Of a stretch of 64,000 nt of DNA, positions 1 to 64,000 are shown in pieces; position 1 is the stretch's first letter, and the number at the start of each line of letters is the position of its first letter. The stretch comes from Paraburkholderia youngii (GTDB lineage: Bacteria; Pseudomonadota; Gammaproteobacteria; Burkholderiales; Burkholderiaceae). The stretch lies in the NCBI RefSeq assembly GCF_013366925.1, contig NZ_JAALDK010000003.1, positions 310,001 through 374,000 on the forward strand. The letters are read 5' to 3'. The notes below the pieces were generated by a model. The model was not told where the DNA came from and ran no database searches. It worked only from the letters and a program-made list of their open reading frames with translations. A program made the position numbers and the translations under genes.

Positions 1-390
1 TTGATGGCACAAGTGCGTCCGTAGTGGACGAAAGGCGCCCCAAAAGCCGAGGTGTATCTGGAGTATGGTCGGCGTCACGACCTGAACAGCTCCACAATGC
101 CGAGACGTCGCAAATTCGGCGACTTTTTCAGCCTAGCCTTAACGTGACAACGCCGACATATGTCGTCGAGAATTGGACAAACAAGACAGGCACTCGAAGA
201 ATTTATCGAGCTTTCTCGGCAATTTTTCCAGTTTTACGCCGTGCGAAAAGGTGGCGCATAGGTTGATTCGTGAACCTCCTCCCAGATATTTTGCTTCGTT
301 CTCTGAAGATGCCGTACTGGCTGACCTCTGTCAGACGAACGGCCCGTCGCCACTATGAGAAGGTTTTGTCGGCGTAGCACGTAGTCCTTC
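1..390. other. Upstream region, no gene recognised
   Basis: No open frame here has a convincing start, ribosome site or family motif. The stretch holds a perfect 12-bp palindrome (CGACATATGTCG, 154-165) and a second inverted repeat at 321-334, annotated separately. It lies upstream of the hydrogenase promoter and may carry activator-binding DNA. Confidence 0.4.
321..334. promoter_or_regulatory. Inverted repeat upstream of hup promoter, candidate activator site
   Basis: CTGAC-CTCT-GTCAG is a perfect 5-bp inverted repeat with a 4-base spacer, about 125 bp upstream of the -24 element. Sigma-54 promoters need an enhancer-bound activator (HoxA or NifA in known hydrogenase operons) and this is a plausible position for its site. 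It does not fit the NifA consensus TGT-N10-ACA, so the assignment is only positional. Confidence 0.25.
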
Positions 391-434
391 CCGCTTCCGC
401 CTCAATTATGGGAAGCGGCGCGGAACATTTTTTT
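391..434 (+). terminator. Possible rho-independent terminator before hup promoter
   Basis: CCGCTTCC (391-398) pairs perfectly with GGAAGCGG (411-418) around a 12-base loop. An overlapping alternative stem (TTCCGC 395-400 with GCGGAA 420-425) ends two bases before a run of seven T (428-434). It could insulate the hydrogenase promoter from upstream transcription. Confidence 0.4.
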
Positions 435-458
435 CGTTAGGGACCCGCGACGCAAGGT

Positions 459-474
459 CGGCACGAATCTTGTT
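459..474 (+). promoter_or_regulatory. Sigma-54 (-24/-12) promoter of the hydrogenase operon
   Basis: CGGCACGAATCTTGTT matches the RpoN consensus TGGCACG-N4-TTGCW at all but two defined positions: the first T is C, and the C of the -12 GC is T. The GG to GT spacing is correct. It lies 91 bases upstream of the chosen hupS start. Sigma-54 control with the activator HoxA or NifA is known for hydrogenase structural operons of Cupriavidus and rhizobia. No activator gene is in this window. Confidence 0.7.
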
Positions 475-564
475 ATTTTCAAAACGCTTCACCGACAGTG
501 AGACGCCCGAAGACGCGGTCGTATGCCAGCTTCGCGGGGCCGAACGCCATCAAGGGACCACAAA

Positions 565-1653
565 GTGATCGAAACGTTTTATGAAGTCATGCGACGCCAA
601 GGGATCTCGCGCCGTAGCTTCCTCAAATTCTGCTCGCTGACGACAACGTCGCTCGGCCTCGGGCCTGCGTTCATGCCGAAGATTGTCCACGCAATGGAGA
701 CCAAACTGCGCACGCCGGTGCTCTGGCTACATGGACTCGAATGCACCTGCTGCTCAGAGTCGTTCATCCGCTCGGCGCACCCGCTGGCGAAGGACGTCGT
801 GCTTTCAATGATCTCGCTCGACTACGACGACCTCTTGATGGCTGCCGCGGGACACCAGGCCGAGGCGATCCTCGAAAACGTGATGACAAAGTACCGTGGC
901 AACTACATCCTCGCCGTCGAAGGCAATCCGCCGCTGAATCAAGACGGTATGAGCTGCATTATCGGCGGCAAGCCATTCGTCGATCAGTTGCGCCGTGTGT
1001 CGAAGGACGCGAAGGCTGTGATCTCGTGGGGGTCGTGTGCATCGTGGGGCTGCGTGCAGACGGCAAAGCCGAACCCGACGCAGGCGGTGCCAATCCACAA
1101 GGTGATCACCGACAAGGCGATCATCAAGGTGCCCGGCTGCCCCCCGATCGCCGAAGTGATGACGGGCGTCGTCACCTACATGCTCACGTTCGACCGGATA
1201 CCGGAGTTGGATCGCCAAGGCCGTCCGAAAATGTTTTACAGCCAGCGCATTCACGACAAGTGCTACCGCCGTCCGCATTTCGACGCGGGCCAGTTCGTCG
1301 AGTCGTGGGACGACGAAGCGGCACGGCGCGGCTACTGCCTCTACAAGGTCGGCTGCAAGGGCCCGACGACCTACAACGCCTGCTCGACCGTGCGTTGGAA
1401 CGGCGGCACAAGCTTCCCCATTCAGGCGGGCCACGGCTGCATCGGCTGCTCTGAGGAAGGATTCTGGGACAAGGGCTCCTTCTACGATCGGCTCACCCGG
1501 ATCGATCAGTTCGGAGTCGAAGCGAACGCCGACAAGATCGGCGCTACCGCGGCCGTCGTGGTGGGCGCCGCCACTGCTGCGCATGCAGCCGCTTCGGCAA
1601 TTCAGCACGCCAGGTCGAAGCAGGACTCTATGGACGACCGCGACGGCCAATAG
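565..1653 (+). CDS. hupS: Uptake [NiFe]-hydrogenase small subunit, O2-tolerant type
   Basis: Small (electron-transfer) subunit of the membrane-bound H2-oxidising hydrogenase, also named hoxK; it carries the Fe-S relay from the NiFe site to cytochrome b. The GTG start at 565 is chosen because the protein then begins like HoxK (V-I-E-T-F-Y-E-V-M) and GGGA lies 8 bases upstream; an in-frame ATG at 523 would only add 14 residues. A Tat signal with RRSFLK (residues 16-21) ends at VHA-ME (43/44). From that cleavage site the motif ECTCC puts cysteines at mature positions 17, 19 and 20, and GSCASWGC supplies two more, the pattern of the six-cysteine proximal [4Fe-3S] cluster of O2-tolerant enzymes. 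The C-terminal alanine-rich segment ([15 protein letters not shown]) is the expected membrane anchor. 362 aa, normal length. Confidence 0.96.
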
Positions 1654-1712
1654 CTACACCTCGCGTCGGGGTGCAGCCGACAAGCACAGGAAGCCGCAAA
1701 AGAAAAGCAACC

Positions 1713-3569
1713 ATGACAGCCATTTCGAACCCAGGATTTCAGCTCGGTAGGAACGGACGCCGGATCGTCGTCGATCCAGTCACACGCATCGAAGGCCATA
1801 TGCGCGTCGAGGTCAATGTTGATTCGAACAACGTGATCCGCAACGCCGTTTCCAGCGGCACCATGTGGCGTGGCCTTGAAGTCATTCTCAAGGGGCGCGA
1901 CCCGCGCGACGCATGGGCGTTCGTCGAGCGTATCTGCGGCGTATGCACGGGATGTCACGCGCTCGCCTCCGTGCGCGCCGTCGAGGACGCGCTCGACATC
2001 CGCATTCCGCCCAACGCGCACCTGATCCGCGAGATCATGTCGAAGACATTGCAAGTGCACGATCACGTGGTGCACTTCTATCACCTGCACGCGCTCGACT
2101 GGGTCGACGTGTTGTCGGCGCTCAAGGCCGACCCCAAGTTAACGTCCGAGTTGCAACAGCGCATCTCGCCCGCGCATCCGATGTCATCACAGGGCTATTT
2201 CCGCAATGTGCAGACGCGTCTACGCAAGTTCATCGAAAGCGGCGAGCTCGGTCCGTTCATGAACGGCTACTGGGGCAACTCCGCGTACGCGCTGCCACCG
2301 GAAGCGAATCTGATGGCCGTGACGCACTACCTCGAAGCGCTCGACATGCAAAAGGAGTGGGTCAAGATCCACGCGATCTTCGGCGGCAAGAATCCGCACC
2401 CGAACTACCTCGTAGGGGGCGTGCCTTGCGCGATCAATATCGGCAGCGACCTAGCGGCCGGCGCACCCATCAACATCGAGCGCCTAAACTTCGTCAAGTC
2501 GCTCATCGACGATGCGATCACCTTCTGCCGCAACGTCTATGTGCCCGATCTGCTTGCAATCGGCACGATCTACAAAGCACGCGGCTGGTTGCATGGCGGC
2601 GGCCTAGCCGCAACCAACGTGATGGACTACGGCGCGTATCCGCTCGTCAACTACAACCCATCCACCAACCAGATGCCGGGCGGAGCCATCATCAACGGCG
2701 ACTGGAACACGCTCCTGCCGGTTGATCCGCGCGACCCCGAGCAAGTGCAGGAATTTGTCGCCCACTCCTGGTATCAATACCCTGACAACTACCGCGGGCT
2801 GCATCCTTGGGACGGCATTACCGAACCGCACTACGAGCTCGGACCCAACACGAAGGGCACGCGCACCGCAATCGAGTCGATCGACGAGAGCGCAAAGTAC
2901 TCGTGGATCAAGTCGCCGCGCTGGCGGGGGCACGCGATGGAAGTCGGACCGCTCGCGCGCTACATCCTCGGCTACGCACACGCGGAGCAGAGCAATCCGC
3001 ATTGCGGCCGTATGAAGGAACAGATTGAGGCCTCCCTCCTTGCCGTGAACCAGGGCATGCCAAAGCTGCTCGGCTTGCCGGAAAGCTCGCTTGGCGTGAA
3101 GCAACTGCTGCCGACCACCATCGGCCGCACGCTCGCCCGCGCGCTTGAAGCGGAGTATTGCTCCGAGATGATGGCGGACGACTGGCAAAGCCTCTTACAA
3201 AACATCCGCAACGGCGATACCTCGACCGCGAACCTGGACAAGTGGGACCCTTCGACGTGGCCAGCCGAGGCGAAGGGCGTGGGCGCGGTCGCCGCGCCGC
3301 GCGGCGCGCTCGGCCACTGGATCAGGATCAGGGACGGTCGCATTGAGAACTACCAGTGCGTCGTTCCGAGCACGTGGAACGGCAGCCCGCGCGACGCGAA
3401 AGGGCAGATCGGCGCGTTCGAAGCGAGCCTCATGGACATGCCCGTGGCGAACGTCGAGCAGCCCGTCGAGATCCTGCGGTCGCTGCACTCGTTCGACCCT
3501 TGCATGGCTTGCTCGACGCACGTGATGAACGCGGACGGTGCGGAAATGACCGCCGTGACTGTGCGATAA
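1713..3569 (+). CDS. hupL: Uptake [NiFe]-hydrogenase large subunit
   Basis: Catalytic subunit (hoxG in Cupriavidus) that binds the NiFe(CN)2CO centre and splits H2. The N-terminal nickel-binding motif [10 protein letters not shown] and the C-terminal motif DPCMACSTH are both intact. Fifteen residues follow the final histidine and would be removed by the HupD protease after nickel insertion. The ATG at 1713 gives [11 protein letters not shown], matching the family N-terminus; an upstream in-frame alternative at 1671 is not supported. 618 aa, full length. It follows hupS by 59 bases in the same operon and is exported by hitch-hiking on the Tat signal of HupS. Confidence 0.97.
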
Positions 3570-3623
3570 CCCCACCAGGCCGCCACAGCGCCTGCGCTCG
3601 CCGGCGCCGCGCGGCAGGAAAGG

Positions 3624-4337
3624 ATGATGACGATGCAATCGTATTCTCGATGCGAAAAGGCGGCTGACTTTGTTTCGTCCACCGAGGCAATTTACGTGTA
3701 CGAAGCGCCGGTACGCGTCTGGCACTGGATCAACGCAGTGTCGATCGTAGTGCTGGCGTTGACCGGCTATCTTATCGGCGCCCCGCTTCTCACACAGCCC
3801 GGCGAGGCGAGCGCGAATTTTCTGATGGGCTATATCCGCTTTGTGCATTTCACCGCGGCCTACCTGTTCGCAATCGGGCTTGCGGGCCGCGCGTATTGGG
3901 CGATTGTCGGCAATCGCCATGCGCGCGAAATGTTCTGGGTGCCGGTATTCTCGCGCGAGTACTGGATGGACATGCTCACCATGCTGCGTTACTACTCGTT
4001 CCTCGGGCCCACGCCGCGCCAGTTCAGCGGGCACAATCCGTTATCGCGATTTGCGATGTTTTTCGTGTTCTTGCTGATCTCACTCTTCATGATCGTGACC
4101 GGTTTCGCACTGTATGGCGAAGGCGCGCAGGCCGGCTCTTGGCAGCAGATTGCGTTTGGCCAGGTATCCACGCTGATCGGCCAGTCGCAGACCGTGCACA
4201 CGTGGCATCGCCTCGGCATGTGGGCGATCATGATGTTCGTTATCGTGCATGTCTATATGGCGATCCGCGAAGACATCATGGCCCGCCAGAACATGGTCGG
4301 CACGATGATATCGGGCTACCGTACGTTCAGGAAGTGA
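3624..4337 (+). CDS. hupC: Ni/Fe-hydrogenase b-type cytochrome subunit
   Basis: Integral membrane cytochrome b (hoxZ) that anchors the hydrogenase dimer and passes electrons from H2 to the quinone pool. The 237-aa protein has four strongly hydrophobic spans. Candidate haem-ligand histidines are in VRVWHWINA, YIRFVHFTAAY and, near the C-terminus, HTWHRLGMW and IVHVYMAIRED, as in the HydC/HupC family. AGGAAAGG precedes the start. Two more in-frame ATGs lie within ten bases, so the exact start is uncertain by three residues. Gap to hupL is 54 bases and to hupD 7 bases. Confidence 0.95.
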   Translation: MMTMQSYSRCEKAADFVSSTEAIYVYEAPVRVWHWINAVSIVVLALTGYLIGAPLLTQPGEASANFLMGYIRFVHFTAAYLFAIGLAGRAYWAIVGNRHAREMFWVPVFSREYWMDMLTMLRYYSFLGPTPRQFSGHNPLSRFAMFFVFLLISLFMIVTGFALYGEGAQAGSWQQIAFGQVSTLIGQSQTVHTWHRLGMWAIMMFVIVHVYMAIREDIMARQNMVGTMISGYRTFRK

Positions 4338-4344
4338 GGTTGCA

Positions 4345-5007
4345 ATGCTGACTTGCCCAAAAACCGGCGTGCCTGCCATCGTCGTACTCGGCATCGGCAA
4401 CTTGCTGTGGGCCGACGAGGGTTTTGGCGTGCGCTGTATCGAGGCGCTTGAGCAGCACTTCGAGTTTGCCCAGCACGTCAGCCTCATAGACGGCGGCACG
4501 CAAGGGCTGTGTCTGGTCCAGTACGTCCAGGCGGCCGACAGTCTGCTCATTTTCGACGCGGTCGATTACGGTCTCGCGCCGGGCACGCTGAAGATCGTTG
4601 AGGATGACGACGTACCGGCGTTCCTCGGCGTGCGCAAGATGAGCCTGCACCAGACCGGCTTCCAGGAGGTACTAATGCTCGCGCGCCTGACAGGCCGGTA
4701 TCCACGCCGCGTGCTGCTGATCGGCTGCCAGCCGGACGAAGTGGCCGATTTCGGTGGCAGCCTGCGACCCACCATTAAAGCATCGCTCGAGCGCGCGCTC
4801 GAACTTGGCCTCGAGCGCCTTGCCGCATGGGGCGGAGAGCCCACGCGGCGTCACACCCCGTTACATGCCGACGATGCGGTCACGCTGCCGCATCTCGCGC
4901 TTTCGCGCTACGAAGGCGAGCGGCCCAGCGAGGCCAATGCGTGCCGCACCGGCGACGAGCGCGTGCTGCTGCGCATGCGCCGCAAGGAGTCGCCGTCGTG
5001 TGCATAG
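4345..5007 (+). CDS. hupD: Hydrogenase maturation protease
   Basis: Endopeptidase of the HyaD/HybD/HoxM family that trims the C-terminal extension of the large subunit once nickel is bound. The signature GIGNLLWADEGFG near the N-terminus carries the acidic nickel-sensing residue. DAVDYG and LHQTGF supply the expected downstream aspartate and histidine. 220 aa; the last 40-50 residues are longer and less conserved than in typical members, a common variation in Burkholderiaceae. It overlaps hupF by 10 bases. Confidence 0.94.
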   Translation: MLTCPKTGVPAIVVLGIGNLLWADEGFGVRCIEALEQHFEFAQHVSLIDGGTQGLCLVQYVQAADSLLIFDAVDYGLAPGTLKIVEDDDVPAFLGVRKMSLHQTGFQEVLMLARLTGRYPRRVLLIGCQPDEVADFGGSLRPTIKASLERALELGLERLAAWGGEPTRRHTPLHADDAVTLPHLALSRYEGERPSEANACRTGDERVLLRMRRKESPSCA

Positions 5008-5351
5008 GCGTGCCGATGCGGGTAGTCGAGGTGCAGGGCTTGCGGGCGCTGTGCCACGGACGCGGCGGCCACCGCCGGATCGACACTTCGCTAGTTGGTC
5101 CATGCAGCGCCGGTGAATGGCTGCTGGTTTTTCTCGACACGGCGCGCGAGAAGCTCGACGGGACACGCGCGGCAGAAATCGACGCGACGCTCTCGCTCGT
5201 GGAACTGGCGCTGAAGGGAGATGCCGCCATGGCCCGAGCGAGCCCGAATTTTGAATTGCCGTCCGCGCTCGGCGTGGACGATTTGACCCAGTTGACCTCC
5301 AGCGCGCAACCGGCGTATGGCCGTCACGGGTCCTCCGAGGAATCGCCATGA
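4998..5351 (+). CDS. hupF: HypC/HupF-family hydrogenase chaperone
   Basis: HypC paralogue (hoxL) dedicated to the uptake hydrogenase. It is thought to protect or escort the iron centre and large subunit during maturation, including under oxygen. A GTG start at 4998 gives V(M)-C-I-G-V-P-M-R, exposing the essential cysteine at position 2; no ATG would give this. 117 aa with a C-terminal tail longer than HypC, as usual for HupF. The start lies inside the end of hupD and the stop overlaps hupG as ATGA, so translation is probably coupled. Confidence 0.92.
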   Translation: MCIGVPMRVVEVQGLRALCHGRGGHRRIDTSLVGPCSAGEWLLVFLDTAREKLDGTRAAEIDATLSLVELALKGDAAMARASPNFELPSALGVDDLTQLTSSAQPAYGRHGSSEESP

Positions 5352-5770
5352 CAAATACGAACGGTACCGCGCTTGACGCGACGTCCGTGGTGCAGCGGCT
5401 AACTGATGGCAGACACGCCGTGTCCGTGGACGAACGAAAGGTAGGCGATTGGGTTGTGGACGGCGGCGAATGCGTAGCGTTGCTCACGGCCGACGGGACG
5501 CGCTTTCCCGACTTCCTCGACGTGGCCGTGGTGCTGCCCGAGCTCGCGCGCCGCGTGTGGCGGTGGCCGTGGTCCACGTTGCTGTGGCTGCACGCCGGCG
5601 CTTATGTCACGAGGCTCTCCAGTATGACGGACTGGAATGACTACGTGGCAAACCTCGCACATGCGCTCGGGCAGCCGACTACGCGGACGCCATGGGTCGG
5701 CATTCCCGGCCGCACCGTCGGCGCTTCGCCCGGCTGTCACGAATTGTCGATCAATCTTTGGGGTCGTTGA
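5348..5770 (+). CDS. hupG: Hydrogenase-1 expression protein HyaE/HupG (short form)
   Basis: Thioredoxin-fold chaperone (hoxO, HyaE family) that handles the Tat-exported small subunit before assembly. The N-terminal half (RFPDFLDVAVVLPEL) and C-terminal half (STLLWLHAGAYVTRLSSMTDW) match the family. Between them, where relatives have roughly 20-25 residues leading into a conserved QRWPxLLFL strand, only the short stretch ARRVWRWPW remains. 140 aa. This looks like an in-frame internal deletion, so function is uncertain. ATGA overlap with hupF; 8-base gap to hupH. Confidence 0.82.
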   Translation: MTNTNGTALDATSVVQRLTDGRHAVSVDERKVGDWVVDGGECVALLTADGTRFPDFLDVAVVLPELARRVWRWPWSTLLWLHAGAYVTRLSSMTDWNDYVANLAHALGQPTTRTPWVGIPGRTVGASPGCHELSINLWGR

Positions 5771-5778
5771 TCGTGTCC

Positions 5779-6633
5779 ATGAGTCCATTTCCCATTCCCG
5801 TCGCGCCTTTCCGCCCGGGAAACCAAGCCGAGAGCGATGCGGTGCTCGACTATCTGCCGATGCCGCAAGGCATGCGCATCTATGTGGCGCCGACGCTGCC
5901 TGAGCGCTGCGATGCGCGGGCACTCGACGGCGCGCGCGGCGTGCTTCGCAACGTATTAGGCGTACTGGCGGCATACAAACCTGGTACGCCGTCCGAAGCC
6001 ATCGATCTGACGCCGTACGATCGAGCAACGCTGCGCGTTCTCAACGACGTGCTGGGCGAGGGCGAGGTCAGCGCGCGCGTCGACGGCGCGCAGCGGAGCG
6101 GCGGGCTGATCCAGGAGACTGTGTTTGCCGGCCTGTGGCGCGTAGTCGAGCGGAATGGCGCGCGCCCGGTCGACCGGCTCGAGATCGGCGCGGCCCCCGC
6201 GATGCTTGCCCAGCCCAAGGACCCGGCGCAGCCGATGATGCCGTTGCCGGACATGCTGCCGCTCGACGTGATGAACGCGCCGTCGATCCTGAGCGAAGTA
6301 CGCGATTCCGCCGCGCGCTGGCGCGCCGGGCATGCGCCCCACATCGTCAACCTAACGCTCCTGCCATTGTCGCCGGGGGATCAGCAACTGATCGACGCCG
6401 TGCTGGGCGAAGGCGCGGTGCAGATCTTGTCGCGCGGCTACGGAAATTGCCGGGTGGGCAGCACGGCGATCGCGAACTGCTGGCGTGTTGCATATTTCAA
6501 CTCGCAGGACATGCTGATCCTGAACACGATCGAGATCACCGATCTGCCAGAGGTCGTGCGCGCCGCGCCGGAAGACCTCGCGGATTCGCGCGAGCGCTTG
6601 ACCCAGTTGATCGACTGGATGGGTGAGGCGTGA
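5779..6633 (+). CDS. hupH: Hydrogenase expression/formation protein HupH
   Basis: HupH/HoxQ (HyaF-like) accessory protein that acts with HupG in maturing the Fe-S small subunit. The ATG at 5779 gives MSPFPIPVAPF, followed by the conserved YLPMPQGM. The C-terminal half keeps the family block QILSRGYGNCRV and then NSQDMLILNTIEI. 284 aa, full length. An in-frame GTG two codons upstream is an alternative start. The stop is two bases before the hupI-hupJ ATG. Confidence 0.93.
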   Translation: MSPFPIPVAPFRPGNQAESDAVLDYLPMPQGMRIYVAPTLPERCDARALDGARGVLRNVLGVLAAYKPGTPSEAIDLTPYDRATLRVLNDVLGEGEVSARVDGAQRSGGLIQETVFAGLWRVVERNGARPVDRLEIGAAPAMLAQPKDPAQPMMPLPDMLPLDVMNAPSILSEVRDSAARWRAGHAPHIVNLTLLPLSPGDQQLIDAVLGEGAVQILSRGYGNCRVGSTAIANCWRVAYFNSQDMLILNTIEITDLPEVVRAAPEDLADSRERLTQLIDWMGEA

Positions 6634-6635
6634 CG

Positions 6636-7343
6636 ATGGACGAGCGAACGAAGCAATTCGAGGGCTGCCATCTCGGCGCCAGCAGCCCAATCGCGACGCA
6701 CACGTGCCTCGAATGCAAGTTCTGCTGGTGGATCCACCATCCCGAACAAGGCGATCCGGTCTTGCAGATTCCTCCGCACGCGAGGTTCGCGGCGCTTCAG
6801 GCGCACTGGCGCTGCCGCGTTTATGGCCGCGCGCCGGATCAGGTCATTTTTCTTGTGGGACGCGGATTGACCGTGCGTGCAATCCAGCGAAAGGTCATAC
6901 ACGGCGATCCAAGGGTGGCTAGGCTTGTAGCGCACTTCGAAACGGCCGCAACCAGTGCGATGCCTGACATGCCGGTCGTGAAACTCGCCTTGCGTATCGA
7001 GGGGACCGGCTTTGACCCGGTGCCCGGCGAGACCGGGGCCCGATGCGGTTGGTTCGGGATGCCGATCACGCCATGGTCCATGAGGCCCCTCTCGTTACCC
7101 GGCGCGGTGCGGGACTCGGTGGAATGTCCGCGGCCGGCCGGTAAAGCGCACTTGCGCGTTGGCGACGTCGATTTCAAATGGCTCGGCGCGCACGCGCAAG
7201 ACGTCGGAACCTATGCGTGCTGCTCGCTCTTTTTGCCGATGCTCGAATTCCCCAGACAGAAGAGCGCCACATCGGGCGGTGTCCCGCGCGTGTCGCGTCA
7301 TGCGCTCCTGCGGCGGCCGGCCGCGTTCGGGAGCGCTCCATGA
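6636..7343 (+). CDS. hupIJ: Fused rubredoxin-like HupI and HupJ protein
   Basis: Two normally separate genes read here as one 235-aa frame. Residues 1-70 resemble the rubredoxin HupI/HoxR: CLECKFCWW gives the first metal-binding cysteine pair and HWRC the third cysteine. The fourth, normally in CPNCG, is replaced (CRVYG), so a classic Fe(Cys)4 site cannot form. From about residue 90 (DPRVARLVAHFE) the sequence becomes HupJ/HoxT-like, ending near YACCSLFLPMLEF. The last 30 residues do not look like HoxT and may be out of frame relative to the ancestor. ATG 6636 is preferred over GTG 6630 because GAGG lies 7 bases before it. The stop overlaps hupK as ATGA. Confidence 0.8.
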   Translation: MDERTKQFEGCHLGASSPIATHTCLECKFCWWIHHPEQGDPVLQIPPHARFAALQAHWRCRVYGRAPDQVIFLVGRGLTVRAIQRKVIHGDPRVARLVAHFETAATSAMPDMPVVKLALRIEGTGFDPVPGETGARCGWFGMPITPWSMRPLSLPGAVRDSVECPRPAGKAHLRVGDVDFKWLGAHAQDVGTYACCSLFLPMLEFPRQKSATSGGVPRVSRHALLRRPAAFGSAP

Positions 7344-8407
7344 CCGCGGCGATGCTGGCAGCATTGGCCGCACAGTACCGGGTGCGCCCCGGCCGGCACG
7401 ACAGCATTGCGGGCGGGCGCCCACCACTGGCCGCCGCGCTGCTGCGCGGGCAACCGGTAGCAACCGCTGCGGCGCGGCTGTCGGCGCTGTTCTCGTTGTG
7501 CGGACTCGCACATAGGCTCTGCGCAGAACTTGCCGTCGGCGCAGCGGGCGCTTCAGTGGAGCACAAACGCGACGATGTGACCAACGCCGCTCATGCCGCA
7601 ATGCTCATGCGTGAGACGCTTGCCGTGCATCTTCGCTGCATGTGGACCGACTGGCCGGTGCGGCTGGCCGCCGCCGCGCCGCATACGCTGCCCGACGTCG
7701 AGTCGGTTGACTCCTCCGACTGGCTGGAGCGGCACGTTCTGGGCATGCCTGCGCAAAAGTGGCTCGCGCACTGGACGGACGATCCGCGTGGCTGCTTAGC
7801 GGCGTGGTGCGCACGAGCCGCGACGTTCCCGGCCCGGTTGCTGGCAGCCTGCCGCGCGCACGCCGATACGATGCGCGCTACGCCGCGGCCGCTCATCATC
7901 GACGAAACGCGGTTAAGCGAACTGGCCGCGGCGATTGCCGAGAGTCCGGTGTTCGCGCACGCGCCCGTACAACGCGGCCTGCCCGCGGAGACCGGCGTGT
8001 GGACACGTAGCGACGATCCGCGCGCGTTGGAATACGACACGCCTTGGCTGCGGATTGGCGCGCGCGTCGCGGAGGTGGCGCGGCTGGCAGCGGGCGACGA
8101 CGGGCCAAGTGCGCTTCGCTTTGGCGCGCGAACGTGCGCGCCCGGCGAGGCGCTCGGCTGGTGCGAGATGTCGCGCGGCGTGCTGCTCCATTGGGTGCGC
8201 CTCGCGCCAGGCGATGCGGCGCGCATCGAGGACTATCGCGTGGTCGCGCCGACTGAGTGGAATTTCCACGGCCAAGGCACGCTCGCGCAAGCCTTGTCGC
8301 GACTGGATCCGGCGTGCGGCGATGGAACGTTCGCCGCGCGCGTAGGCGCGTGGATGGGCGCGTTCGATCCCTGTGTCGCCTATGTGGTCGACACGGACGG
8401 CGCGTGA
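7340..8407 (+). CDS. hupK: Hydrogenase expression/formation protein HupK
   Basis: HupK/HoxV accessory protein, a diverged relative of the hydrogenase large subunit that may act as a scaffold when the Fe(CN)2CO group is handed over. The C-terminus keeps EDYRVVAPTEWNFH and FDPCVAYVVDTDGA, echoes of the large-subunit C-terminal motif in which the second cysteine pair is reduced to one. 355 aa. The ATG at 7340 overlaps the previous stop (ATGA); longer upstream extensions of the frame are unsupported. A 53-base gap follows before hypA. Confidence 0.9.
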   Translation: MTAAMLAALAAQYRVRPGRHDSIAGGRPPLAAALLRGQPVATAAARLSALFSLCGLAHRLCAELAVGAAGASVEHKRDDVTNAAHAAMLMRETLAVHLRCMWTDWPVRLAAAAPHTLPDVESVDSSDWLERHVLGMPAQKWLAHWTDDPRGCLAAWCARAATFPARLLAACRAHADTMRATPRPLIIDETRLSELAAAIAESPVFAHAPVQRGLPAETGVWTRSDDPRALEYDTPWLRIGARVAEVARLAAGDDGPSALRFGARTCAPGEALGWCEMSRGVLLHWVRLAPGDAARIEDYRVVAPTEWNFHGQGTLAQALSRLDPACGDGTFAARVGAWMGAFDPCVAYVVDTDGA

Positions 8408-8460
8408 GCACAAGGATCGAGACAAGGCCCCGAATACTTGAGCTGAATGGAAGCCAAGGT

Positions 8461-8808
8461 ATGCATGAAGTAAGTCTGGCCGGCGGCGTGCTTGCGTTGG
8501 TCGAAGCGGCAGCCGAGCGTGAGAACTTTGTCCGCGTGAAGGTGCTGAGGCTTGAAGTCGGACGCCTCGCTGGCGTCGATGTCGAGACGCTGCGCTTCGC
8601 CCTCGAAGCGATCGCGCCCGGCACCTGCCTTTGCGGCGCACGCGTCGAGATCGACGAACCTTCGGGAAGCGCGTGGTGCATGAACTGCAACGCGACCGTG
8701 GCGCTGGCCACGCGGGGCGCCCCCTGCGCGCACTGCGGCGGTTACTGGCTTCAGCCGAACGGCGGCACAGAGTTGCGCATCGTCGATCTGATCGTCGACG
8801 ATGCCTGA
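8461..8808 (+). CDS. hypA: Hydrogenase nickel incorporation protein HypA
   Basis: Nickel metallochaperone that works with HypB to load Ni into the large subunit. The start gives M-H-E-V-S, so the nickel ligands His2 and Glu3 are in place. The structural zinc site is CMNC followed 14 residues later by CAHC. 115 aa, typical length. First of the six hyp genes at the 3-prime part of the operon; 31 bases separate it from hypB. Confidence 0.95.
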
Positions 8809-8839
8809 CAATCATCGGATTAGCGCAAGGAGAAGCAAC

Positions 8840-9820
8840 ATGTGCATAGGATGCGGGTGCACCACCACAGGCGATCGGCAAAACACCGCGCAGGGGCACG
8901 AGTGCGCGCATGCGCAGGGCCAGTCCGACACTCATTCCCACTCCCACCGGACGCCACCGGGCAAAGACCTGCACTACGGCCTCGGGCCCGCGGGCCTCAC
9001 GGTGCCCGGCCTAGACCAGGGCCGCACCATCAAGCTCGAGCACGACGTGCTAGGCGAAAACAATCGCCATGCCGCCGTCAACCGGCGGCACTTCGCGCAG
9101 CATGGCGTGCGTGCGCTCAATCTAGTGTCGAGTCCGGGCTCGGGGAAAACGACCCTGCTGTGTGCGTCGATCGCCGCGCTGCGCGAGCGCATACCCAGCT
9201 TGCCCATCGGTGTGATTGAGGGCGACCAGCAGACGGCAAACGACGCCGAGCGCATCCGCGCGGCCGGTGCGCCCGCGATCCAGGTGAACACGGGAAAGGG
9301 CTGCCATCTCGACGCCGCGATGATCGACGCGGCCTTCGGACGGCTTCCGTTGCACGATCATCGCCTTTACCATGACCAAAAGCACGAGCGTGAATACGTA
9401 CCGCTCACGCACGACGCCCCATGCAGCGTGCTCTTCATCGAGAACGTAGGCAATCTCGTCTGCCCCGCGCTGTGGGACCTCGGCGAGGAGGCGAAGGTCG
9501 TGATCGTCTCGGTAACGGAGGGCGAGGATAAGCCGCTCAAGTATCCCGACATGTTCGCCGCCGCGCGCCTCATGATCGTCAACAAGATCGACTTGCTGCC
9601 TTATGTACAGTTCGACGTCGAGCAGTGCATCGCGTATGCGCGCCGCGTGAATCCGTTCCTCGAAGTGATCTGGCTCTCGGCCACGACGGGCGAAGGCCTC
9701 GATGCGTGGCTCGACTGGATCACGAGTGCGCGCGACTCGATTGCCGAGCGCATTGGCGTGCTGGAGAGCAACCTTGCGGCGCAGCGTGCGCGAAAGCATC
9801 GCGCCGGAGGCGAGGCATGA
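8840..9820 (+). CDS. hypB: Hydrogenase nickel incorporation GTPase HypB
   Basis: SIMIBI-class GTPase that drives nickel delivery. It has the N-terminal MCIGCGC nickel motif, a histidine-containing stretch (HSHSHR), the P-loop [16 protein letters not shown], the [12 protein letters not shown] switch region and the guanine motif NKIDLL. Between [13 protein letters not shown] and FIENVGNL there is an extra run of about 15-20 residues rich in H, D, Y and K ([15 protein letters not shown]) that I do not recall in Cupriavidus HypB. AGGAG precedes the ATG. 326 aa. The stop overlaps hypF as ATGA. Confidence 0.94.
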
Positions 9821-10992
9821 CGGCGCGTGTGCAGAACCTACCCCATACCCTCGGCGAACAGACGGTGCTCGCCACCGGCGCATGGCTGAAGAACGCTGCG
9901 TGCCTGTGCATCGGCGGCGACGTTCACTGGTCGATGCTACACGGCGATCTCGACGATCCGGAGCACTGTGTGGCGCTCGACACATCGGTGGCGGCGCTTG
10001 TTGAGAGCGCCGAGCGCGCGGGGCAGCCCGTGCGCATGATCGCGCACGATCTGCATCCCGACTTCTACAGCACGCGCGTCGCGCTCGAATTGGGTGAGCG
10101 GCTTGGCGTGCCGACCGTCGGCGTCCAGCATCATCACGCGCATATTGGCGCGGTTGCGGCCGAGCATGGGCTGCGCGAGCCCGTGATCGGCCTCGCGCTC
10201 GACGGCGTGGGCTTCGGCACGGACGGCGCCGCATGGGGCGGTGAGCTGCTGGAGGTGGCGCCCGCCTGCTGGCGGCGCCTCGGCAGTCTCACGCCACTCG
10301 CGCTACCCGGCGGCGACGTCGCGGCGCGCGAGCCTTGGCGAATGGCCGCCGCCGCCCTGCACGCGCTCGGGCGCAGCGGCGAAATCGGGCCGCGACTCTC
10401 GGCCGCCGTGGGGGCGACCGCGGCGCGCACGGTCGGCGTCATGCTCGCGCGCAGCCTCAATTGCCCGCCTAGCACCGGTGCGGGTCGCTGGTTCGATGCG
10501 GCGGCGGGACTGCTCGGCGTGTGCCTGCGCCAGCGCGCCGAATCCGAGGCGGCCATCGCGCTCGAAAGGCTCGCGAGCGGCTACCTCGTCGCGCACGAGG
10601 CCCCCGATGTGGCGGGCCTGTGGCGCATCGCGGACAACGGCGAGCTCGACCTTCGTCCGCTCCTCGTCAAGTTGCTCATGCTCGCGGACTCCGGCGAAGC
10701 CGCGTGCGGCGCGGCCGTCTTTCATGTTGCGCTAGCCAAGGCGCTCGCCCAATGGGCCGCGCTTGCCGCGCAGGGGCGCGCCGTTCTGTTTGGCGGCGGC
10801 TGCTTTGCTAACCGGCTGCTCACTGCGCATATACGGGAGTCGCTCGCCGCGCACGGCGTGCGCACCCTCATGCCCGACACGGTGCCCTGCGGCGACGCCG
10901 GGCTAGCGCTTGGCCAGGCTTGGGTTGCCGCATATGGTCCGCAGATGTTGTCCATGCCTACGACCGCAAGAGGAGTCAGTCCATGTGTCTAG
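9817..10992 (+). CDS. hypF: Carbamoyltransferase HypF, short form
   Basis: Makes the cyanide ligands of the active-site iron from carbamoyl phosphate together with HypE. Only the C-terminal Kae1-like part is present (391 aa): [15 protein letters not shown] is the metal-binding motif and [12 protein letters not shown] the nucleotide-binding one, followed by [11 protein letters not shown]. The N-terminal acylphosphatase, zinc-finger and YrdC domains of the usual 750-aa HypF are absent. Truncated HypF1 of this type is known from the Cupriavidus MBH operon and is reported functional there. The ATG overlaps the hypB stop. Confidence 0.92.
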
Positions 10993-11240
10993 CCATGCCG
11001 GCACAGCTCATCGACCGGTCCGACGCCGAAACGGGCGTCGTCGAGCTCGGGGGCGTTCGAAAGACGGTCTCACTCGCGCTCGTACCCGACGTGCGCCTAG
11101 GGGACTTCGTGATCGTGCATGTCGGCTTCGCGCTTGGCATGATCGATCCCGAAGAGGCCGAGCGCACGCTCGCGCTGTTCAGCGAGGTCGCTCGGTCGCT
11201 TGGCGACACACCCATCGTCCAGTCGGGAACGGCGCAATGA
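10983..11240 (+). CDS. hypC: Hydrogenase assembly chaperone HypC
   Basis: Small chaperone that with HypD carries the Fe(CN)2CO group to the large subunit. It starts MCLAMPAQL, giving the essential Cys2; GDFVIVHVGFAL is the family core and DPEEAERTL the C-terminal helix. 85 aa. The first 10 bases overlap the end of hypF in another frame and its stop overlaps hypD as ATGA. Distinct from hupF, the second member of the family in this operon. Confidence 0.95.
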   Translation: MCLAMPAQLIDRSDAETGVVELGGVRKTVSLALVPDVRLGDFVIVHVGFALGMIDPEEAERTLALFSEVARSLGDTPIVQSGTAQ

Positions 11241-12373
11241 AGTACGTCGACGAATTCCGCGACGACGAACTCGCCGCGCGCATTGCTGGGCGCATTCAGG
11301 CGGAGACGCTGACCGAACGCCGCTATCACTTCATGGAGTTCTGCGGCGGTCACACGCACGCCATTTCCCGCTTCGGCGTGGCCGATCTTCTACCCGGTAA
11401 CGTGTTGATGATCCACGGTCCCGGCTGCCCAGTTTGCGTGTTGCCGATCGGGCGCATCGATCTCGCGATTCGCCTCGCGCTCGAACACGACGTGATCCTC
11501 TGCACGTATGGCGACACGATACGCGTGCCTGCCTCGTGCGGTCTATCGCTCCAGCGGGCCAAGGCGCGCGGGGCGGACATCCGCCTTGTGTATTCTCCGC
11601 ACGACGCGCTGCGCATCGCGCGCGAGCATCCGGAACGCGAGGTCGTCTTTTTTGCAATCGGCTTCGAGACCACTGCGCCGCCTACCGCGCTCGTCGTGAG
11701 TGAAGCCGCAGACTGCGGCGCGGAGAACTTTAGCGTGCTGTGCTGCCATGTACTCACGCCCGCGGCGATGACACATCTGCTCGCCGAGCCGTCCGCCGAC
11801 GCGAACCCGGTGCTGCTCGACGGCTTTGTCGGTCCCGCGCACGTGAGTGTTGTGATCGGCTCGGCGTCTTACGAGGCGTTCGCGCAGAGGTATCGCAAGC
11901 CGGTCGTGATTGCCGGGTTCGAGCCGCTCGACGTGCTGCAGGCGATCCTCATGCTGGTGCGTCAAGTCAACGATGGTCGCGCGGAGGTCGAGAACGAGTT
12001 CACGCGCGCTGTCACACGCGCGGGCAACGCCGCCGCGCAGGCGCTCATACAGGAGGTGTTCGAAACGCGGGAGTCGTTCGAGTGGCGCGGCCTAGGCGAG
12101 GTCCCATTGAGCGGGCTGCGCATTCGCCCGAAGTACGCGCGCTACGACGCCGAGGTCCGCTATGAACTCGTCTACCGGCCGGTCGCCGATCACCTCAAAT
12201 GCGAGTGCGGGGCGATCCTGCGAGGTCTAAAACACCCGCGCGACTGCACAATGTTCGGCACGGTCTGCACGCCCGAGAATCCCATGGGCTCGTGCATGGT
12301 GTCCAGCGAAGGCTCTTGCGCCGCGCACTATTCCTATGGTCGCTCGAAGGACATTCGAGTCGTCGAAGCATGA
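11237..12373 (+). CDS. hypD: Hydrogenase maturation protein HypD
   Basis: Fe-S scaffold on which cyanide and CO are attached to iron. Conserved blocks are all present: FMEFCGGHTHA (iron-binding cysteine), GPGCPVCVLP, FFAIGFETTAP, GFVGPAHVS and, near the C-terminus, cysteines in CECGAILRG, CTMFGTVCTPENPMGSCMVS and EGSCAAHYSYG for the [4Fe-4S] cluster. 378 aa. The ATG at 11237 is preferred over a much longer open frame because it matches the family start and overlaps the hypC stop. Confidence 0.96.
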   Translation: MKYVDEFRDDELAARIAGRIQAETLTERRYHFMEFCGGHTHAISRFGVADLLPGNVLMIHGPGCPVCVLPIGRIDLAIRLALEHDVILCTYGDTIRVPASCGLSLQRAKARGADIRLVYSPHDALRIAREHPEREVVFFAIGFETTAPPTALVVSEAADCGAENFSVLCCHVLTPAAMTHLLAEPSADANPVLLDGFVGPAHVSVVIGSASYEAFAQRYRKPVVIAGFEPLDVLQAILMLVRQVNDGRAEVENEFTRAVTRAGNAAAQALIQEVFETRESFEWRGLGEVPLSGLRIRPKYARYDAEVRYELVYRPVADHLKCECGAILRGLKHPRDCTMFGTVCTPENPMGSCMVSSEGSCAAHYSYGRSKDIRVVEA

Positions 12374-13446
12374 GCCCAGTCCACACATCCCCGGTGAAGC
12401 CCGCCTACGTGCGGCCCCTAGACTTTCGCGACGGCCGCATCGACATGGGCCACGGAGCGGGTGGCCGCGCATCGGCACAATTGACCCGCGAGCTGTTCGT
12501 CGCGAGCTTCGATAACGAATGGCTGCGCCAAGGCAACGACCAGGCCACCTTCGCGCATCTCGCGCCCGGGCCCGGCGAGCGCATCGTGATGACCACCGAC
12601 GCGCACGTCGTCTCGCCGCTTTTCTTTCCCGGCGGCGACATCGGCAGCCTCGCCGTGCACGGCACCGTCAACGACATCGCGATGGCGGGCGCACGGCCTT
12701 CGTATCTCAGCGCGAGCTTCATCCTGGAGGAGGGCCTCCCGATGGCGGATCTGCTCCGCATCGTCGAGTCAATGGCTGCTGCGTCGCGCGCTTGCAGCGC
12801 TCCGATCGTGACGGGCGACACTAAGGTCGTCGAGCGCGGCAAGGGCGATGCCGTGTTCATCACCACGACCGGGATCGGCGTCGTGCCCTCGGGCATTCAC
12901 ATTGATGGCGCGCAGGCGCGGCCCGGCGACGTTGTGCTGCTCTCGGGCACTATCGGCGAGCACGGCGTGGCGATCATGTCGCAACGCGAGGGCCTGGGCT
13001 TCGACACGGAGATCCGCTCGGACAGCGCCGCACTACACACGCTCGTGGCGGACATGGTTGCCGTCGCGCCCGGTGTGCGCGTTCTGCGCGACCCGACTCG
13101 CGGCGGACTGGCCACGACCCTCAACGAGATCGCCAGCCAGTCGGGTGTCGGGATGCACATTCAGGAGCGCGCAATTCCCGTGCTGCCGCAAGTCGATGCG
13201 GCGTGTGAGCTGCTCGGCCTCGATCCGCTTTATGTCGCCAACGAAGGCAAGCTAGTTGCAATCTGCGCAAGCGCCGACGCGCCGCAACTGCTCGCCGCGA
13301 TGCGCGCACATCCGTTGGGCGCGGCGGCGGTTTGCATTGGTGAGGTGGTCGAGGACGCCCACAGCTTCGTGCAGATCGAAACGAAATTCGGCGGACGGCG
13401 CATCGTCGACTGGCTTTCGGGCGAGCAACTGCCGCGGATCTGCTGA
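12370..13446 (+). CDS. hypE: Hydrogenase maturation protein HypE
   Basis: PurM-like enzyme that dehydrates the carbamoyl group on its own C-terminal cysteine to thiocyanate. The ending PRIC is intact and the N-terminal GHGAGGRASAQL, VVSPLFFPGGDIG, VTGDTKVVERG and RDPTRGGLATTLNE blocks are present. 358 aa. Last gene of the operon: no hypX, hoxA or regulatory hydrogenase gene follows, unlike the Cupriavidus cluster. Confidence 0.96.
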   Translation: MSPVHTSPVKPAYVRPLDFRDGRIDMGHGAGGRASAQLTRELFVASFDNEWLRQGNDQATFAHLAPGPGERIVMTTDAHVVSPLFFPGGDIGSLAVHGTVNDIAMAGARPSYLSASFILEEGLPMADLLRIVESMAAASRACSAPIVTGDTKVVERGKGDAVFITTTGIGVVPSGIHIDGAQARPGDVVLLSGTIGEHGVAIMSQREGLGFDTEIRSDSAALHTLVADMVAVAPGVRVLRDPTRGGLATTLNEIASQSGVGMHIQERAIPVLPQVDAACELLGLDPLYVANEGKLVAICASADAPQLLAAMRAHPLGAAAVCIGEVVEDAHSFVQIETKFGGRRIVDWLSGEQLPRIC

Positions 13447-14324
13447 TCCGTTTGCGGCGATAGGTATCGGGAGACTGAGAATGCTTTTTGATCGTCAGGT
13501 CGCTAGTCGCGTTGCCTTCGCGGGAGCTTTGAATGATCCATCCCCTTACCGCATCGATCAAGCAATGAGGTCTCCAGTCCCGCCCTCGCTGCAGCAGCCG
13601 TCGACCGCGCTCGTGGTCGAGCCTACGCTACATTCACCCTCTATTACGAGGAATGCTTTCCAATTCATTGTTGCCTGAGCGCTTTATCAGCAGCGGACTG
13701 TACCCGCCTCTCCTGGCCGGACAATCTCGCCTAACGTCAATGCCCCGCCCAACGGAAAGCTTCTTCATCGGCTCGACGAACGAACATTCACGCCGCCCGA
13801 GGGGACCCATCAGGACGCGAAGGCGGACTGTTCGAATACTTGGATGACCGCAGTCATCGCCATTCCTCAATTTGTTTTGTCTCCCGAAAGAAGTTTTCTC
13901 GGGATGGTTTCAAAGCTCAGCAGGCCACGGATGCGGTTGCATAACTCAGATCGGCGAGAACGAAAATTCGCACACGCGCGGCGTGACAAGTTGGCCGCTG
14001 GCAAAATCGCGCGAATGAATCTTATTGCACCTATGACGACAATATTTTCAGAAAATCCTTACCATCCAGCCCGTGTTGTCAACGAGTAGACTGTACCAAC
14101 CGAACGCTGCGAGTCGTCACGGTTAATTTAGCTTGGGAGAGACACCTATCTGGGTTGTCGGATAGAGATGCACTATCTTCCCGAATGATTGACCTGATTT
14201 ATCGTACCGTGCTGCCAATAGATAGCCTTTCGCCCTGTAACCGCCTAACGAAGCCGACACAGGGTTTATATCTTGCGTGCCGAGAAAAGGGCAGCGTATT
14301 TGGCCTGTTCGACGGAGCAAATCA
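13447..14324. other. Gap after hydrogenase operon, no gene recognised
   Basis: Open frames here are short and lack family motifs. A weak hairpin (TCCCGA 13882-13887 with TCGGGA 13899-13904) is the only terminator-like element noticed and lies 440 bases past hypE. Codon bias differs from the hup operon and the region looks like decayed DNA. Confidence 0.4.
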
Positions 14325-15170
14325 ATGCATGTTCTCGATGTCAATCAAATGACCGACTTTCTTTTGAATTCGTTTAAGTTGGTTTCGATCTTCGCGACCG
14401 TGTGCAGCGCGCTCGAGCTATTCTTTCCGGCTTATCGATACAGCTTCGCATCGTACCTTCGCGGCGCAAGGAACTGGACGATTCGGATTGGATGCGGCGC
14501 GCTAATCTGGCACTTGTACGCTGTGGGCTTGCAATGGTTAGGCGTCAAGCCGCTCCTGACGGTCAATCTTTCAACAGTGTTTCACTCTGACAACGCAGTT
14601 ATCAAGACGGCTTTCGCCATCCTTTCAGGCGTTTTGGTCGCAATTGCCGGTGACTTCTTTTACTACTGGATGCACCGAGCACAGCACACCGTGCCATTCC
14701 TGTGGCGCTTGCACGCTACACATCACTCGATCCGCGAACTGACAGCGTGGAATTGCAATCATCACATTTCCGAGCCGGTTATCTATGCCTTGTTTGTAGC
14801 ATTACCGCTCGCGCTGATCCACTTCGAGTCTGGCGTGGTGCCGGCTGCTGCCATGACACTCATTACCTTTCAGGCGCACCTCTCACACTCCAGCACGCGC
14901 ATCAACCTTGGGCCTCTGCGATATATCATCGGAGACGGTCAGTTTCACCGAATTCATCACTCAACTCAGCCCCATCACCGGCACCGGAACTATGGGTTCT
15001 TTACGACCATCTGGGACACGACCTTCAGCACGGCATACTGGCCGAAACGGGACGAATGGCCTGAAGTGGGCCTTCGCAATCAGCCCGAGCCCCTCACCGT
15101 GCGCGACTACTTTATGTTTCCGTTTGATCGACGTCGCTGGTCTGCGGCTAAGATCGCAAACGATGTATAA
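14325..15170 (+). CDS. Fatty acid hydroxylase / sterol desaturase family protein, copy 1
   Basis: Membrane di-iron oxygenase-like protein of the fatty acid hydroxylase superfamily (281 aa). The three histidine clusters are present: HRAQH, HATHH and HRIHH, with an extra NHH, and several hydrophobic spans surround them. The substrate cannot be predicted. The ATG at 14325 (MHVLDVNQM) fits the start of the second copy (MNAVDIHQM). A 705-bp internal block is nearly identical to the inverted paralogue at 24013-24867. The first 40 and last 15 residues differ clearly between the two, pointing to gene conversion or rearrangement. Confidence 0.85.
   Translation: MHVLDVNQMTDFLLNSFKLVSIFATVCSALELFFPAYRYSFASYLRGARNWTIRIGCGALIWHLYAVGLQWLGVKPLLTVNLSTVFHSDNAVIKTAFAILSGVLVAIAGDFFYYWMHRAQHTVPFLWRLHATHHSIRELTAWNCNHHISEPVIYALFVALPLALIHFESGVVPAAAMTLITFQAHLSHSSTRINLGPLRYIIGDGQFHRIHHSTQPHHRHRNYGFFTTIWDTTFSTAYWPKRDEWPEVGLRNQPEPLTVRDYFMFPFDRRRWSAAKIANDV
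14423..15127. repeat. Inverted repeat, left copy (705 bp)
   Basis: Pairs without gaps with 24065-24769 in opposite orientation. I could spot only four or five mismatches, two of them in one codon pair near the start. Identity stops abruptly at both ends inside coding sequence. Confidence 0.85.
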
Positions 15171-15850
15171 GAATGTCGACATTAGAGATCGAGCGCAGTG
15201 GGAAGGTCATGCTGGAACTCGGTTTGACGAGGTCAGGAACCAGAAAAACACCAAATCATCTCGAAGAACAACCCAAATATCGGTGAAGCCGCTGAATCCG
15301 CTCGTGCCTACCTCACTTTACGTAGTCCCTATAAATATGTGCGGTAAAGACACGCTTCGGTTTCGATGAGTAGAAGAACCTCCGAACCTCATTGTCTGCG
15401 TGTACATCGTCTTCCGGACAAGCAGTTTCTGATGGATGATATCGGCATAGCCGGGAGCCTCATAGAGACGATGAATAACGACTGTGCAGCGTTCATGTGC
15501 AAGGCAGATGCAGCGACCATTGTTTGAAATCTGACCGTCGCACTTGAGTGTTGCTTCGATAAATACCCACGTAACGCACTAAAATTACAATTTATCAACC
15601 TTAGTGTGAGGTGGCGTTTGGACGTAAAAGGGAGCACGAATAGGTCGTTGCTCATTGCGATCTTTCTCATGTTTGAGCAACCAGCGAAGATAGAGCTCCA
15701 TGTGGCTTTTCTATTCTGCCTTGAAAGCATCAATCTTTACGCAACCGCCACGAAGCGTTTAAGCGTCCGGTTACTGAACAGCAAGTCGAGATCCATCATC
15801 ATCGATCTGGAGTCGCTTCTGCCGGGCGAAGAAGGTAAAGCCATCTCTTA
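15171..15850. other. No gene recognised between hydroxylase copy 1 and IS5
   Basis: Only frames below 115 codons without motifs, ribosome sites or sensible composition. Probably intergenic or decayed sequence. Confidence 0.4.
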
Positions 15851-15893
15851 GAGCGTGTTAGGAACTTCGATTGAGACCTGGTATCCTGGCGGG

Positions 15894-16964
15894 ATGAAAA
15901 CAACTGACCGCAAAGGGTATCCGACTGATGTGTCGGATGAGGAATGGAGTTTCGCGGCGCCGTATCTGACGCTGATGGACGTTGACGCGCCCCAGCGCAA
16001 ATACGAACTGCGCGACATGTTTGATGCATTGCGCTGGATGGCTCGTGCCGGCGCGCCGTGGAGGATGCTGCCCAATGATTTCCCGCCGTGGGAGCTGGTG
16101 TATCAGCAGACTCAACGCTGGTTGCAGGCTGGCTGCTTTGAGAGCATGGTGAGTGACCTGCGCTCGGTGATACGCGTGGCACAGGGCCGTCGGGGACAGC
16201 CCAGCGCGGTCATCCTCGATGGCCGCACGATACAGTCGACCTGCGAGAGCGGCCCGCGTGCGGGTTATGACGGTTATAAGCGCAAGCGCGGTAGTAAGGT
16301 ACATATTGCAGCAGACACGCTGGGACAGTTGCTGGCGGTGCACGTGACCCCAGCCAATGAACAGGAGCGCGCACAGGTAGCGGAGCTTGCGCGGCAGGTC
16401 CAGCAGGTAACGGGACGAACGGTCAAGGTGGCATTTGCCGATCAGGGATACACGGGCAAAGAGCCAGCGCAGGCTGCGTTCGACGAGGGCATTGACCTTC
16501 AGGTGATCAAACTCGAAGAAACGAAAAAGGGTTTCGTTCTGCTCCCCCGCCGGTGGGTGGTCGAGCGCAGCTTTGGCTGGCTCAACCGTTTCCGGCGTCT
16601 CGCACGTGACTATGAACGGCTCCCCGAAACTCTCGCTGGGCTTCATTTCGTCTTCGCAATGCTCATGCTTGTCCACGCCGTGTCAGTACTTCGTAAGCGT
16701 CATTCCGTGGCCGCATGGACAGAGCTGATGCCGGTGTCCAAAGTGATGCCCGTTACTTCAAGTGATGGGGACTACTTTGGACACACGGAATGCGCGATCA
16801 TCGAACCGCAAGGGCCGACCGAATTACACACCAGAGTACCGACGGCAAGTTGCCGTCGCGGCGTGCGAGCCGGGTATTTCGGTGGCCAAGCTCGCGCAGG
16901 CGCACGGACTGAATCCGAATATGGTGTTCAAGTGGCGCCGGCAACTGCGGGCGGGCCTGTTTGA
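15894..16964 (+). pseudogene. IS5-family transposase with C-terminus replaced by IS66 insertion
   Basis: DDE transposase starting MKTTDRKGYPTDVSDEEW, with LDGRT, FADQGYTG and VVERSFGWLNR motifs intact. Joining the sequence on either side of the IS66 shows that the original protein ended in S-V-L-Q-S-S. The insertion removed only the last three residues and fused about 90 foreign ones encoded by the IS66 left end. It may therefore retain some activity, but the element can no longer move as a simple IS. Confidence 0.85.
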
Positions 16965-17196
16965 AGGGGTGGCGCCCAGCACAGCGGTGTTGCTGCCCGT
17001 AGCGTTACCCGATGCACCGACCGGCGAGACCGCAGAACCGGCGTCGCTCGCTCTAGAGCCTGTCGAGCCACATCGCGAGAGCGTACCGGCGGCGTCGGGC
17101 ATCGAGATCGAACTGAACGGTGCCCGTGTACGCGTCACGGGCATGGTCGACCCCGTGCAGTTGCGCCTCGTGCTGCGCTGCCTGATGCCAGCATGA
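16765..17196 (+). CDS. tnpA: IS66 TnpA, helix-turn-helix protein
   Basis: 143-aa IS66 accessory protein. YTPEYRRQVAVAACEPGIS followed by VAKLAQAHGLNPNMVFKWRR forms the helix-turn-helix thought to bind the element ends. The C-terminal IELNGARVRVTG block is typical. GTG at 16762 is an alternative start. The stop overlaps tnpB as ATGA. Confidence 0.9.
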   Translation: MGTTLDTRNARSSNRKGRPNYTPEYRRQVAVAACEPGISVAKLAQAHGLNPNMVFKWRRQLRAGLFEGVAPSTAVLLPVALPDAPTGETAEPASLALEPVEPHRESVPAASGIEIELNGARVRVTGMVDPVQLRLVLRCLMPA

Positions 17197-17540
17197 TTGC
17201 GCCGCCAGGCGGTACCCGCGTATGGCTGGCAGCGGGCGTTACCGATATGCGCCGTGGCATGGATGGACTTGCCGCGCTGGTGCAGTCAGCACTCGGTCGT
17301 GATCCGTTCTCGGGGCACATCTTCCTGTTTCGCGGGCGTCGTGGTGACCTCATCAAGATTTTATGGTGGAGCGGCGACGGCATGAACCTGTACGCGAAAC
17401 GACTCGAGCGTGGACGCTTCGTGTGGCCGCAGGCGGACTCGGGAACAGTCCATCTGTCAGCCGCCCAACTGTCGATGCTGCTCGAAGGGATTGACTGGCG
17501 GCATCCCGAGCGGACGTGGCAGCCGACGCACGCGGCATAA
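17193..17540 (+). CDS. tnpB: IS66 TnpB (Orf2)
   Basis: 115-aa IS66 Orf2 protein with the conserved WLAAGVTDMRRGMDGLAALV start and the LIKILWWSGDGMNLYAKRLERG core. It is needed with TnpA and TnpC for transposition of IS66 elements, but its biochemical role is not established. Translationally coupled to tnpA; 51 bases before tnpC. Confidence 0.92.
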   Translation: MIAPPGGTRVWLAAGVTDMRRGMDGLAALVQSALGRDPFSGHIFLFRGRRGDLIKILWWSGDGMNLYAKRLERGRFVWPQADSGTVHLSAAQLSMLLEGIDWRHPERTWQPTHAA

Positions 17541-17591
17541 GGCAGGGTGCGGGAGCCCACAGGCGCGTGGCCTTCATTTACACTGTCATGC

Positions 17592-19136
17592 ATGCCAGCC
17601 AGCCATCTGCCCGATGACATCGCCGCTCTGAAGCGCATCGTTGCCTCGCGCGACGAGACCATCGCGCAGTTGCTGGCCGAGATCTCGCGACTGAAGCGAT
17701 GGCAGTATGGCCGCTCATCTGAGCGCATGACAGAACTGATGGACCAGCTGCAGCTCGCGCTCGGTGAGCTGCCTGTTCATGAACCAGATATGGCCGCACC
17801 GGCGAAGGCGCCTGATGCCGACGCGACTGCGGATACGTCGGCCACTACGAACCTTGTCCCACTGCGCCGCAAGTCACGGCACTTCCCTGCCCATCTTCCT
17901 CGCGAAACAGTTGTGCATGCGCCGTCAAACTGCGGATGCCCGGAATGCGGCAAACAGATGCGTGCGCTGGGCGAAGACGTCTCGGAGGTGCTCGACTATG
18001 TGCCCGGCTACTTCAAGGTACTGCGTCACGTACGTCCGAAGCTGAGCTGCCCGCGCTGTGCCGCAGTAGTACAGGAGCCGGCACCTTCGCGGCCGATAGC
18101 ACGCTCGATGGCGGGTGCGGGGCTGCTCGCACAGGTCGTCGTCGCGAAGTACGCTGACCATATGCCGCTATATCGGCAGGCCGGCATCTATCGCCGTGCG
18201 GGCATCGAACTGGACCGGGCAACACTGGCTTCGTGGGTGCGTGAAGCGGCTGCCCTGCTGCAACCCCTGTCCGACGCACTCGGTGGTTACGTGCGCGCCG
18301 CAGACAAGATCCATACCGACGACACGCCCGTGCCGGTGCTGGAGCCGGGGCGTGGCAAGACACGCACGGCGCGCCTGTGGACCTATGTGCGCGATGACCG
18401 CCCGGCAGGAAGCCACGCGCCACCAGCCGTCTGGTACAGGTACTCACCCGACCGCAAAGGTGAGCGACCTCGGGAACATCTGGCGGGCTACACGGGAATC
18501 CTGCAGGCAGATGCCTTCAGCGGGTACGACGCGCTGTATCGTGACGGCACGGTCATCGAGGCCGGGTGCTGGGCGCATGCGCGGCGCAAGTTCTATGACC
18601 TGTACAAGCTGGACAGCTCACCAATTGCCGAGGAAGCACTGCGCCGAATTGGGGCGCTGTATGCCGTTGAACGCGAGGTTCGAGGCCAGACGCCGGACGT
18701 GCGCCTGTCTGCGCGTCAGCTGCGCTCGGCCCCATTGCTCGCTGATCTGAAGGCCTGGTACGAACACACGCTGTCACAGGTATCGGCGAAGTCGGGGCTG
18801 GCGAAGGCGATTAAGTACTCGCTGGGGCACTGGCATGCGCTCACACGCTATTGCGAAGACGGGCGCGTCGAGGTGGACAACAATACGGCGGAGCGCGCGA
18901 TCAGGCCGCTGGTTCTCGGCAGGCGCAACTATCTGTTCGCTGGCTCCGACGGCGGTGGCCAAAGCGCGGCGGTGATCTATAGCCTGATCGGTACGGCACG
19001 CCTGAACGGCATCGAGCCGTTTGCCTACCTGCGCACGGTGTTTGAGCGCATCGCCGATCATCCCATCAACCGCATCGACGAGTTGCTGCCGTGGCGCCTG
19101 AAGCCGGCTGCATACATCGAGCAGCAAGCCGCCTGA
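17592..19136 (+). CDS. tnpC: IS66 transposase TnpC
   Basis: 514-aa DDE transposase. It has an N-terminal coiled coil (IVASRDETIAQLLAEISRL), a zinc-binding region (CGCPECGKQ, CPRC), the catalytic aspartates in HTDDTPVPV and QADAFSGYDALY, and the glutamate in NNTAERAIRPLVLGRRNYL. ATG 17592 gives MPASHLPDDIAALK; the longer GTG-initiated frame from 17547 is less likely. Appears complete. Confidence 0.93.
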   Translation: MPASHLPDDIAALKRIVASRDETIAQLLAEISRLKRWQYGRSSERMTELMDQLQLALGELPVHEPDMAAPAKAPDADATADTSATTNLVPLRRKSRHFPAHLPRETVVHAPSNCGCPECGKQMRALGEDVSEVLDYVPGYFKVLRHVRPKLSCPRCAAVVQEPAPSRPIARSMAGAGLLAQVVVAKYADHMPLYRQAGIYRRAGIELDRATLASWVREAAALLQPLSDALGGYVRAADKIHTDDTPVPVLEPGRGKTRTARLWTYVRDDRPAGSHAPPAVWYRYSPDRKGERPREHLAGYTGILQADAFSGYDALYRDGTVIEAGCWAHARRKFYDLYKLDSSPIAEEALRRIGALYAVEREVRGQTPDVRLSARQLRSAPLLADLKAWYEHTLSQVSAKSGLAKAIKYSLGHWHALTRYCEDGRVEVDNNTAERAIRPLVLGRRNYLFAGSDGGGQSAAVIYSLIGTARLNGIEPFAYLRTVFERIADHPINRIDELLPWRLKPAAYIEQQAA

Positions 19137-19147
19137 CAATCAATCCG

Positions 19148-19744
19148 ATGGTCCAACCCCGCAAACCTGCCGTGCGCCTGGTCAAGGCGCCAGTGCCCGA
19201 CTACGTACTGCGCGTTGAGCTGAAGTACATCAAGCCGGCGATCTGGCGACGAATCATCGTTCCCGGCTCGATCCGGCTGGGCAAGCTGCATGTCGTGCTG
19301 CAACTAGCCATGGGCTGGGAGGGCGGGCACCTGCACGAGTTCGTCTTCGGCGAAACCAACTATGGTGAACCTGATGACTTCGGATTCCAGAGCGATCCAC
19401 CGATGCTCAATGAAGCACGGGTCACGCTGGCGAAGGCGCTGGGCGGGCTGAAGTCATTCACCTACATCTACGACTACGGTGACAACTGGCAGCATCGGAT
19501 CAAGGTCGAGAAGGCGCTGATGCCTGATCCAGACATGCGCCGGCCGCTGTGCCTGGACGGGCAGAATGCGTGTCCACCGGAAGATGTCGGTGGAGTGCCA
19601 GGATATGCCGACTTCCTCGAAGCGATCACCGATCCGACGCACGAGGAGCACGACCACTTCCTCGAGTGGTGTGGCGGCAACTTCGATCCCGCCGCCTTCG
19701 ATCTCGTGCTCACGAATCAGCGGCTCTCAGAGGTCAAGTTCTGA
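19148..19744 (+). CDS. Plasmid pRiA4b ORF-3 family protein, IS66 passenger
   Basis: 198-aa protein of the pRiA4b ORF-3 family, recognised from YVLRVELKYIKPAIWRRI, the HLHEFVFG block and FTYIYDYGDNWQHRI. Function is unknown; members often sit next to IS66 transposases. It begins 11 bases after tnpC and ends 30 bases inside the right inverted repeat, so it moves with the element. Confidence 0.88.
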   Translation: MVQPRKPAVRLVKAPVPDYVLRVELKYIKPAIWRRIIVPGSIRLGKLHVVLQLAMGWEGGHLHEFVFGETNYGEPDDFGFQSDPPMLNEARVTLAKALGGLKSFTYIYDYGDNWQHRIKVEKALMPDPDMRRPLCLDGQNACPPEDVGGVPGYADFLEAITDPTHEEHDHFLEWCGGNFDPAAFDLVLTNQRLSEVKF

Positions 19745-19802
19745 TCGTCAAGACGGCCTCAGATTGACGCTTACAGTACTTCAAAGTTCCTAACACGCTC
19801 TA

Positions 19803-20336
19803 ATCCGTCAAGGCGGCTTGGCTAGCCGCTTACGAATGCTCGCATCCGACCTGGTGATTCCCTGATGGCATCGGATCGACGGACGACCAGCGCCTTATGC
19901 ACGTAACCATTGCTGGCGAAGTGGCGGTCCAGACTGGGTGAATTTTAGCTCGATCAACAATAGGCGAAGATGCCGCTCTATTGGCCACCGACGTGCCCGA
20001 TGGCGTAGTATTTGTAGCGACGATGCTTATCGACTGTCCGGGGCCTGTCGAGGTTGCCTGCGCGACCGAGTCGAGGCCATAGCGTGGGATTGCTGCCAAA
20101 GCTGGCGTCACTCGCATGAGTGACGCCGATTCCTCTGATGGTCAGCATTGCCGGCCGCGCTCCAACCGGTGTTGGGGCTGACGTTCATGATCGACGGCAG
20201 TCTCGCTATGATGTAGCTGAACTAGGCCGCAATCGCGCCCGCTTTGCTGCCTGCGCCCGAAAGGCTAAGCGTGCTGATCCGCGGGCCGGACTCGATAACG
20301 AAGTTCGCTACTACCGACGCCGCACGCGGACCGCAG
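19803..20336. other. No gene recognised between IS5-a and M64 peptidase gene
   Basis: Frames are short and overlapping on both strands. A serine/threonine-rich 95-codon minus-strand frame (19830-20117) has no motif I can place. Likely decayed coding sequence. Confidence 0.35.
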
Positions 20337-21302
20337 TCAGGCCGATGAATCCGCTGTGGTTCCATCAACGTTCGCGCCACCGGGGTTGCCAGAAGTTGGG
20401 GTGAAGTGGCTCGTGACAGGCGGCAGCGGCAGGAATGGCTTAAGCGTGTTCCTGATGACTTCTAGGCAGACCGCGCAGAACGGTTTCCCGAGCGTACGCA
20501 TTTGGCAGTTGTATTGTGGACGATACAATCCGCAATGGAAATACCCTGCGCCTGTGAATGCACCAACCGTAGCGGCCGGGGCAGGCGATGCTTGGGTATC
20601 GCATTGCGTACAATTAGCGTTGACGGTGGTCGGTAGCGCAGTGGCCGCAGCGATCAGTGCCCCCCATTTGATCGTCGCGCGGTCGGTGTTGGCGGTTATG
20701 TTGGGTTGTGCCGGCTCGGTTCCCGTATAGGTGTCGTGGCCAGTTTCACCGCTTGAACAACCGGCGTACGTCGAATATTCGTCGGCGAGGCCGAATGCCG
20801 TGTGCCCCATTTCGTGGATACCAATTTGCTCTGCGCCGTCTGCTTTCGAAAACACCGCGACCGGCCCGCCGGAACCGCCGTAGATGATGCTGTTGACGAT
20901 CACTACCGTCATGTTCGTCTGTGGCACCTGCGTGCGCGCGACGTTCAACGCTGTAGCGGCGTCGACGCTGAGCAGCCGCCGTATTTGCCCACCTTCGCAA
21001 AACGTCGCGTCGAAATAGGTGCGCGCCGTCGCGCCGGTACCGTTGCACACGCCCGCGGGGTCGTCAGCGCCGCTGTCGGTCGAGGAAACCTCGACGCGGT
21101 GTACGTTGACGGCCGACCACATCTCGTTGAACGGCGCGGTACCGGCGACAGCGTTTGCGAAGTTCCGCGCGTCGGTCGCATAGGTCGCCAGTTCGGCCCT
21201 CTGGTAGCCGTCGCCAAGGATCACAAGATTCCAACGCGATACATCAGGACCGTGGTCGATGATCTTGCTGACGCCGATGACGGCGCCATCTGCGGTAGTC
21301 AT
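20337..21302 (-). CDS. M64-type (IgA peptidase-like) zinc metallopeptidase
   Basis: 321-aa protein matching the peptidase M64 family. The early block RWNLVILGDGYQRAEL and the zinc motif GIHEMGHTAFGLADEY (HExxH plus downstream DEY) are both intact. The C-terminal half contains several cysteine pairs (CTQC, CAVC) and proline-rich PFLPLPPV. No signal peptide is visible at its own start. The start codon overlaps the stop of the upstream gene (ATGA), so the two are coupled. Substrate unknown; IgA cleavage should not be assumed in an environmental bacterium. Confidence 0.85.
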   Translation of the reverse strand: MTTADGAVIGVSKIIDHGPDVSRWNLVILGDGYQRAELATYATDARNFANAVAGTAPFNEMWSAVNVHRVEVSSTDSGADDPAGVCNGTGATARTYFDATFCEGGQIRRLLSVDAATALNVARTQVPQTNMTVVIVNSIIYGGSGGPVAVFSKADGAEQIGIHEMGHTAFGLADEYSTYAGCSSGETGHDTYTGTEPAQPNITANTDRATIKWGALIAAATALPTTVNANCTQCDTQASPAPAATVGAFTGAGYFHCGLYRPQYNCQMRTLGKPFCAVCLEVIRNTLKPFLPLPPVTSHFTPTSGNPGGANVDGTTADSSA

Positions 21303-21997
21303 TTCAGGATGTCATCCAAACTGAATCGGGCGATTTCGCGCGCCGCACCCGTGCCAACCCGCGGGCCACCGCTGCGCGCTCGTTCGGCGCGGATCGTGCC
21401 GAATGGTGCGACTGGCGGGTGCTCTGTCGCCAACAGAACCAGTGTCGCCGCTTCCCAATAGGCCGGCACGAGAATTTCGAAAACGCCGCGCCGCAGAGCT
21501 GTAACGTGCGTTGGGGTCGCGCCGGGCGCATGCGCTTCGCGATACCGCGGCATTGGATCATGCTGGATCCGGCGGTATAACGGCCGGCCGTGGGGGTCGC
21601 GCAATTCGAACCAGAACCCCGCCTTGCCTTCGGAGCTGCACAGCTCATGCGAGGGTGGCAGGGTCATTTCGACCAGATGCTTTGAGGCGAGCGATAGCGC
21701 GTCGCCGTCGTAGGCAAAGATCAGGCGCAGGATGCGGCGGTACGGTGGACTAGGCATCGGCGAACATCGCGATCCGGCAGTGGTGCCACTATTTTCGAGA
21801 ATGCGTCGAGCTGATCGACCAGCTCGGACGTTGCGGTTGTGCCCGGCGACCTCAATCTGCTGCTGCTCGCTTGCGCCGGCGGGTCGACTGTACACCAAGG
21901 CCGACGTCCTCAGACGTCCATCGCTCCAATATTCCCACCCGTAGCTTGGCCGCATGTACTGCTCACCGATGACTGCCGCTGGCAGCGGTAGCATCAT
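21299..21997 (-). CDS. Hypothetical protein coupled to M64 peptidase
   Basis: About 232 aa from ATG 21997; a second ATG follows directly. The C-terminal 150 residues (from YRRILRLIFAYDG) look like a well-behaved globular domain containing GFWFELRDPHGRPLYRR and VLLATEHPPVAPFG. The middle (residues 35-75) is less convincing and may hide a frameshift. The ATGA overlap with the peptidase gene suggests a partner or propeptide-like role. No known family recognised. Confidence 0.6.
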   Translation of the reverse strand: MMLPLPAAVIGEQYMRPSYGWEYWSDGRLRTSALVYSRPAGASEQQQIEVAGHNRNVRAGRSARRILENSGTTAGSRCSPMPSPPYRRILRLIFAYDGDALSLASKHLVEMTLPPSHELCSSEGKAGFWFELRDPHGRPLYRRIQHDPMPRYREAHAPGATPTHVTALRRGVFEILVPAYWEAATLVLLATEHPPVAPFGTIRAERARSGGPRVGTGAAREIARFSLDDILK

Positions 21998-22449
21998 TTG
22001 GTTCTCGCATCTTGTTGCATAACGGGGATGTCGACAGCGAAGCCTCGTCGGGCTCATTGCGGCCAGCAAAACTAAGCCACCGTTTGGCCATAACTACCTT
22101 CAGTAACGCGTGTCTGCATCCTTTACATCCACTATTCCAACGGAAAATAGCTGACTGGTCGCCGGTGCAGGAACAGCAATCGCAAGGTCGTTGTTCAGCT
22201 CAATGGCAATAGAGTGTGTGACCTTTCGTGCATGTCGCCAAAAGGCCAACATGAGAACGATCCAGTTCGTCTGCGCATCCCTCTGCTATCGGGGAGATGA
22301 TAACGGCATTCGTACGCGCGATATCACTCGATATTGTTTAAGTGCGCATAAGGAAAGTTGATGGAACCTTTGCGAGTATCGGCGTTTTTATTGCTGCAAG
22401 TATTGATTTCTGATCAATGTCAATCTGATTCAAATTCCTAAATGACACC
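21998..22449. other. No gene recognised
   Basis: AT-richer stretch without credible frames or repeats, upstream of the coupled hypothetical/peptidase pair on the minus strand. It probably contains their promoter, but no clear -35/-10 pair was identified. Confidence 0.35.
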
Positions 22450-22735
22450 GTCAAGCACATTCGACTGATAGTAGAACGTACTGCGCGCCAGCTCCGCCGC
22501 CTTGAGCAGCGCGGGTAGCCGGTGATGCTGCCGCAGTTGCAGCACTATTTGCGTTTTTCTCTTGCGCCGCCTGCCTCTTCGCCTGAAGAGGGGGCGAGAT
22601 TGTTTTTTAGGTACACCACGCCCGCGCGCAGATGCTCCTTTTCCCTGAGCAACCGATCACGGGTACGCTCATGCGGCGCATTTTCTTCGGCTGGTCTTTC
22701 GTGATCTGGGCGGAGCATTTAAGGGGCCCACTCGT
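22450..22735 (-). pseudogene. IS3-family (IS150-like) transposase relic
   Basis: Reading the minus strand gives the end of an OrfA (RDRLLREKEHLRAGVVYLKN, with stop) followed in another frame by the start of an OrfB (LPALLKAAELARSTFYYQ), the usual IS150-group junction. The rest of OrfB is missing after 22450. A short, dead fragment. Confidence 0.7.
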
Positions 22736-22818
22736 GGACGGGAGGCGACAGTTCTTTCTTCCTAATGTAGTCTGGACAGACATCCTGGACGTCTCCCTGC
22801 CCAACGCGATGAAAGGGA

Positions 22819-23622
22819 TCACTCGGCAGTCACCGTGAACTTCTTGGAGGCAAAGCTCAGGTTGCCACGCGAAGAGGTGATTTCGAACCCGTACTGCAGG
22901 TCACCGATTTCAAGATCATCATCAAAATAGTTGAGCGAGCGCAGAAATTTCATAAACGCCAGCACATCGATCGCGGCGTTGTCAGTCGTCGTCGTGCGGA
23001 CGAACGTGTAGACGATGTTGCTGCGGTTGGTGCCCACGTATACGTTCCAACTTCCGTTGGACAGCGATACATTTCGATAAAGTGGAATTGCGCATCCGGC
23101 TTGCGTCCAGTTGTAGGAGATTGGCTTGACATTCCCGCAACCTTCCGCAGTTCCGGTGTAGTTCAGCCATATCATGATTTCATGCGCCTTACCACCGGCC
23201 CAGATATCAAACGTTGATTCCCAAGCCCCGCCAGAAGGCGTAGTAGCCGAGACGATGGCGGAAAGCGAGTTCAGTGAGCCGATGGTCTTGTTGACTTGGT
23301 ATCCGATGTGCGGATAGGACTTGATGCCACTGGTGTTGGGTTGATCTGAAGTAACGCCCCAGTCGGGCTCGCTGTCACCCCCGAGCTTGCTGTTAGCCCA
23401 TATTGTCTGGGGACCCGCGGTGACATTACTGCAGGGTGACCACACGTCGTTGTTGATCGTGTACCTACCGTAGATCCGAGAAGCGAAGAGGTTTTCCGCA
23501 GAGCAGGATGAGGTTTCGGGGGAAGTAGCAGACCACGTCTGGGCCTGCGCACTGGCAGTCCAAAGCATCAGCGCGGCGGTGGCAGTGGCAGCACGGGTCG
23601 CGCGGATCAAGATTCGAGGCAT
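22819..23622 (-). CDS. Secreted glycoside hydrolase family 12 endoglucanase-like protein
   Basis: 267-aa protein with a clear Sec signal peptide (MPRILIRATRAATATAALML, cleavage near SAQAQ). The mature part matches the GH12 beta-jelly-roll fold: NDVWSPC and QTIW early, SYPHIGYQV, the nucleophile region HEIMIWL and the acid/base region YGFEITSS close to the C-terminus. GH12 enzymes cut beta-1,4-glucan or xyloglucan, so a role on plant cell walls is likely. AGGAG precedes ATG 23622. Both candidate catalytic glutamates are present. Confidence 0.85.
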   Translation of the reverse strand: MPRILIRATRAATATAALMLWTASAQAQTWSATSPETSSCSAENLFASRIYGRYTINNDVWSPCSNVTAGPQTIWANSKLGGDSEPDWGVTSDQPNTSGIKSYPHIGYQVNKTIGSLNSLSAIVSATTPSGGAWESTFDIWAGGKAHEIMIWLNYTGTAEGCGNVKPISYNWTQAGCAIPLYRNVSLSNGSWNVYVGTNRSNIVYTFVRTTTTDNAAIDVLAFMKFLRSLNYFDDDLEIGDLQYGFEITSSRGNLSFASKKFTVTAE

Positions 23623-24012
23623 GGTCTTCTGATCTCCTGTCAGGTGGTAGGGTTGGTCGGCATCGGTGAAGGTCAGCGGCTTAGGCAACCTCCGATCGAG
23701 AGAGAAGCCGTGCGTGGGGCGACGTACTCTTAGACTGGGGCGGGTTCATCTCGTCTGTGGGTGCTCATGTCAGGTGTCTCCATAGCACTGCCGAGAGAGC
23801 GCATGTACACCGAACGTCCTTGAACACGAGCATAAAATCTTGCGCCGTTAGGCCGCACGAGACGGCCAAGTGATACCGATCTCAGCGTTACCGCTATAGT
23901 TCGACGACCCGCGATTCGCCTTGACTGTCGATGGTTTCAGGCGACGTTGTATTGGCAAATGTTTTGTCTACCAGTGCCGCTCAATTCAAGCGAATGCCCC
24001 GCCCAATCCTCG
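23623..24012. other. Intergenic region, no gene recognised
   Basis: Separates the GH12 gene from hydroxylase copy 2. No terminator with a clear U-run and no coding frame with support. Confidence 0.35.
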
Positions 24013-24867
24013 TCAACTCTCCTGCGTTATGCTGCCAGAGTTGGCTTTGGACCAGCGAGTTTGTTCAAACGGAAACATAAAGTAGTCGCGCACGGTGAGG
24101 GGCTCGGGCTGATTGCGAAGGCCCACTTCAGGCCATTCGTCCCGTTTCGGCCAGTATGCCGTGCTGAAGATCGTGTCCCAGATGGTCGTAAAGAACCCAT
24201 AGTTCCGGTGCCGGTGATGGGGCTGAGTTGAGTGATGAATTCGGTGAAACTGACCGTCTCCGATGATATATCGCAGAGGCCCAAGGTTGATGCGCGTGCT
24301 GGAGTGTGAGAGGTGCGCCTGAAAGGTAATGAGTGTCATGGCAGCAGCCGGCACCACGCCAGACTCGAAGTGGATCAGCGCGAGCGGTAATGCTACAAAC
24401 AAGGCATAGATAACCGGCTCGGAAATGTGATGATTGCAATTCCACGCTGTCAGTTCGCGGATCGAGTGATGTGTAGCGTGCAAGCGCCACAGGAATGGCA
24501 CGGCGTGCTGTGCTCGGTGCATCCAGTAGTAAAAGAAGTCACCGGCAATTGCGACCAAAACGCCTGAAAGGATGGCGAAAGCCGTCTTGATAACTGCGTT
24601 GTCAGAGTGAAACACTGTTGAAAGATTGACCGTCAGGAGCGGCTTGACGCCTAACCATTGCAAGCCCACAGCGTACAAGTGCCAGATTAGCGCGCCGCAT
24701 CCAATCCGAATCGTCCAGTTCCTTGCGCCGCGAAGGTACGATGCAACGCTGTATCGATAAGCCGGAAAGGCGATCTCAAGAGATGCACATAACGTGGCAA
24801 AAATCGCAAGCAGTTTGAACGATTGGACGGCGAACTGGACCATCTGGTGGATATCGACAGCATTCAT
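24013..24867 (-). CDS. Fatty acid hydroxylase / sterol desaturase family protein, copy 2
   Basis: 284-aa paralogue of the gene at 14325 in opposite orientation, with the same HRAQH, HATHH and HRIHH clusters. Within the shared core the two proteins differ at only about three positions, two of them A/T in AQHxVPF and I/T in WDTxFST. The N-terminus (MNAVDIHQMVQFAVQ) and C-terminus (EQTRWSKANSGSITQES) are different. GGAG precedes the ATG at 24867. Substrate unknown. Confidence 0.86.
   Translation of the reverse strand: MNAVDIHQMVQFAVQSFKLLAIFATLCASLEIAFPAYRYSVASYLRGARNWTIRIGCGALIWHLYAVGLQWLGVKPLLTVNLSTVFHSDNAVIKTAFAILSGVLVAIAGDFFYYWMHRAQHAVPFLWRLHATHHSIRELTAWNCNHHISEPVIYALFVALPLALIHFESGVVPAAAMTLITFQAHLSHSSTRINLGPLRYIIGDGQFHRIHHSTQPHHRHRNYGFFTTIWDTIFSTAYWPKRDEWPEVGLRNQPEPLTVRDYFMFPFEQTRWSKANSGSITQES
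24065..24769. repeat. Inverted repeat, right copy (705 bp)
   Basis: Gap-free reverse-complement match to 14423-15127. The boundaries fall inside both hydroxylase genes. Confidence 0.85.
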
Positions 24868-25686
24868 TGTTTGCTCCGATGAGCCGATCGAAGTCGGAGA
24901 TCTCGGGTCGAAAAGCTGCTTGTCAAAATGGCCGGCTTCTTCATGGGTATCATGCAGTTACGTGACTTAAGAAGGACGCCAATGTAGTACCTCGGGTGCC
25001 AATCGATATCCGTGGCGATGGGCATTGCACCCCACAAGATCGTGCAAAGTGTCTATTGAGGGCGCCCTAACACGGTGACTGTGCCGCGGCAGCGTCATCA
25101 CTATCCGCCATTTTGTGAAATCGCAAAAATCAATTGTTTGGATAAGACGCATTCGCGTCACAAATGACTTTCTCAATACAGACTCAAGAGGTGGTCGAAG
25201 GCATAGCATTCACTGCACTCAAAGTGCACTGCCGTCGCGACGTGACAGTAACCGAAGGCCGGTGCCGTCGGCACGGCGCCCTAAGATAAATGAAGCCACG
25301 ACATGATGACGTGCGCCGTGTGGAGCGGCCAGCGCAACTATTGTCGTTGCCACTCCGGCTGCAAGCTCGATAAGACAACGAATGCGGGGGGGCATGCATC
25401 GGTGAAATGGGTCGCGCATGGCTATGCGAGACCGCAACTGAGATGCTTGTAGCGGCTGCGGATCGCTGCCAGAAGGGCTATCGAAGGTAGATTGAAAGTT
25501 CTAAAGTGATCATGGGGACGCCCACAATGCACGGGCATGCGAAGACCAAATCGGCGTTGACCTGCGGTCCACACACCTGGTACTGCTTTTTTTTCGGGCT
25601 CACCCTGAAACGTGAGCCCAATTCGAGAGTTCCTCGGCCGGTTCCGGCACGCCATCATATGGGGGTGGGTGCCCGTGTGTAATTCG
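24868..25686. other. Gap with IS110 3-prime flank, no gene recognised
   Basis: The part from about 25560 probably belongs to the untranslated end of the IS110 relic. The remainder has only short unsupported frames. Confidence 0.35.
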
Positions 25687-26335
25687 TCAAGCCTTAGGGG
25701 CTGACTTGGGTTCGTAAAAGGTGCCATCGCGCAGCATGGCGAACAGGACATCACAGCGTCGCCGTGCCAGCGCGATGAGTGCCTGGTTATGTCGCTTGCC
25801 GTGCTGGACCTTCCGTGCGTAATACGCTCGCGAATCGGGGGGTCTCGCAAGGCCGCGAAGGCGATAGGAACAAGGCTCGCTTGAGTACCTTGTTGCCGCG
25901 CTTGGACGGATGCTCGCCACGGATAGATGAGCCTGAGCGCCGGGTAACTGGTGCGAGGCCAGCGTAGGCCGCCAGGTGACCTGCCGAAGCGAAGGCTTTG
26001 TGCGCGACCTCGGTGAGGAGTCTGGCGGCGGTCCTGACGCCGACTCCCCGGCATGCTGGTCAGGACCGGCCAAAGAGGGTGAGCAAGCCCAGCCGCTCTA
26101 CTTCGGCGGCGATTTCGTCGCGCTGCTTGCGTAAGGCGGCGAGCTGCCGAGCCAGGCGCGGCATGGCGATGGTGGCGGCTTGCGTGCCGGGCACCGTCAC
26201 GGCGCTGCTCGCCCAGCGCTTGAACGATTCCGGCTGCCAATCCCTTGCCCATGCGTGGCGCGAGCTTGGTCAGGCGGTTGGCAAGCGTCTTCTCGCTGGT
26301 TGCTGCAAGCGCGGCTGGAGACGGGTAGCGCTCGA
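25687..26335 (-). pseudogene. IS110-a transposase, C-terminal half
   Basis: Minus-strand fragments in at least two frames: GKGLAAGIVQALGEQRRD near the junction, then ACRGVGVRTAARLL and GHLAAYAGLAPVTR-like sequence, and finally RHNQALIALARRRCDVLFAM. These are IS110 C-terminal motifs, including the helix-hairpin-helix region before the transposase_20 domain. Frameshifts make it nonfunctional. Confidence 0.78.
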
Positions 26336-26419
26336 GTAGATCGGTAAGCGCCCGGTTATCCCATCTTGAGTTGCGTTGAGAGTCTTGGGAGCATCGTGTC
26401 CACTTAAATAGGTGGACAC

Positions 26420-26812
26420 GTGAACACTATTGACGAAGCAGCGGCAGCAGGCCGTCGTCGCCGCCGGCGCTACAGCGTCGAGTTCAAGGCTCAGGTTGTG
26501 GCAACTTGCCAGGGGCCCGGGGTGTCGCTCGCGGCGATCGCGTTGCACCACAAGCTGAACGCCAATCTGCTTCGACGTTGGGTCGAGCAGGCCGAAACGA
26601 ACGATTGCGTGCTCGTGGCGCGTAGCGACCTGGCAGCGCCATTGGCAGCGGCGCCAGCACCGGAATTTGTACCAGTGCCACTTGAGACGCGAAACACGCG
26701 TACAACTGAGATTCGCGTCGAGGTTCGTCGCGCGGAGCAGTCGATCACGGTTAGCTGGCCAACCTCGGAGGCAGCGCAATGCGCCGCCTGGTTGCGCGAG
26801 TGGCTCGCATGA
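26420..26812 (+). CDS. tnpA: IS66 TnpA of element 2
   Basis: 130-aa helix-turn-helix protein (RYSVEFKAQVVATCQGPG, then LAAIALHHKLNANLLRRWV). The start is GTG with AGGTGG seven bases upstream. Divergent from the tnpA at 16765, so the two IS66 elements are different types. The stop overlaps tnpB as ATGA. Confidence 0.87.
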   Translation: MNTIDEAAAAGRRRRRRYSVEFKAQVVATCQGPGVSLAAIALHHKLNANLLRRWVEQAETNDCVLVARSDLAAPLAAAPAPEFVPVPLETRNTRTTEIRVEVRRAEQSITVSWPTSEAAQCAAWLREWLA

Positions 26813-27147
26813 TCCGCATTGACCAGGTGTGGCTGGCAGTTGACCCGCTGGACATGCGGGCCGGCTTCGATACGGCACTGGGTCGGGTGATAACCGTGTT
26901 CGGCGCCGCGCATCCGCACCATGCGTACCTGTTCGCCAACCGGCGGGCCAACCGTCTGAAGGTGCTGGTACACGATGGGATTGACATCTGGCTGGCAGCG
27001 CGACGGCTGAATCAGGGGCAGTTCACCTGGCCGCACGCTGGTAGCGAGCCAAAGCAACGCGCGCTCACACAGGAACAACTGGCCGCTCTGGTGGTGGGTT
27101 TGCCATGGCAGCGCATCGGCGCGGACGGTGTAATCCGTGTCGTTTGA
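26809..27147 (+). CDS. tnpB: IS66 TnpB of element 2
   Basis: 112-aa IS66 Orf2 protein: WLAVDPLDMRAGFDTALG at the start and NRLKVLVHDGIDIWLAARRLNQG in the core. Intact and coupled to tnpA. Followed by 63 bases and a disrupted tnpC. Confidence 0.88.
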   Translation: MIRIDQVWLAVDPLDMRAGFDTALGRVITVFGAAHPHHAYLFANRRANRLKVLVHDGIDIWLAARRLNQGQFTWPHAGSEPKQRALTQEQLAALVVGLPWQRIGADGVIRVV

Positions 27148-27210
27148 AGATGCCAGGGACGTAAACGGTCGCGCTTTCGCGCTCTCCGGGGTTCTGGCAG
27201 ACTCGTCTGC

Positions 27211-28558
27211 ATGAACTTGCCAGCCGACCTCAACGCTCTTAGCCCGGAACAGCTGCGTGCGCTCGCCACACAACTGATTGCGCGCGTCGAGGACCGGGAC
27301 AGGGAGATTGAGGAGAAGACCCGGGAGGTCGGCGAAGGATCGGGAGCTGCGCTACCGGCAGGCAGACCCGCATCGACCAGTTGACCCACGAGATATCGAT
27401 TCTCAGGCGCCATCAGTTTGGTAGGCGCAGCGAGCAGCTCAGCAGCGATCAGATGAATCTGCTGGATGAGGCGATTGACGCGGATCTCGCCGCCATTGAA
27501 GTTGAACTCGAGCAACTTCAGCCGCAAGCCACAGCCGAGCCGCTACCCCAGCAACCGAAGCGTGCAGCGCTGCCGGCGCAATTGCCGCGCACAGAGATTC
27601 GCCACGAGCCGCAGAGCACCGTATGCCAGTGTGGCTGCGAGCGCACGCGCATCGGCGAGGACATCAGCGAGAAGCTCGACTACACACCGGGCGTGTTCAC
27701 CGTGGAGCGGCATGTCCGTGGCAAGTGGGTGTGCAGAAACTGCGAAACACGGATTCAGGCCGCGGTGCCTGCGCACGTCATCGACAAGGGCATTCCGACT
27801 GCGGGACTGCTGGCCTCAGTGCTCGTTGCCAAATACGCTGACCACCTTCCCCTGTATCGTCAGGAGCAGATCTTTGCGCGGGCGGACGTCGCGATACCGC
27901 GCTCGACATTGGGCGCATGGGTCGGTACGTGCGGCGTGCAACTACAACCGCTGCTCGACGCGCTGCATGAGGAAATCCTGCAGCAGGGTGTGCTGCACGC
28001 GGATGAGACGCCGGTACAGATGCTCAGTCCCGGCAAAGGCAAGACACATCGCGCGTATCTATGGGCGTATACGCCGACGCACTACTGCGAGCTGCGCGCC
28101 GTGGTCTACGACTTCGCCGACAGCCGTGCAGGCGAACATGCCCGCGCGTTCCTCGCTGGCTGGCAGGGCAAACTGGTATGCGACGACTACAGTGGATACA
28201 AGGCTGGATTCCAGCAGGGCATCACTGAAATTGGATGTGCTGCGCACGCGAGACGCAAGTTCTTCGATCTGCACGCCAATCACAGCAGTCAGATCGCTGC
28301 GCAGGCGCTGCCGTTCTTCGCTGCGCTTTACGACATCGAGCGCGACGCTGCAGTGCTACAAGCCGAGGAACGCCACAAGCTTCGACAGAGTCGGGCCAAG
28401 CCGGTCTGCGACGCACTTCACGAATGGATGAAGGCGCAGCGCAAGCTGGTGTCGGAAGGTTCGGCGATTGCCAAAGCGCTGGATTACAGTCTTAAACGAT
28501 GGGATGCGCTGACCCGCTATCTCGATGACGGTCACGTGCCTATACACAACAACTGGGT
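27211..28558 (+). pseudogene. tnpC: IS66 TnpC of element 2, 5-prime part, frameshifted
   Basis: Begins MNLPADLNALSPEQLRALA at 27211 and soon leaves frame. Compared with the expected RDREIEEKTREV-AKDRELRYRQTRIDQLTHEIS there is one extra base near 27334 and four near 27357. The frame from about 27366 is then good through HADETPVQM and DDYSGYKAGF to IHNNW at 28557, where the RIT element interrupts it. The remaining residues are at 31981-32215. Confidence 0.87.
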
Positions 28559-28586
28559 TCATGCCGCTAGCGGCATGAACCCAGTT
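28551..28586. repeat. 36-bp perfect palindrome at left end of RIT
   Basis: The sequence from AACTGGGTTC to GAACCCAGTT reads identically on both strands, centred on GCTAGC. The outer AACTGGGT on the left is tnpC coding sequence and also the target-side sequence repeated at the right end (31973-31980). The inner half merges into the RIT terminal repeat. Confidence 0.9.
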
Positions 28587-28613
28587 ATGCCGACTTCCCG
28601 ATTATGCCGCGTC
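28579..28613. repeat. RIT terminal inverted repeat, left
   Basis: Starts ACCCAGTTATGCCGACTTCC and ends GCCGCGTC. Exact reverse complement of 31946-31980. Contains two copies of TTATGCCG that may be recombinase binding sites. Confidence 0.9.
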
Positions 28614-28713
28614 GTGCACCTGTATGACGGCGGGTATGGTCTTTCATGAATGCTGTGTCGGCATAAACGTATGATTTCTCAGGCTGGCTATCGCGCCGGC
28701 CAGGAGAGATCAG

Positions 28714-30105
28714 ATGAATGCGAAACGCACAGTCAGTGAATCCGGCGGGCTGCCGGTCCATCACATCGATGCATTTCTTGATCGTCTGCGGACGGCACAC
28801 TACTCCGAGGTATCGCTTCGCAAGAAACGAAGAGTCCTGTGTGCGTTCTCTGGGTGGATGGAGAACAGGGGCATCGACCTGATTGATCTTGATGAGTCTG
28901 TCACGGCTCGTTTTATGAAGCGCATGATCGGCGCATCACGAGACCGTGTCCAGCGTGCACGTCCCACATTACGGCAGTTTCTCGCCTATCTGCGCGCTGA
29001 AGCTATTGTGTGCCCGCCGACGTTGGGCCGCCAATCCGCGATCGCGCACATTTACGACCGATACGTGGACTATCTGAGGCAGGATCGTGGACTCGCGAGG
29101 AACTCTCTGCTCGTCTATGGCCCGTTCATTCGCGATTTTCTCGACAGCCACGCGGCCGGCGACGGAAGTTTATTGCCAGATGCATTTGACGCGGTAACGA
29201 TCCGGAATCATCTTCTTGCCCGCAGCAAAGGCCGATCGGCAGAGTACACGCGGCTGATGGCAGTTGCGCTTCGCTCGTTCTGCCATTTCCTCTTTCTGCG
29301 CGGCGATACGGCACGAGACCTGTATGAGTCAGTGCCTTCGGTTCGTAAATGGCGACAGTCAACTGTGCCAACGTTCCTCACGCCTGAGCAGCAAGAAGCT
29401 CTCATTGCATCGGCAGACCAGTCGACCACGACTGGGCTTCGTGACTACGCAATCCTGCTGTTGTTGGCGCGGCTTGGCTTACGTGCCGGAGAAATCGTCG
29501 CAATCGAGCTCGACGACATTCACTGGCGTTCGGGGGAACTCGTCGTTCATGGAAAGGGGCAGATGGTCGAGCACGTCCCGCTGCCATCGGAGGTCGGAGA
29601 AGCAATCGCAACATATCTCCGCGATGGTCGCGAAGCGAGTGCATCGCGGCGCGTCTTCCTTCGCAGATTGGCACCTCGGGTTGGTTTGGCGGGGCCGGGG
29701 GCGATTGGCAAGATTGTTGGTCAGGCCTTCGCACGTGCCGGTTTCCGCCCCGCGTGCCGTGGCGCCGCACATCTGTTCCGTCACGGTCTGGCGACGACGA
29801 TGATTCGTCATGGGGCCTCGATGGCAGAAATAGCCGAGGTCTTGCGACACCGCTCACCGGACAGTACCGCGATCTATGCAACGGTGGCGTTTGAGGACCT
29901 GCGCGAGGTCGCGCGCTCGTGGCCCACGGCTGGAGGTTCAATACGACTGCGATCCGCGATTCTCTCGCTCGGTACGTGGCGGTCCGCCGGGCTCTCGGGG
30001 CGTCATTCTACGAACCTGCATTGGCACTCGGCCATTTCGTTGATCTTCTCGAACATGAAGATGCTGAGTTCATTACTACCGATCTGGCTCTGCGCTGGGC
30101 AATGA
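28714..30105 (+). CDS. ritA: RIT tyrosine recombinase A
   Basis: First recombinase of the trio, 463 aa as read. The catalytic set is visible: Arg in RLGLRAGEI, Lys in HGKGQ, HLFRHGLA (HxxR), His in LRHRSPDS and Tyr in TAIYATV. N-terminal SAM-like core-binding segment at residues 20-110. Family members usually stop soon after the tyrosine; here the frame runs about 55 residues further than expected (from ARSWPTAGGS) and overlaps ritB by 187 bases, suggesting that the original stop was mutated. Confidence 0.88.
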   Translation: MNAKRTVSESGGLPVHHIDAFLDRLRTAHYSEVSLRKKRRVLCAFSGWMENRGIDLIDLDESVTARFMKRMIGASRDRVQRARPTLRQFLAYLRAEAIVCPPTLGRQSAIAHIYDRYVDYLRQDRGLARNSLLVYGPFIRDFLDSHAAGDGSLLPDAFDAVTIRNHLLARSKGRSAEYTRLMAVALRSFCHFLFLRGDTARDLYESVPSVRKWRQSTVPTFLTPEQQEALIASADQSTTTGLRDYAILLLLARLGLRAGEIVAIELDDIHWRSGELVVHGKGQMVEHVPLPSEVGEAIATYLRDGREASASRRVFLRRLAPRVGLAGPGAIGKIVGQAFARAGFRPACRGAAHLFRHGLATTMIRHGASMAEIAEVLRHRSPDSTAIYATVAFEDLREVARSWPTAGGSIRLRSAILSLGTWRSAGLSGRHSTNLHWHSAISLIFSNMKMLSSLLPIWLCAGQ

Positions 30106-30986
30106 CGCCCACACTCGTCGAACGTGCCACCTGGGGGCGACGCCTCTCTCAAGTAAGAGGATTCGCCAGATGGATGAACCTCATTGACGGTCGAAACCAG
30201 ATTCCCCCCGCGGGGCTCCTGAGTGCCCGCAGACGGCGCAATGCCCCGCATATTTACACTGAGCACGAAATTGATCTGCTTATGGCCCGAGCCGCTCAAC
30301 TGCGATCCCGAACCGGCTTGCGAGCACTGACCTATTCGACGCTCATTGGGCTTCTTGTGGCGACGGGTCTCAGGCCAGGCGAAGCGTTTCGGCTCGACCG
30401 GTCCGACGTTGACCTCGTCAGCGGAATACTCTCCATCCGGGAATCGAAGTTCGGCAAATCGCGCTGTGTTCCTGTAGCAGAGTCGACCCGGTTGGCACTC
30501 GAACACTACGTCCAGAAACGCGATCAAATCTGTCCTTTACGGTTGAGCGAGGCGTTCCTGGTTAGTGAGCGCGGCAAGCGACTGAAGCCCGGCACTGCAC
30601 GCAGCATGTTCGTCAGAATGTCGCGCGCTGTCGGTCTGCGACCGGCGACAGAGGATGGGCGCGATGGTTACGGTCCACGCCTCCAGGACTTCCGGCATAG
30701 CTTCGCGACTGGACGGCTGGTCGAGTGGTATCGTGCCGGTCTCGACGTAAGTAGGGAATTGCCGAAACTTACCGCCTACCTCGGGCATGTCAACGTCGGT
30801 CTTACGTACTGGTACATCGAAGCGGTTCCTGAATTGCTTGAACTTGCGGCAGCCTATCTCGACAAGAACTGTCCAGAGAACAGTCGTGAGCGCCGCCGAT
30901 CTTCCATCACTCGTTCAGCGCTTCTTTACCCAGCGCCTGCTCGAGCAGCAAGGTCTAAGTTCGCATACGGTGGCAAGTTACCGTGA
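29919..30986 (+). CDS. ritB: RIT tyrosine recombinase B
   Basis: Second recombinase, up to 355 aa. Catalytic Arg in VATGLRPGEAF, Lys in ESKFGKSR, DFRHSF (with Q in place of the usual first His of the HxxR box), LGHVNVG and Tyr in TYWYIEA. No ATG fits the start. GTG 29919 is open, but the ancestral start may have been at GGAGG-TTCA-ATACG near 29934-29947, where ATG now reads ATA. The C-terminus overlaps ritC by 101 bases. Confidence 0.83.
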   Translation: MAHGWRFNTTAIRDSLARYVAVRRALGASFYEPALALGHFVDLLEHEDAEFITTDLALRWAMTPTLVERATWGRRLSQVRGFARWMNLIDGRNQIPPAGLLSARRRRNAPHIYTEHEIDLLMARAAQLRSRTGLRALTYSTLIGLLVATGLRPGEAFRLDRSDVDLVSGILSIRESKFGKSRCVPVAESTRLALEHYVQKRDQICPLRLSEAFLVSERGKRLKPGTARSMFVRMSRAVGLRPATEDGRDGYGPRLQDFRHSFATGRLVEWYRAGLDVSRELPKLTAYLGHVNVGLTYWYIEAVPELLELAAAYLDKNCPENSRERRRSSITRSALLYPAPARAARSKFAYGGKLP

Positions 30987-31881
30987 TACGTTCCGGCTGC
31001 TGCTAGCGTTTGCCACGAACCATATCGGACGCGCGCCGTCAAAGCTGCGCATCGAGGACTTCGATGTGTCGTTGATCGAGGAATTCCTGCGGCACCTCGA
31101 ACACAGCAGAGGGAATTCGGTGCGGACACGCAACACGCGGCTTGCTGCCGTGCATGCCTTCTTCCGGTTCGTCGCGGTCAGCGAGCCTGCGCTGTTTCTG
31201 CAGTGTCAGCGCGTTCTTGCAATTCCATCTAAACGCTGCGAGCACGGCCCTGTTGAGTTTCTGACAGAGAGCGAGGCCGCCGCTCTGGTAGGGGCGCCTG
31301 ACGTACGAACGTGGACCGGCACCCGAGACCGAGCGCTGCTTCTTGTAGCGGTTCAAACGGGTCTGCGCAACAGCGAATTGACCACTCTCCGGCGCCAGGA
31401 TGTGATGCTCGGTACAGGCGCCCACGTCCGTTGCCTCGGCAAAGGCAGAAAGACGAGATGCACTCCTCTGCGACCGGATGTTGTTGCAGTCCTGAAGGAA
31501 TGGCTGCTCTATCAACCAGGCGAACCAGGTGATCCGGTCTTCCCCAGTTCGCGTGGTGGTCATCTCAGTGCCGACGCTCTTCAGCAACTCGTGTCGCGCA
31601 ACGCCGAAATCGCGCGTCTCTCGTGCCCCTCGCTGAAGAAAAAATCGATAACGCCTCACACGCTTCGGCACACGGCCGCGATGAGCCTGATGCATCACGG
31701 CGTCGACCTGACTGTGATCGCGCTCTGGCTCGGTCACGAATCCTCGGAAACGACTCAGATCTACTTGCACGCCGACATGCAACTCAAGGAACGCGCGCTC
31801 GCGCACGCCACGGCGAGCGGTGTCGCGCTGACCCGCTACAAACCACCAGATCCGTTACTCGCCTTCCTGGAGGCTCTCTGA
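30886..31881 (+). CDS. ritC: RIT tyrosine recombinase C
   Basis: Third recombinase, 331 aa, the most canonical of the three: Arg in QTGLRNSELT, Lys in LGKGRKTR, HTLRHTAAM, LGHESSETT and Tyr in QIYLHAD. The GTG at 30886 (V-S-A-A-D-L-P) is chosen over an upstream in-frame start because it begins at the expected core-binding domain. All three proteins are probably needed together for RIT mobility. Confidence 0.88.
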   Translation: MSAADLPSLVQRFFTQRLLEQQGLSSHTVASYRDTFRLLLAFATNHIGRAPSKLRIEDFDVSLIEEFLRHLEHSRGNSVRTRNTRLAAVHAFFRFVAVSEPALFLQCQRVLAIPSKRCEHGPVEFLTESEAAALVGAPDVRTWTGTRDRALLLVAVQTGLRNSELTTLRRQDVMLGTGAHVRCLGKGRKTRCTPLRPDVVAVLKEWLLYQPGEPGDPVFPSSRGGHLSADALQQLVSRNAEIARLSCPSLKKKSITPHTLRHTAAMSLMHHGVDLTVIALWLGHESSETTQIYLHADMQLKERALAHATASGVALTRYKPPDPLLAFLEAL

Positions 31882-31945
31882 TAATGCCGACACTCCAAGC
31901 GACAGGGAATAGAGATCCGCCCAACCGTTGTGCGCGTGGACTCAT

Positions 31946-31980
31946 GACGCGGCATAATCGGGAAGTCGGCATAACTGGGT
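31946..31980. repeat. RIT terminal inverted repeat, right
   Basis: Exact reverse complement of 28579-28613. Its outermost AACTGGGT is also the reading frame at which tnpC resumes. Confidence 0.9.
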
Positions 31981-32215
31981 CGAAAACCAGATACGACCTT
32001 GGGCCATCGGCAGGTCGAACTGGCTGTTTGCCGGTTCGCTTCGAGCCGGGCAGCGAGCCGCGGCCATCATGAGTCTGCTACGTTCAGCGCAACTGAATGG
32101 GCACGAACCACATGCCTATCTGAAGGACGTCCTGACGCGACTGCCAACCCACAAGGCCAGCGATATCTCAACATTGCTGCCTCATCGCTGGCAGCCGACG
32201 GATCCTATCCGCTAG
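31981..32215 (+). pseudogene. tnpC: IS66 TnpC of element 2, 3-prime part
   Basis: Continues tnpC after the RIT: VENQIRPWAIGRSNWLFAGS, which contains the catalytic glutamate, to the stop at 32213-32215. Together with 27211-28558 it accounts for a whole TnpC apart from the frameshifts. Confidence 0.9.
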
Positions 32216-32258
32216 TTCAATTCGTCAAGACGGGTTTGCCGGCCGCTTACGTAGATCG

Positions 32259-32810
32259 AGCACGGCGGGATGCTCGAGGCGCGGTCCGAGAACGCGCTCA
32301 AGCGCGGGATGGATCTGGGTGAGCAGGCCGCGAATCCCGTTACTGGTTTGGGTAATTTGAGCGGCGAGATCGTCGTCGAAGCCGCACAGCATGGTCAGCT
32401 CGGCGAGCGGTTCATCAGCTAACCGAAGCGAGCGCAGCGTATGCGGCATCGAACCGGCGGCCTCGGCGATGATTGCGGCGTCGCGGGCGTCTGTCTTGGC
32501 CTCACCGGCGTGCAGGTCGGCAATGCGGCGCATCGCCAGTCCGGGCAGATCGGCAAGCAGAACGCCTTCATCGCGTGCGACGGCCAGCGGCAATGCGCCG
32601 ATGGTGGCGGGCTGATCGACAACGAAGAGAAGACGGCCATGGGTCTTGAATTCGGCGATGAGGGCGCGCAGTTTGGCCTCGTCGTTGGAGAGCGCCTTGA
32701 TCTACAGGCGCTTGCCATTCCGAGCTAGTGCCACGGCGTGATGCTGGCCTTTACCGACGTCGACACCGATGAAGACTCGACGACGTCATGTTGTTGGAAT
32801 TCTTGCATCG
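32259..32810 (-). pseudogene. IS110-a transposase, N-terminal half
   Basis: Minus strand: FIGVDVGKGQHHAVALARNG is the RuvC-like DEDD start. An in-frame TAG follows at 32702-32704 (GKRL-stop-IKAL), then VVDQPATIGALPLAVARDEG and KTDARDAAIIAE. It breaks off at EHPAVLDL at the IS66 junction. The stop codon predates or accompanies decay of the element. Confidence 0.85.
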
Positions 32811-33160
32811 AAGTTTGTGTAGATCGAACGAGTGGGCCTGCGACAACGGTGGCAAATCTCGGCATCCACGTTACGGACGGCCTTGGAATATCCCAGCTGA
32901 GTCCCTATTAGCGATCACCAGCCACCCACCAGGCCCGGTGACAACACCCCCCGGACCAGAAACTGCGACTGGGGGCGAGAATCATGCCGGGCCTGGCTGG
33001 CCAAAGCCTCAATTGTCGAGGCGGGAAGATAGTAACTGGGGGCTGCAACCGGGGAAATGTTTGGCAGTCACATGTTACATGTTACATGTGTGAGTTTGTA
33101 GACGAAAGCACGGTCCCGATCAAGGTCATTTTGTGGCGTGCAAATTTTACATAGATGCGA
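32811..33160. other. IS110-a 5-prime flank and intergenic DNA
   Basis: Contains GC-rich non-coding sequence typical of IS110 ends and, at about 33070-33090, a short AT-rich repeat (ACATGTT twice, then ACATGTG). No gene recognised; the P450 gene ends at 33161. Confidence 0.4.
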
Positions 33161-34447
33161 TCATTGCAACACGCAACGTATTGCGAGGTGCTTTGGCCCA
33201 CTTACGAAATTAGACGTCGTGAATTCGACATCTCCCACCGGTTCGACGAACTGCAACTTCGGGATCAGTTCCTCGAACAGGATGCGCATCTCCATGTTTG
33301 CGAGATGCTGACCAAGACATACGTGAGCACCTGCCCCAAACGCAATGTGCCGATTCGACCTTCGGTCGATATCGAATACGAAAGGGTCGGGGAAAACTTC
33401 CTCATCGCGATTGGCCGACCCGTAGCAGAGCATCAGCCAATCGCCCTTGCGGATAGTCCTGCCTCGCAAATTCGTGTCGGCTGCCGCCGTACGCATGAAA
33501 TGACGCACTGGCGATGCGTAGCGGAGGCTCTCGTCGATGAATTGCGGAATGAGCGACGGGTCAGCCTTAAGCCGCGGCAGCAAATGGGGGAATTGACACA
33601 ATGCCCACATCGCAACCGATATGGAAGACGAGACAGTGTCATGCCCGGCGGCGGCGATAATCACGTAGTAGCCGAGTCGGGTTGCCTCATCAATAGGCTG
33701 TCCATCGACAACCGCGTTGGCGAGCAAGGTGGCGATGTCGTTACGCGGTTTTTTCCGGCGATCTTCGGTCAGGCGATCAAAGTAACCCTTGAAGTCTGCT
33801 ACAACTGACAGCAGCGCCTTGCCGATCGCACTTCCGGCGTCGCCCTGGCGACCGATCTCGCGCTTGTATTCGGCATCCTCGCTTCCAAACATCTCCTGTG
33901 TGAGTCTCAACATACGGGGAGATTCTTCCTGCGGAACTCCGAGAATATCCATGATCACGTTCAGCGGATAGTGCGAGGCGAAATCGTTCGCAAAGTCAAT
34001 TACCGAGCCGCTCTTTTGCAGAACTTCCCCGATCATCAAATGTGCCAATGATCGGATGCGAGCCTCAAGCTTAACGACACTGTTCGGCATAAACCACGAC
34101 TGTGTCAGTGCGCGCAAACTCTTGTGTTCGTCGCCGTCGACGTGGACGAGCGAACGGACGATGTTTGGACTACCGGTGGCCCCTATAACATGCGCGATAG
34201 ATGCTTGCGGACGGCAGACGACGGAATAATCGCCGTTGCGAAACAGGGCATTGTTCCGGGAAATCATTGAGACGTCGGCGTGTTTTGTTACCACCCAGAA
34301 TGGGTCATGCGCGTCCGCCATTGCTCGTCCAATTGGGTTGTTTGCACGCGCCCACGCGTATATCTCATGGAGCCCGTCGAGGTTTGTATACGACTGCGGA
34401 TCAACCAGACGGTTTGCTACATCTCTCGGTAGGTCGTAATTTGTCAT
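33161..34447 (-). CDS. Cytochrome P450
   Basis: 428-aa soluble class I bacterial P450. I-helix AAGHDTVSSS, K-helix ESLRY (ExxR), and haem loop FGAGAHVCLGQHLAN with the cysteine ligand are intact. ATG 34447 starts MTNYDLPRDVANRLVDP; a GTG two codons upstream is possible. The N-terminal sequence reminds me of P450s from rhizobial symbiotic plasmids (CYP127-like), but this is memory and not a search. No ferredoxin or ferredoxin reductase gene is adjacent. Substrate unknown. Confidence 0.9.
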   Translation of the reverse strand: MTNYDLPRDVANRLVDPQSYTNLDGLHEIYAWARANNPIGRAMADAHDPFWVVTKHADVSMISRNNALFRNGDYSVVCRPQASIAHVIGATGSPNIVRSLVHVDGDEHKSLRALTQSWFMPNSVVKLEARIRSLAHLMIGEVLQKSGSVIDFANDFASHYPLNVIMDILGVPQEESPRMLRLTQEMFGSEDAEYKREIGRQGDAGSAIGKALLSVVADFKGYFDRLTEDRRKKPRNDIATLLANAVVDGQPIDEATRLGYYVIIAAAGHDTVSSSISVAMWALCQFPHLLPRLKADPSLIPQFIDESLRYASPVRHFMRTAAADTNLRGRTIRKGDWLMLCYGSANRDEEVFPDPFVFDIDRRSNRHIAFGAGAHVCLGQHLANMEMRILFEELIPKLQFVEPVGDVEFTTSNFVSGPKHLAIRCVLQ

Positions 34448-34543
34448 GCTCACGATCTTGCAGAAAAATTAACATGTGAAATCGAGGCAAGCAACGTGTA
34501 TCGAAGTATCCACTCATGGCTGGGATTGGGGTCGACCGGCGTT

Positions 34544-34559
34544 TGCGGATCGCTCGCCA
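34544..34559 (-). promoter_or_regulatory. Weak sigma-54-like promoter upstream of P450
   Basis: On the minus strand TGGCGAGCGATCCGCA keeps the GG and GC at -24/-12 with correct spacing, about 97 bases before the P450 start, but differs from consensus at four other positions. No TGT-N10-ACA activator site was found nearby. Confidence 0.25.
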
Positions 34560-36180
34560 GTTGGTGCGCATCGAAGCCATCGCGTCGGCAAAAGAGGCGA
34601 ACGGGCCGGGTGCATGCGTGCGCTCGTCGGATATTGTCCTTTCATACTATTCACGACTTTCGTCTTTCGCCTTAATGCATGTCAACCTTTCTTGATCACG
34701 TGACCATGCATTTGAGCCTCGAAGGTATCCCTTGTCAGACACAGCGCATGACAATGGCATTCGCGCACGAGGAGCAAGCTCCCCGCTTGTCGATGTCTTC
34801 GTGGCCAAGTGACAGAACCGGAAGGCAGTCGAACCGGCGCCCCTTTGCCCGGTGCGGTGCGGCGCCTCTCACGCTGCAATGATTCTCCAGCCCATTCTAT
34901 TGAGGCCGTCGTTCATATCTATCAACTTTGACGCTATGACAAAAGTGGCTCATGACAGGAGGCAACTCTAAGTAAAAATCCTTTTCCGTATCCTTCAAAC
35001 CGCCCGGATAACAGTCAGAGACGAAATCTTTCAAGGGCGTCAGCGCCGGTTGGCAATTTGCGCGGGGCGCCCTCACTGAATTCGTTCCATCGCGTAGCCT
35101 ATGCTGCCAGCAATTGATGACCATGTTGGCTACTTACCTGATGTAAGAAAAGTCTGACCTTGATCAAGGGTTGCCGTGCGTTTGTCTCGTACACTTGGGT
35201 TGCAGCGGGTCGAACCGTCTCGCTCGACCTACTGTGGGGACTTTAGACGACCCGTCAGAGTATAGACGACTCCGATGGGTCACTTTTTTTTCTGTGTCCC
35301 GGCTGTCCTTGCCAGTCGCCCACCCGTTCGTTGGGCGGTCATTAGTTCCGAAATAGAACGCGCGGGGAACAATGACCCGATTCCCGACAGTGGTCAGGTA
35401 GCATATCCCCTGATATTCGTTCCAAGCAGCGATTCGGACCGTCTCTTTGACGGCTACCATTAGGCGGATTCCTCGCGGACTGGTGCAACACCCTTCGTCG
35501 CTGCTTTCTGCATGGCAAAGATTGGCGGCTGCTGGCCAAGGTGAAATGCCGCTAGCACATGGAAGCGGACCAGTGAAGGGCCAGATTTGAGATCTCCCGT
35601 AGCCCAATCACCGTGGGCAACGAGGTGTGCGAGGCGGGTTCCTGGCCGATATGAGTCATCCAATGAATTAAGGCATTGATGCGGTTAGGTCCCGCAGTTG
35701 GCGCAATATGATGCGCTTTGGGTAGCCGTTCGCGCGTCGGAGCCTGCCTGCGTCGAATAGAGTTCGACATGCGTAGGCTGGTCGGTCATTGAGGGCCAGC
35801 GGCATCAGTCGGACGATTGAGATAATCGAGCCTTTGTTTCTTCCCGAGCTACGACGCTACAGGATCAACGAACGCGGCCCATCCCACCGCATCTGCGTTG
35901 TCGAAAGCGCAACCACGAGGCGTGGAGCGACAAATTATCTCTGTCTGAGATTGATGCGCATCTTCTTCGCTGCACTATGATCCGCAATCTGTCTTGGCAA
36001 GCGTGAAACGCGTGGGGTCTCGCGTTATTCGCAACGTCGGTTGTAGGGGGCCGCGACCCTGACGTCCATTGCGCGCGGGCTGGCGACATATTGCTCGAGC
36101 GCCGAAGGTTGCCGCGGCGTGAGGATAGGCAATTGGATTGCAAGATGCCGATGCGAGACGGGCTATTCGACAACGCGCGA
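34560..36180. other. Long region without recognisable genes
   Basis: Short frames on both strands, none with a motif, ribosome site or consistent codon use. The longest, about 147 codons on the minus strand at 35164-35607, has no family I recognise. Probably decayed accessory DNA. Confidence 0.4.
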
Positions 36181-36279
36181 ATTAGCGACAAAGCTCGGTG
36201 TATCAAGTTAGGGAAAGGGGCCCTGTCCTCCTGCGTGAGCAATTTGGCCGGGCGCAACGAGCAGCTCAACGGCGAAGGG

Positions 36280-36600
36280 GTAAGTCCGACAGACGGGGCT
36301 ATCGACGCCGGCCGGTGCAGTTGCGGATGGGCGAATATTTGGAAAGACATCAACGAGAAGCTGGCGTACGCACCGGGAGTCGTCACGGTGCAGCGGCATG
36401 GGAAGTAAAAAAGATCTGTCGCAAATGCGAGACGTTCAACTGGTACGGCAAGCTGACGGGTGGTGATCGTTGCTCATGGAGCATCGATCGGTCAAGCCGC
36501 AAACTTAGGAGGGCTCAACCTCCATTCGAGATGTATGCCGATCACAGTGGTCAGATTCCTGAGCAGGTGCTGTCGTTCGATTGCTTCATTTGTTTAACGC
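36280..36600 (+). pseudogene. IS66 TnpC relic
   Basis: Pieces of an IS66 transposase in different frames: INEKLAYAPGVVTVQRHGK, then KKICRKCET, then ADHSGQIPEQVLSF, corresponding to EKLDYTPGVFTVERHVRGK, CRNCET and NHSSQIAAQALPF in the copy at 27.4 kb. Intervening parts are deleted or scrambled. Confidence 0.7.
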
Positions 36601-36608
36601 AGATGGTG

Positions 36609-36983
36609 TCAGGAATCCTTGGCGGTGGTGAACAGTTCATGTTCAAGCTGTCCCCGTTGGTTATCTATACACTGAATATGCCAGTGGCCGTTTGATGGAG
36701 CCCAACGTCCTTCTGTATACCGCAGCGCATATCCGGAGTCGCCTTCGAAAAGTCTGTAACGACAGTCGAGATTCAATCCTTCGAGAACATACGCGAGTGT
36801 GTTTTCGCTGGGCCCGCACACTAACGTGTTGCCGCAATCCACATGCAACGAGCCCCATTCGGGTAAGTCCAGTCCGGAATGAGCCTCGCGCGACCATTGC
36901 CGCTTTTCTGTGTCGAGCCAGAGGATTGCGAATGCCATCGGACGGGTAGTATTAAACATGTCGAGCTGGACGGTAAGACGCAT
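36609..36983 (-). CDS. Orphan hypothetical protein, 124 aa
   Basis: Good evidence for a real gene: AGGAG six bases before ATG 36983, an uninterrupted 124-codon frame, and a balanced composition with hydrophobic strand-like stretches (RLTVQLDMFN, MAFAILWLDT, YRLFEGDSGYALRY) and two tryptophan-rich turns. No signal peptide or membrane span. No family recognised. It stands alone between an IS66 relic and an IS5 element. Confidence 0.6.
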   Translation of the reverse strand: MRLTVQLDMFNTTRPMAFAILWLDTEKRQWSREAHSGLDLPEWGSLHVDCGNTLVCGPSENTLAYVLEGLNLDCRYRLFEGDSGYALRYTEGRWAPSNGHWHIQCIDNQRGQLEHELFTTAKDS

Positions 36984-37254
36984 GAAAATTCTCCTAACAC
37001 ATATTCTCCACGCCTAGTTGACGTAGGAAACGGCGAACCTCGCCGCGGCTCACTCGCTGATTTCTCATCTCCCAGCGTATGCGCATCGTTCGTCGATGTG
37101 CTGCTATCAAAACGATCGCGACAAGGACCGTCACTCTGCCTGAGATATCTCACGGGGAAGAGCGCTGTTCCTGTACTAACTGTGTGTCGCGATTCATGAA
37201 GATCAGAGATGGGGAACTGACTACCAGTGGCGGCCTCGGGCCATGCATCCCCTA
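36984..37254. other. Upstream region of the orphan gene, no gene seen
   Basis: Presumably includes the promoter of the minus-strand orphan gene. No clear signal identified. Confidence 0.3.
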
Positions 37255-38158
37255 AGAAACCTTAACAAAATGAACAAAGGGGCTGTTTACTCTCGATGAA
37301 TCCTGTTAACCTTTTCATTGTTTCGACGACGAAAAGGACATGGCTAAACCCATACTCGACGACGAACTTTGGGCACTCATTGAACCGTTACTGCCCCCTC
37401 CCAAACCAAGGCGAAGCCGTTATCCTGGGCGCAGGCCGCTCGATGATCGTGCGCTGCTCACTGGCATCCTATTCATCCTTCAGACAGGCCTGCGCTGGGA
37501 CCTGCTGCCACGCGAGATGGGCTGCGGCAGCGGCATGAGTTGCTGGCGCCGTCTGCGGGACTGGCAGGCTGCTGGCGTCTGGGACCGACTGCATGAAGTC
37601 CTGCTCGCCAGGCTGCGCGCGGCTGACCAGATTGACTGGTCGCGTGTCGTCGTCGATTCCTCCTCGATCCGCGCCGTGGGCGCAGGTCAAAAACGGGACC
37701 GAATCCCACGGACCGCGCGCGACCCGGTTCAAAGCACCACCTCATCACCGAAGCGCAGGGCATCCCGCTCGCGGTAATTCTCACGGGCGCCAACCGTAAC
37801 GATGTTACCCAGCTTCACCCACTGGTTGACGCCATCCCACCCATTGCTGGCAAGCGTGGCCGGCCGCTTTCGAAGCCCCGCATTGTTCAAGGCGATCGGG
37901 GCTACGATCACGACAAATACCGCCGTCCGCTACACGCAGCCGGCATCGCGACTGAAATCGCCCGACGCGGCGAGCCCCACGGCAGCGGACTGGGCAAAAC
38001 ACGCTGGGTGGTCGAGCGCACCATTTCGTGGCTTCATAACTTTCGACGACTGCGCATCCGCTTCGAACGTCTTGCATTCATCCATGAAGCCTTCATGAAA
38101 ATTGCCTGCTGCATCATCTGCTGGCGAAAGCTGAAGAACTCATTTTGTTAACGCCTCT
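37255..38158 (+). mobile_element. IS5-family element (IS427-like)
   Basis: About 0.9 kb with imperfect ends sharing TTAACAAAATGA (left copy at 37262, right copy ending about 38151). One transposase is encoded over two frames. Exact termini are uncertain by a few bases. Confidence 0.75.
37340..38151 (+). CDS. IS427-group transposase, two overlapping frames
   Basis: The first frame (37340-37777) gives MAKPILDDELWALIEPLLPP to VVVDSSSIRAVGAGQ. The second, shifted by -1, continues KTGPNPTDRARPGSKHHLI through DRGYDHDKYRRPL to WVVERTISWLHNF and ends at 38151. The shift lies at CAAAAAC around 37689, a slippery A5 run, and both halves are otherwise intact. This fits the programmed frameshift used by this IS group; a simple mutation is the alternative. 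Confidence 0.8.
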
Positions 38159-38253
38159 AACTCGACGTCGCAATGAACGCGGCAAGCATATCTGATGAAG
38201 TCGGGCCTGAACCCCGGACCGCCGACGCCCGTCGCCTAAGGCCCTTAAACCCG

Positions 38254-39270
38254 TCAACCGTCGCGGAAGATGAAGCTGTACGCGCTCAACGCCGGCACGC
38301 CGCCCAGGTGCGCATACAGCACGCGCGAGCCGGCCGGAAATTCGCCGTTACACACCTTGTCGATCATGCCGTGCATCGATTTTCCCTCGTACACCGGATC
38401 GGTCAGCATGCCTTCGAGCCGCGCGCACAAACGGATCGCCTCGAGCGTGCCGTCGTTGGGCAGACCGTATTCCGGACCGCCGTAGCGCTCGTCGAGCACG
38501 ATGTCCTTCGCGGTGATGTCGCGGCCCAGCTCGACGCTCTCGGCGGTCCGCTTCGCGATGCGCGTGATCTGCTCGCGCGTCTGCGCCGGTTTCGCCGAGG
38601 CGTCGATGCCGATCACCCGATCGGCGCGGCCGTCGGCGGCGAAACCGACGACCATGCCCGCTTGGGTGCTGCCCGTCACCGAGCACACGACGATGTAGTC
38701 GAATTTGAAGCCCAGTTCGGCTTCCTGCTGGCGCACCTCTTCGGCGAAGCCGACGAAGCCGAGCCCGCCCAGCGGATGATCTGAGCAGCCGGCCGGAATC
38801 GCGTACGGCTTGCGGCCGGCAGCGCGCACGCTGTCGAGCGCGTCTTCCCAGCTCTTGCGAAAGCCGATGTCGAAGCCGTCCGGCACGAGCCGCACGTCGG
38901 CGCCCATCATGCGCGACATCAGGATGTTGCCGACACGGTCGTACACCGCATCTGGGTAGTTGACCCAGCTCTCCTGCACGAGCACGCACTTCAGGCCCAG
39001 ATGCGCGGCAACCGCCGCGACCTGGCGCGTCTGGTTCGACTGGATGCCGCCGATCGACACGAGCGTGTCGCAGCCCTGCGCAAGCGCGTCGGGGATCAGA
39101 TATTCGAGCTTGCGGGTCTTGTTGCCGCCGAACGCGAGGCCGCTGTTGCAGTCCTCGCGCTTGGCATAAAGCTTGACCTTGCCGCCGAGATGCTCGCTCA
39201 GACGGTTGAGCGGCTGGATCGGCGTCGGCCCGAAGGTGAGCGAGTAGCGGGGGAAACGTTGCAGGTTCAT
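38254..39270 (-). CDS. acdS: 1-aminocyclopropane-1-carboxylate deaminase
   Basis: PLP enzyme that splits the plant ethylene precursor ACC into ammonia and 2-oxobutanoate, lowering ethylene in host tissue. 338 aa, the usual length, starting [20 protein letters not shown] after GGAG. The PLP lysine is in [12 protein letters not shown]. The tyrosine/glutamate of VYEGKSM and the leucine of [11 protein letters not shown], which distinguish true deaminases from D-cysteine desulfhydrases, are present. The usual divergent lrp-like regulator gene (acdR) is absent: an IS5 relic lies upstream. Confidence 0.95.
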
Positions 39271-39329
39271 CGGGGCTCCGTGGCGAGTGATTTCCGTGAG
39301 TTCATGGTAAGAGGCCAGTTCAAAGATGT

Positions 39330-39600
39330 GACTCCTCTCCTTTGAAAATGTTCCAGCAGATGAGCGAGCAAGCAAAAACTGACGAATGCTTGCTTGATAA
39401 TATGGCCGCGACGGTCGATGTCGATACGACGACGTCGGACGTTGCAGAGCCACGCGTGAGTCCGTGCTGCCAACCAGCGGAATTTGCTGAGACCGCTACC
39501 ATCTTCGGTTCTTCGTTGTCCAATCACTGGCTTTATGCCGCGATCATGCAAGTGTTGGCGATTTGTCGGTGTGGTAGTCGCGATCGCCGCAAATGACCGC
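39330..39600 (-). pseudogene. IS5-family transposase C-terminal relic upstream of acdS
   Basis: The minus strand reads [20 protein letters not shown], then [16 protein letters not shown] and [12 protein letters not shown]. These correspond to the C-terminal region LHxRGIKPVI/GLGKxRWVVERTFAWLH of IS427-group transposases, with several key residues lost. It begins about 60 bases before the acdS start codon. Confidence 0.72.
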
Positions 39601-40052
39601 GGGCCTACGAAATGTTCTGCCGCACGCGATGCGTCGGTTTTGGCCCGGATTTTCGCTGCCTTCGTCCGCAGTCCCTGCATTTTCGTCGTCATGTGTTCTG
39701 TACGTTTCGAATCCAGCGAGGCGGGCACCAGAAATAGTGCTACAGCCTTTTGACAGGTTTTTCTTGCTATCGCTCTCGGCGTCGACGGGCATCTTACGTG
39801 TTAAGGCGACGATGGGGCGCGGATGACATGCGCATCGGGAGTTACACTGTTTCCCATTTCGAACGATTGATCGTTTCGCTATGTGCGAATTGTCGCCTTA
39901 TCCACGGGCGCGGACCGAGAAGTCCGTGTTTTTGAATAGCCAGGGTATTCGTTTCAAGGTGTATTAACTCGGCAAGCCGCGCAATGCTGTTTGTGTTCGC
40001 TGGGCGATATGGCATAGTGCGGCTTACTCATCCTATCCAAAGGAAAACAAGC
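39601..40052. other. No gene recognised; contains hns upstream region
   Basis: The 39600-39730 part may extend the IS5 relic. The rest is AT-richer and probably holds the promoter of the H-NS gene. No defined signals. Confidence 0.35.
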
Positions 40053-40664
40053 ATGGCTACGCTGGAAGCCGTCCAGGCAAAAATCGCAAAGCTCCAAGCA
40101 CGGGTGGCAGTGTTAGAGAAGAGATATTCGGCAACAGCGATCGGGAAAATCCTCCGTATGCTGGAACAGCACTCTCTATCTATTGCTGATATTGAGGCGT
40201 CTTTGGGCAGGCGACCCGGCCGCGGACCCGGCGCGACCGCACCGGCCAAGCGGGAGGCATCGGCAACGAAGTACGCCGACCCAAAGACGGGGGCGAACTG
40301 GTCCGGTCGTGGCCGGGCACCGGCTTGGATCGCTAAGATAAAAGACCGCACCAAGTTCCTGGTGACGAACACTACGACGAACTCAACAGCGACTGCTCAG
40401 AAAACGCTTAAGTCTGAGAAGAAAGTAAAGGAGCCGCAGCCTCACATCTATCAGAACCCTAGGACAGGAGCGACTTGGAGCGGGCGTGGTCGTACGCCGT
40501 CGTGGATCGCAGGTGCCAGAGACCGCACGAAGTTCCTGATCTCCGCGGCCGAGACACCCGAAAATTCTCGAAAGGTGGCAAAAGCAGTCCATTCCAGCAA
40601 GACAGCTGCTCCGAAGAAAGCCGCAGGCAGGAAGGCAGCAACAAAAAAGCCGGCGGAGCAATAA
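40053..40664 (+). CDS. H-NS family nucleoid protein with two DNA-binding motifs
   Basis: 203-aa H-NS/MvaT-like xenogeneic silencer candidate. The N-terminal 50 residues (LEAVQAKIAKLQARVAVLEK) form the oligomerisation coiled coil. The DNA-binding motif occurs twice, around residues 72-91 (YADPKTGANWSGRGRAP) and 132-151 (YQNPRTGATWSGRGRTP), each followed by W-I and then DRTKFL. The tail is Lys/Ala-rich (AAPKKAAGRKAATKK), like histone H1. AAGGAAA precedes ATG 40053. Single-motif forms of about 100 aa are the norm. Confidence 0.9.
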   Translation: MATLEAVQAKIAKLQARVAVLEKRYSATAIGKILRMLEQHSLSIADIEASLGRRPGRGPGATAPAKREASATKYADPKTGANWSGRGRAPAWIAKIKDRTKFLVTNTTTNSTATAQKTLKSEKKVKEPQPHIYQNPRTGATWSGRGRTPSWIAGARDRTKFLISAAETPENSRKVAKAVHSSKTAAPKKAAGRKAATKKPAEQ

Positions 40665-41218
40665 GGCGTCGGAATACCTCAGCACCGGTGCGGGAAGAGC
40701 ACCTCGGAGACTGGTAGTGGCGCTTTGTCGGCTATCCTCTGGCGGAGGCGTGCATCGAATGGCTCGGCGAAGTCGACAGCTGCTGATGCAAACGTTGCGC
40801 CGCAAACGGCAGCAATCGTGAGTGCGCCTCTCAGATATATGTAGGAGACCCACGGGGCTGCGCGATATACCTCCGCAGCCCAGCGTTGTTCTTGCACTCG
40901 GCCGCAGTCCCTCCAATCGGGCGTCGTGCCAGTCTCCGACCCTATCCTTTGCAATTGCTCCGCGATGAGCGATTTGGCACATTCGCAATGGCGAATGCTG
41001 TCGTAGAACTGACCACCCGGTGGGTAGGGGTGGAAATGTGCTGGGCATCACTGATCAAAGGTCTAGCAGGATGCGGAAATACCCCCGCCCGGAATCGGCC
41101 TTCCACGATTTGAGCGCCCACCGTCTAAATCTTTCGCATTGTGCAATTTCAACGCGCATCAACCTTTTTAAAGCACTGTGAGGCCGGCTTCTGGCCTCAT
41201 TGCCGCCTTTTCCAGCCA
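40665..41218. other. No gene recognised; hairpin next to IS
   Basis: Short frames only. GAGGCC (41180-41185) pairs with GGCCTC (41193-41198) just past the end of the neighbouring transposase gene and may be its terminator or part of the IS end. Confidence 0.4.
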
Positions 41219-42316
41219 CTATGGGCGGATTTGTGCCAGGGATCGCATGCGCACGAGGTTATAGGCCGTCATGTTCAACACGAACATCTGGTCCACCTTC
41301 TTCAAGCCGCGCACCATCACCTGGCGCATGCGCCCTACGGTCTTGGCCCAGCCGAAACCTTGTTCGATCAACTTCCGCTTTTGCTGCGAAATGGCGTAGC
41401 CCGCGCTCGAGGCAATCGTATCGGGCACTGCCGAACGTCGCCCCGAGGCGTTTTGCGCAACGTGCGGTGTGACCTTCATCTGTTGGCACGCCTCGATGAA
41501 TTCCTGAGCGTTGTAACCCTTGTCTGCACCCAACGTAATTTCTACGTTCGGATCCTCTGCCGCTTGCCGCGCGTCGTGGATCATGATCTTGGCGGCTTCA
41601 CGCTCTGCATGCCCGTCGGCGCGTGTCACGCGCGCATTGACCACCAGGCCGTGCCGGTTATCGGTCAGCGTATGGCCCCTGTACCGCAATTCGCTGGCCG
41701 TTTTGCCTTTGCGATAGAGCTGCGCATCTGGATCGGTCCTCGACTGATGTGTCTCGTTGCTGCGTTTCTCGCCCTTGAAGTCGCCCGCGCCGCTACCATC
41801 GTTGTCCTGATCGTCACCGTTCTTGCGTACGAAGCTCTTGTGTCCGGCCCACGCCTGGATCAACGTGCCGTCCACGCTGAAATGCTCCCCCGAGAGCAGG
41901 CACTTCTTCTCGGCGATGGCCACTACGGCGTTGAAGAATTCGATCACGGCATCGTGCTTGATCAGACGCTCCCGGTTCTTCGTGAAGACCGTGGGCACCC
42001 ACACCTCGTCATCCATGGCCAGGCCGATGAACCAGCGAAACAGCAGGTTGTACTGCACCTGCTCCATGAGTTGGCGCTCCGAGCGGATGCTGTAAAGGAA
42101 CTGGATCAGCATGGCTCGCAGCAACTTCTCTGGCGCGATGCTCGGCCGTCCACCCTTTATGTCAGCTTCGTACATCCCCGCGAACAGTCGATCCATCTTC
42201 GCCAGCGCTTCGTTCGCCATCACGCGGATCGAACGCAACGGATGCGACTTGGGCACGAAGTCGTCGAGCTTGCGTACGGAAAACAAACTCTCGGTGAACG
42301 TGTCGGCGCCGCGCAT
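41219..42316 (-). CDS. IS5/IS1182-type DDE transposase (IS5-c)
   Basis: 365-aa complete transposase with an N-terminal DUF772-like domain (RPSIAPEKLLRAMLIQFLYS, then ERQLMEQVQYNLLFRWFIG) and a DDE domain (FSVDGTLIQAWAG, LGADKGYNAQEF, QGFGWAKTVGRM). No interruption found. The only intact copy of this type in the window. Confidence 0.9.
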   Translation of the reverse strand: MRGADTFTESLFSVRKLDDFVPKSHPLRSIRVMANEALAKMDRLFAGMYEADIKGGRPSIAPEKLLRAMLIQFLYSIRSERQLMEQVQYNLLFRWFIGLAMDDEVWVPTVFTKNRERLIKHDAVIEFFNAVVAIAEKKCLLSGEHFSVDGTLIQAWAGHKSFVRKNGDDQDNDGSGAGDFKGEKRSNETHQSRTDPDAQLYRKGKTASELRYRGHTLTDNRHGLVVNARVTRADGHAEREAAKIMIHDARQAAEDPNVEITLGADKGYNAQEFIEACQQMKVTPHVAQNASGRRSAVPDTIASSAGYAISQQKRKLIEQGFGWAKTVGRMRQVMVRGLKKVDQMFVLNMTAYNLVRMRSLAQIRP

Positions 42317-42558
42317 GATCTCCAGTGGGCAAGTGGTGGTTCATCTATCAACGCTTCACGAACTCTGCGCGATGACGTGTTTCAGCGGTACTTCAGCAAC
42401 CTGCTAGTGATGCCGCGGAGTGAAGGACGTAATGGCAGTTGCTTTAGAGAATGAAAGGGACTTCCCCGTCCCGAGGCTGCGGCGGAAGCCGCGAGTCGGC
42501 ATCAATGTGCCAGGATGAAGTTGCGAACGTTCATCGACACCAGCGAGAGGGGAAGTCC
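42317..42558. other. IS junction between IS5-c and IS110-b
   Basis: Non-coding ends of the two neighbouring elements plus a small patch of unidentified DNA. Confidence 0.4.
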
Positions 42559-43584
42559 ATGGCTATTATCACTGTCGGAATCGATCTTGCCAAGAATGTA
42601 TTTGCCGTTCACGGTGTGGACGAGACCGGTAAGGCGATGCTGATCAAGCCGCGTGTTCCGCGCGATCAGCTGGCGACGTTGATCGCACAGTTGCCTGCGT
42701 GCCTCATTGGCATGGAAGCGTGCTCCGGCGCGCATCACTGGGCCCGCATGTTCCAGCGGCACGGCCATACGGTCAAGCTCATGGCGCCCAATCTTGTCGC
42801 GCCTTATCGCATGTCGGGCAAGCGCGGCAAGAACGACGCGGCGGATGCTGCTGCAATCTGCGAAGCGGTGACGCGCCCGAGCATGCGTTTTGTGCCGCTG
42901 AAGGACGAACATCAGCAGGCAACGCTTTGCCTGCATCGGACACGACAAGGTTTCGTCGAAGAGAGGACAGCGACCTACAACCGGTTGCGAGGCCTGCTCT
43001 GGGAATTCGGCGTGGTGCTGCCACAGAGCCCGGACAAATTGCGCAGGTACATCACGGAACATCTGGACACATTGCCTGGCTGGGCAAAGCGCAGTATCAG
43101 CGATCTGCTTGAGCATGCCGGCCATATCGAGGATCGCCTGCTCGAATACGACCGTGCGATCGCTGAGATCGCGCGTGAGGACGCGCGTAGCAAGAGGCTG
43201 ATGCAGTTGCGCGGCATCGGCCCAACCACGGCAAGTGCGCTGCTCGCCAGTATTGGTGCCGGGCACGACTTCAGAAACGGCCGACAGGTGGCAGCCTGGA
43301 TCGGACTTACGCCCGGTCAATATAGCAGCGGCGGTAAGGCGCGGCTGGGCAGCATTACGAAAGCAGGTGACGCCTATCTGCGCGGCCTGCTGGTCAACGG
43401 TGCCCGCGCTGTCATTGCTAACCTCGGCGAGAAACAGGATCGCTTCAGCCGATGGGCCCGAACCCTAGTCGAGCGCCGGGGCTACTGGCGGGCAGCCATC
43501 GCGATAGCCGCAAAGAACGCGAGATTGGCGTGGGCTGTGCTGAAATATGGTGATGACTTCAAGCTCGAACCAGTGGCAGACTGA
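42559..43584 (+). CDS. IS110-family transposase (IS110-b)
   Basis: 341-aa intact DEDD transposase. RuvC-like start TVGIDLAKNVFAVHGVD, ACSGAHHWAR, and KNDAADAAAICEA; C-terminal LRGIGPTTASALLASIG, then AWIGLTPGQYSSGGKARLG and KAGDAYLRGLLVNGAR. GAGGGGAAG precedes the ATG. Followed by several hundred bases of non-coding IS end (to about 43900). The family uses a bridge-RNA-like non-coding region for target choice; its limits were not determined here. Confidence 0.9.
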   Translation: MAIITVGIDLAKNVFAVHGVDETGKAMLIKPRVPRDQLATLIAQLPACLIGMEACSGAHHWARMFQRHGHTVKLMAPNLVAPYRMSGKRGKNDAADAAAICEAVTRPSMRFVPLKDEHQQATLCLHRTRQGFVEERTATYNRLRGLLWEFGVVLPQSPDKLRRYITEHLDTLPGWAKRSISDLLEHAGHIEDRLLEYDRAIAEIAREDARSKRLMQLRGIGPTTASALLASIGAGHDFRNGRQVAAWIGLTPGQYSSGGKARLGSITKAGDAYLRGLLVNGARAVIANLGEKQDRFSRWARTLVERRGYWRAAIAIAAKNARLAWAVLKYGDDFKLEPVAD

Positions 43585-43920
43585 CTCCGATTCGAGGCTG
43601 TCGGCCAACCTGCAACGGGAAACGGGCGCAGACATCATGAGCACATAGAAACGATCACTTTGCACTGCCAGCGGTGATGTGAAGCGGGTTGGACCCGCGC
43701 GGAGCGTACCTGAATAACACGGCGGGGATATCCATTCCCGGCTAGAGAATGAGGCCTCTGCGCGCGTCTTTCATCAGGGTCCGGACCATTGGTCCAACAT
43801 GACCGGTTGTAGAACCGCAGTCCTTCACCTTCTCACACGCACCAGCGCGGCATTGCAGCATGTATCAACAGCGAACCTCGATTGAGCTTGTGCTCAACGG
43901 GGAAGCCCTTGTAGCGTGTT
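43585..43920. other. IS110-b 3-prime non-coding end
   Basis: GC-rich sequence with short inverted repeats, without coding frames. Candidate site for the non-coding RNA/attachment region of IS110-b. Confidence 0.35.
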
Positions 43921-43929
43921 ATGCACTTT

Positions 43930-44280
43930 TGTTAAGGGCTGAAATTGGATGAGCATAGTACGGGGAATACGACGAAACGCAAGTCAGCGAGGGTCTCGGC
44001 CGATCGCCCGTAGTGTTTGGCCAGCCTGTGGAAGCCGGTGAGCCAGCCGAAGATGCGGTCGACTACCCCCGCGCGTGGCAACAAGACAAAGCCTGCTTCG
44101 CCTCCGGCAGCATGATGACCTGTAGCCCGATTCTTCGAGTGCAGTCTGCGCAGGTCCTTCGCCGATGTATCCTTGGTCGGGGCCATCTTGTCAGTTTGGC
44201 CCTGTGGCCTGCTGAAGGGCGATCGCGTTGGACGAGGCGGCGCTTGAGCGCTTTTTTCCGCCGCAGTCGTTGAGTCCACC
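43930..44280 (-). pseudogene. IS5-a transposase relic (copy 2)
   Basis: Minus-strand GEAGFVLLPRAGVVDRIFGW, then HRLAKHYGRSAETLADLRFV: a diverged C-terminus of the IS5-a transposase (compare KKGFVLLPRRWVVERSFGW). N-terminal two thirds missing or scrambled. Confidence 0.8.
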
Positions 44281-44427
44281 GGATGCCCAATCGACCGCGC
44301 CGTGAGCTCGGTAGGAGAGGCGTGCGTCGTCTAGGAGCCCGTAGACTGTAGCTGGTTTGCATACAGTAGATGCGATGGGCAACGGACTGTCAGTCGCGCA
44401 GCGCCAGCCCCCCGGGGCGAGAAGCTG

Positions 44428-44772
44428 TTGATCGATTGCTCGGGCCAGAGGCTCGGCATCGTCGATCCACACCGGCGAGATCTGCGGACGGAGCTATTCG
44501 TCGCGACGCTCGCCGCATCAATCGACACTTATGCGAAATCACCTAGCCCAACCAGCTCAGAGCGTCACCGGGCGTATGCGACGTCCGGCGTCGCGCTGGG
44601 CTTTACAAACGAGCCGGTGCAACAGTTGCCTCGGTCCTTGTCGACAGCTGCGGGCGAGGCCGGGCGCGGAAAGCGGCTCTTTCACGATTTCCGATTATCG
44701 TCGGATCACACGATAGCCTGTGCCAGGTGCCACACGCTGCCAACCGGTGGAGTAGATGGAAAAAGGGCTTAG
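44428..44772 (+). pseudogene. Cytochrome-c peroxidase (MauG family) fragment
   Basis: The C-terminal part of this frame, EPVQQLPRSLSTAAGEAGRG-KRLFHDFRLSSDHTIACARCH, matches the N-terminus of di-haem cytochrome-c peroxidase/MauG proteins, including the first CxxCH haem site. It stops after GGVDGKRA and the remaining 250 or more residues are absent; an IS110 element follows. No signal peptide remains. IS5-a debris lies on both sides. Confidence 0.7.
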
Positions 44773-44887
44773 TCGGGCGTCGGCGCTCAGCGGGGGCGAT
44801 TAGAGGGTGTTAGATCCTATGCAGCAGGAAGGCCGGCGAGCTGATCCGTAAAATCAGCTTGTCAACGCTTGCTCAAAGGAGAGCATC

Positions 44888-46018
44888 ATGCACACACAAC
44901 AGGTCTCCACACCGTGCGCCGAGGAAATTGTACTGGCGGTGTCGCTTGAGCTCGCAATGGCGAAGTGGAAAGTTGCGCTGCATGATGGCCGCCGCGATCG
45001 GCCAGCCGTGCATACGGTCACGCAGCCACAGGCCACATCACGTCTGCAGGCGGTGCTGTCCCTGATTGAACAGCACCGGCAGAAATGGGCGTTGCCGGCT
45101 GAACTACGGATTGTCGTAAGCTATGAGGCCGGCCAAGACGCGTTCTGGATCTATCGTGCCTTGCAAGCTCGCGGGATCGAATATTATGTCGTCGATCCCG
45201 CGAGCATCCCTGTTGAGCGCCAGAAGCGGCGCGCCAAGACGGACCGGCTGGATGTAATCAGGCTGGTCATCAACCTGCGTGCGTGGCTGCATGGTGAACG
45301 CGATCGCATGCGCGCGATCCGTGTGCCGTCACTGCAGGATGAGGCGTCGCGCCACGTGATACGCGATCGTGGGCAACTGCAGAAGGAAGTCCTGCAACAC
45401 CGGGATCGCATGCGCAAGCTACTGGTCACGCTCGGTTGCTGGGGTGAAGTCGACAGCCGGAAGTTCGCCGCACGTCTGGCACGCGGTGACGTACGGCGCC
45501 ACGACGGTATGCCACTGCCACTGGAACTGCAGCAACGGCTGCTGCGCGAATGCGAACGACTGGCGCTCGTCGAGCAGCAACTGGCGACACTGGAGAAGGA
45601 GCGGCTCGAGAGTCTCCCCGAGTCCGCGCGCGAGCGAATCGATCGCCTCACACGCCTGAGCGGCATTGGGGCCGTTGGTGGCTCGCGACTGGCACTGGAG
45701 CTGTTCTGGCGGCAGTTTAGCAACCGTCGCCAGGTCGGCGCTTGCGTGGGCCTCGCGCCTCAGCCTTACGACAGTGGTGAGAGCCAGGTCGACCAGGGCA
45801 TCAGCAAGCAAGGCAATCGGCGAGTGCGGGCACTACTGATCGAGATGGCATGGTCGTGGATCCGTTACCAGCCAGACAGCGTCCTGACGCATTGGTTCTC
45901 GCAGCGAACAGCAGGCACGGGTCCCAATCGTCGCGGTCGCACGACGTCTCGCGATTGCACTATGGCGGTACTTAAAGGACGGCGTAGTTCCCGAAGGAGC
46001 ATGATTGAAGCACCGTAG
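44888..46018 (+). CDS. IS110-family transposase (IS110-c), C-terminus probably frameshifted
   Basis: 376-aa IS110-type protein with VSLELAMAKWKVALHDGR, VSYEAGQDAFWIYRAL, KTDRLDVIRLV and C-terminal LSGIGAVGGSRLALELF, then GISKQGNRRVRALLIEMAW. The last 35 residues in this frame are atypical. The other frame reads VPIVAVARRLAIALWRYLKDG, then VVPEGA and a stop, as expected for the family, so one base was lost or gained near 45905-45925. AAAGGAGAG precedes the ATG. Confidence 0.8.
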   Translation: MHTQQVSTPCAEEIVLAVSLELAMAKWKVALHDGRRDRPAVHTVTQPQATSRLQAVLSLIEQHRQKWALPAELRIVVSYEAGQDAFWIYRALQARGIEYYVVDPASIPVERQKRRAKTDRLDVIRLVINLRAWLHGERDRMRAIRVPSLQDEASRHVIRDRGQLQKEVLQHRDRMRKLLVTLGCWGEVDSRKFAARLARGDVRRHDGMPLPLELQQRLLRECERLALVEQQLATLEKERLESLPESARERIDRLTRLSGIGAVGGSRLALELFWRQFSNRRQVGACVGLAPQPYDSGESQVDQGISKQGNRRVRALLIEMAWSWIRYQPDSVLTHWFSQRTAGTGPNRRGRTTSRDCTMAVLKGRRSSRRSMIEAP

Positions 46019-46319
46019 ATCAGTAGCGCGAACGATAAATCTGTAACGCGGGAGCAAGCGAATACAGTCTGAAGTGAACATGCCCGTAAAAGTGTCGGGT
46101 TGCTCCACGCAACCGACTCGTTAGATGGGGCATGTTCCCGATGCTGAATACGGCGTAACGCGCATGCAGGATGAGGCTGGTATCAAGCCAGCGGATAGAA
46201 GGTGGTGAGACGTCAAGTCTCACGAGCGCAAGAACCGGCTTCAGACCATCGCGGCTGACTGGCAATACAAACCGTTCGTTCTGTGATGCAGCGGAAGGAC
46301 TTACACATCAGTCGAGAAG
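46019..46319. other. IS110-c 3-prime end and junction
   Basis: Non-coding IS end. No gene recognised. Confidence 0.35.
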
Positions 46320-47162
46320 TTAGCTCGATAAGGGCTTGACAAACGACTGCTCATAGAAGGCACTTTTGCTAAGGGTTGCAAAGTGAACGAGCATAAGCAC
46401 GGAGAACACGACGAAGTGCAAGCCGGCCAGAGTTTCGGGCAATCGCTCGTAGTCTCTTGCCAGTCGGCGGAAGCGGTTGAGCCAGCCGAAGCTGCGCTCG
46501 ACCACCCAGCGGCGCGGCAACAGCACGAACCCCTTTTTCGCCTCCGGCAGCTTGATGACCTGAAGTTCAATCCCCTCGTCAAGCGCCGCCTGTGCGGGCT
46601 CTTCGCCGGTATATCCCTGATCCGCGAACGCCACCTTGACCGTCTGGCCCGTGGCCTGCTGAACCTGACGCGCCAGTTCTCCAACCTGCGCGCGCTCCTG
46701 CTCGTTGGCCGGCGTCACATGCACCGCGAGAAGTTGTCCCAACGTGTCCACCGCCATATGTACCTTGCTGCCTTTCTTGCGCTTGTACCCGTCGTAGCCT
46801 GCGCGTGCGCCGCTTTCGCACGTCGACAGCAGCGTACGGCCATCGAGGATGACCGCGCTGGGTTGACCACGGCGATCCTGGGCGACCCGGATGATCGAGC
46901 GCAAATCGCTCACCATGGCCTCGAAGCAGCCCGCCTGAATCCAGCGTTGCGTCTGCTGGTAGATCAACTCCCATGGCGGAAAGTCATTGGGCAACAAACG
47001 CCATGGGGCACCCGCACGTACGATCCAGCGCAGCGCGTTGAACATCTCGCGCAGTTCGTAGCGGCGCTGCAGTGCGTCCTTGTTCATCAAGGTCAGATAC
47101 GGAGCGGCGAAGTACCACTCTTCATCCGATACATCCGTTGGGTACGGCCTGCGTTTTTTCAT
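46320..47162 (-). CDS. IS5-a transposase, copy 3
   Basis: 280-aa DDE transposase closely related to the copy at 15894: YPTDVSDEEWYFAAPYLTLM, LDGRTLLSTCESG, FADQGYTGEEPAQAALDEG, VVERSFGWLNRFRRLARDYE. The C-terminal tail SAFYEQSFVKPLSS is not seen in relatives because the 3-prime IS end is truncated at about 46360. Its 5-prime end continues beyond an inserted IS5-b to 48390. Confidence 0.85.
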   Translation of the reverse strand: MKKRRPYPTDVSDEEWYFAAPYLTLMNKDALQRRYELREMFNALRWIVRAGAPWRLLPNDFPPWELIYQQTQRWIQAGCFEAMVSDLRSIIRVAQDRRGQPSAVILDGRTLLSTCESGARAGYDGYKRKKGSKVHMAVDTLGQLLAVHVTPANEQERAQVGELARQVQQATGQTVKVAFADQGYTGEEPAQAALDEGIELQVIKLPEAKKGFVLLPRRWVVERSFGWLNRFRRLARDYERLPETLAGLHFVVFSVLMLVHFATLSKSAFYEQSFVKPLSS

Positions 47163-47178
47163 TCCGCCAGGATACTAG

Positions 47179-48359
47179 GGAAGGTCTGCACAACTCGTTT
47201 TCAGAGAGTTGGCCGTTTGCCACTTGCGTCGTATCAGCCATGAGAGTCTGCTGGCAGGTTGGTCGCCTGGCTTTTTGAAGCGTGACGACCACTGTTTGCC
47301 GAGATTCGCGGCCTGAATCTGCGAGCGTTTCAAGCGTTCCACAAAGCCTTGCGTGCCATCCACAGGTTGCCCAGAGCAAATAGTGTCGTGATCTGGGCGG
47401 TGTTCTTCATCAACCCCCGGTACCGGGTCTTCGTATAGCCAAACTGCTGTTTGAGGACGCGGAACGGATGTTCAACCTTGGCGCGGATGCCGGCCTTCAG
47501 GCGTTCAATCTGATCGAATATCGCGTCCAGCCGATCGGTTAGGTCCAGTTGTCTGCGCCTGCCTGGTCGCATCGCGACATGCCAGCGAACCGCGCTTACC
47601 TGGCAGCGCTTTTCGATACCCTGATATCCGGCGTCAGCGTACACATCCATTTCCTGGCCGTGCAACAGCGCTTCGGCCGCATTGATGTCATGAACGTTGG
47701 CGGCTGTGCCGATGACCGTGTGGACCAGGCCCGACTCTGCGTCCACGCCGACGTGCGCTTTCATCCCGAAGTATCATTGATTTCCCTTCTTCGTCTGGTG
47801 CATTTCCGGGTCCCGTGTACCAGAGCCGTTCTTCGTCGAAGTGGGTGCGGAAATCAAGGTAGCGTCGACCGCCGACCCCACCTTCAGCATCAAGCCTTTC
47901 TCGCTCAGGATCTCATTGACCAGCGTTAGCATCTGCGCAGCCAGGCCGTGCGTTTCGAGAAGGTGACGGAACCGGAGAATCGTGCTCTCGTCCGGCAAAC
48001 GCGTCATACCCTCGTCCAGCCCAGCAAATTCACGATACAGCGGCACGTCATAAAGCGCCTCTTCCATCGCCGGGTCTGACAGACCAAACCACTGCTGCAT
48101 GAAGTAGATCTGCAGCATCGTCGCAATAGGAAACGGCGGCCTTCCAGTCTTACCCCTTGGATAGTGCGGTTCGATCAACGCAATCAACCTCGACCATGGC
48201 ACAACGCGCCTCATCTCATCGAGAAATTCCCGCTTGCGCGTGCGTTTCGTTGAAAGATCCAGACCAAGACCAAGCTGTGTCATCGAGGTACCCCTTAAAC
48301 CTGCCTTCTCCCAGGATAGTCCACCGAGACGTCAACGCCAGGACTTTTGCAGACCTTCC
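47179..48359 (-). mobile_element. IS5-b copy A (1181 bp), in IS5-a
   Basis: Ends GGAAGGTCTGCA and TGCAGACCTTCC are perfect inverted repeats. Flanking CTAG (47175-47178, 48360-48363) is the YTAR target duplication typical of the IS5 group. The same length as copy B and almost the same sequence. Confidence 0.93.
47330..48283 (-). pseudogene. IS5-b transposase with premature stop
   Basis: Identical in plan to the 317-aa gene at 53151-54104, but TGG (Trp in GNQWYFGMKAHVG) is TGA here, at about 47770-47780. This gives a 169-aa N-terminal part (MTQLGLGLDLSTKRTRKREF) and an open remainder beginning MKAHVGVDAES. The remainder keeps Y in MDVYADAGYQG, whereas copy B has S. Confidence 0.9.
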
Positions 48360-48390
48360 CTAGGTCTAGCTCAAAGTTCCTAACACCCTC

Positions 48391-48692
48391 TAGTGCCCCG
48401 ACGGTGTTCAACGCGGCGCTCGACGACAAGCTGTTTTGAGATCGTCGAGCGGCCACGCTAGCTCCGTTCGACTTCCGACAGAAGCGACTGTGCGCCCCCG
48501 GGGTTGCGAAAACCTTGCATCCGACGTTGGCGGCTGTGCGTGGGCTGGTGACTGTTTTAGGCCCGGTTCTTTATCTCTGACGATCATGTGCACCAATTCA
48601 ATGCCATTGAGCGGAATATGGGCACAACGAAGTATCCTTCAAGTGCGGCGTCAGTCGCGTTGCGCTTGCGTGCATCGGCGGGGTTCGGTCCG
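48391..48692. other. No gene recognised downstream of GGDEF gene
   Basis: Short frames without motifs on both strands; possible remnant of another gene. No clear terminator for the minus-strand GGDEF gene. Confidence 0.35.
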
Positions 48693-50099
48693 CTAAACAA
48701 TCGCCACTCGGTTGCGACCTTGACTTTTCGCGTGGTAAAGCCGCTCGTCTGCTGACCGAAGTAGTGCGTCAATCGTGCGACCATCCCTGTCGAACTGCGA
48801 GATGCCGATACTGACAGTTATCGATACTTTGCGCCCAACTTCACCGGCGAAGGTTGTGCTGGCAGTTGCCGCGCGAATGCGCTCGCCGATTGCGAGTGCT
48901 GCATCCAGCGACGTGCGAGTCAGCAGCACCATGAACTCTTCGCCGCCCACGCGTGCTACGCCGTCGTAGGGCCGAATCGCGTCGCGGCATACTCGTACGA
49001 ATCCCTGGAGCACTGTATCGCCGACCTGATGCCCGTAAGCGTCGTTGACCCATTTAAAATTGTCGAGATCGAGCGCGAGAAGTGAGAATGGAGTGCCGTC
49101 TCTCTGTGCGCGAACGACCTCCGTTTCTACACACGCAATGAAATGGCGCCGATTCGCAGCTCCGGTCAACGGATCGGTCGCCGCGAGGTGCGCCAGCTTT
49201 TCGTTCTCGCGGTGAACTTCTTTCAGAGCGTTTTTGGCGCGATCCATCTCTTGGGCGAGTCGCGCGTTCAACTCCTCGCGACTATGGATCGTCGCAAATG
49301 AACGTGTCGTCAAAAAGGCCTGCGCCACGCCATAGCTGAGAAGGAAGAAGCCGCTGGCGAAAATGACGTGAGCAAGCCACCACATGTGACTCCATGGGCT
49401 GCCCAGAAGAAAAGCCACCGACGACAGCGCGAACGACATGCTGGAGATGCCACAGACCAGCATTAGCGGGGACCTAGGCCGACGCAGCATCAGGATAACG
49501 ACGCTGAGCGTCGAAAACCCGAGCGCCGCAGTCTCCATGACCCGCAGTAGGATAATGCCAGCAACTGTAGAATGGGCAAGAAGCGCAACCAGAACGTCCA
49601 CTACGAGGAATATTGCGGCCCAGCTTAGCAAGTACTTGGCTCCTGCGCGGCGGTCAGCGGGATCAGACGGCCTGTGATACGACAGAAGCCCAATCAACAA
49701 CAGAATCGACATCGTTAGACGCGACGCCGGACCATACAACAGGAATAGCCAAATGTTTTGATGAGCGGATCTGGTGAATGCGCCATGGAGCGCATAGATC
49801 AATAGAGATCCGAGGAAGCCCAGCGTCATCCATCGCAGCAACGGCTCGCCGGAGGACCGATAGCATTGCCACGACAAGTAGGTGACAAAAAGACCCTCAA
49901 ACGTCGCCCCTGTGATCGCAATTTCATGAAACGGGTAGTTTTGGAACTTCAGACCCGGGTTTTGAAAGAAATGCAGGTAGCCAATCAGATAGGCGGGAAC
50001 AAGAGCGAAGGCGACGAGAACCAACTGCGCGTAGCTCCTCGTGATAAACCGCACGAAGGAACGTTGCTTATCAGTCTGCACCGCAGTCGTCGCGCTCAT
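48693..50099 (-). CDS. Membrane-bound diguanylate cyclase (GGDEF)
   Basis: 468-aa protein predicted to make c-di-GMP. Residues 1-270 contain about eight hydrophobic spans (YAQLVLVAFALVPAYLIGYL and others), a MASE4-like membrane sensor by layout. A coiled coil (LAQEMDRAKNALKEVHRENE) links to the GGDEF domain: DPLTGAANRRHF, LDLDNFKWVNDAYGH, the active-site VGGEEF and SIGISQFD. RPYD five residues before GGEEF is a possible inhibitory I-site. ATG 50099 has GGAG nine bases upstream; a longer frame to 50201 is unsupported. No EAL partner nearby. Confidence 0.92.
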   Translation of the reverse strand: MSATTAVQTDKQRSFVRFITRSYAQLVLVAFALVPAYLIGYLHFFQNPGLKFQNYPFHEIAITGATFEGLFVTYLSWQCYRSSGEPLLRWMTLGFLGSLLIYALHGAFTRSAHQNIWLFLLYGPASRLTMSILLLIGLLSYHRPSDPADRRAGAKYLLSWAAIFLVVDVLVALLAHSTVAGIILLRVMETAALGFSTLSVVILMLRRPRSPLMLVCGISSMSFALSSVAFLLGSPWSHMWWLAHVIFASGFFLLSYGVAQAFLTTRSFATIHSREELNARLAQEMDRAKNALKEVHRENEKLAHLAATDPLTGAANRRHFIACVETEVVRAQRDGTPFSLLALDLDNFKWVNDAYGHQVGDTVLQGFVRVCRDAIRPYDGVARVGGEEFMVLLTRTSLDAALAIGERIRAATASTTFAGEVGRKVSITVSIGISQFDRDGRTIDALLRSADERLYHAKSQGRNRVAIV

Positions 50100-50482
50100 G
50101 AATTCACTCCGGTGTGGTCCTTTCAGCCCGTCGTTGCCCACATCGATACAATTGCCTTGCCAGATACGGATTTTGACAGACGAGCCGAATCGATGCGCCA
50201 TAAAGTTTGCAACCGTCTTTGTATGTTTCCCAATTTTCTATCAAAACGACGGGTTTAAATTCCTACGTTGAATGCGCCCCCGCATGCCGGATGGGGACTG
50301 TATAGTCGTCCTTTTTTGGATGGTGTCAGAAAACGCTCCAAAAATGCAAGAACAATAACGTGTACGACTCGTTTTTTGTTGGTGTGCCCGTTGGCGAGAA
50401 AACCGGCCTGCTGACGATAATGCCCCGCGCAGACTGCGCCAGACAAAACCGAAAGTTGTCTGATACGCCAGACTGTCGCTTT
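50100..50482. other. Intergenic region between phaB and the GGDEF gene
   Basis: Both flanking genes are on the minus strand. GCGCAGACTGCGC at 50427-50439 is a short inverted repeat but has no U-run. No gene recognised. Confidence 0.4.
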
Positions 50483-51229
50483 TCATCGCATGTGCATACC
50501 ACCGTTGACGGAGAAATCGGTGCCCGTGACAAAGCCAGCTTCATCGGAACAGAGAAATGCCACCAAAGCCGCGACTTCGTCCGGTTGACCGAGTCTGCCG
50601 ACCGGAATCTGAGGAAGAATTCGTGTTTCCATTACGTCCTTGGGGATCGCCGCAGTCATGGTCGTGGCGAGATAACCGGGCGACACCGTGTTGACGGTAA
50701 CGCCGTATCGCGCCGTCTCCAGTGCGAGCGACATAGTGAAACCGTGAATGCCCGCTTTTGCTGCGGCGTAGTTGGTTTGCCCGAATGCACCGCGCGCGCC
50801 GTTCACGGAGCCGATATTCACGATCCGCCCGAATCCCTGCTTGACCATTCCACCGAGAAATGGCTTCGTCATGTTGAACATGGAATCGAGATTGGTGCGT
50901 AAGACCTTATCCCAATCTTCCTTGGTCATTCTTGCAAAGCTTGAATCGCGCGTAATGCCCGCGTTATTCACAAGAATGTCCACCATACCGAATTCGGTGA
51001 GCACGCGCTCTGCGCAATGCGCACACGAATCGAAGCTGGAGACGTCGACCTCGAACGCAACGAAACGGCGACCTACATCCAGTTCATGGACGAGCCACGT
51101 GGCAACGTGATCGTTGCGCTCCGAATGCGAGAGGGCGACCACCGTGCCTGCATCGTGGAGACGTCGGCTAATGGCGGCTCCGAGACCGCCCATGCCGCCA
51201 GTAACGAAAGCAACGCGTTTGGCTGACAT
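50483..51229 (-). CDS. phaB: Acetoacetyl-CoA reductase
   Basis: 248-aa short-chain dehydrogenase of the PhaB type: NADPH reduction of acetoacetyl-CoA to (R)-3-hydroxybutyryl-CoA for polyhydroxybutyrate synthesis. Cofactor loop VTGGMGGLGAAISRRL, NNAGITRD, catalytic Ser in NIGSVNGARGAFGQ, and Tyr/Lys in TNYAAAKAG. PGYLATTMT and FSVNGGMHMR complete the family pattern. AGGGGAA precedes ATG 51229. It stands alone: no phaA, phaC or phaR is in the window, so it is probably an accessory copy. Confidence 0.93.
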   Translation of the reverse strand: MSAKRVAFVTGGMGGLGAAISRRLHDAGTVVALSHSERNDHVATWLVHELDVGRRFVAFEVDVSSFDSCAHCAERVLTEFGMVDILVNNAGITRDSSFARMTKEDWDKVLRTNLDSMFNMTKPFLGGMVKQGFGRIVNIGSVNGARGAFGQTNYAAAKAGIHGFTMSLALETARYGVTVNTVSPGYLATTMTAAIPKDVMETRILPQIPVGRLGQPDEVAALVAFLCSDEAGFVTGTDFSVNGGMHMR

Positions 51230-51924
51230 GATGTTCCCCTTGTGAGCGAGGCCGTCGGCGGCCGGTGATTGAGTCGATTTACTGAATTGTCCGGAGATTT
51301 TCGGCTCCCGACACTCCCCTCGATGAACCATGCCGACCGCCGGTTTTATGCTACGGTACGGCAAGGCCGCGACATTGGCATGCTCTGATTGAAACGAACC
51401 TGCGCCGGCCATTGTGTAGGCTCGGGGGCCGATTGCGGCAGTCGCGAGGTAGCTGCGCACCATGGACTGGCATGAAGCCTCGATTTTGTTGCTATCGTGA
51501 GCGGCCGAGGCCGCACTACAAATCTCCTAAATCGAAGCGATGTCGCGCCGGACACTCTGCAGTCAACAAGGCTCGTTGCAGGACTTCGCAGAAGAACGCA
51601 TGCGTTCGCAGCGCAAACGTAAATTTCGCGCCGTACGGATTGAATGGTGTCACGGATTTTCCTCTCATGACGGATTTCCTGACGCGATAAGGCGATCCGC
51701 AATTATCCGGTTGGAAGCAGCTGCAAACGCGCACGCCACGATTGCGTGTTCAATATAGGCGTTTCGGTCAACAGCGGGCTTAACATGGATCAATCATCGA
51801 AGAGATACCGTTGCCGCACTTGGCAGTGTAGTGTTCCGACCTTCCTCGCACGCTATTCGTCGGGTTCTCTCGGGGGTTCATCTGCCCAGCACGGCTGGTA
51901 AATAGGGAGGGGCGCGGCTAGGTT
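51230..51924. other. Upstream of phaB, no gene recognised
   Basis: Contains the phaB leader. Short frames on both strands with no motif. A search for a sigma-54 site here was negative. Confidence 0.4.
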
Positions 51925-52675
51925 GTGTTATGCCCCTTTGTCAAAGCCTGCAATGTGGATGAGCACAAGCACGGAGAATCCGACGAAACGCAACCAGCGA
52001 GGGCCTCGCGCCATCGCTCGTAGCGTCTGCCGCTTCCTGCGGAAGCGGTTGAGCCAGCCAAAGCTGCGTTTGACCAGCGGCGCCAAAAATACACGGAGCG
52101 CCTTTTCGCCTCCGGCGGCTTGACGACTTAGTGGTCAATGCCTTCGTCGAGTGGAGAGTGCGCAGGTTCTTCGTCTGTGCACCTCCGGTCGTCGAAAGCC
52201 AGTCCGACCGGTGGCCTGCAGAACCCGATGCGCCAGCTTCCCGACCGGCGCGCGCTCCGCTAGTTCGCCAGCCTCACGTGCACGGCAAGCGACTGCCCAC
52301 GGTATCAACCGCCGTGCGGTGCGCGTCGAGAATGACCGCGCTGTGTTGAAGGCGGTGTTCCTGCGCAACCCGGATGATCGAACGCAGGTCATTGACATAG
52401 CCCCGAAGCAGCTTGCCTGGATTCAGCGCCGCGCTGCGTCTGCTGGTAGACCACCTCCCTCAGCTATTGGGTAACAAACGCGACGCTCACCCGCTCTCAT
52501 AATCCAGCGCAATGCGTTGAGCCCCTCGCGCAGGATGTAGCAGCGCCGTGGTGGGCCCTTACTCATCAAGGTCAGCGTACGGAGCGGCGACGTACCACTG
52601 TTCATCTGATACATCCGTTGGGGGCTGGGTTTCTTCTTCTTGCCATGGGTACCAAGCCTGGCGGAAAGGTCATAA
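51925..52675 (-). pseudogene. IS5-a transposase relic (copy 4)
   Basis: Near full-length but heavily mutated copy of IS5-a on the minus strand. On the plus strand the 3-prime end reads GTGGATGAGCACAAGCACGG and the 5-prime end reads CATCTGATACATCCGTTGGG, as in the copy at 46.3-47.2 kb. Many indels; no long frame survives. Confidence 0.82.
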
Positions 52676-52999
52676 CGGATTGTAAAGAATATTGAGTTTG
52701 AGAGTGTCCCCTATTACTGATGAGGACTGCATGATAATCAACATGGCGGTCTACTCAAGTAGAAAGCTGCGCCGAACGTTGTGATCGCATCGCAAACGAG
52801 CTTTCAGGGCAACCTCATCAATGAGTTAATCTCGGGACCAAACAAGGGAGGTGTTAGCAATCGACGCACGTTTCCATGATTTATCGATCCACGAGGTTCT
52901 TGTAACAGTGCCTTCATGGTAGCTTGGGTGTGTATTTTGCCGAAGGCAGTCTAACGCGCCATGTCTGTAAGAAAGTTACTAACGATTGACGATATCTAG
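52676..52999. other. No gene recognised before IS5-b copy B
   Basis: AT-richer stretch lacking coding frames; ends at the CTAG target site of IS5-b. Confidence 0.4.
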
Positions 53000-54180
53000 G
53001 GAAGGTCTGCACAACTCGTTTTCAGAGAGTTGGCCGTTTGCCACTTGCGTCGTATCAGCCATGAGAGTCTGCTGGCAGGTTGGTCGCCTGGCTTTTTGAA
53101 GCGTGACGACCACTGTTTGCCGAGATTCGCGGCCTGAATCTGCGAGCGTTTCAAGCGTTCCACAAAGCCTTGCGTGCCATCCACAGGTTGCCCAGAGCAA
53201 ATAGTGTCGTGATCTGGGCGGTGTTCTTCATCAACCCCCGGTACCGGGTCTTCGTATAGCCAAACTGCTGTTTGAGGACGCGGAACGGATGTTCAACCTT
53301 GGCGCGGATGCCGGCCTTCAGGCGTTCAATCTGATCGAATATCGCGTCCAGCCGATCGGTTAGGTCCAGTTGTCTGCGCCTGCCTGGTCGCATCGCGACA
53401 TGCCAGCGAACCGCGCTTACCTGGCAGCGCTTTTCGATACCCTGATATCCGGCGTCAGCGGACACATCCATTTCCTGGCCGTGCAACAGCGCTTCGGCCG
53501 CATTGATGTCATGAACGTTGGCGGCTGTGCCGATGACCGTGTGGACCAGGCCCGACTCTGCGTCCACGCCGACGTGCGCTTTCATCCCGAAGTACCATTG
53601 ATTTCCCTTCTTCGTCTGGTGCATTTCCGGGTCCCGTGTACCAGAGCCGTTCTTCGTCGAAGTGGGTGCGGAAATCAAGGTAGCGTCGACCGCCGACCCC
53701 ACCTTCAGCATCAAGCCTTTCTCGCTCAGGATCTCATTGACCAGCGTGAGCATCTGCGCAGCCAGGCCGTGCGTTTCGAGAAGGTGACGGAACCGGAGAA
53801 TCGTGCTCTCGTCCGGCAAACGCGTCATACCCTCGTCCAGCCCAGCAAATTCACGATACAGCGGCACGTCATAAAGCGCCTCTTCCATCGCCGGGTCTGA
53901 CAGACCAAACCACTGCTGCATGAAGTAGATCTGCAGCATCGTCGCAATAGGAAACGGCGGCCTTCCAGTCTTACCCCTTGGATAGTGCGGTTCGATCAAC
54001 GCAATCAACCTCGACCATGGCACAACGCGCCTCATCTCATCGAGAAATTCCCGCTTGCGCGTGCGTTTCGTTGAAAGATCCAGACCAAGACCAAGCTGTG
54101 TCATCGAGGTACCCCTTAAACCTGCCTTCTCCCAGGATAGTCCACCGAGACGTCAACGCCAGGACTTTTGCAGACCTTCC
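53000..54180 (-). mobile_element. IS5-b copy B (1181 bp), intact
   Basis: Inverted repeats GGAAGGTCTGCA/TGCAGACCTTCC with flanking CTAG at 52996-52999 and 54181-54184. I could find only about three base differences from copy A. Confidence 0.93.
53151..54104 (-). CDS. IS5-group transposase (IS5-b)
   Basis: 317-aa full-length DDE transposase: RTRKREFLDEMRRVVPWSRL, QIYFMQQWFGLSDPAMEEAL, VDATLISAPTSTKN, DVSADAGYQGIEKR and the C-terminal VEHPFRVLKQQFGYTKTRYR. The Ser in DVSADAG is a Tyr in copy A. Probably the active copy that could also supply transposase to copy A in trans. Confidence 0.92.
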   Translation of the reverse strand: MTQLGLGLDLSTKRTRKREFLDEMRRVVPWSRLIALIEPHYPRGKTGRPPFPIATMLQIYFMQQWFGLSDPAMEEALYDVPLYREFAGLDEGMTRLPDESTILRFRHLLETHGLAAQMLTLVNEILSEKGLMLKVGSAVDATLISAPTSTKNGSGTRDPEMHQTKKGNQWYFGMKAHVGVDAESGLVHTVIGTAANVHDINAAEALLHGQEMDVSADAGYQGIEKRCQVSAVRWHVAMRPGRRRQLDLTDRLDAIFDQIERLKAGIRAKVEHPFRVLKQQFGYTKTRYRGLMKNTAQITTLFALGNLWMARKALWNA

Positions 54181-54298
54181 CTAGGTATTTGTGCGCTCCC
54201 GCTCATCGCCAGCGGTGAAGTCTGGCTATCGCCAGTGTCATCCGCGTGGGTATTCGACTAATTCCGCGACTCATCATTTGCGATAGACGTGCGATTGA

Positions 54299-54865
54299 TT
54301 ACCGTACGGCCTGACGGCCACCCCCGCGGAGTGGGCGTAGATCACTGTCCGAACAAAGCTTGTCCAGGTAGTTACTCGCGCGCACTATGATCTCCATGCG
54401 GGTGACGCAGATCTGGCGGTCGTACTCGTTGATCACAGCAGTGAGGTCACCGATTAACTCTCGGGGAACGCTCCACCTTCCGCTGTTGTCGGCCTCGACG
54501 ATGATATCTTCGAGGTCACGCTTAACGTTTTCAAGGAATTCGATGTCAAGCTTCCCATGTCCTGCCCGAGTGATAAAGCTCGTGATAATTGTGACCTGCA
54601 AGGCTACGTTGATCAGAGGATGGTCCCGCTCGCCATTGCGTAGACGCTCAAGTGCGATGCGTGCTCGCAGCACCAGATCAGACGCCTGTTTTCGTGGCAT
54701 AGGGAGTAAGAGTGCTTTGCAATGCGCTGCAGCCGTTGGTGTCAGCAATGACTGGTGATTTTTGTTGTTGGGCATGTTTGGAAAATCCACAGATTCAATT
54801 CGAGACGAATGTTGGGATGAATCGCCGGTAATCAAGATTGATTGTCGGACTTGCCCCTGCGTCAT
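54299..54865 (-). CDS. Hypothetical protein, 188 aa
   Basis: Start chosen at ATG 54865 (MTQGQVRQSILITGD), which has GAGG seven bases upstream; ATG 54775 (MPNNKNHQSLL) would also fit. The protein looks mainly alpha-helical from residue 40 on (DLVLRARIALERLRNGERDH, LENVKRDLEDIIVEAD, ELIGDLTAVINEYDRQI). No signal peptide or membrane span. No family recognised. No co-oriented neighbour; IS5-b copy B lies on one side and non-coding DNA on the other. Confidence 0.62.
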   Translation of the reverse strand: MTQGQVRQSILITGDSSQHSSRIESVDFPNMPNNKNHQSLLTPTAAAHCKALLLPMPRKQASDLVLRARIALERLRNGERDHPLINVALQVTIITSFITRAGHGKLDIEFLENVKRDLEDIIVEADNSGRWSVPRELIGDLTAVINEYDRQICVTRMEIIVRASNYLDKLCSDSDLRPLRGGGRQAVR

Positions 54866-56050
54866 TGTATTGCCTCGTGAAGTCCGCGCGCCCTGCAGCG
54901 TTAGCTCGCAGCAACATTCATGTGTGAGAGAGACGGGCTTTTTTGATACCAATGCGAACCGCGGAATGAATCAGGACTCGTACGGTGCTTACCTCTACCG
55001 GAAATAGAGTCGCTCGATAATCGCGAGCCATCCTCTTTCCCTTCCTTGACAATGTCGCCGGAATCGGGGTAGGCTTGGGCGTTCTCTCGTGCGATCGGCT
55101 AGGAGTTCATATTTTCGCAGATCGGCGCAACGGGCCGGGCCTGACGATCTGGTGGTGGCCTGTCGGCGGACGCGGTTAGACACGTGCTCGTCAGCAACAT
55201 CACAAAATCCCTCGTTTCGGATGCAGCTGAGATTGACCTCTCGCGCACGGTGCCGACGGCGCCTGCCAAATGCGCGATTCTGCCTAAACGCGTGATCCTG
55301 CACTCATCGAAGCACATCGACTGAAGACGATGTGCGACAGATGGTGATTCCGCCAAATTCCTCCGGTTTGAGCGACAACGACAACGGTTTTTATGGTCCC
55401 CCCAATCGATCTTATATTTGTTTATGTCGGAGAGTTCTCAATGGATCAAACTTGGCTAAAAGGCAATAATTTTCGTCCCATCTCGGGGACTATTTATTGC
55501 GAAATGTCAAACTGACGAAGGATCCTGATCTTGACGCCCACGTCAATTTGACCTTCGAGAACTATAATTTCAACGCTGTGACGTGCACGGAACCATTCGG
55601 ATCCTTGAGGATGCCGATCGGCTTTGGAAATCGCCCGATCCAGAGCCAATAGGTCGGCGATCTGGGTCTATTCCGACATGACTTGGCGCAGTGCATCCAG
55701 TCTTAAATGCTGGCTCGCAAATGGCGGAATGACTTATTCAAGCCTGAAATCTGCATGCCGCGAACTGGCTGGGATCATAGCGGAGTGGGAATACGAGGTT
55801 GGTCAGGCAGATTGCGAGGTGTTGGAAGTCTCGAAGGCGACTACAAGATCGATACGATTGGCGTCGGCAATCTCGATGAGCCTCCACAAACCTGATGGCC
55901 GTCCGTGTCTGCGACGACCCTTCGGGTGCCGGCGTGTCTGAGGACGCAAGGACTCTTTAAATAGGGATTGTCTTGTTCTCATCAGTAAAACCTAGTCATT
56001 ACGTGGAAAGCATTGAAATTTTGACCGAGCGCAGAGCGCCGCAATCAGCG
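54866..56050. other. Long region without recognisable genes
   Basis: Several 60-105 codon frames on both strands, none with a supported start or motif. Likely decayed sequence. Confidence 0.4.
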
Positions 56051-56059
56051 CGCGGCGCA

Positions 56060-56230
56060 GGAAAAAACGCCATGTGCGGGAAACGCTGGAGCTGGGAGCT
56101 TCGGTGTCGGCCGTGGTTCATCGGCACGGCGTCAACGCCAATCATTTGTTCGGCTGCCGAAAGCAATGCCAGGAAGGAAGTCTGGCGGCGGAGAGTGTGG
56201 GTGAAGCTTTGTGCCCGCATCAGAGTTGGC
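56060..56230 (+). pseudogene. IS66 TnpA relic
   Basis: KRHVRETLELGASVSAVVHR then HGVNANHLFGCRKQCQEG corresponds to the helix-turn-helix of IS66 TnpA (compare GASVSRVARAHGVNANQVFQWRR). Flanking parts are out of frame; no tnpB or tnpC follows. Confidence 0.6.
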
Positions 56231-56364
56231 CGCCGTCGAGCAGCGCCTCGGCACAACACAGGCTACGCAGCCGTCGAATGGCTCTCGGTCAATGGCTTGG
56301 CCAATATCGACCACCGCACGCGCAGCCTCGCTCGCCAACTGGGTCTTGAGCCGTCGTCCACCCT

Positions 56365-56550
56365 TGTGAGGTCGCCGCAGAGCAAATGGCATGACCGAAT
56401 CGTTCGTGAAGGTTATGAAGCACGACTACGTCGCTTCGTTGGACAAGCCTGACGCACAACCGGCGCTCTCGCGTCTGGCTATCGCGTTTGAACGCTACAA
56501 AGAGGCGCCGCACAAAGCCCTGAAATAGCCCTCGCGTCGCGAGTTCAGGC
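56365..56550 (+). pseudogene. IS3-family OrfB C-terminal relic
   Basis: VRSPQSNGMTESFVKVMKHD, YVASLDKPDAQPALSRLAIA, then FERYKEAPHKALK, a stop and SRREF. This is the C-terminal integrase region of an IS3-family OrfB, the catalytic glutamate lying in the TESFVK segment. The rest of the element is gone. Confidence 0.78.
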
Positions 56551-56559
56551 ATGCTGCGG

Positions 56560-57474
56560 CCGTCATCAACCTAACGGTGCCCACGTATGCTGAATTACAG
56601 GAGCCACTCCAAGAATTACCCCCGGAGAAATTAGGCTCCGGGAGGGAGCAAGGCGAACGGTGAATGATAATCGACACGGTCTTGCGATGACCGCAAAACG
56701 CTGCCGGCGGAACAACCGAGTGAGATGTTGTGACAGTCCGGTGGCTAGTTGCTGCAACTACAGCGCGGCTGGCATCGTGGCCAGTGCCGCGCACAAGGCG
56801 TGGCACCGCGCGCGGGCGCGAACGACCGTGGTCGTGGTGGTTATGCCCTTAACGGCATCCAATTTGCTGACCCTACTGCGTCGTCAGTCAGCGAAACTAC
56901 AAAGGCATTGAGCAAGTTTTGGCCGAAGCAACGCGATGCAAACTACTGATGCTTTGAGACTGATCAAACCGGCACGATAGGGCGTTCGCTATATTCAATT
57001 GCATTCGCGACGAGGCGTTCGCGCGTCCAGCGGTCGGTTCAATGTTCCGGATTCGCCTTCGTATGGCGGGTGCGCCGAATCGACGGAAAAAATAGCTGTA
57101 TCGGACCGAGCGGCGATCCGAGAAGTGATGTGACCGAGCAGCACTGTGCAGTGCGCTGTGGACGAGTGATCGCGTTGTTGAAAACATAGCTGACAGAATG
57201 GTAAAGGCGAACCAACCTGGCTAAACCAGATGTGCATTTTCACACTCCGAATATCGGAAATCTGCCGGGGCACGCGTCAAAAGTGCGACATATTGCAGGA
57301 ATTCACGCAAGCGTATCACCAGCGTGCGATGGGCTTTAGAGTCCATCGCACAGGTGTCGATCTCATAGCGGAGCGCTGGGTCGGTGCCAACACACGGCAA
57401 GATTCAATAGAAAGTGCTGCGCTAATGCAAGCCGCCTGTTATGCACCAATAGAATTTCGAGTGGGGTTCTCGCT
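56560..57474. other. No gene recognised; one stable hairpin
   Basis: CCCGGAG and CTCCGGG around 56621-56642 form a 7-bp stem without a following T-run. Otherwise only short frames. The end of this region is the leader of the DUF2325 gene. Confidence 0.4.
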
Positions 57475-58329
57475 TTGTCAAAAAAAAATGCCGACACCGC
57501 TGCCGATAATCCGCTGATCCCCGTCGCAATGGACCATCACGAAACAGCGATGCATATGAACCGGTCCGCATTCGCCTGTTTACAGGCAGCGCCGGATTCC
57601 GTTCGTGGACGAATTCCTACGGACACCGCACACCCGGTCGCTAGTTCAGAGCGCGATGCAGTAATAGAGAAACAACGGTTCGCTGCGTGCCGGAACGAGC
57701 AACTGGCGACTCAGGTGGAATTGCGTAGGGAAATCCTCATGCTGCGCGAAGCACTTGCTGAAAGTGACGATCTGAGCGCCCTTCATAAGATTTATCGAGA
57801 GAGCGCGGAGAAGCGCGCTGCGGCCGAACGTGAAAGCACACGTGCAATGCGAGTACAACTGAACAAAATGGATGTACTGAATAGAGCGTTGCAAGCGGAA
57901 GCAAGTGCGATGGAGCGGGTTTTGAATAATCCTTCATCCTACTTATCGGGTCGGGAGGTCCATCCGCTCGCGGCATTGCAGGGCAAGCGTGTTCTGTATG
58001 TCGGAGGGCAGCCCGGATCTCTTTCTGCGATCCAGTGGCTCGTGGAAGCCTCAGGTGGAACGATGGCGCGCGGCAGCGACACGGTGGACTGTGCCGGTTT
58101 GCTGGCCGCCGCGTTGCCGGATGTGGACATGCTCATGTTCCCTGCCGACTGTATAGACGACGATACGGTGAAGATGTTCGAGTGGATCTGTGAGCGCAAT
58201 CGTATCGCGTGCTATCAACTTCGCACGGCAAGCTTGGCAAGTTTTGTGGAACTCATCGAGCGGCTCAGCGCGTTTGCGAAAACGGGTGCTGCTGTGCGCT
58301 CCGCGCGCTTTTGCCAGAGGCACGGCTAG
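57475..58329 (+). CDS. DUF2325 domain protein with coiled coil
   Basis: 284 aa if read from TTG 57475; ATG 57529 (MDHHETAMHMNRSAFACLQ) is a conservative alternative giving 266 aa. Residues 60-160 form a long charged coiled coil (QLATQVELRREILMLREALA and onward). The C-terminal 110 residues are the DUF2325 domain: GKRVLYVGGQPGSLSAIQWL, FPADCIDDDTVKMFEWICER. A run of nine A (57480-57488) lies just after the TTG start. Function unknown; DUF2325 proteins often occur in nitrogen-fixing or plasmid contexts, but nothing here confirms a role. Confidence 0.78.
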   Translation: MSKKNADTAADNPLIPVAMDHHETAMHMNRSAFACLQAAPDSVRGRIPTDTAHPVASSERDAVIEKQRFAACRNEQLATQVELRREILMLREALAESDDLSALHKIYRESAEKRAAAERESTRAMRVQLNKMDVLNRALQAEASAMERVLNNPSSYLSGREVHPLAALQGKRVLYVGGQPGSLSAIQWLVEASGGTMARGSDTVDCAGLLAAALPDVDMLMFPADCIDDDTVKMFEWICERNRIACYQLRTASLASFVELIERLSAFAKTGAAVRSARFCQRHG

Positions 58330-58865
58330 GAAGCCCAATGGCAGGCTGCCGAGTTCAACATGCAGCGAAAGGAACGGCGCTGAGGACTGTACGTAAACTC
58401 CTGCTATGGGCCAGCCCTGTCTGGCAGGATCTTTTGCTACCCACACACTAAACGAAAATCGAAGGTCACTGCGCGATCACAAAAGGAGAATTGCTATCAC
58501 GTGACATCGGCGGGCTGCATTATCCTCCGTCGCAACGCCACTTTGGACCGTATGGTGAATGCGATGTTCGTAGCGACCCAACGTACGATAGGAGTTTTGT
58601 TTTTGGCGGTTCACGTTTTTGGGGGCTCAGGAAAGACCAATCTCTCTATTCCCGAGAAGAGAGGATGGAAGTTGAGAACGTACACCACTTGGGAACGTCG
58701 ACGTCCGGTGCAATGTGAAAGCTCTTACTTCAGTTCGATACCGGACAACTTTTGTTCAAAGACGACACGCATCGATCTCCGCGATCACCAGTTAAGAGGT
58801 CATCTTATGCAGACAGTGCTTATCGTATTGGCAATTGCTGTATTAGCGTGGGCGGCCGACCAGCA
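58330..58865. other. No gene recognised
   Basis: A short hydrophobic frame at 58807 (MQTVLIVLAIAVLAWAADQ) runs straight into IS5-a sequence and is probably chance or a truncated leader. Confidence 0.35.
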
Positions 58866-59056
58866 CCGTTTTGTTAAGGGCTGGAAAGTGGACGAGCATA
58901 AGCACGGGAGAATACGGAGAAATGCTAACCAGCCAGGGTTGCAGGCAACCGCTGGTAGTCGCTTGCCAGACGACGGAAACGGTTGAGCCAGCCGAAGCGA
59001 GCCTGTCAGATTTTTAGTGTGCCGAGGTCATGAGACGATAACGGAAATTACGTCCT

Positions 59057-59923
59057 ATGACCGAAGCAACTGTGACCAAGAAGAGCAAGAACCCGAAGGC
59101 GCCGAAGCTGTTCCCCGACGAGCTGATCGATCAACTGCTGGCGCAGATTAAGAACAAGGATGCCGAGTCGGTTCTCGGCGAATCGGGCACTGGCCGGGCA
59201 ACTGAAGAAGCAACTGGCTGAGCGCATGCTGTCAGCGGAGCTCACGCATCACCTGGAGAACGAGGCTGAGCAAGGCAAGGCCGGCAACCACCGCAACGGC
59301 ACGAGCCGCAAGACGGTCATCACGCCCAGCGGCGAACTGAATCTGGACATTCCGCGCGATCGGCAGGCGACGTTCGAGCCGCAGCTGGTGGACAAATATC
59401 AGCGCCGGCTGCCCGGCTTTGATGACCACGTCGTCAGCATGTACGCGCGCGGCATGAGCGTGCGTGAGATCTAGGGCCACTTGCTGGAGTTGTACGGGCT
59501 CGAAGTTTCGCCCGACCTTATTTCGACCGTCACCGACGAGGTGCTGGCCGAAGTCGAACAGTGGCAACAGCGTCCGCTCGAGGCGATGTACCCGATCGTG
59601 TATTTCGACGCACTTCGGCTGAAGATCCGCGACGAGGGGACGGTCAGGAACAAGGCGGTGTACCTCGCGCTGGGCATTCGGGCCGATGGCCGCAAGGAAG
59701 TGCTTGGTTTGTGGATCGAGCAAACCGAAGGCGCCAAGTTCTGGCTGAAGGTCTTCAACGAACTGAAGAACCGCGGCTTGCACGACATCCTGATCGCGGT
59801 GGTCGACGGTCTGCGCGGGTTTCCCGAAGCGATCGAGGCGGTCTATCCGGCCGCGCAGATCCAGACGTGCATCGTGCACCTGATCCGCAATTCGCTGAAT
59901 GTGGCGAGCTGGAACACTAAACT
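59057..59923 (+). pseudogene. IS256-family transposase, truncated and mutated
   Basis: MTEATVTKKSKNPKAPKLFP begins at 59057. An extra base near 59185 breaks the frame, which resumes LAGQLKKQLAERML. An in-frame TAG at 59472-59474 follows MSVREI, then [20 protein letters not shown] and [13 protein letters not shown] (DDE aspartate), [11 protein letters not shown] (second aspartate), and it ends at [14 protein letters not shown] before the C-terminal third. Three separate lesions. Confidence 0.9.
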
Positions 59924-59924
59924 C

Positions 59925-60036
59925 CTGACACCTGACACCTGACACCTGACACCTGACACCTGACACCTGACACCTGACACCTGACACCTGACACCTGACA
60001 CCTGACACCTGACACCTGACACCTGACACCTGACAC
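59925..60036. repeat. Tandem heptamer array (CTGACAC) x 16
   Basis: 112 bases, exactly sixteen uninterrupted copies of CTGACAC. Reverse-strand unit GTGTCAG equals the outer part of the IS256 right terminal repeat, of which the array is a direct inward extension. No unit differs from the next. Confidence 0.97.
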
Positions 60037-60464
60037 CTCCGCCGAAGCTGCGCTCGACCACCCAGCAGCGCGCAACAGCACAAAGCCCGTCTTGCCTCCG
60101 GCAGCTTGATGACTTAAGCTCAATGCCTTCGTCCAGTGCCGCTTGCGCGGGCTCTTCGCCAGTGTATCCGTGGTCGGCAAACGCCACCTTGAGCGTCTGG
60201 CACGTTGCCTGCTGAACCTGCCGCGCCAACTCTCTGACCTGCGCGCGCTCCTGTTCCTTGCCCAGCGTCACACGTACCGCGAGTAATCGCCTCGACCTGT
60301 CCACCGCCATATGCACGCGCTTGGTTGACCTCGACGGTCCTGAGCAACCTGGATGATGGTGGAACGCAGGTCGCTCAGCATGGCCCCGAAACAGCTTGCC
60401 TGAATCCAACGCTGCGTCTGCTGATTGACCAACTCCCACGGTGGAAAGCCGTCGTAATGCTTCA

Positions 60465-61395
60465 GCCTCTACTGCGACAGCGGCGGGCGTTTGATATACC
60501 GGCCAAGGTAGTTCACGTTGCGGATATGGCTGTCCGACGATGGCGCAAAATGGACGATCCATGGCTTGCCGTAGTGACTATCCAGCCAGCGGCTCCACGC
60601 CACTTTTGTCGGGCACTACGTTTTCAGTTCCTGCGGCAGAACCAGCGCACCGTACGACTGCCGCAACAGATCGACGATTGCGTAGCGCCACATCGGCATG
60701 ACCCGTGCCTTCACAAAATACATCGACTTCCACTGCTCGCCGTCGGGCGTTAAGCCCCCGCAGGTCACGCTCAGATGGACATGCACGTTCCATTGCAGGT
60801 CGCGCCCGAACGTGTGCTGCGTCGTGAAGATGCCCGGCAGGATGCCTTTGCGGGCCGCCGTTTTTTTGATGATGCCCGCAGCCAGCTGGCTGGGCGCCTT
60901 CAACAGCGTGCGGTTCAGCCTGAATACCTCCCACAGCGCCGAGGGCATCGTCAGGGTGATGTGCTGCCAGCGCGTTTGTGGTAGCCTCGCCGATTGCGTG
61001 GCGGTCCATTGGTCCGTCGCCTTTTTGCCGCACGTGGGGCAGAACCGGCTCTTGCAGCTGAAGCACACCTTCTTGCGATGCGGGCAGGCTCCGTTCGAGC
61101 AGCAGTGGCTCGAGTAGCCCATTACTTTCAGTCCGCAAGCCAGCAGGCGCACCACGTTGTCCACCACCGGCGAGCGGATCTCATGCTCATGCTTTTTGAA
61201 ATACCGCCGCCAAGCCTCGCCGGTCTGCAGCAGCTGTTTGATCGGACTGACGGATCTGATGATCAGTACCTCCCGTGCGCGACACCTCCGATATAGGTAG
61301 CCTGTCCTGCGTTCCGTGATACTGGTCACAGCTGGCAGGTAGCTGTCGGCGAAGGTGGGACACGCACCCCGTGGGCTACGAATAATATCTCGCAA
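60465..61395 (-). pseudogene. IS91-family transposase, frameshifted and truncated
   Basis: Minus strand: LLQTGEAWRRYFKKHEHEIR, zinc-binding HCCSNGACPHRKKVCFSCKS with CPTCGKK, and the HUH motif NVHVHLSVTCGG are intact. After LVLPQELKT the frame is lost. The other frame continues KPWIVHFAPSSDSHIRNVNY, LGRYIKRPPLSQ, stop, RLKHYDG, and then passes directly into IS5-a sequence (FPPWELVNQQTQRW). The catalytic tyrosine region is therefore at or beyond the break. Confidence 0.85.
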
Positions 61396-61552
61396 CGTTT
61401 CGCGACGTTTCTAGAGTCAGTTTCGAGTCCTCGGGTGCGCCTGCGTTCAAACGAATACTCAGGGTTTGCCGTTGCATCGGCTCGCTATATCGCCTTCGGC
61501 GGACGCAGGCATGGATGTTCCTTTGCGTAATCTACTACTGGCAGAGGTCCAC

Positions 61553-62806
61553 ATGTCACTTCTACAAGAGCAACCATTCACAGCCTATGTCGGAATCGAC
61601 TGGGCCGACACGAAGCACGATATCTGCGTTCAGGCGGCAGGCGATTCTCGTCGCGAGTCGAGCTGCATTGCGCACCGGGTCGCGGCCATCGACGAGTGGG
61701 CACACGCTGCACCGGCGCTTCGGCGGACCAATTGCAGTGGCCCTTGAACTGGCCAAGGGGCCAATCGTCGCTGCGCTGCAGAAGTATGGTTTCCTCGTGC
61801 TGTTTCCGATCAATCCGGCAACCCTGGCGAAGTATCGTGAGGCATTCCAGCCCAGTGGCGTCAAGAATGATCCGAAAGATGCGGAACTCGCGCTTGACCT
61901 GCTGCTGCACCATCCGGAGCGGTTCGGCCCCTTGAGGCCGCAGAGCGTCGCGATGCGGACACTGGTGAGCCTGGTGGAACGGCGCCGGCAGCTGGTTGGC
62001 GACCAGACCCGGCTGACCAACCGGCTGTGCGACACGCTCAAGCAACATTACCCCCAGGCGCTCGAATGGTTCAGTGATCGTGGCACGGTGCTGTTCTGCG
62101 ACTTTCTCGGCCGTTGGCCGACGCTGCGTTCGGTCAGGCAGGCCCGCACGGCGACCCTTGAAGCATTCTTCCATGCGCACCACTGTCGCAGTGCGAGGCG
62201 GATCAGCGCCCGTATCGCATCGATCCGCGAGGCGGCACCGCTGACTGAAGATCCGGCGATCATCGGTCCGTGCCGGCTGCACGTGCTGGCACTCGTTGCA
62301 CAGCTACGCGCGGTGCTGGCTGCAATCGTGCAGTTCGAGCACGAGATCGCCGCGGTAGCGCCAACGCTGCCGGACTATATGCTGTTCAAGAACCTGCCGG
62401 GTGCCGGCGCGCACTCGCCCCCCGCCTGCTGGCTGCCTTCGGCGAGCAGCGGGAACGGTTCCGGAGTGCTGATGAACTGGAGAAGTATGTGGGTATTGCC
62501 CCAGTGACCGAGAGCAGCGGGAAACAGAGATGGGTCCGCTGGCGCCTGCAGTGTCCGAAATTCCTGCGCCAGACCTTCGTGGAATGGGCTGCCCAGACCA
62601 TCCCGCGCTCATTCTGGGCGGGCGCCTACTACCGGCAGCAGCGCGCGAAGGGCAGCTCGCATCACATCGCCGTGAGGGCCCTCGCATTCAAGTGGATCCG
62701 CATTCTGTATCGCTGCTGGCAGACGCGCACGCCGTACCACGAGACCATATACCTCAACGTGCTCAGGAAACGCGGGTCACGCCTTCTGGGCAAGCTGGAC
62801 GCTTAG
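61553..62806 (+). pseudogene. IS110-family transposase (IS110-d), two frameshifts
   Basis: Starts MSLLQEQPFTAYVGIDWADT (RuvC-like). A frameshift near 61730 leads into GGPIAVALELAKGPIVAALQ and DPKDAELALDLLLHH. A second near 62405-62430 leads to LAPRLLAAFGEQRERF, YVGIAPVTESSGKQRWV and the C-terminal AYYRQQRAKGSSHHIAVRAL. All family parts are present, so only two small indels inactivate it. Confidence 0.87.
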
Positions 62807-63226
62807 GTTAAGACCGTGGCCTGCTCATCTATCTGATTAGGGCAAGCCGCGCAGTGGCGCGTCAGGCCGAAGGCGAAGATCGCGGGGAGCCGGTGGGCAA
62901 CGAGGGAACCGCCGTCAGGCGGCTGTCCACAGCCTCGTGCTGTGGGCAGCGTCGTTGTCCACGGGCGGACGCGGGATGATCGTCATAGCGACGTGTAGAC
63001 ATTGAACAAAAACCTTGACCGCCCTTCTCAGGGCATGACTCTACCATCCCCCGCTCGCGGCCAACGGCGGGCTTGCCTGCGGCGTTGGCCTTCGCATACC
63101 GACGGTTCCAGTCGCCGCGCAGCGACTTACCAAAAGCGCGGAAAGCCCCGTCGTTCACGGCGGGGATGGAAAGCGCGGACGCCGCAGGCGTCCTTGACAA
63201 CGTCAGCATGCTGATATCCTGTGCAT
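62807..63226. other. IS110-d end and TnpB leader, no gene
   Basis: GC-rich, with short inverted repeats such as CACAGC-N-CTCGTGCTGTG around 62925-62945. The part close to 63226 is the 5-prime region of the TnpB gene; no tnpA (Y1 transposase) is present in the window next to it. Confidence 0.4.
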
Positions 63227-64000
63227 ATGCAACGACTTCAAGCCTTCAAATTCGAACTGATGCCGACCGGTGAACAGGTGCGCAAGATGTGCCAGTTCGC
63301 GGGCGCGTGCCGGTTCGTCTTCAACAGGGCGCTGGCGTTGCAGGTTGAGCGCTACAAAGGCGGCGAGAAGAAGCTCGGATACGCCGGGCTGTGCAAACAG
63401 CTCACCGAATGGCGCAACAGCACAGATACGCCGTGGCTGGCCGACCTGCATTCGCAAGTCGGCCAGCAGGCGCTCAAGGATCTGGAGCGCGCCTACACCA
63501 ACTTCTTCGATGGTCGCGCCAGTTTTCCGCGCTTCAGGCGCAAGGGAGAACGCGATAGCTTCCGGTTTCCGCAGCGTGTCGAGGTCGATTGTGCGAACGG
63601 CCGCGTCAGGCTTCCGAAACTCGGCTGGCTGCGCTATCGCAATAGCCGTGCGGTGCCTGGCGAGGTCCGCAGCGCAACCGTGTCGCTGCACGCCGGCAAG
63701 TGGTACGTCTCTATCCTCACGACGCGTGAAGTCGAGGCGTCTGTGCCTCACGGTCCGGCCGTCGGGATTGATGTCGGCATCACGCGCTTCGCCACGCTGA
63801 GCGACAGCACGTTCATCGCACCGCTCAACAGTTTCAGAAAGCACGAACAGCGTCTCGCAAAGTACCAGCGCCGCATGGGGCGCAAGGTCAAGGGTTCGGC
63901 GAACTGGAAGAAAGCGAAGGCCCGTATCCAGCGCATCCACGCGCGTATCGCCAATGTCCGTTCGGACTTCCTGCACAAGGCCTCGGCCACGATCAGCAAA
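63227..64000 (+). CDS. tnpB: IS200/IS605 TnpB RNA-guided nuclease (partial)
   Basis: First 258 residues of a TnpB/OrfB protein; the frame runs off the window. N-terminal MQRLQAFKFELMPTGEQVRK and CRFVFNRALAL are the REC/WED start. FPRFRRKGERDSFRFPQ is the typical basic core. GIDVGITRFATLS near residue 182 contains the first RuvC catalytic aspartate. The remaining RuvC residues, zinc ribbon and the RNA-coding 3-prime end lie outside. TnpB proteins are RNA-guided DNA nucleases linked to IS605 elements. Confidence 0.9.
   Translation, partial: MQRLQAFKFELMPTGEQVRKMCQFAGACRFVFNRALALQVERYKGGEKKLGYAGLCKQLTEWRNSTDTPWLADLHSQVGQQALKDLERAYTNFFDGRASFPRFRRKGERDSFRFPQRVEVDCANGRVRLPKLGWLRYRNSRAVPGEVRSATVSLHAGKWYVSILTTREVEASVPHGPAVGIDVGITRFATLSDSTFIAPLNSFRKHEQRLAKYQRRMGRKVKGSANWKKAKARIQRIHARIANVRSDFLHKASATISK

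Follow-up and report, generated by a model that had tools for sequence, protein, structure and literature searches.

RIT elements are described as three adjacent tyrosine-recombinase genes with a terminal inverted repeat and an overlapping palindrome, about 3.4 kb in all; known examples are ritA1B1C1 of Cupriavidus metallidurans CH34 and the RITs of pHG1 (PMC2864759, PMC3414803). RitA, RitB and RitC each form their own subfamily, with two CB domains in RitA and an extra C-terminal helix in RitC (PMC8138268). A RIT insertion that inactivates an IS66-family tnpA has been reported, so that single insertions in an IS66 gene are already published (PMC2864759), and the pHG1 RIT adjoining an IS66 gene belongs to our own set (L082). 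In the accessible portions of these reports, the insertions are single events (in IS66 tnpA, in radC and in the transposase gene of a Tn6049 relative), whereas a fixed target rule, a rule for the 5-mers at the borders or a map of targets onto lineages does not appear (PMC2864759, PMC3414803). The main text of PMC12306157 contains nothing on RIT, and a 2023 comparison of tyrosine-recombinase elements lists the target and mode of movement of RITs as not tested (PMC10214605, Table 1). Two other systems are close, as far as the portions available describe them. SEs also rely on tyrosine recombinases, carry a spacer of a few base pairs between sites and keep target bases on one side of the new junction, but they possess intA, tfp, intB and srap (PMC10214605), whereas the RIT considered here has a 5-bp spacer, a separate palindrome (hereafter P) and both orientations. 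GInts likewise combine several tyrosine recombinases acting together with site specificity, but have four conserved genes and genomic-island cargo (PMC5385486), whereas the present RIT has three genes and no cargo.

The window analysed, 64 000 nucleotides of contig C3 of a Paraburkholderia megaplasmid, contains a RIT (28559–31980) within an IS66 element (26344–32250, plus strand), itself within an IS110 element. A preliminary description had proposed these three layers and their boundaries, and both proved correct from flanking repeats and empty sites. Indeed, the 8-bp target duplication of IS66, GTAGATCG, is found at 26336–26343 and 32251–32258, and uninterrupted copies exist in the same genome: an IS110 at C3:286363–287826, on which the two matching segments have 8 bp in common, a single GTAGATCG (this octamer occurs once in the uninterrupted IS110 of L136), and IS66 tnpC within C3:25500–30500 and within C1:2757000–2762000 (68–73% identical), on which the common stretch of the two segments is again exactly 8 bp. 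Nesting does not by itself dictate the proposed order, IS66 into IS110 followed by RIT into IS66: an IS66 already bearing the RIT could have entered IS110.

Of the two outer layers, IS66 is an ordinary element flanked by its 8-bp duplication, and the IS110 around it is decayed. On the minus strand, the C-terminal piece of the IS110 transposase (25690–26343, frameshifted) ends with the left GTAGATCG and the N-terminal piece (32251–32776, one in-frame stop) begins with the right one. Both align by tblastn to the intact protein of L199 (401 aa; NF033542; domains DEDD_Tnp_IS110 and Transposase_20), on which they abut, the right piece covering residues 12–189 and the left piece starting from about 185; Transposase_20 was also detected at C3:335868–336050, that is, window 25868–26050, in a profile search of the own genome. 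The IS66 ends, GTAAGCGCCCGG... and (reverse complement) GTAAGCGGCCGG..., have GTAAGCG-N-CCGG in common, similar ends that, with the 8-bp duplication, agree with the family. On the plus strand, this element carries a tnpA-like open frame (26420–26812), named by its position, plasmid relatives having an annotated transposase ORF before tnpB; a tnpB-like frame (26779–27147), named by position and similarity to the annotated tnpB of H21; and the two parts of tnpC, up to ...HNN-W(V) at 27213–28558, with a frameshift between 27318 and 27360, and from (N)WVENQIRPWA... at 31973–32203. These parts abut on the intact TnpC of L141 (520 aa; NF033517; tblastn residues 46–444 and 443–518), and match positions 1–259 and 257–283 of PF03050 (DDE_Tnp_IS66). 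All pieces were compared separately, unjoined, with the intact relatives. The expectation of an end-to-end fit holds in that the halves abut, and the interruption points are exact; removing the layers does not, however, fully restore the proteins, as both window copies are damaged beyond their insertions, tnpC by its frameshift and IS110 by at least two frameshifts and the in-frame stop. An uninterrupted sister copy of IS110 displays a similar out-of-frame pattern.

The innermost element is a RIT, in which terminal inverted repeats enclose three tyrosine recombinases and which carries the 20-bp palindrome P. The left core, AAC followed by the 5-mer TGGGT (28551–28558), forms the junction between target and P (TCATGCCGCTAGCGGCATGA, 28559–28578); the left terminal repeat follows (28579–28613, plus strand), and the right one (31946–31980, minus strand) ends with AAC and TGGGT (31973–31980). 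The two 35-bp repeats are perfect, as previously described, whereas the perfect 36-bp palindrome at 28551–28586 was absent from that description; known RITs have an inverted repeat of about 28–34 bp and a palindrome. The genes ritA (28714–30105), ritB (29919–30986) and ritC (30787–31881, start uncertain) are adjacent, all on the plus strand with short overlaps, and all contain PF00589. They fill the element, which thereby departs from the four-gene layout of SEs, and neither tfp nor srap was seen among its open frames. Compared with two sister copies, the window ritA has lost its stop (463 codons versus 410 in sister L136, where the recombinase frames are of usual size) and ritB has a 1-nt frameshift near its 3' end. 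Another copy, at C3:845065–848495, has an early stop in ritA.

Close relatives of this RIT are inserted in tnpC at one codon junction, NN^xxE, into which 58 of 60 distinct ends read: all 26 ends bearing P read into the NN codons, and 32 of the 34 other ends into xxE. These 60 ends are not 60 independent insertions, because both ends of a copy are counted and 10 come from the window's own genome. The 58 assignments are supported by motif and tblastn (52), tblastn alone (2) or motif alone (4); five P ends came from a pattern search requiring part of the motif, and 53 of 55 ends fit when those loci are removed. Breaks in the tblastn alignments fall mostly at residues 443–446 of 520, and among the PF03050 matches of the own genome, five stop at profile position 259 and six begin at 256–257. 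The Glu codon at the junction, which we take to be the catalytic Glu of the DDE triad, is kept in all 19 two-ended copies that were parsed, of which 9 lie forward and 10 reverse in tnpC. The exceptions are ends of L019 and L083, which do not fit the rule, and L076 and L077, with P on the E side. Chance insertion in tnpC is rejected by this concentration on one junction, and the alignments show a site that is not random but used repeatedly, in both orientations, with P on the NN side.

Of 398 genomes, 12 contain P itself, at 19 places in all (none in the reversed-sequence control), and each of the 12 also contains a RitB relative. From the similarity matches, 60 stretches were fetched, weaker matches being left out. 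In 10 of 19 two-ended copies (L049 being left out of this table), the 5-mer on the P side does not match its E-side counterpart and looks imported, whereas the nine copies with identical 5-mers are uninformative; a spacer exchange of SE type at the two borders may be involved. Some P-side 5-mers are mosaics (L084, L085). The E-side 5-mer would be the native one, a reading based on tnpC subfamilies and on one well-matched case, L141.

Taken together, these data make it very probable that RIT uses a specific integration site in IS66 tnpC, AAC-5bp-NGA, which lies between the Asn-Asn codons and the Glu codon. Its movement, which we infer, may proceed as follows. The recombinases would make a circle in which the RIT end is joined to P via AAC-5bp, and this junction would then recombine with the IS66 site, so that the native 5-mer stays next to Glu and the one brought in by the circle ends up beside P. 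As an AAC-5bp junction is present on each side of P, crossing over at one or the other would give the two orientations.

Two loci of the window's own genome look like the reciprocal products of such a reaction. At C3:264307, a RIT-less P lies between two tnpC left halves, and at C3:639825–644642 a RIT lies between two tnpC right halves. One half of each is 99.5–99.7% identical to the intact copy L141; the right half retains the TGGGT of L141, and the left half has GACTG beside P. A simple excision scar at C3:264307 is disfavoured, as two left halves are joined there. It is possible, if doubtful, that the pair stems from an assembly error or from homologous recombination between IS66/RIT copies and is silent on the enzyme reaction: repeats this long are hard to assemble, the pair was judged from the assembly, and the RIT at C3:639825–644642 is itself interrupted. 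However, both breaks fall exactly at AAC-5bp and part P from the RIT end at a point with no long shared repeat.

More distant RITs were found in other targets: the HExxH motif of ArdC, tyrosine-recombinase boxes, IS256, other IS66 sites and, probably, IS21. The 175 RitB-like copies came from 152 of 158 loci. Targets were labelled in 73 loci; since the junction frames picked automatically were wrong for some loci, the labels were assigned visually, at times using a single end. The RitB tree contains 72 of these loci (L154 was too short, and loci without a clear target were excluded). On this tree, the target label requires 10 changes against a mean of 35.4 after shuffling, a value as low being reached in none of 200 shuffles, and these labels show the target to be tied to the RIT lineage. 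On balance, we favour the view that RITs are a superfamily parasitizing other mobile elements, each lineage being fixed on the DNA for a conserved, often catalytic, motif (the Glu motif of IS66, HExxH of ArdC, H-x-L-R-H of tyrosine recombinases, a GKGRK stretch in RitC of other RITs, IS256, IS21) and disabling the gene on arrival, with SE-like spacer exchange and the separate palindromic arm P allowing either orientation and possibly large inversions. Other lineages would have taken to conserved DNA that encodes motifs in further mobile genes. Since a gene depends on its catalytic motif, the underlying DNA stays conserved, and this would make it a good address for RITs, which would then be natural brakes on other mobile elements.

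That the distant targets are instead loose or mixed, the motifs being an artefact of the junctions that could be read and labelled, seems unlikely. The few loci labelled speak for it, together with several readable junctions lacking an identified target (L059, L066, L166, L179, L189, L195, L198), the three changes needed by the tyrosine-recombinase box label and the unclustered IS21 label (2 changes, the same in all 500 shuffles). Yet ArdC-site RITs from four phyla break within HExxH, the Pfam halves abut in three target families (52|53, 131|133, 253|256), and 34 of 51 distant copies have a palindrome at one end and not at the other, versus 8 of 451 control windows. Finally, a single insertion in an ancestral IS66, spread by IS66::RIT composites or gene conversion so that the junction is inherited rather than targeted, would also give one junction common to all close RITs and suits the location of RIT and IS66 on mobile replicons, but is highly improbable given both orientations, flanks from several tnpC subfamilies (WVENQ, VIERD, PCENS, AAERA), and RITs 99.85% identical (window and C3:279411–282839) at different sites, in IS66 genes with no blastn match to each other at E 1e-3, a clear incongruence of RIT and host gene in these two cases.

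The junction rule offers a concrete target and predicts both the circle junction and the product, which brings the question of RIT target and movement within reach of one plasmid assay. That the site falls into three parts, the RIT-end arm, the 5-bp spacer and the P arm, may also interest the field of recombinase specificity.

In several loci, a second element ending GTACTAAACCGC..., with its own integrase, adjoins RIT ends or P; presumably IS91-like, judging by its motif, it was set aside.

The nesting of a recombinase-in-trio (RIT) element in IS66, and of IS66 in IS110, stands in its main part, and both empty sites are present in the same genome (9.49 Mb in four contigs, with 855 kb in C3). 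The window corresponds to C3:310001-374000. The IS110 pieces lie on the minus strand at 25690-26343 and 32251-32776, on either side of an IS66 element at 26344-32250 with GTAGATCG flanking both ends, and the RIT unit spans 28559-31980. The empty sites are seen in an uninterrupted IS110 at C3:286363-287826 and in uninterrupted tnpC genes in C3:25500-30500 and C1:2757000-2762000 (68-73% identical), the matched parts sharing exactly the expected 8 bp at either site. Compared unjoined, the window pieces align successively along intact relatives. The preliminary description held that removing each layer restores the protein below, which is true at the junctions only, because IS110, tnpC, ritA and ritB carry further lesions beyond the insertions. 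It also overstated the order of insertion, as nesting alone fits either sequence of events: RIT entering IS66 first, or IS66 already lying in IS110 when RIT arrived.

The rpoB stretch is nearest to that of Paraburkholderia tuberum (95%), then P. ferrariae (94%), among 11 named genomes compared, and the host is thus read as Paraburkholderia. Cytochrome P450 and fatty-acid hydroxylase genes (33161-34453 and 24013-24867) flank the nested elements on either side. Elsewhere in the window are an uptake-hydrogenase gene cluster (504-13455) that matches a Cupriavidus taiwanensis plasmid at 86% identity, and a second IS66 element (16692-19783) whose copies on Burkholderia and Pandoraea plasmids are 92-95% identical to it; in this window element PF03050 is complete (18102-18962) and the RIT site vacant.

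Beyond the nesting, the main result is that RIT elements target conserved motif DNA of other mobile genes site-specifically, each lineage keeping to its own site, by a mechanism that we infer in part. In an initial blast, plasmid RIT matches began just ahead of the RIT end, and some were annotated next to IS66 genes. RIT loci were collected from GTDB genomes (best 80 of 113 related stretches), plasmids (seven regions), 398 genomes of the family (60 stretches taken, 64 genomes matching at E 1e-40 or below) and the genome itself, and the junction pattern was read outward from the RIT ends. Close relatives were those whose RitB has approximately 70% identity or higher, together with seven loci recovered via P, a 20-bp palindrome at one RIT end (28559..28578 in the window). 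Scoring covered 60 of their distinct ends, each having 40 nt or more of flanking sequence (10 from the genome itself, both ends of a copy being counted). All 26 P ends, five of them from loci whose search pattern required part of the motif, read into the Asn-Asn codons of the tnpC site NN^xxE, and 32 of 34 non-P ends into x-x-E. Without the pattern-found loci, 53 of 55 ends are at the junction. Support came from motif and tblastn for 52 ends, tblastn alone for two, motif alone for four and neither for two (loci L019 and L083). Alignments of an intact TnpC break mostly at residue 443-446 of 520 (extremes 432 and 449); among PF03050 matches within the genome itself, the end falls at profile position 259 in five and the start at 256-257 in six; ten run through the site, plus one more in two frames. 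A sister RIT at C3:845065-848495, with an early stop in ritA, lies in opposite orientation in an IS66 resembling that of the window.

P (TCATGCCGCTAGCGGCATGA or a variant) separates the RIT end from the NN side of the target. The pattern AAY-N5-P-N5-RTT occurs at 19 places in 12 of the 398 genomes, all 12 with a RitB relative, versus none for the reversed control. A tnpC left-half motif lies on one side of P at all 19 places; opposite are a RIT end (17, one of them, G184, a base shorter), an IS91-like end (one) or a second tnpC left half (one). In the two-ended copies parsed (19 of 20 loci tried; nine forward, ten reverse), every copy has NN at one flank and E at the opposite flank. In 10 of 19 copies the 5 bp after AAC on the P side differ from their E-side counterpart, and in 10 of 19 they differ from the 5-mer that separates P from the RIT end. 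For example, the sister locus L136 has TGGGT next to P and ATATG ahead of ERDIRPF; L008 has TGGGT and GTCAT on the P and E sides, and L086 CCGTG and GCGGC, while P-side 5-mers in L084 and L085 are mosaic-like. Two alphaproteobacterial RITs (L076, L077) occupy the IS66 NN-x-x-E site with P on the E side. An element with its own tyrosine recombinase (integrase domain), which we take to be IS91-like and whose end is GTACTAAACCGCTGACGCGG..., is next to a RIT end or to P at several loci (L083:1354-1382; L019, L163, L164, L165, L181, L222).

The window RIT shares 99.85% identity with that at C3:279411-282839 across 3429 columns. Blastn at E 1e-3 detected no match between the IS66 sequences that flank them (1000 and 262 bp); the RIT, rather than IS66, would appear to have moved. 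At C3:264307, P lies between two inverted tnpC left halves with the RIT absent, and at C3:639825-644642 an interrupted RIT lies between two right halves with P absent. The intact tnpC copy L141 is matched at 99.5% identity by one of the left halves and at 99.7% by one of the right halves. Its site has TGGGT, which the right half keeps; the left half has GACTG next to P. Both arrangements would follow if a P|RIT junction recombined with a vacant IS66 site, each arm pairing with its counterpart as it would in integration, and this single pair may represent reciprocal products, although an assembly error is a possible explanation.

Spacer exchange is described for SEs in PMC10214605; the RITs here may use a form of it with 5 bp. 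Table 1 of that paper gives 'not tested' for RITs under target specificity, empty site and movement. Single RIT insertions in an IS66-family tnpA, radC and the transposase gene of a Tn6049 relative are published in PMC2864759 and PMC3414803. Among the papers listed in literature searches, no title or abstract opening describes RIT lineages as homing to DNA that codes for catalytic motifs; Ricker et al. 2013 may give part of the target rule.

Among 51 distinct distant copies with recognized ends, a palindrome lies near exactly one end in 34, both in none and neither in 17 (8/451 in control windows further out). Their targets include ArdC-like genes interrupted within HExxH (e.g. L048, L054, L072), tyrosine recombinases broken at H-x-L-R^H (e.g. 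L177, L183, L185, L033) or, in the RitC of another RIT, at GKGR^K (L001, L003, L062), an IS256 transposase broken at RC^W (L197; L190 is similar) and two further places in IS66 (L161, L162, L171; L191, L194). For L182 and L073 the target is presumably IS21 istA, named by its motif, with weak or no Pfam support. Pfam halves meet at 52|53 of MPTase-PolyVal (L072), 131|133 of Phage_integrase (L183) and 253|256 of Transposase_mut (L197).

Mapped on a 72-row RitB tree, the eight target labels, assigned non-blind and sometimes from a single end, require 10 changes (minimum 7), versus a shuffled mean of 35.4, with none of 200 shuffles as low. Labels were given to 73 loci, from 175 RitB-like copies in 152 of 158 loci; the others lacked recognized ends or an identified target, were situated at contig ends, or were repeats of another locus. 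Distant RITs might instead have loose, mixed targets, the impression of motifs arising from which junctions were readable and labelled; we consider this unlikely. A 29-row clade (support 100/99), with rows from Planctomycetota, Verrucomicrobiota, Acidobacteriota and Pseudomonadota among them, is IS66-site in every row. The tyrosine-recombinase box label changes three times and the ArdC label twice; the IS21 label, with two changes, is unclustered. L076 and L186 carry the label of the first IS66 site yet fall outside the main IS66 clade; L186 breaks a few bases downstream of that site, and L076 stands apart, which would fit two separate adoptions of the site. In L001, L003 and L062, one RIT is nested in another, inside ritC.
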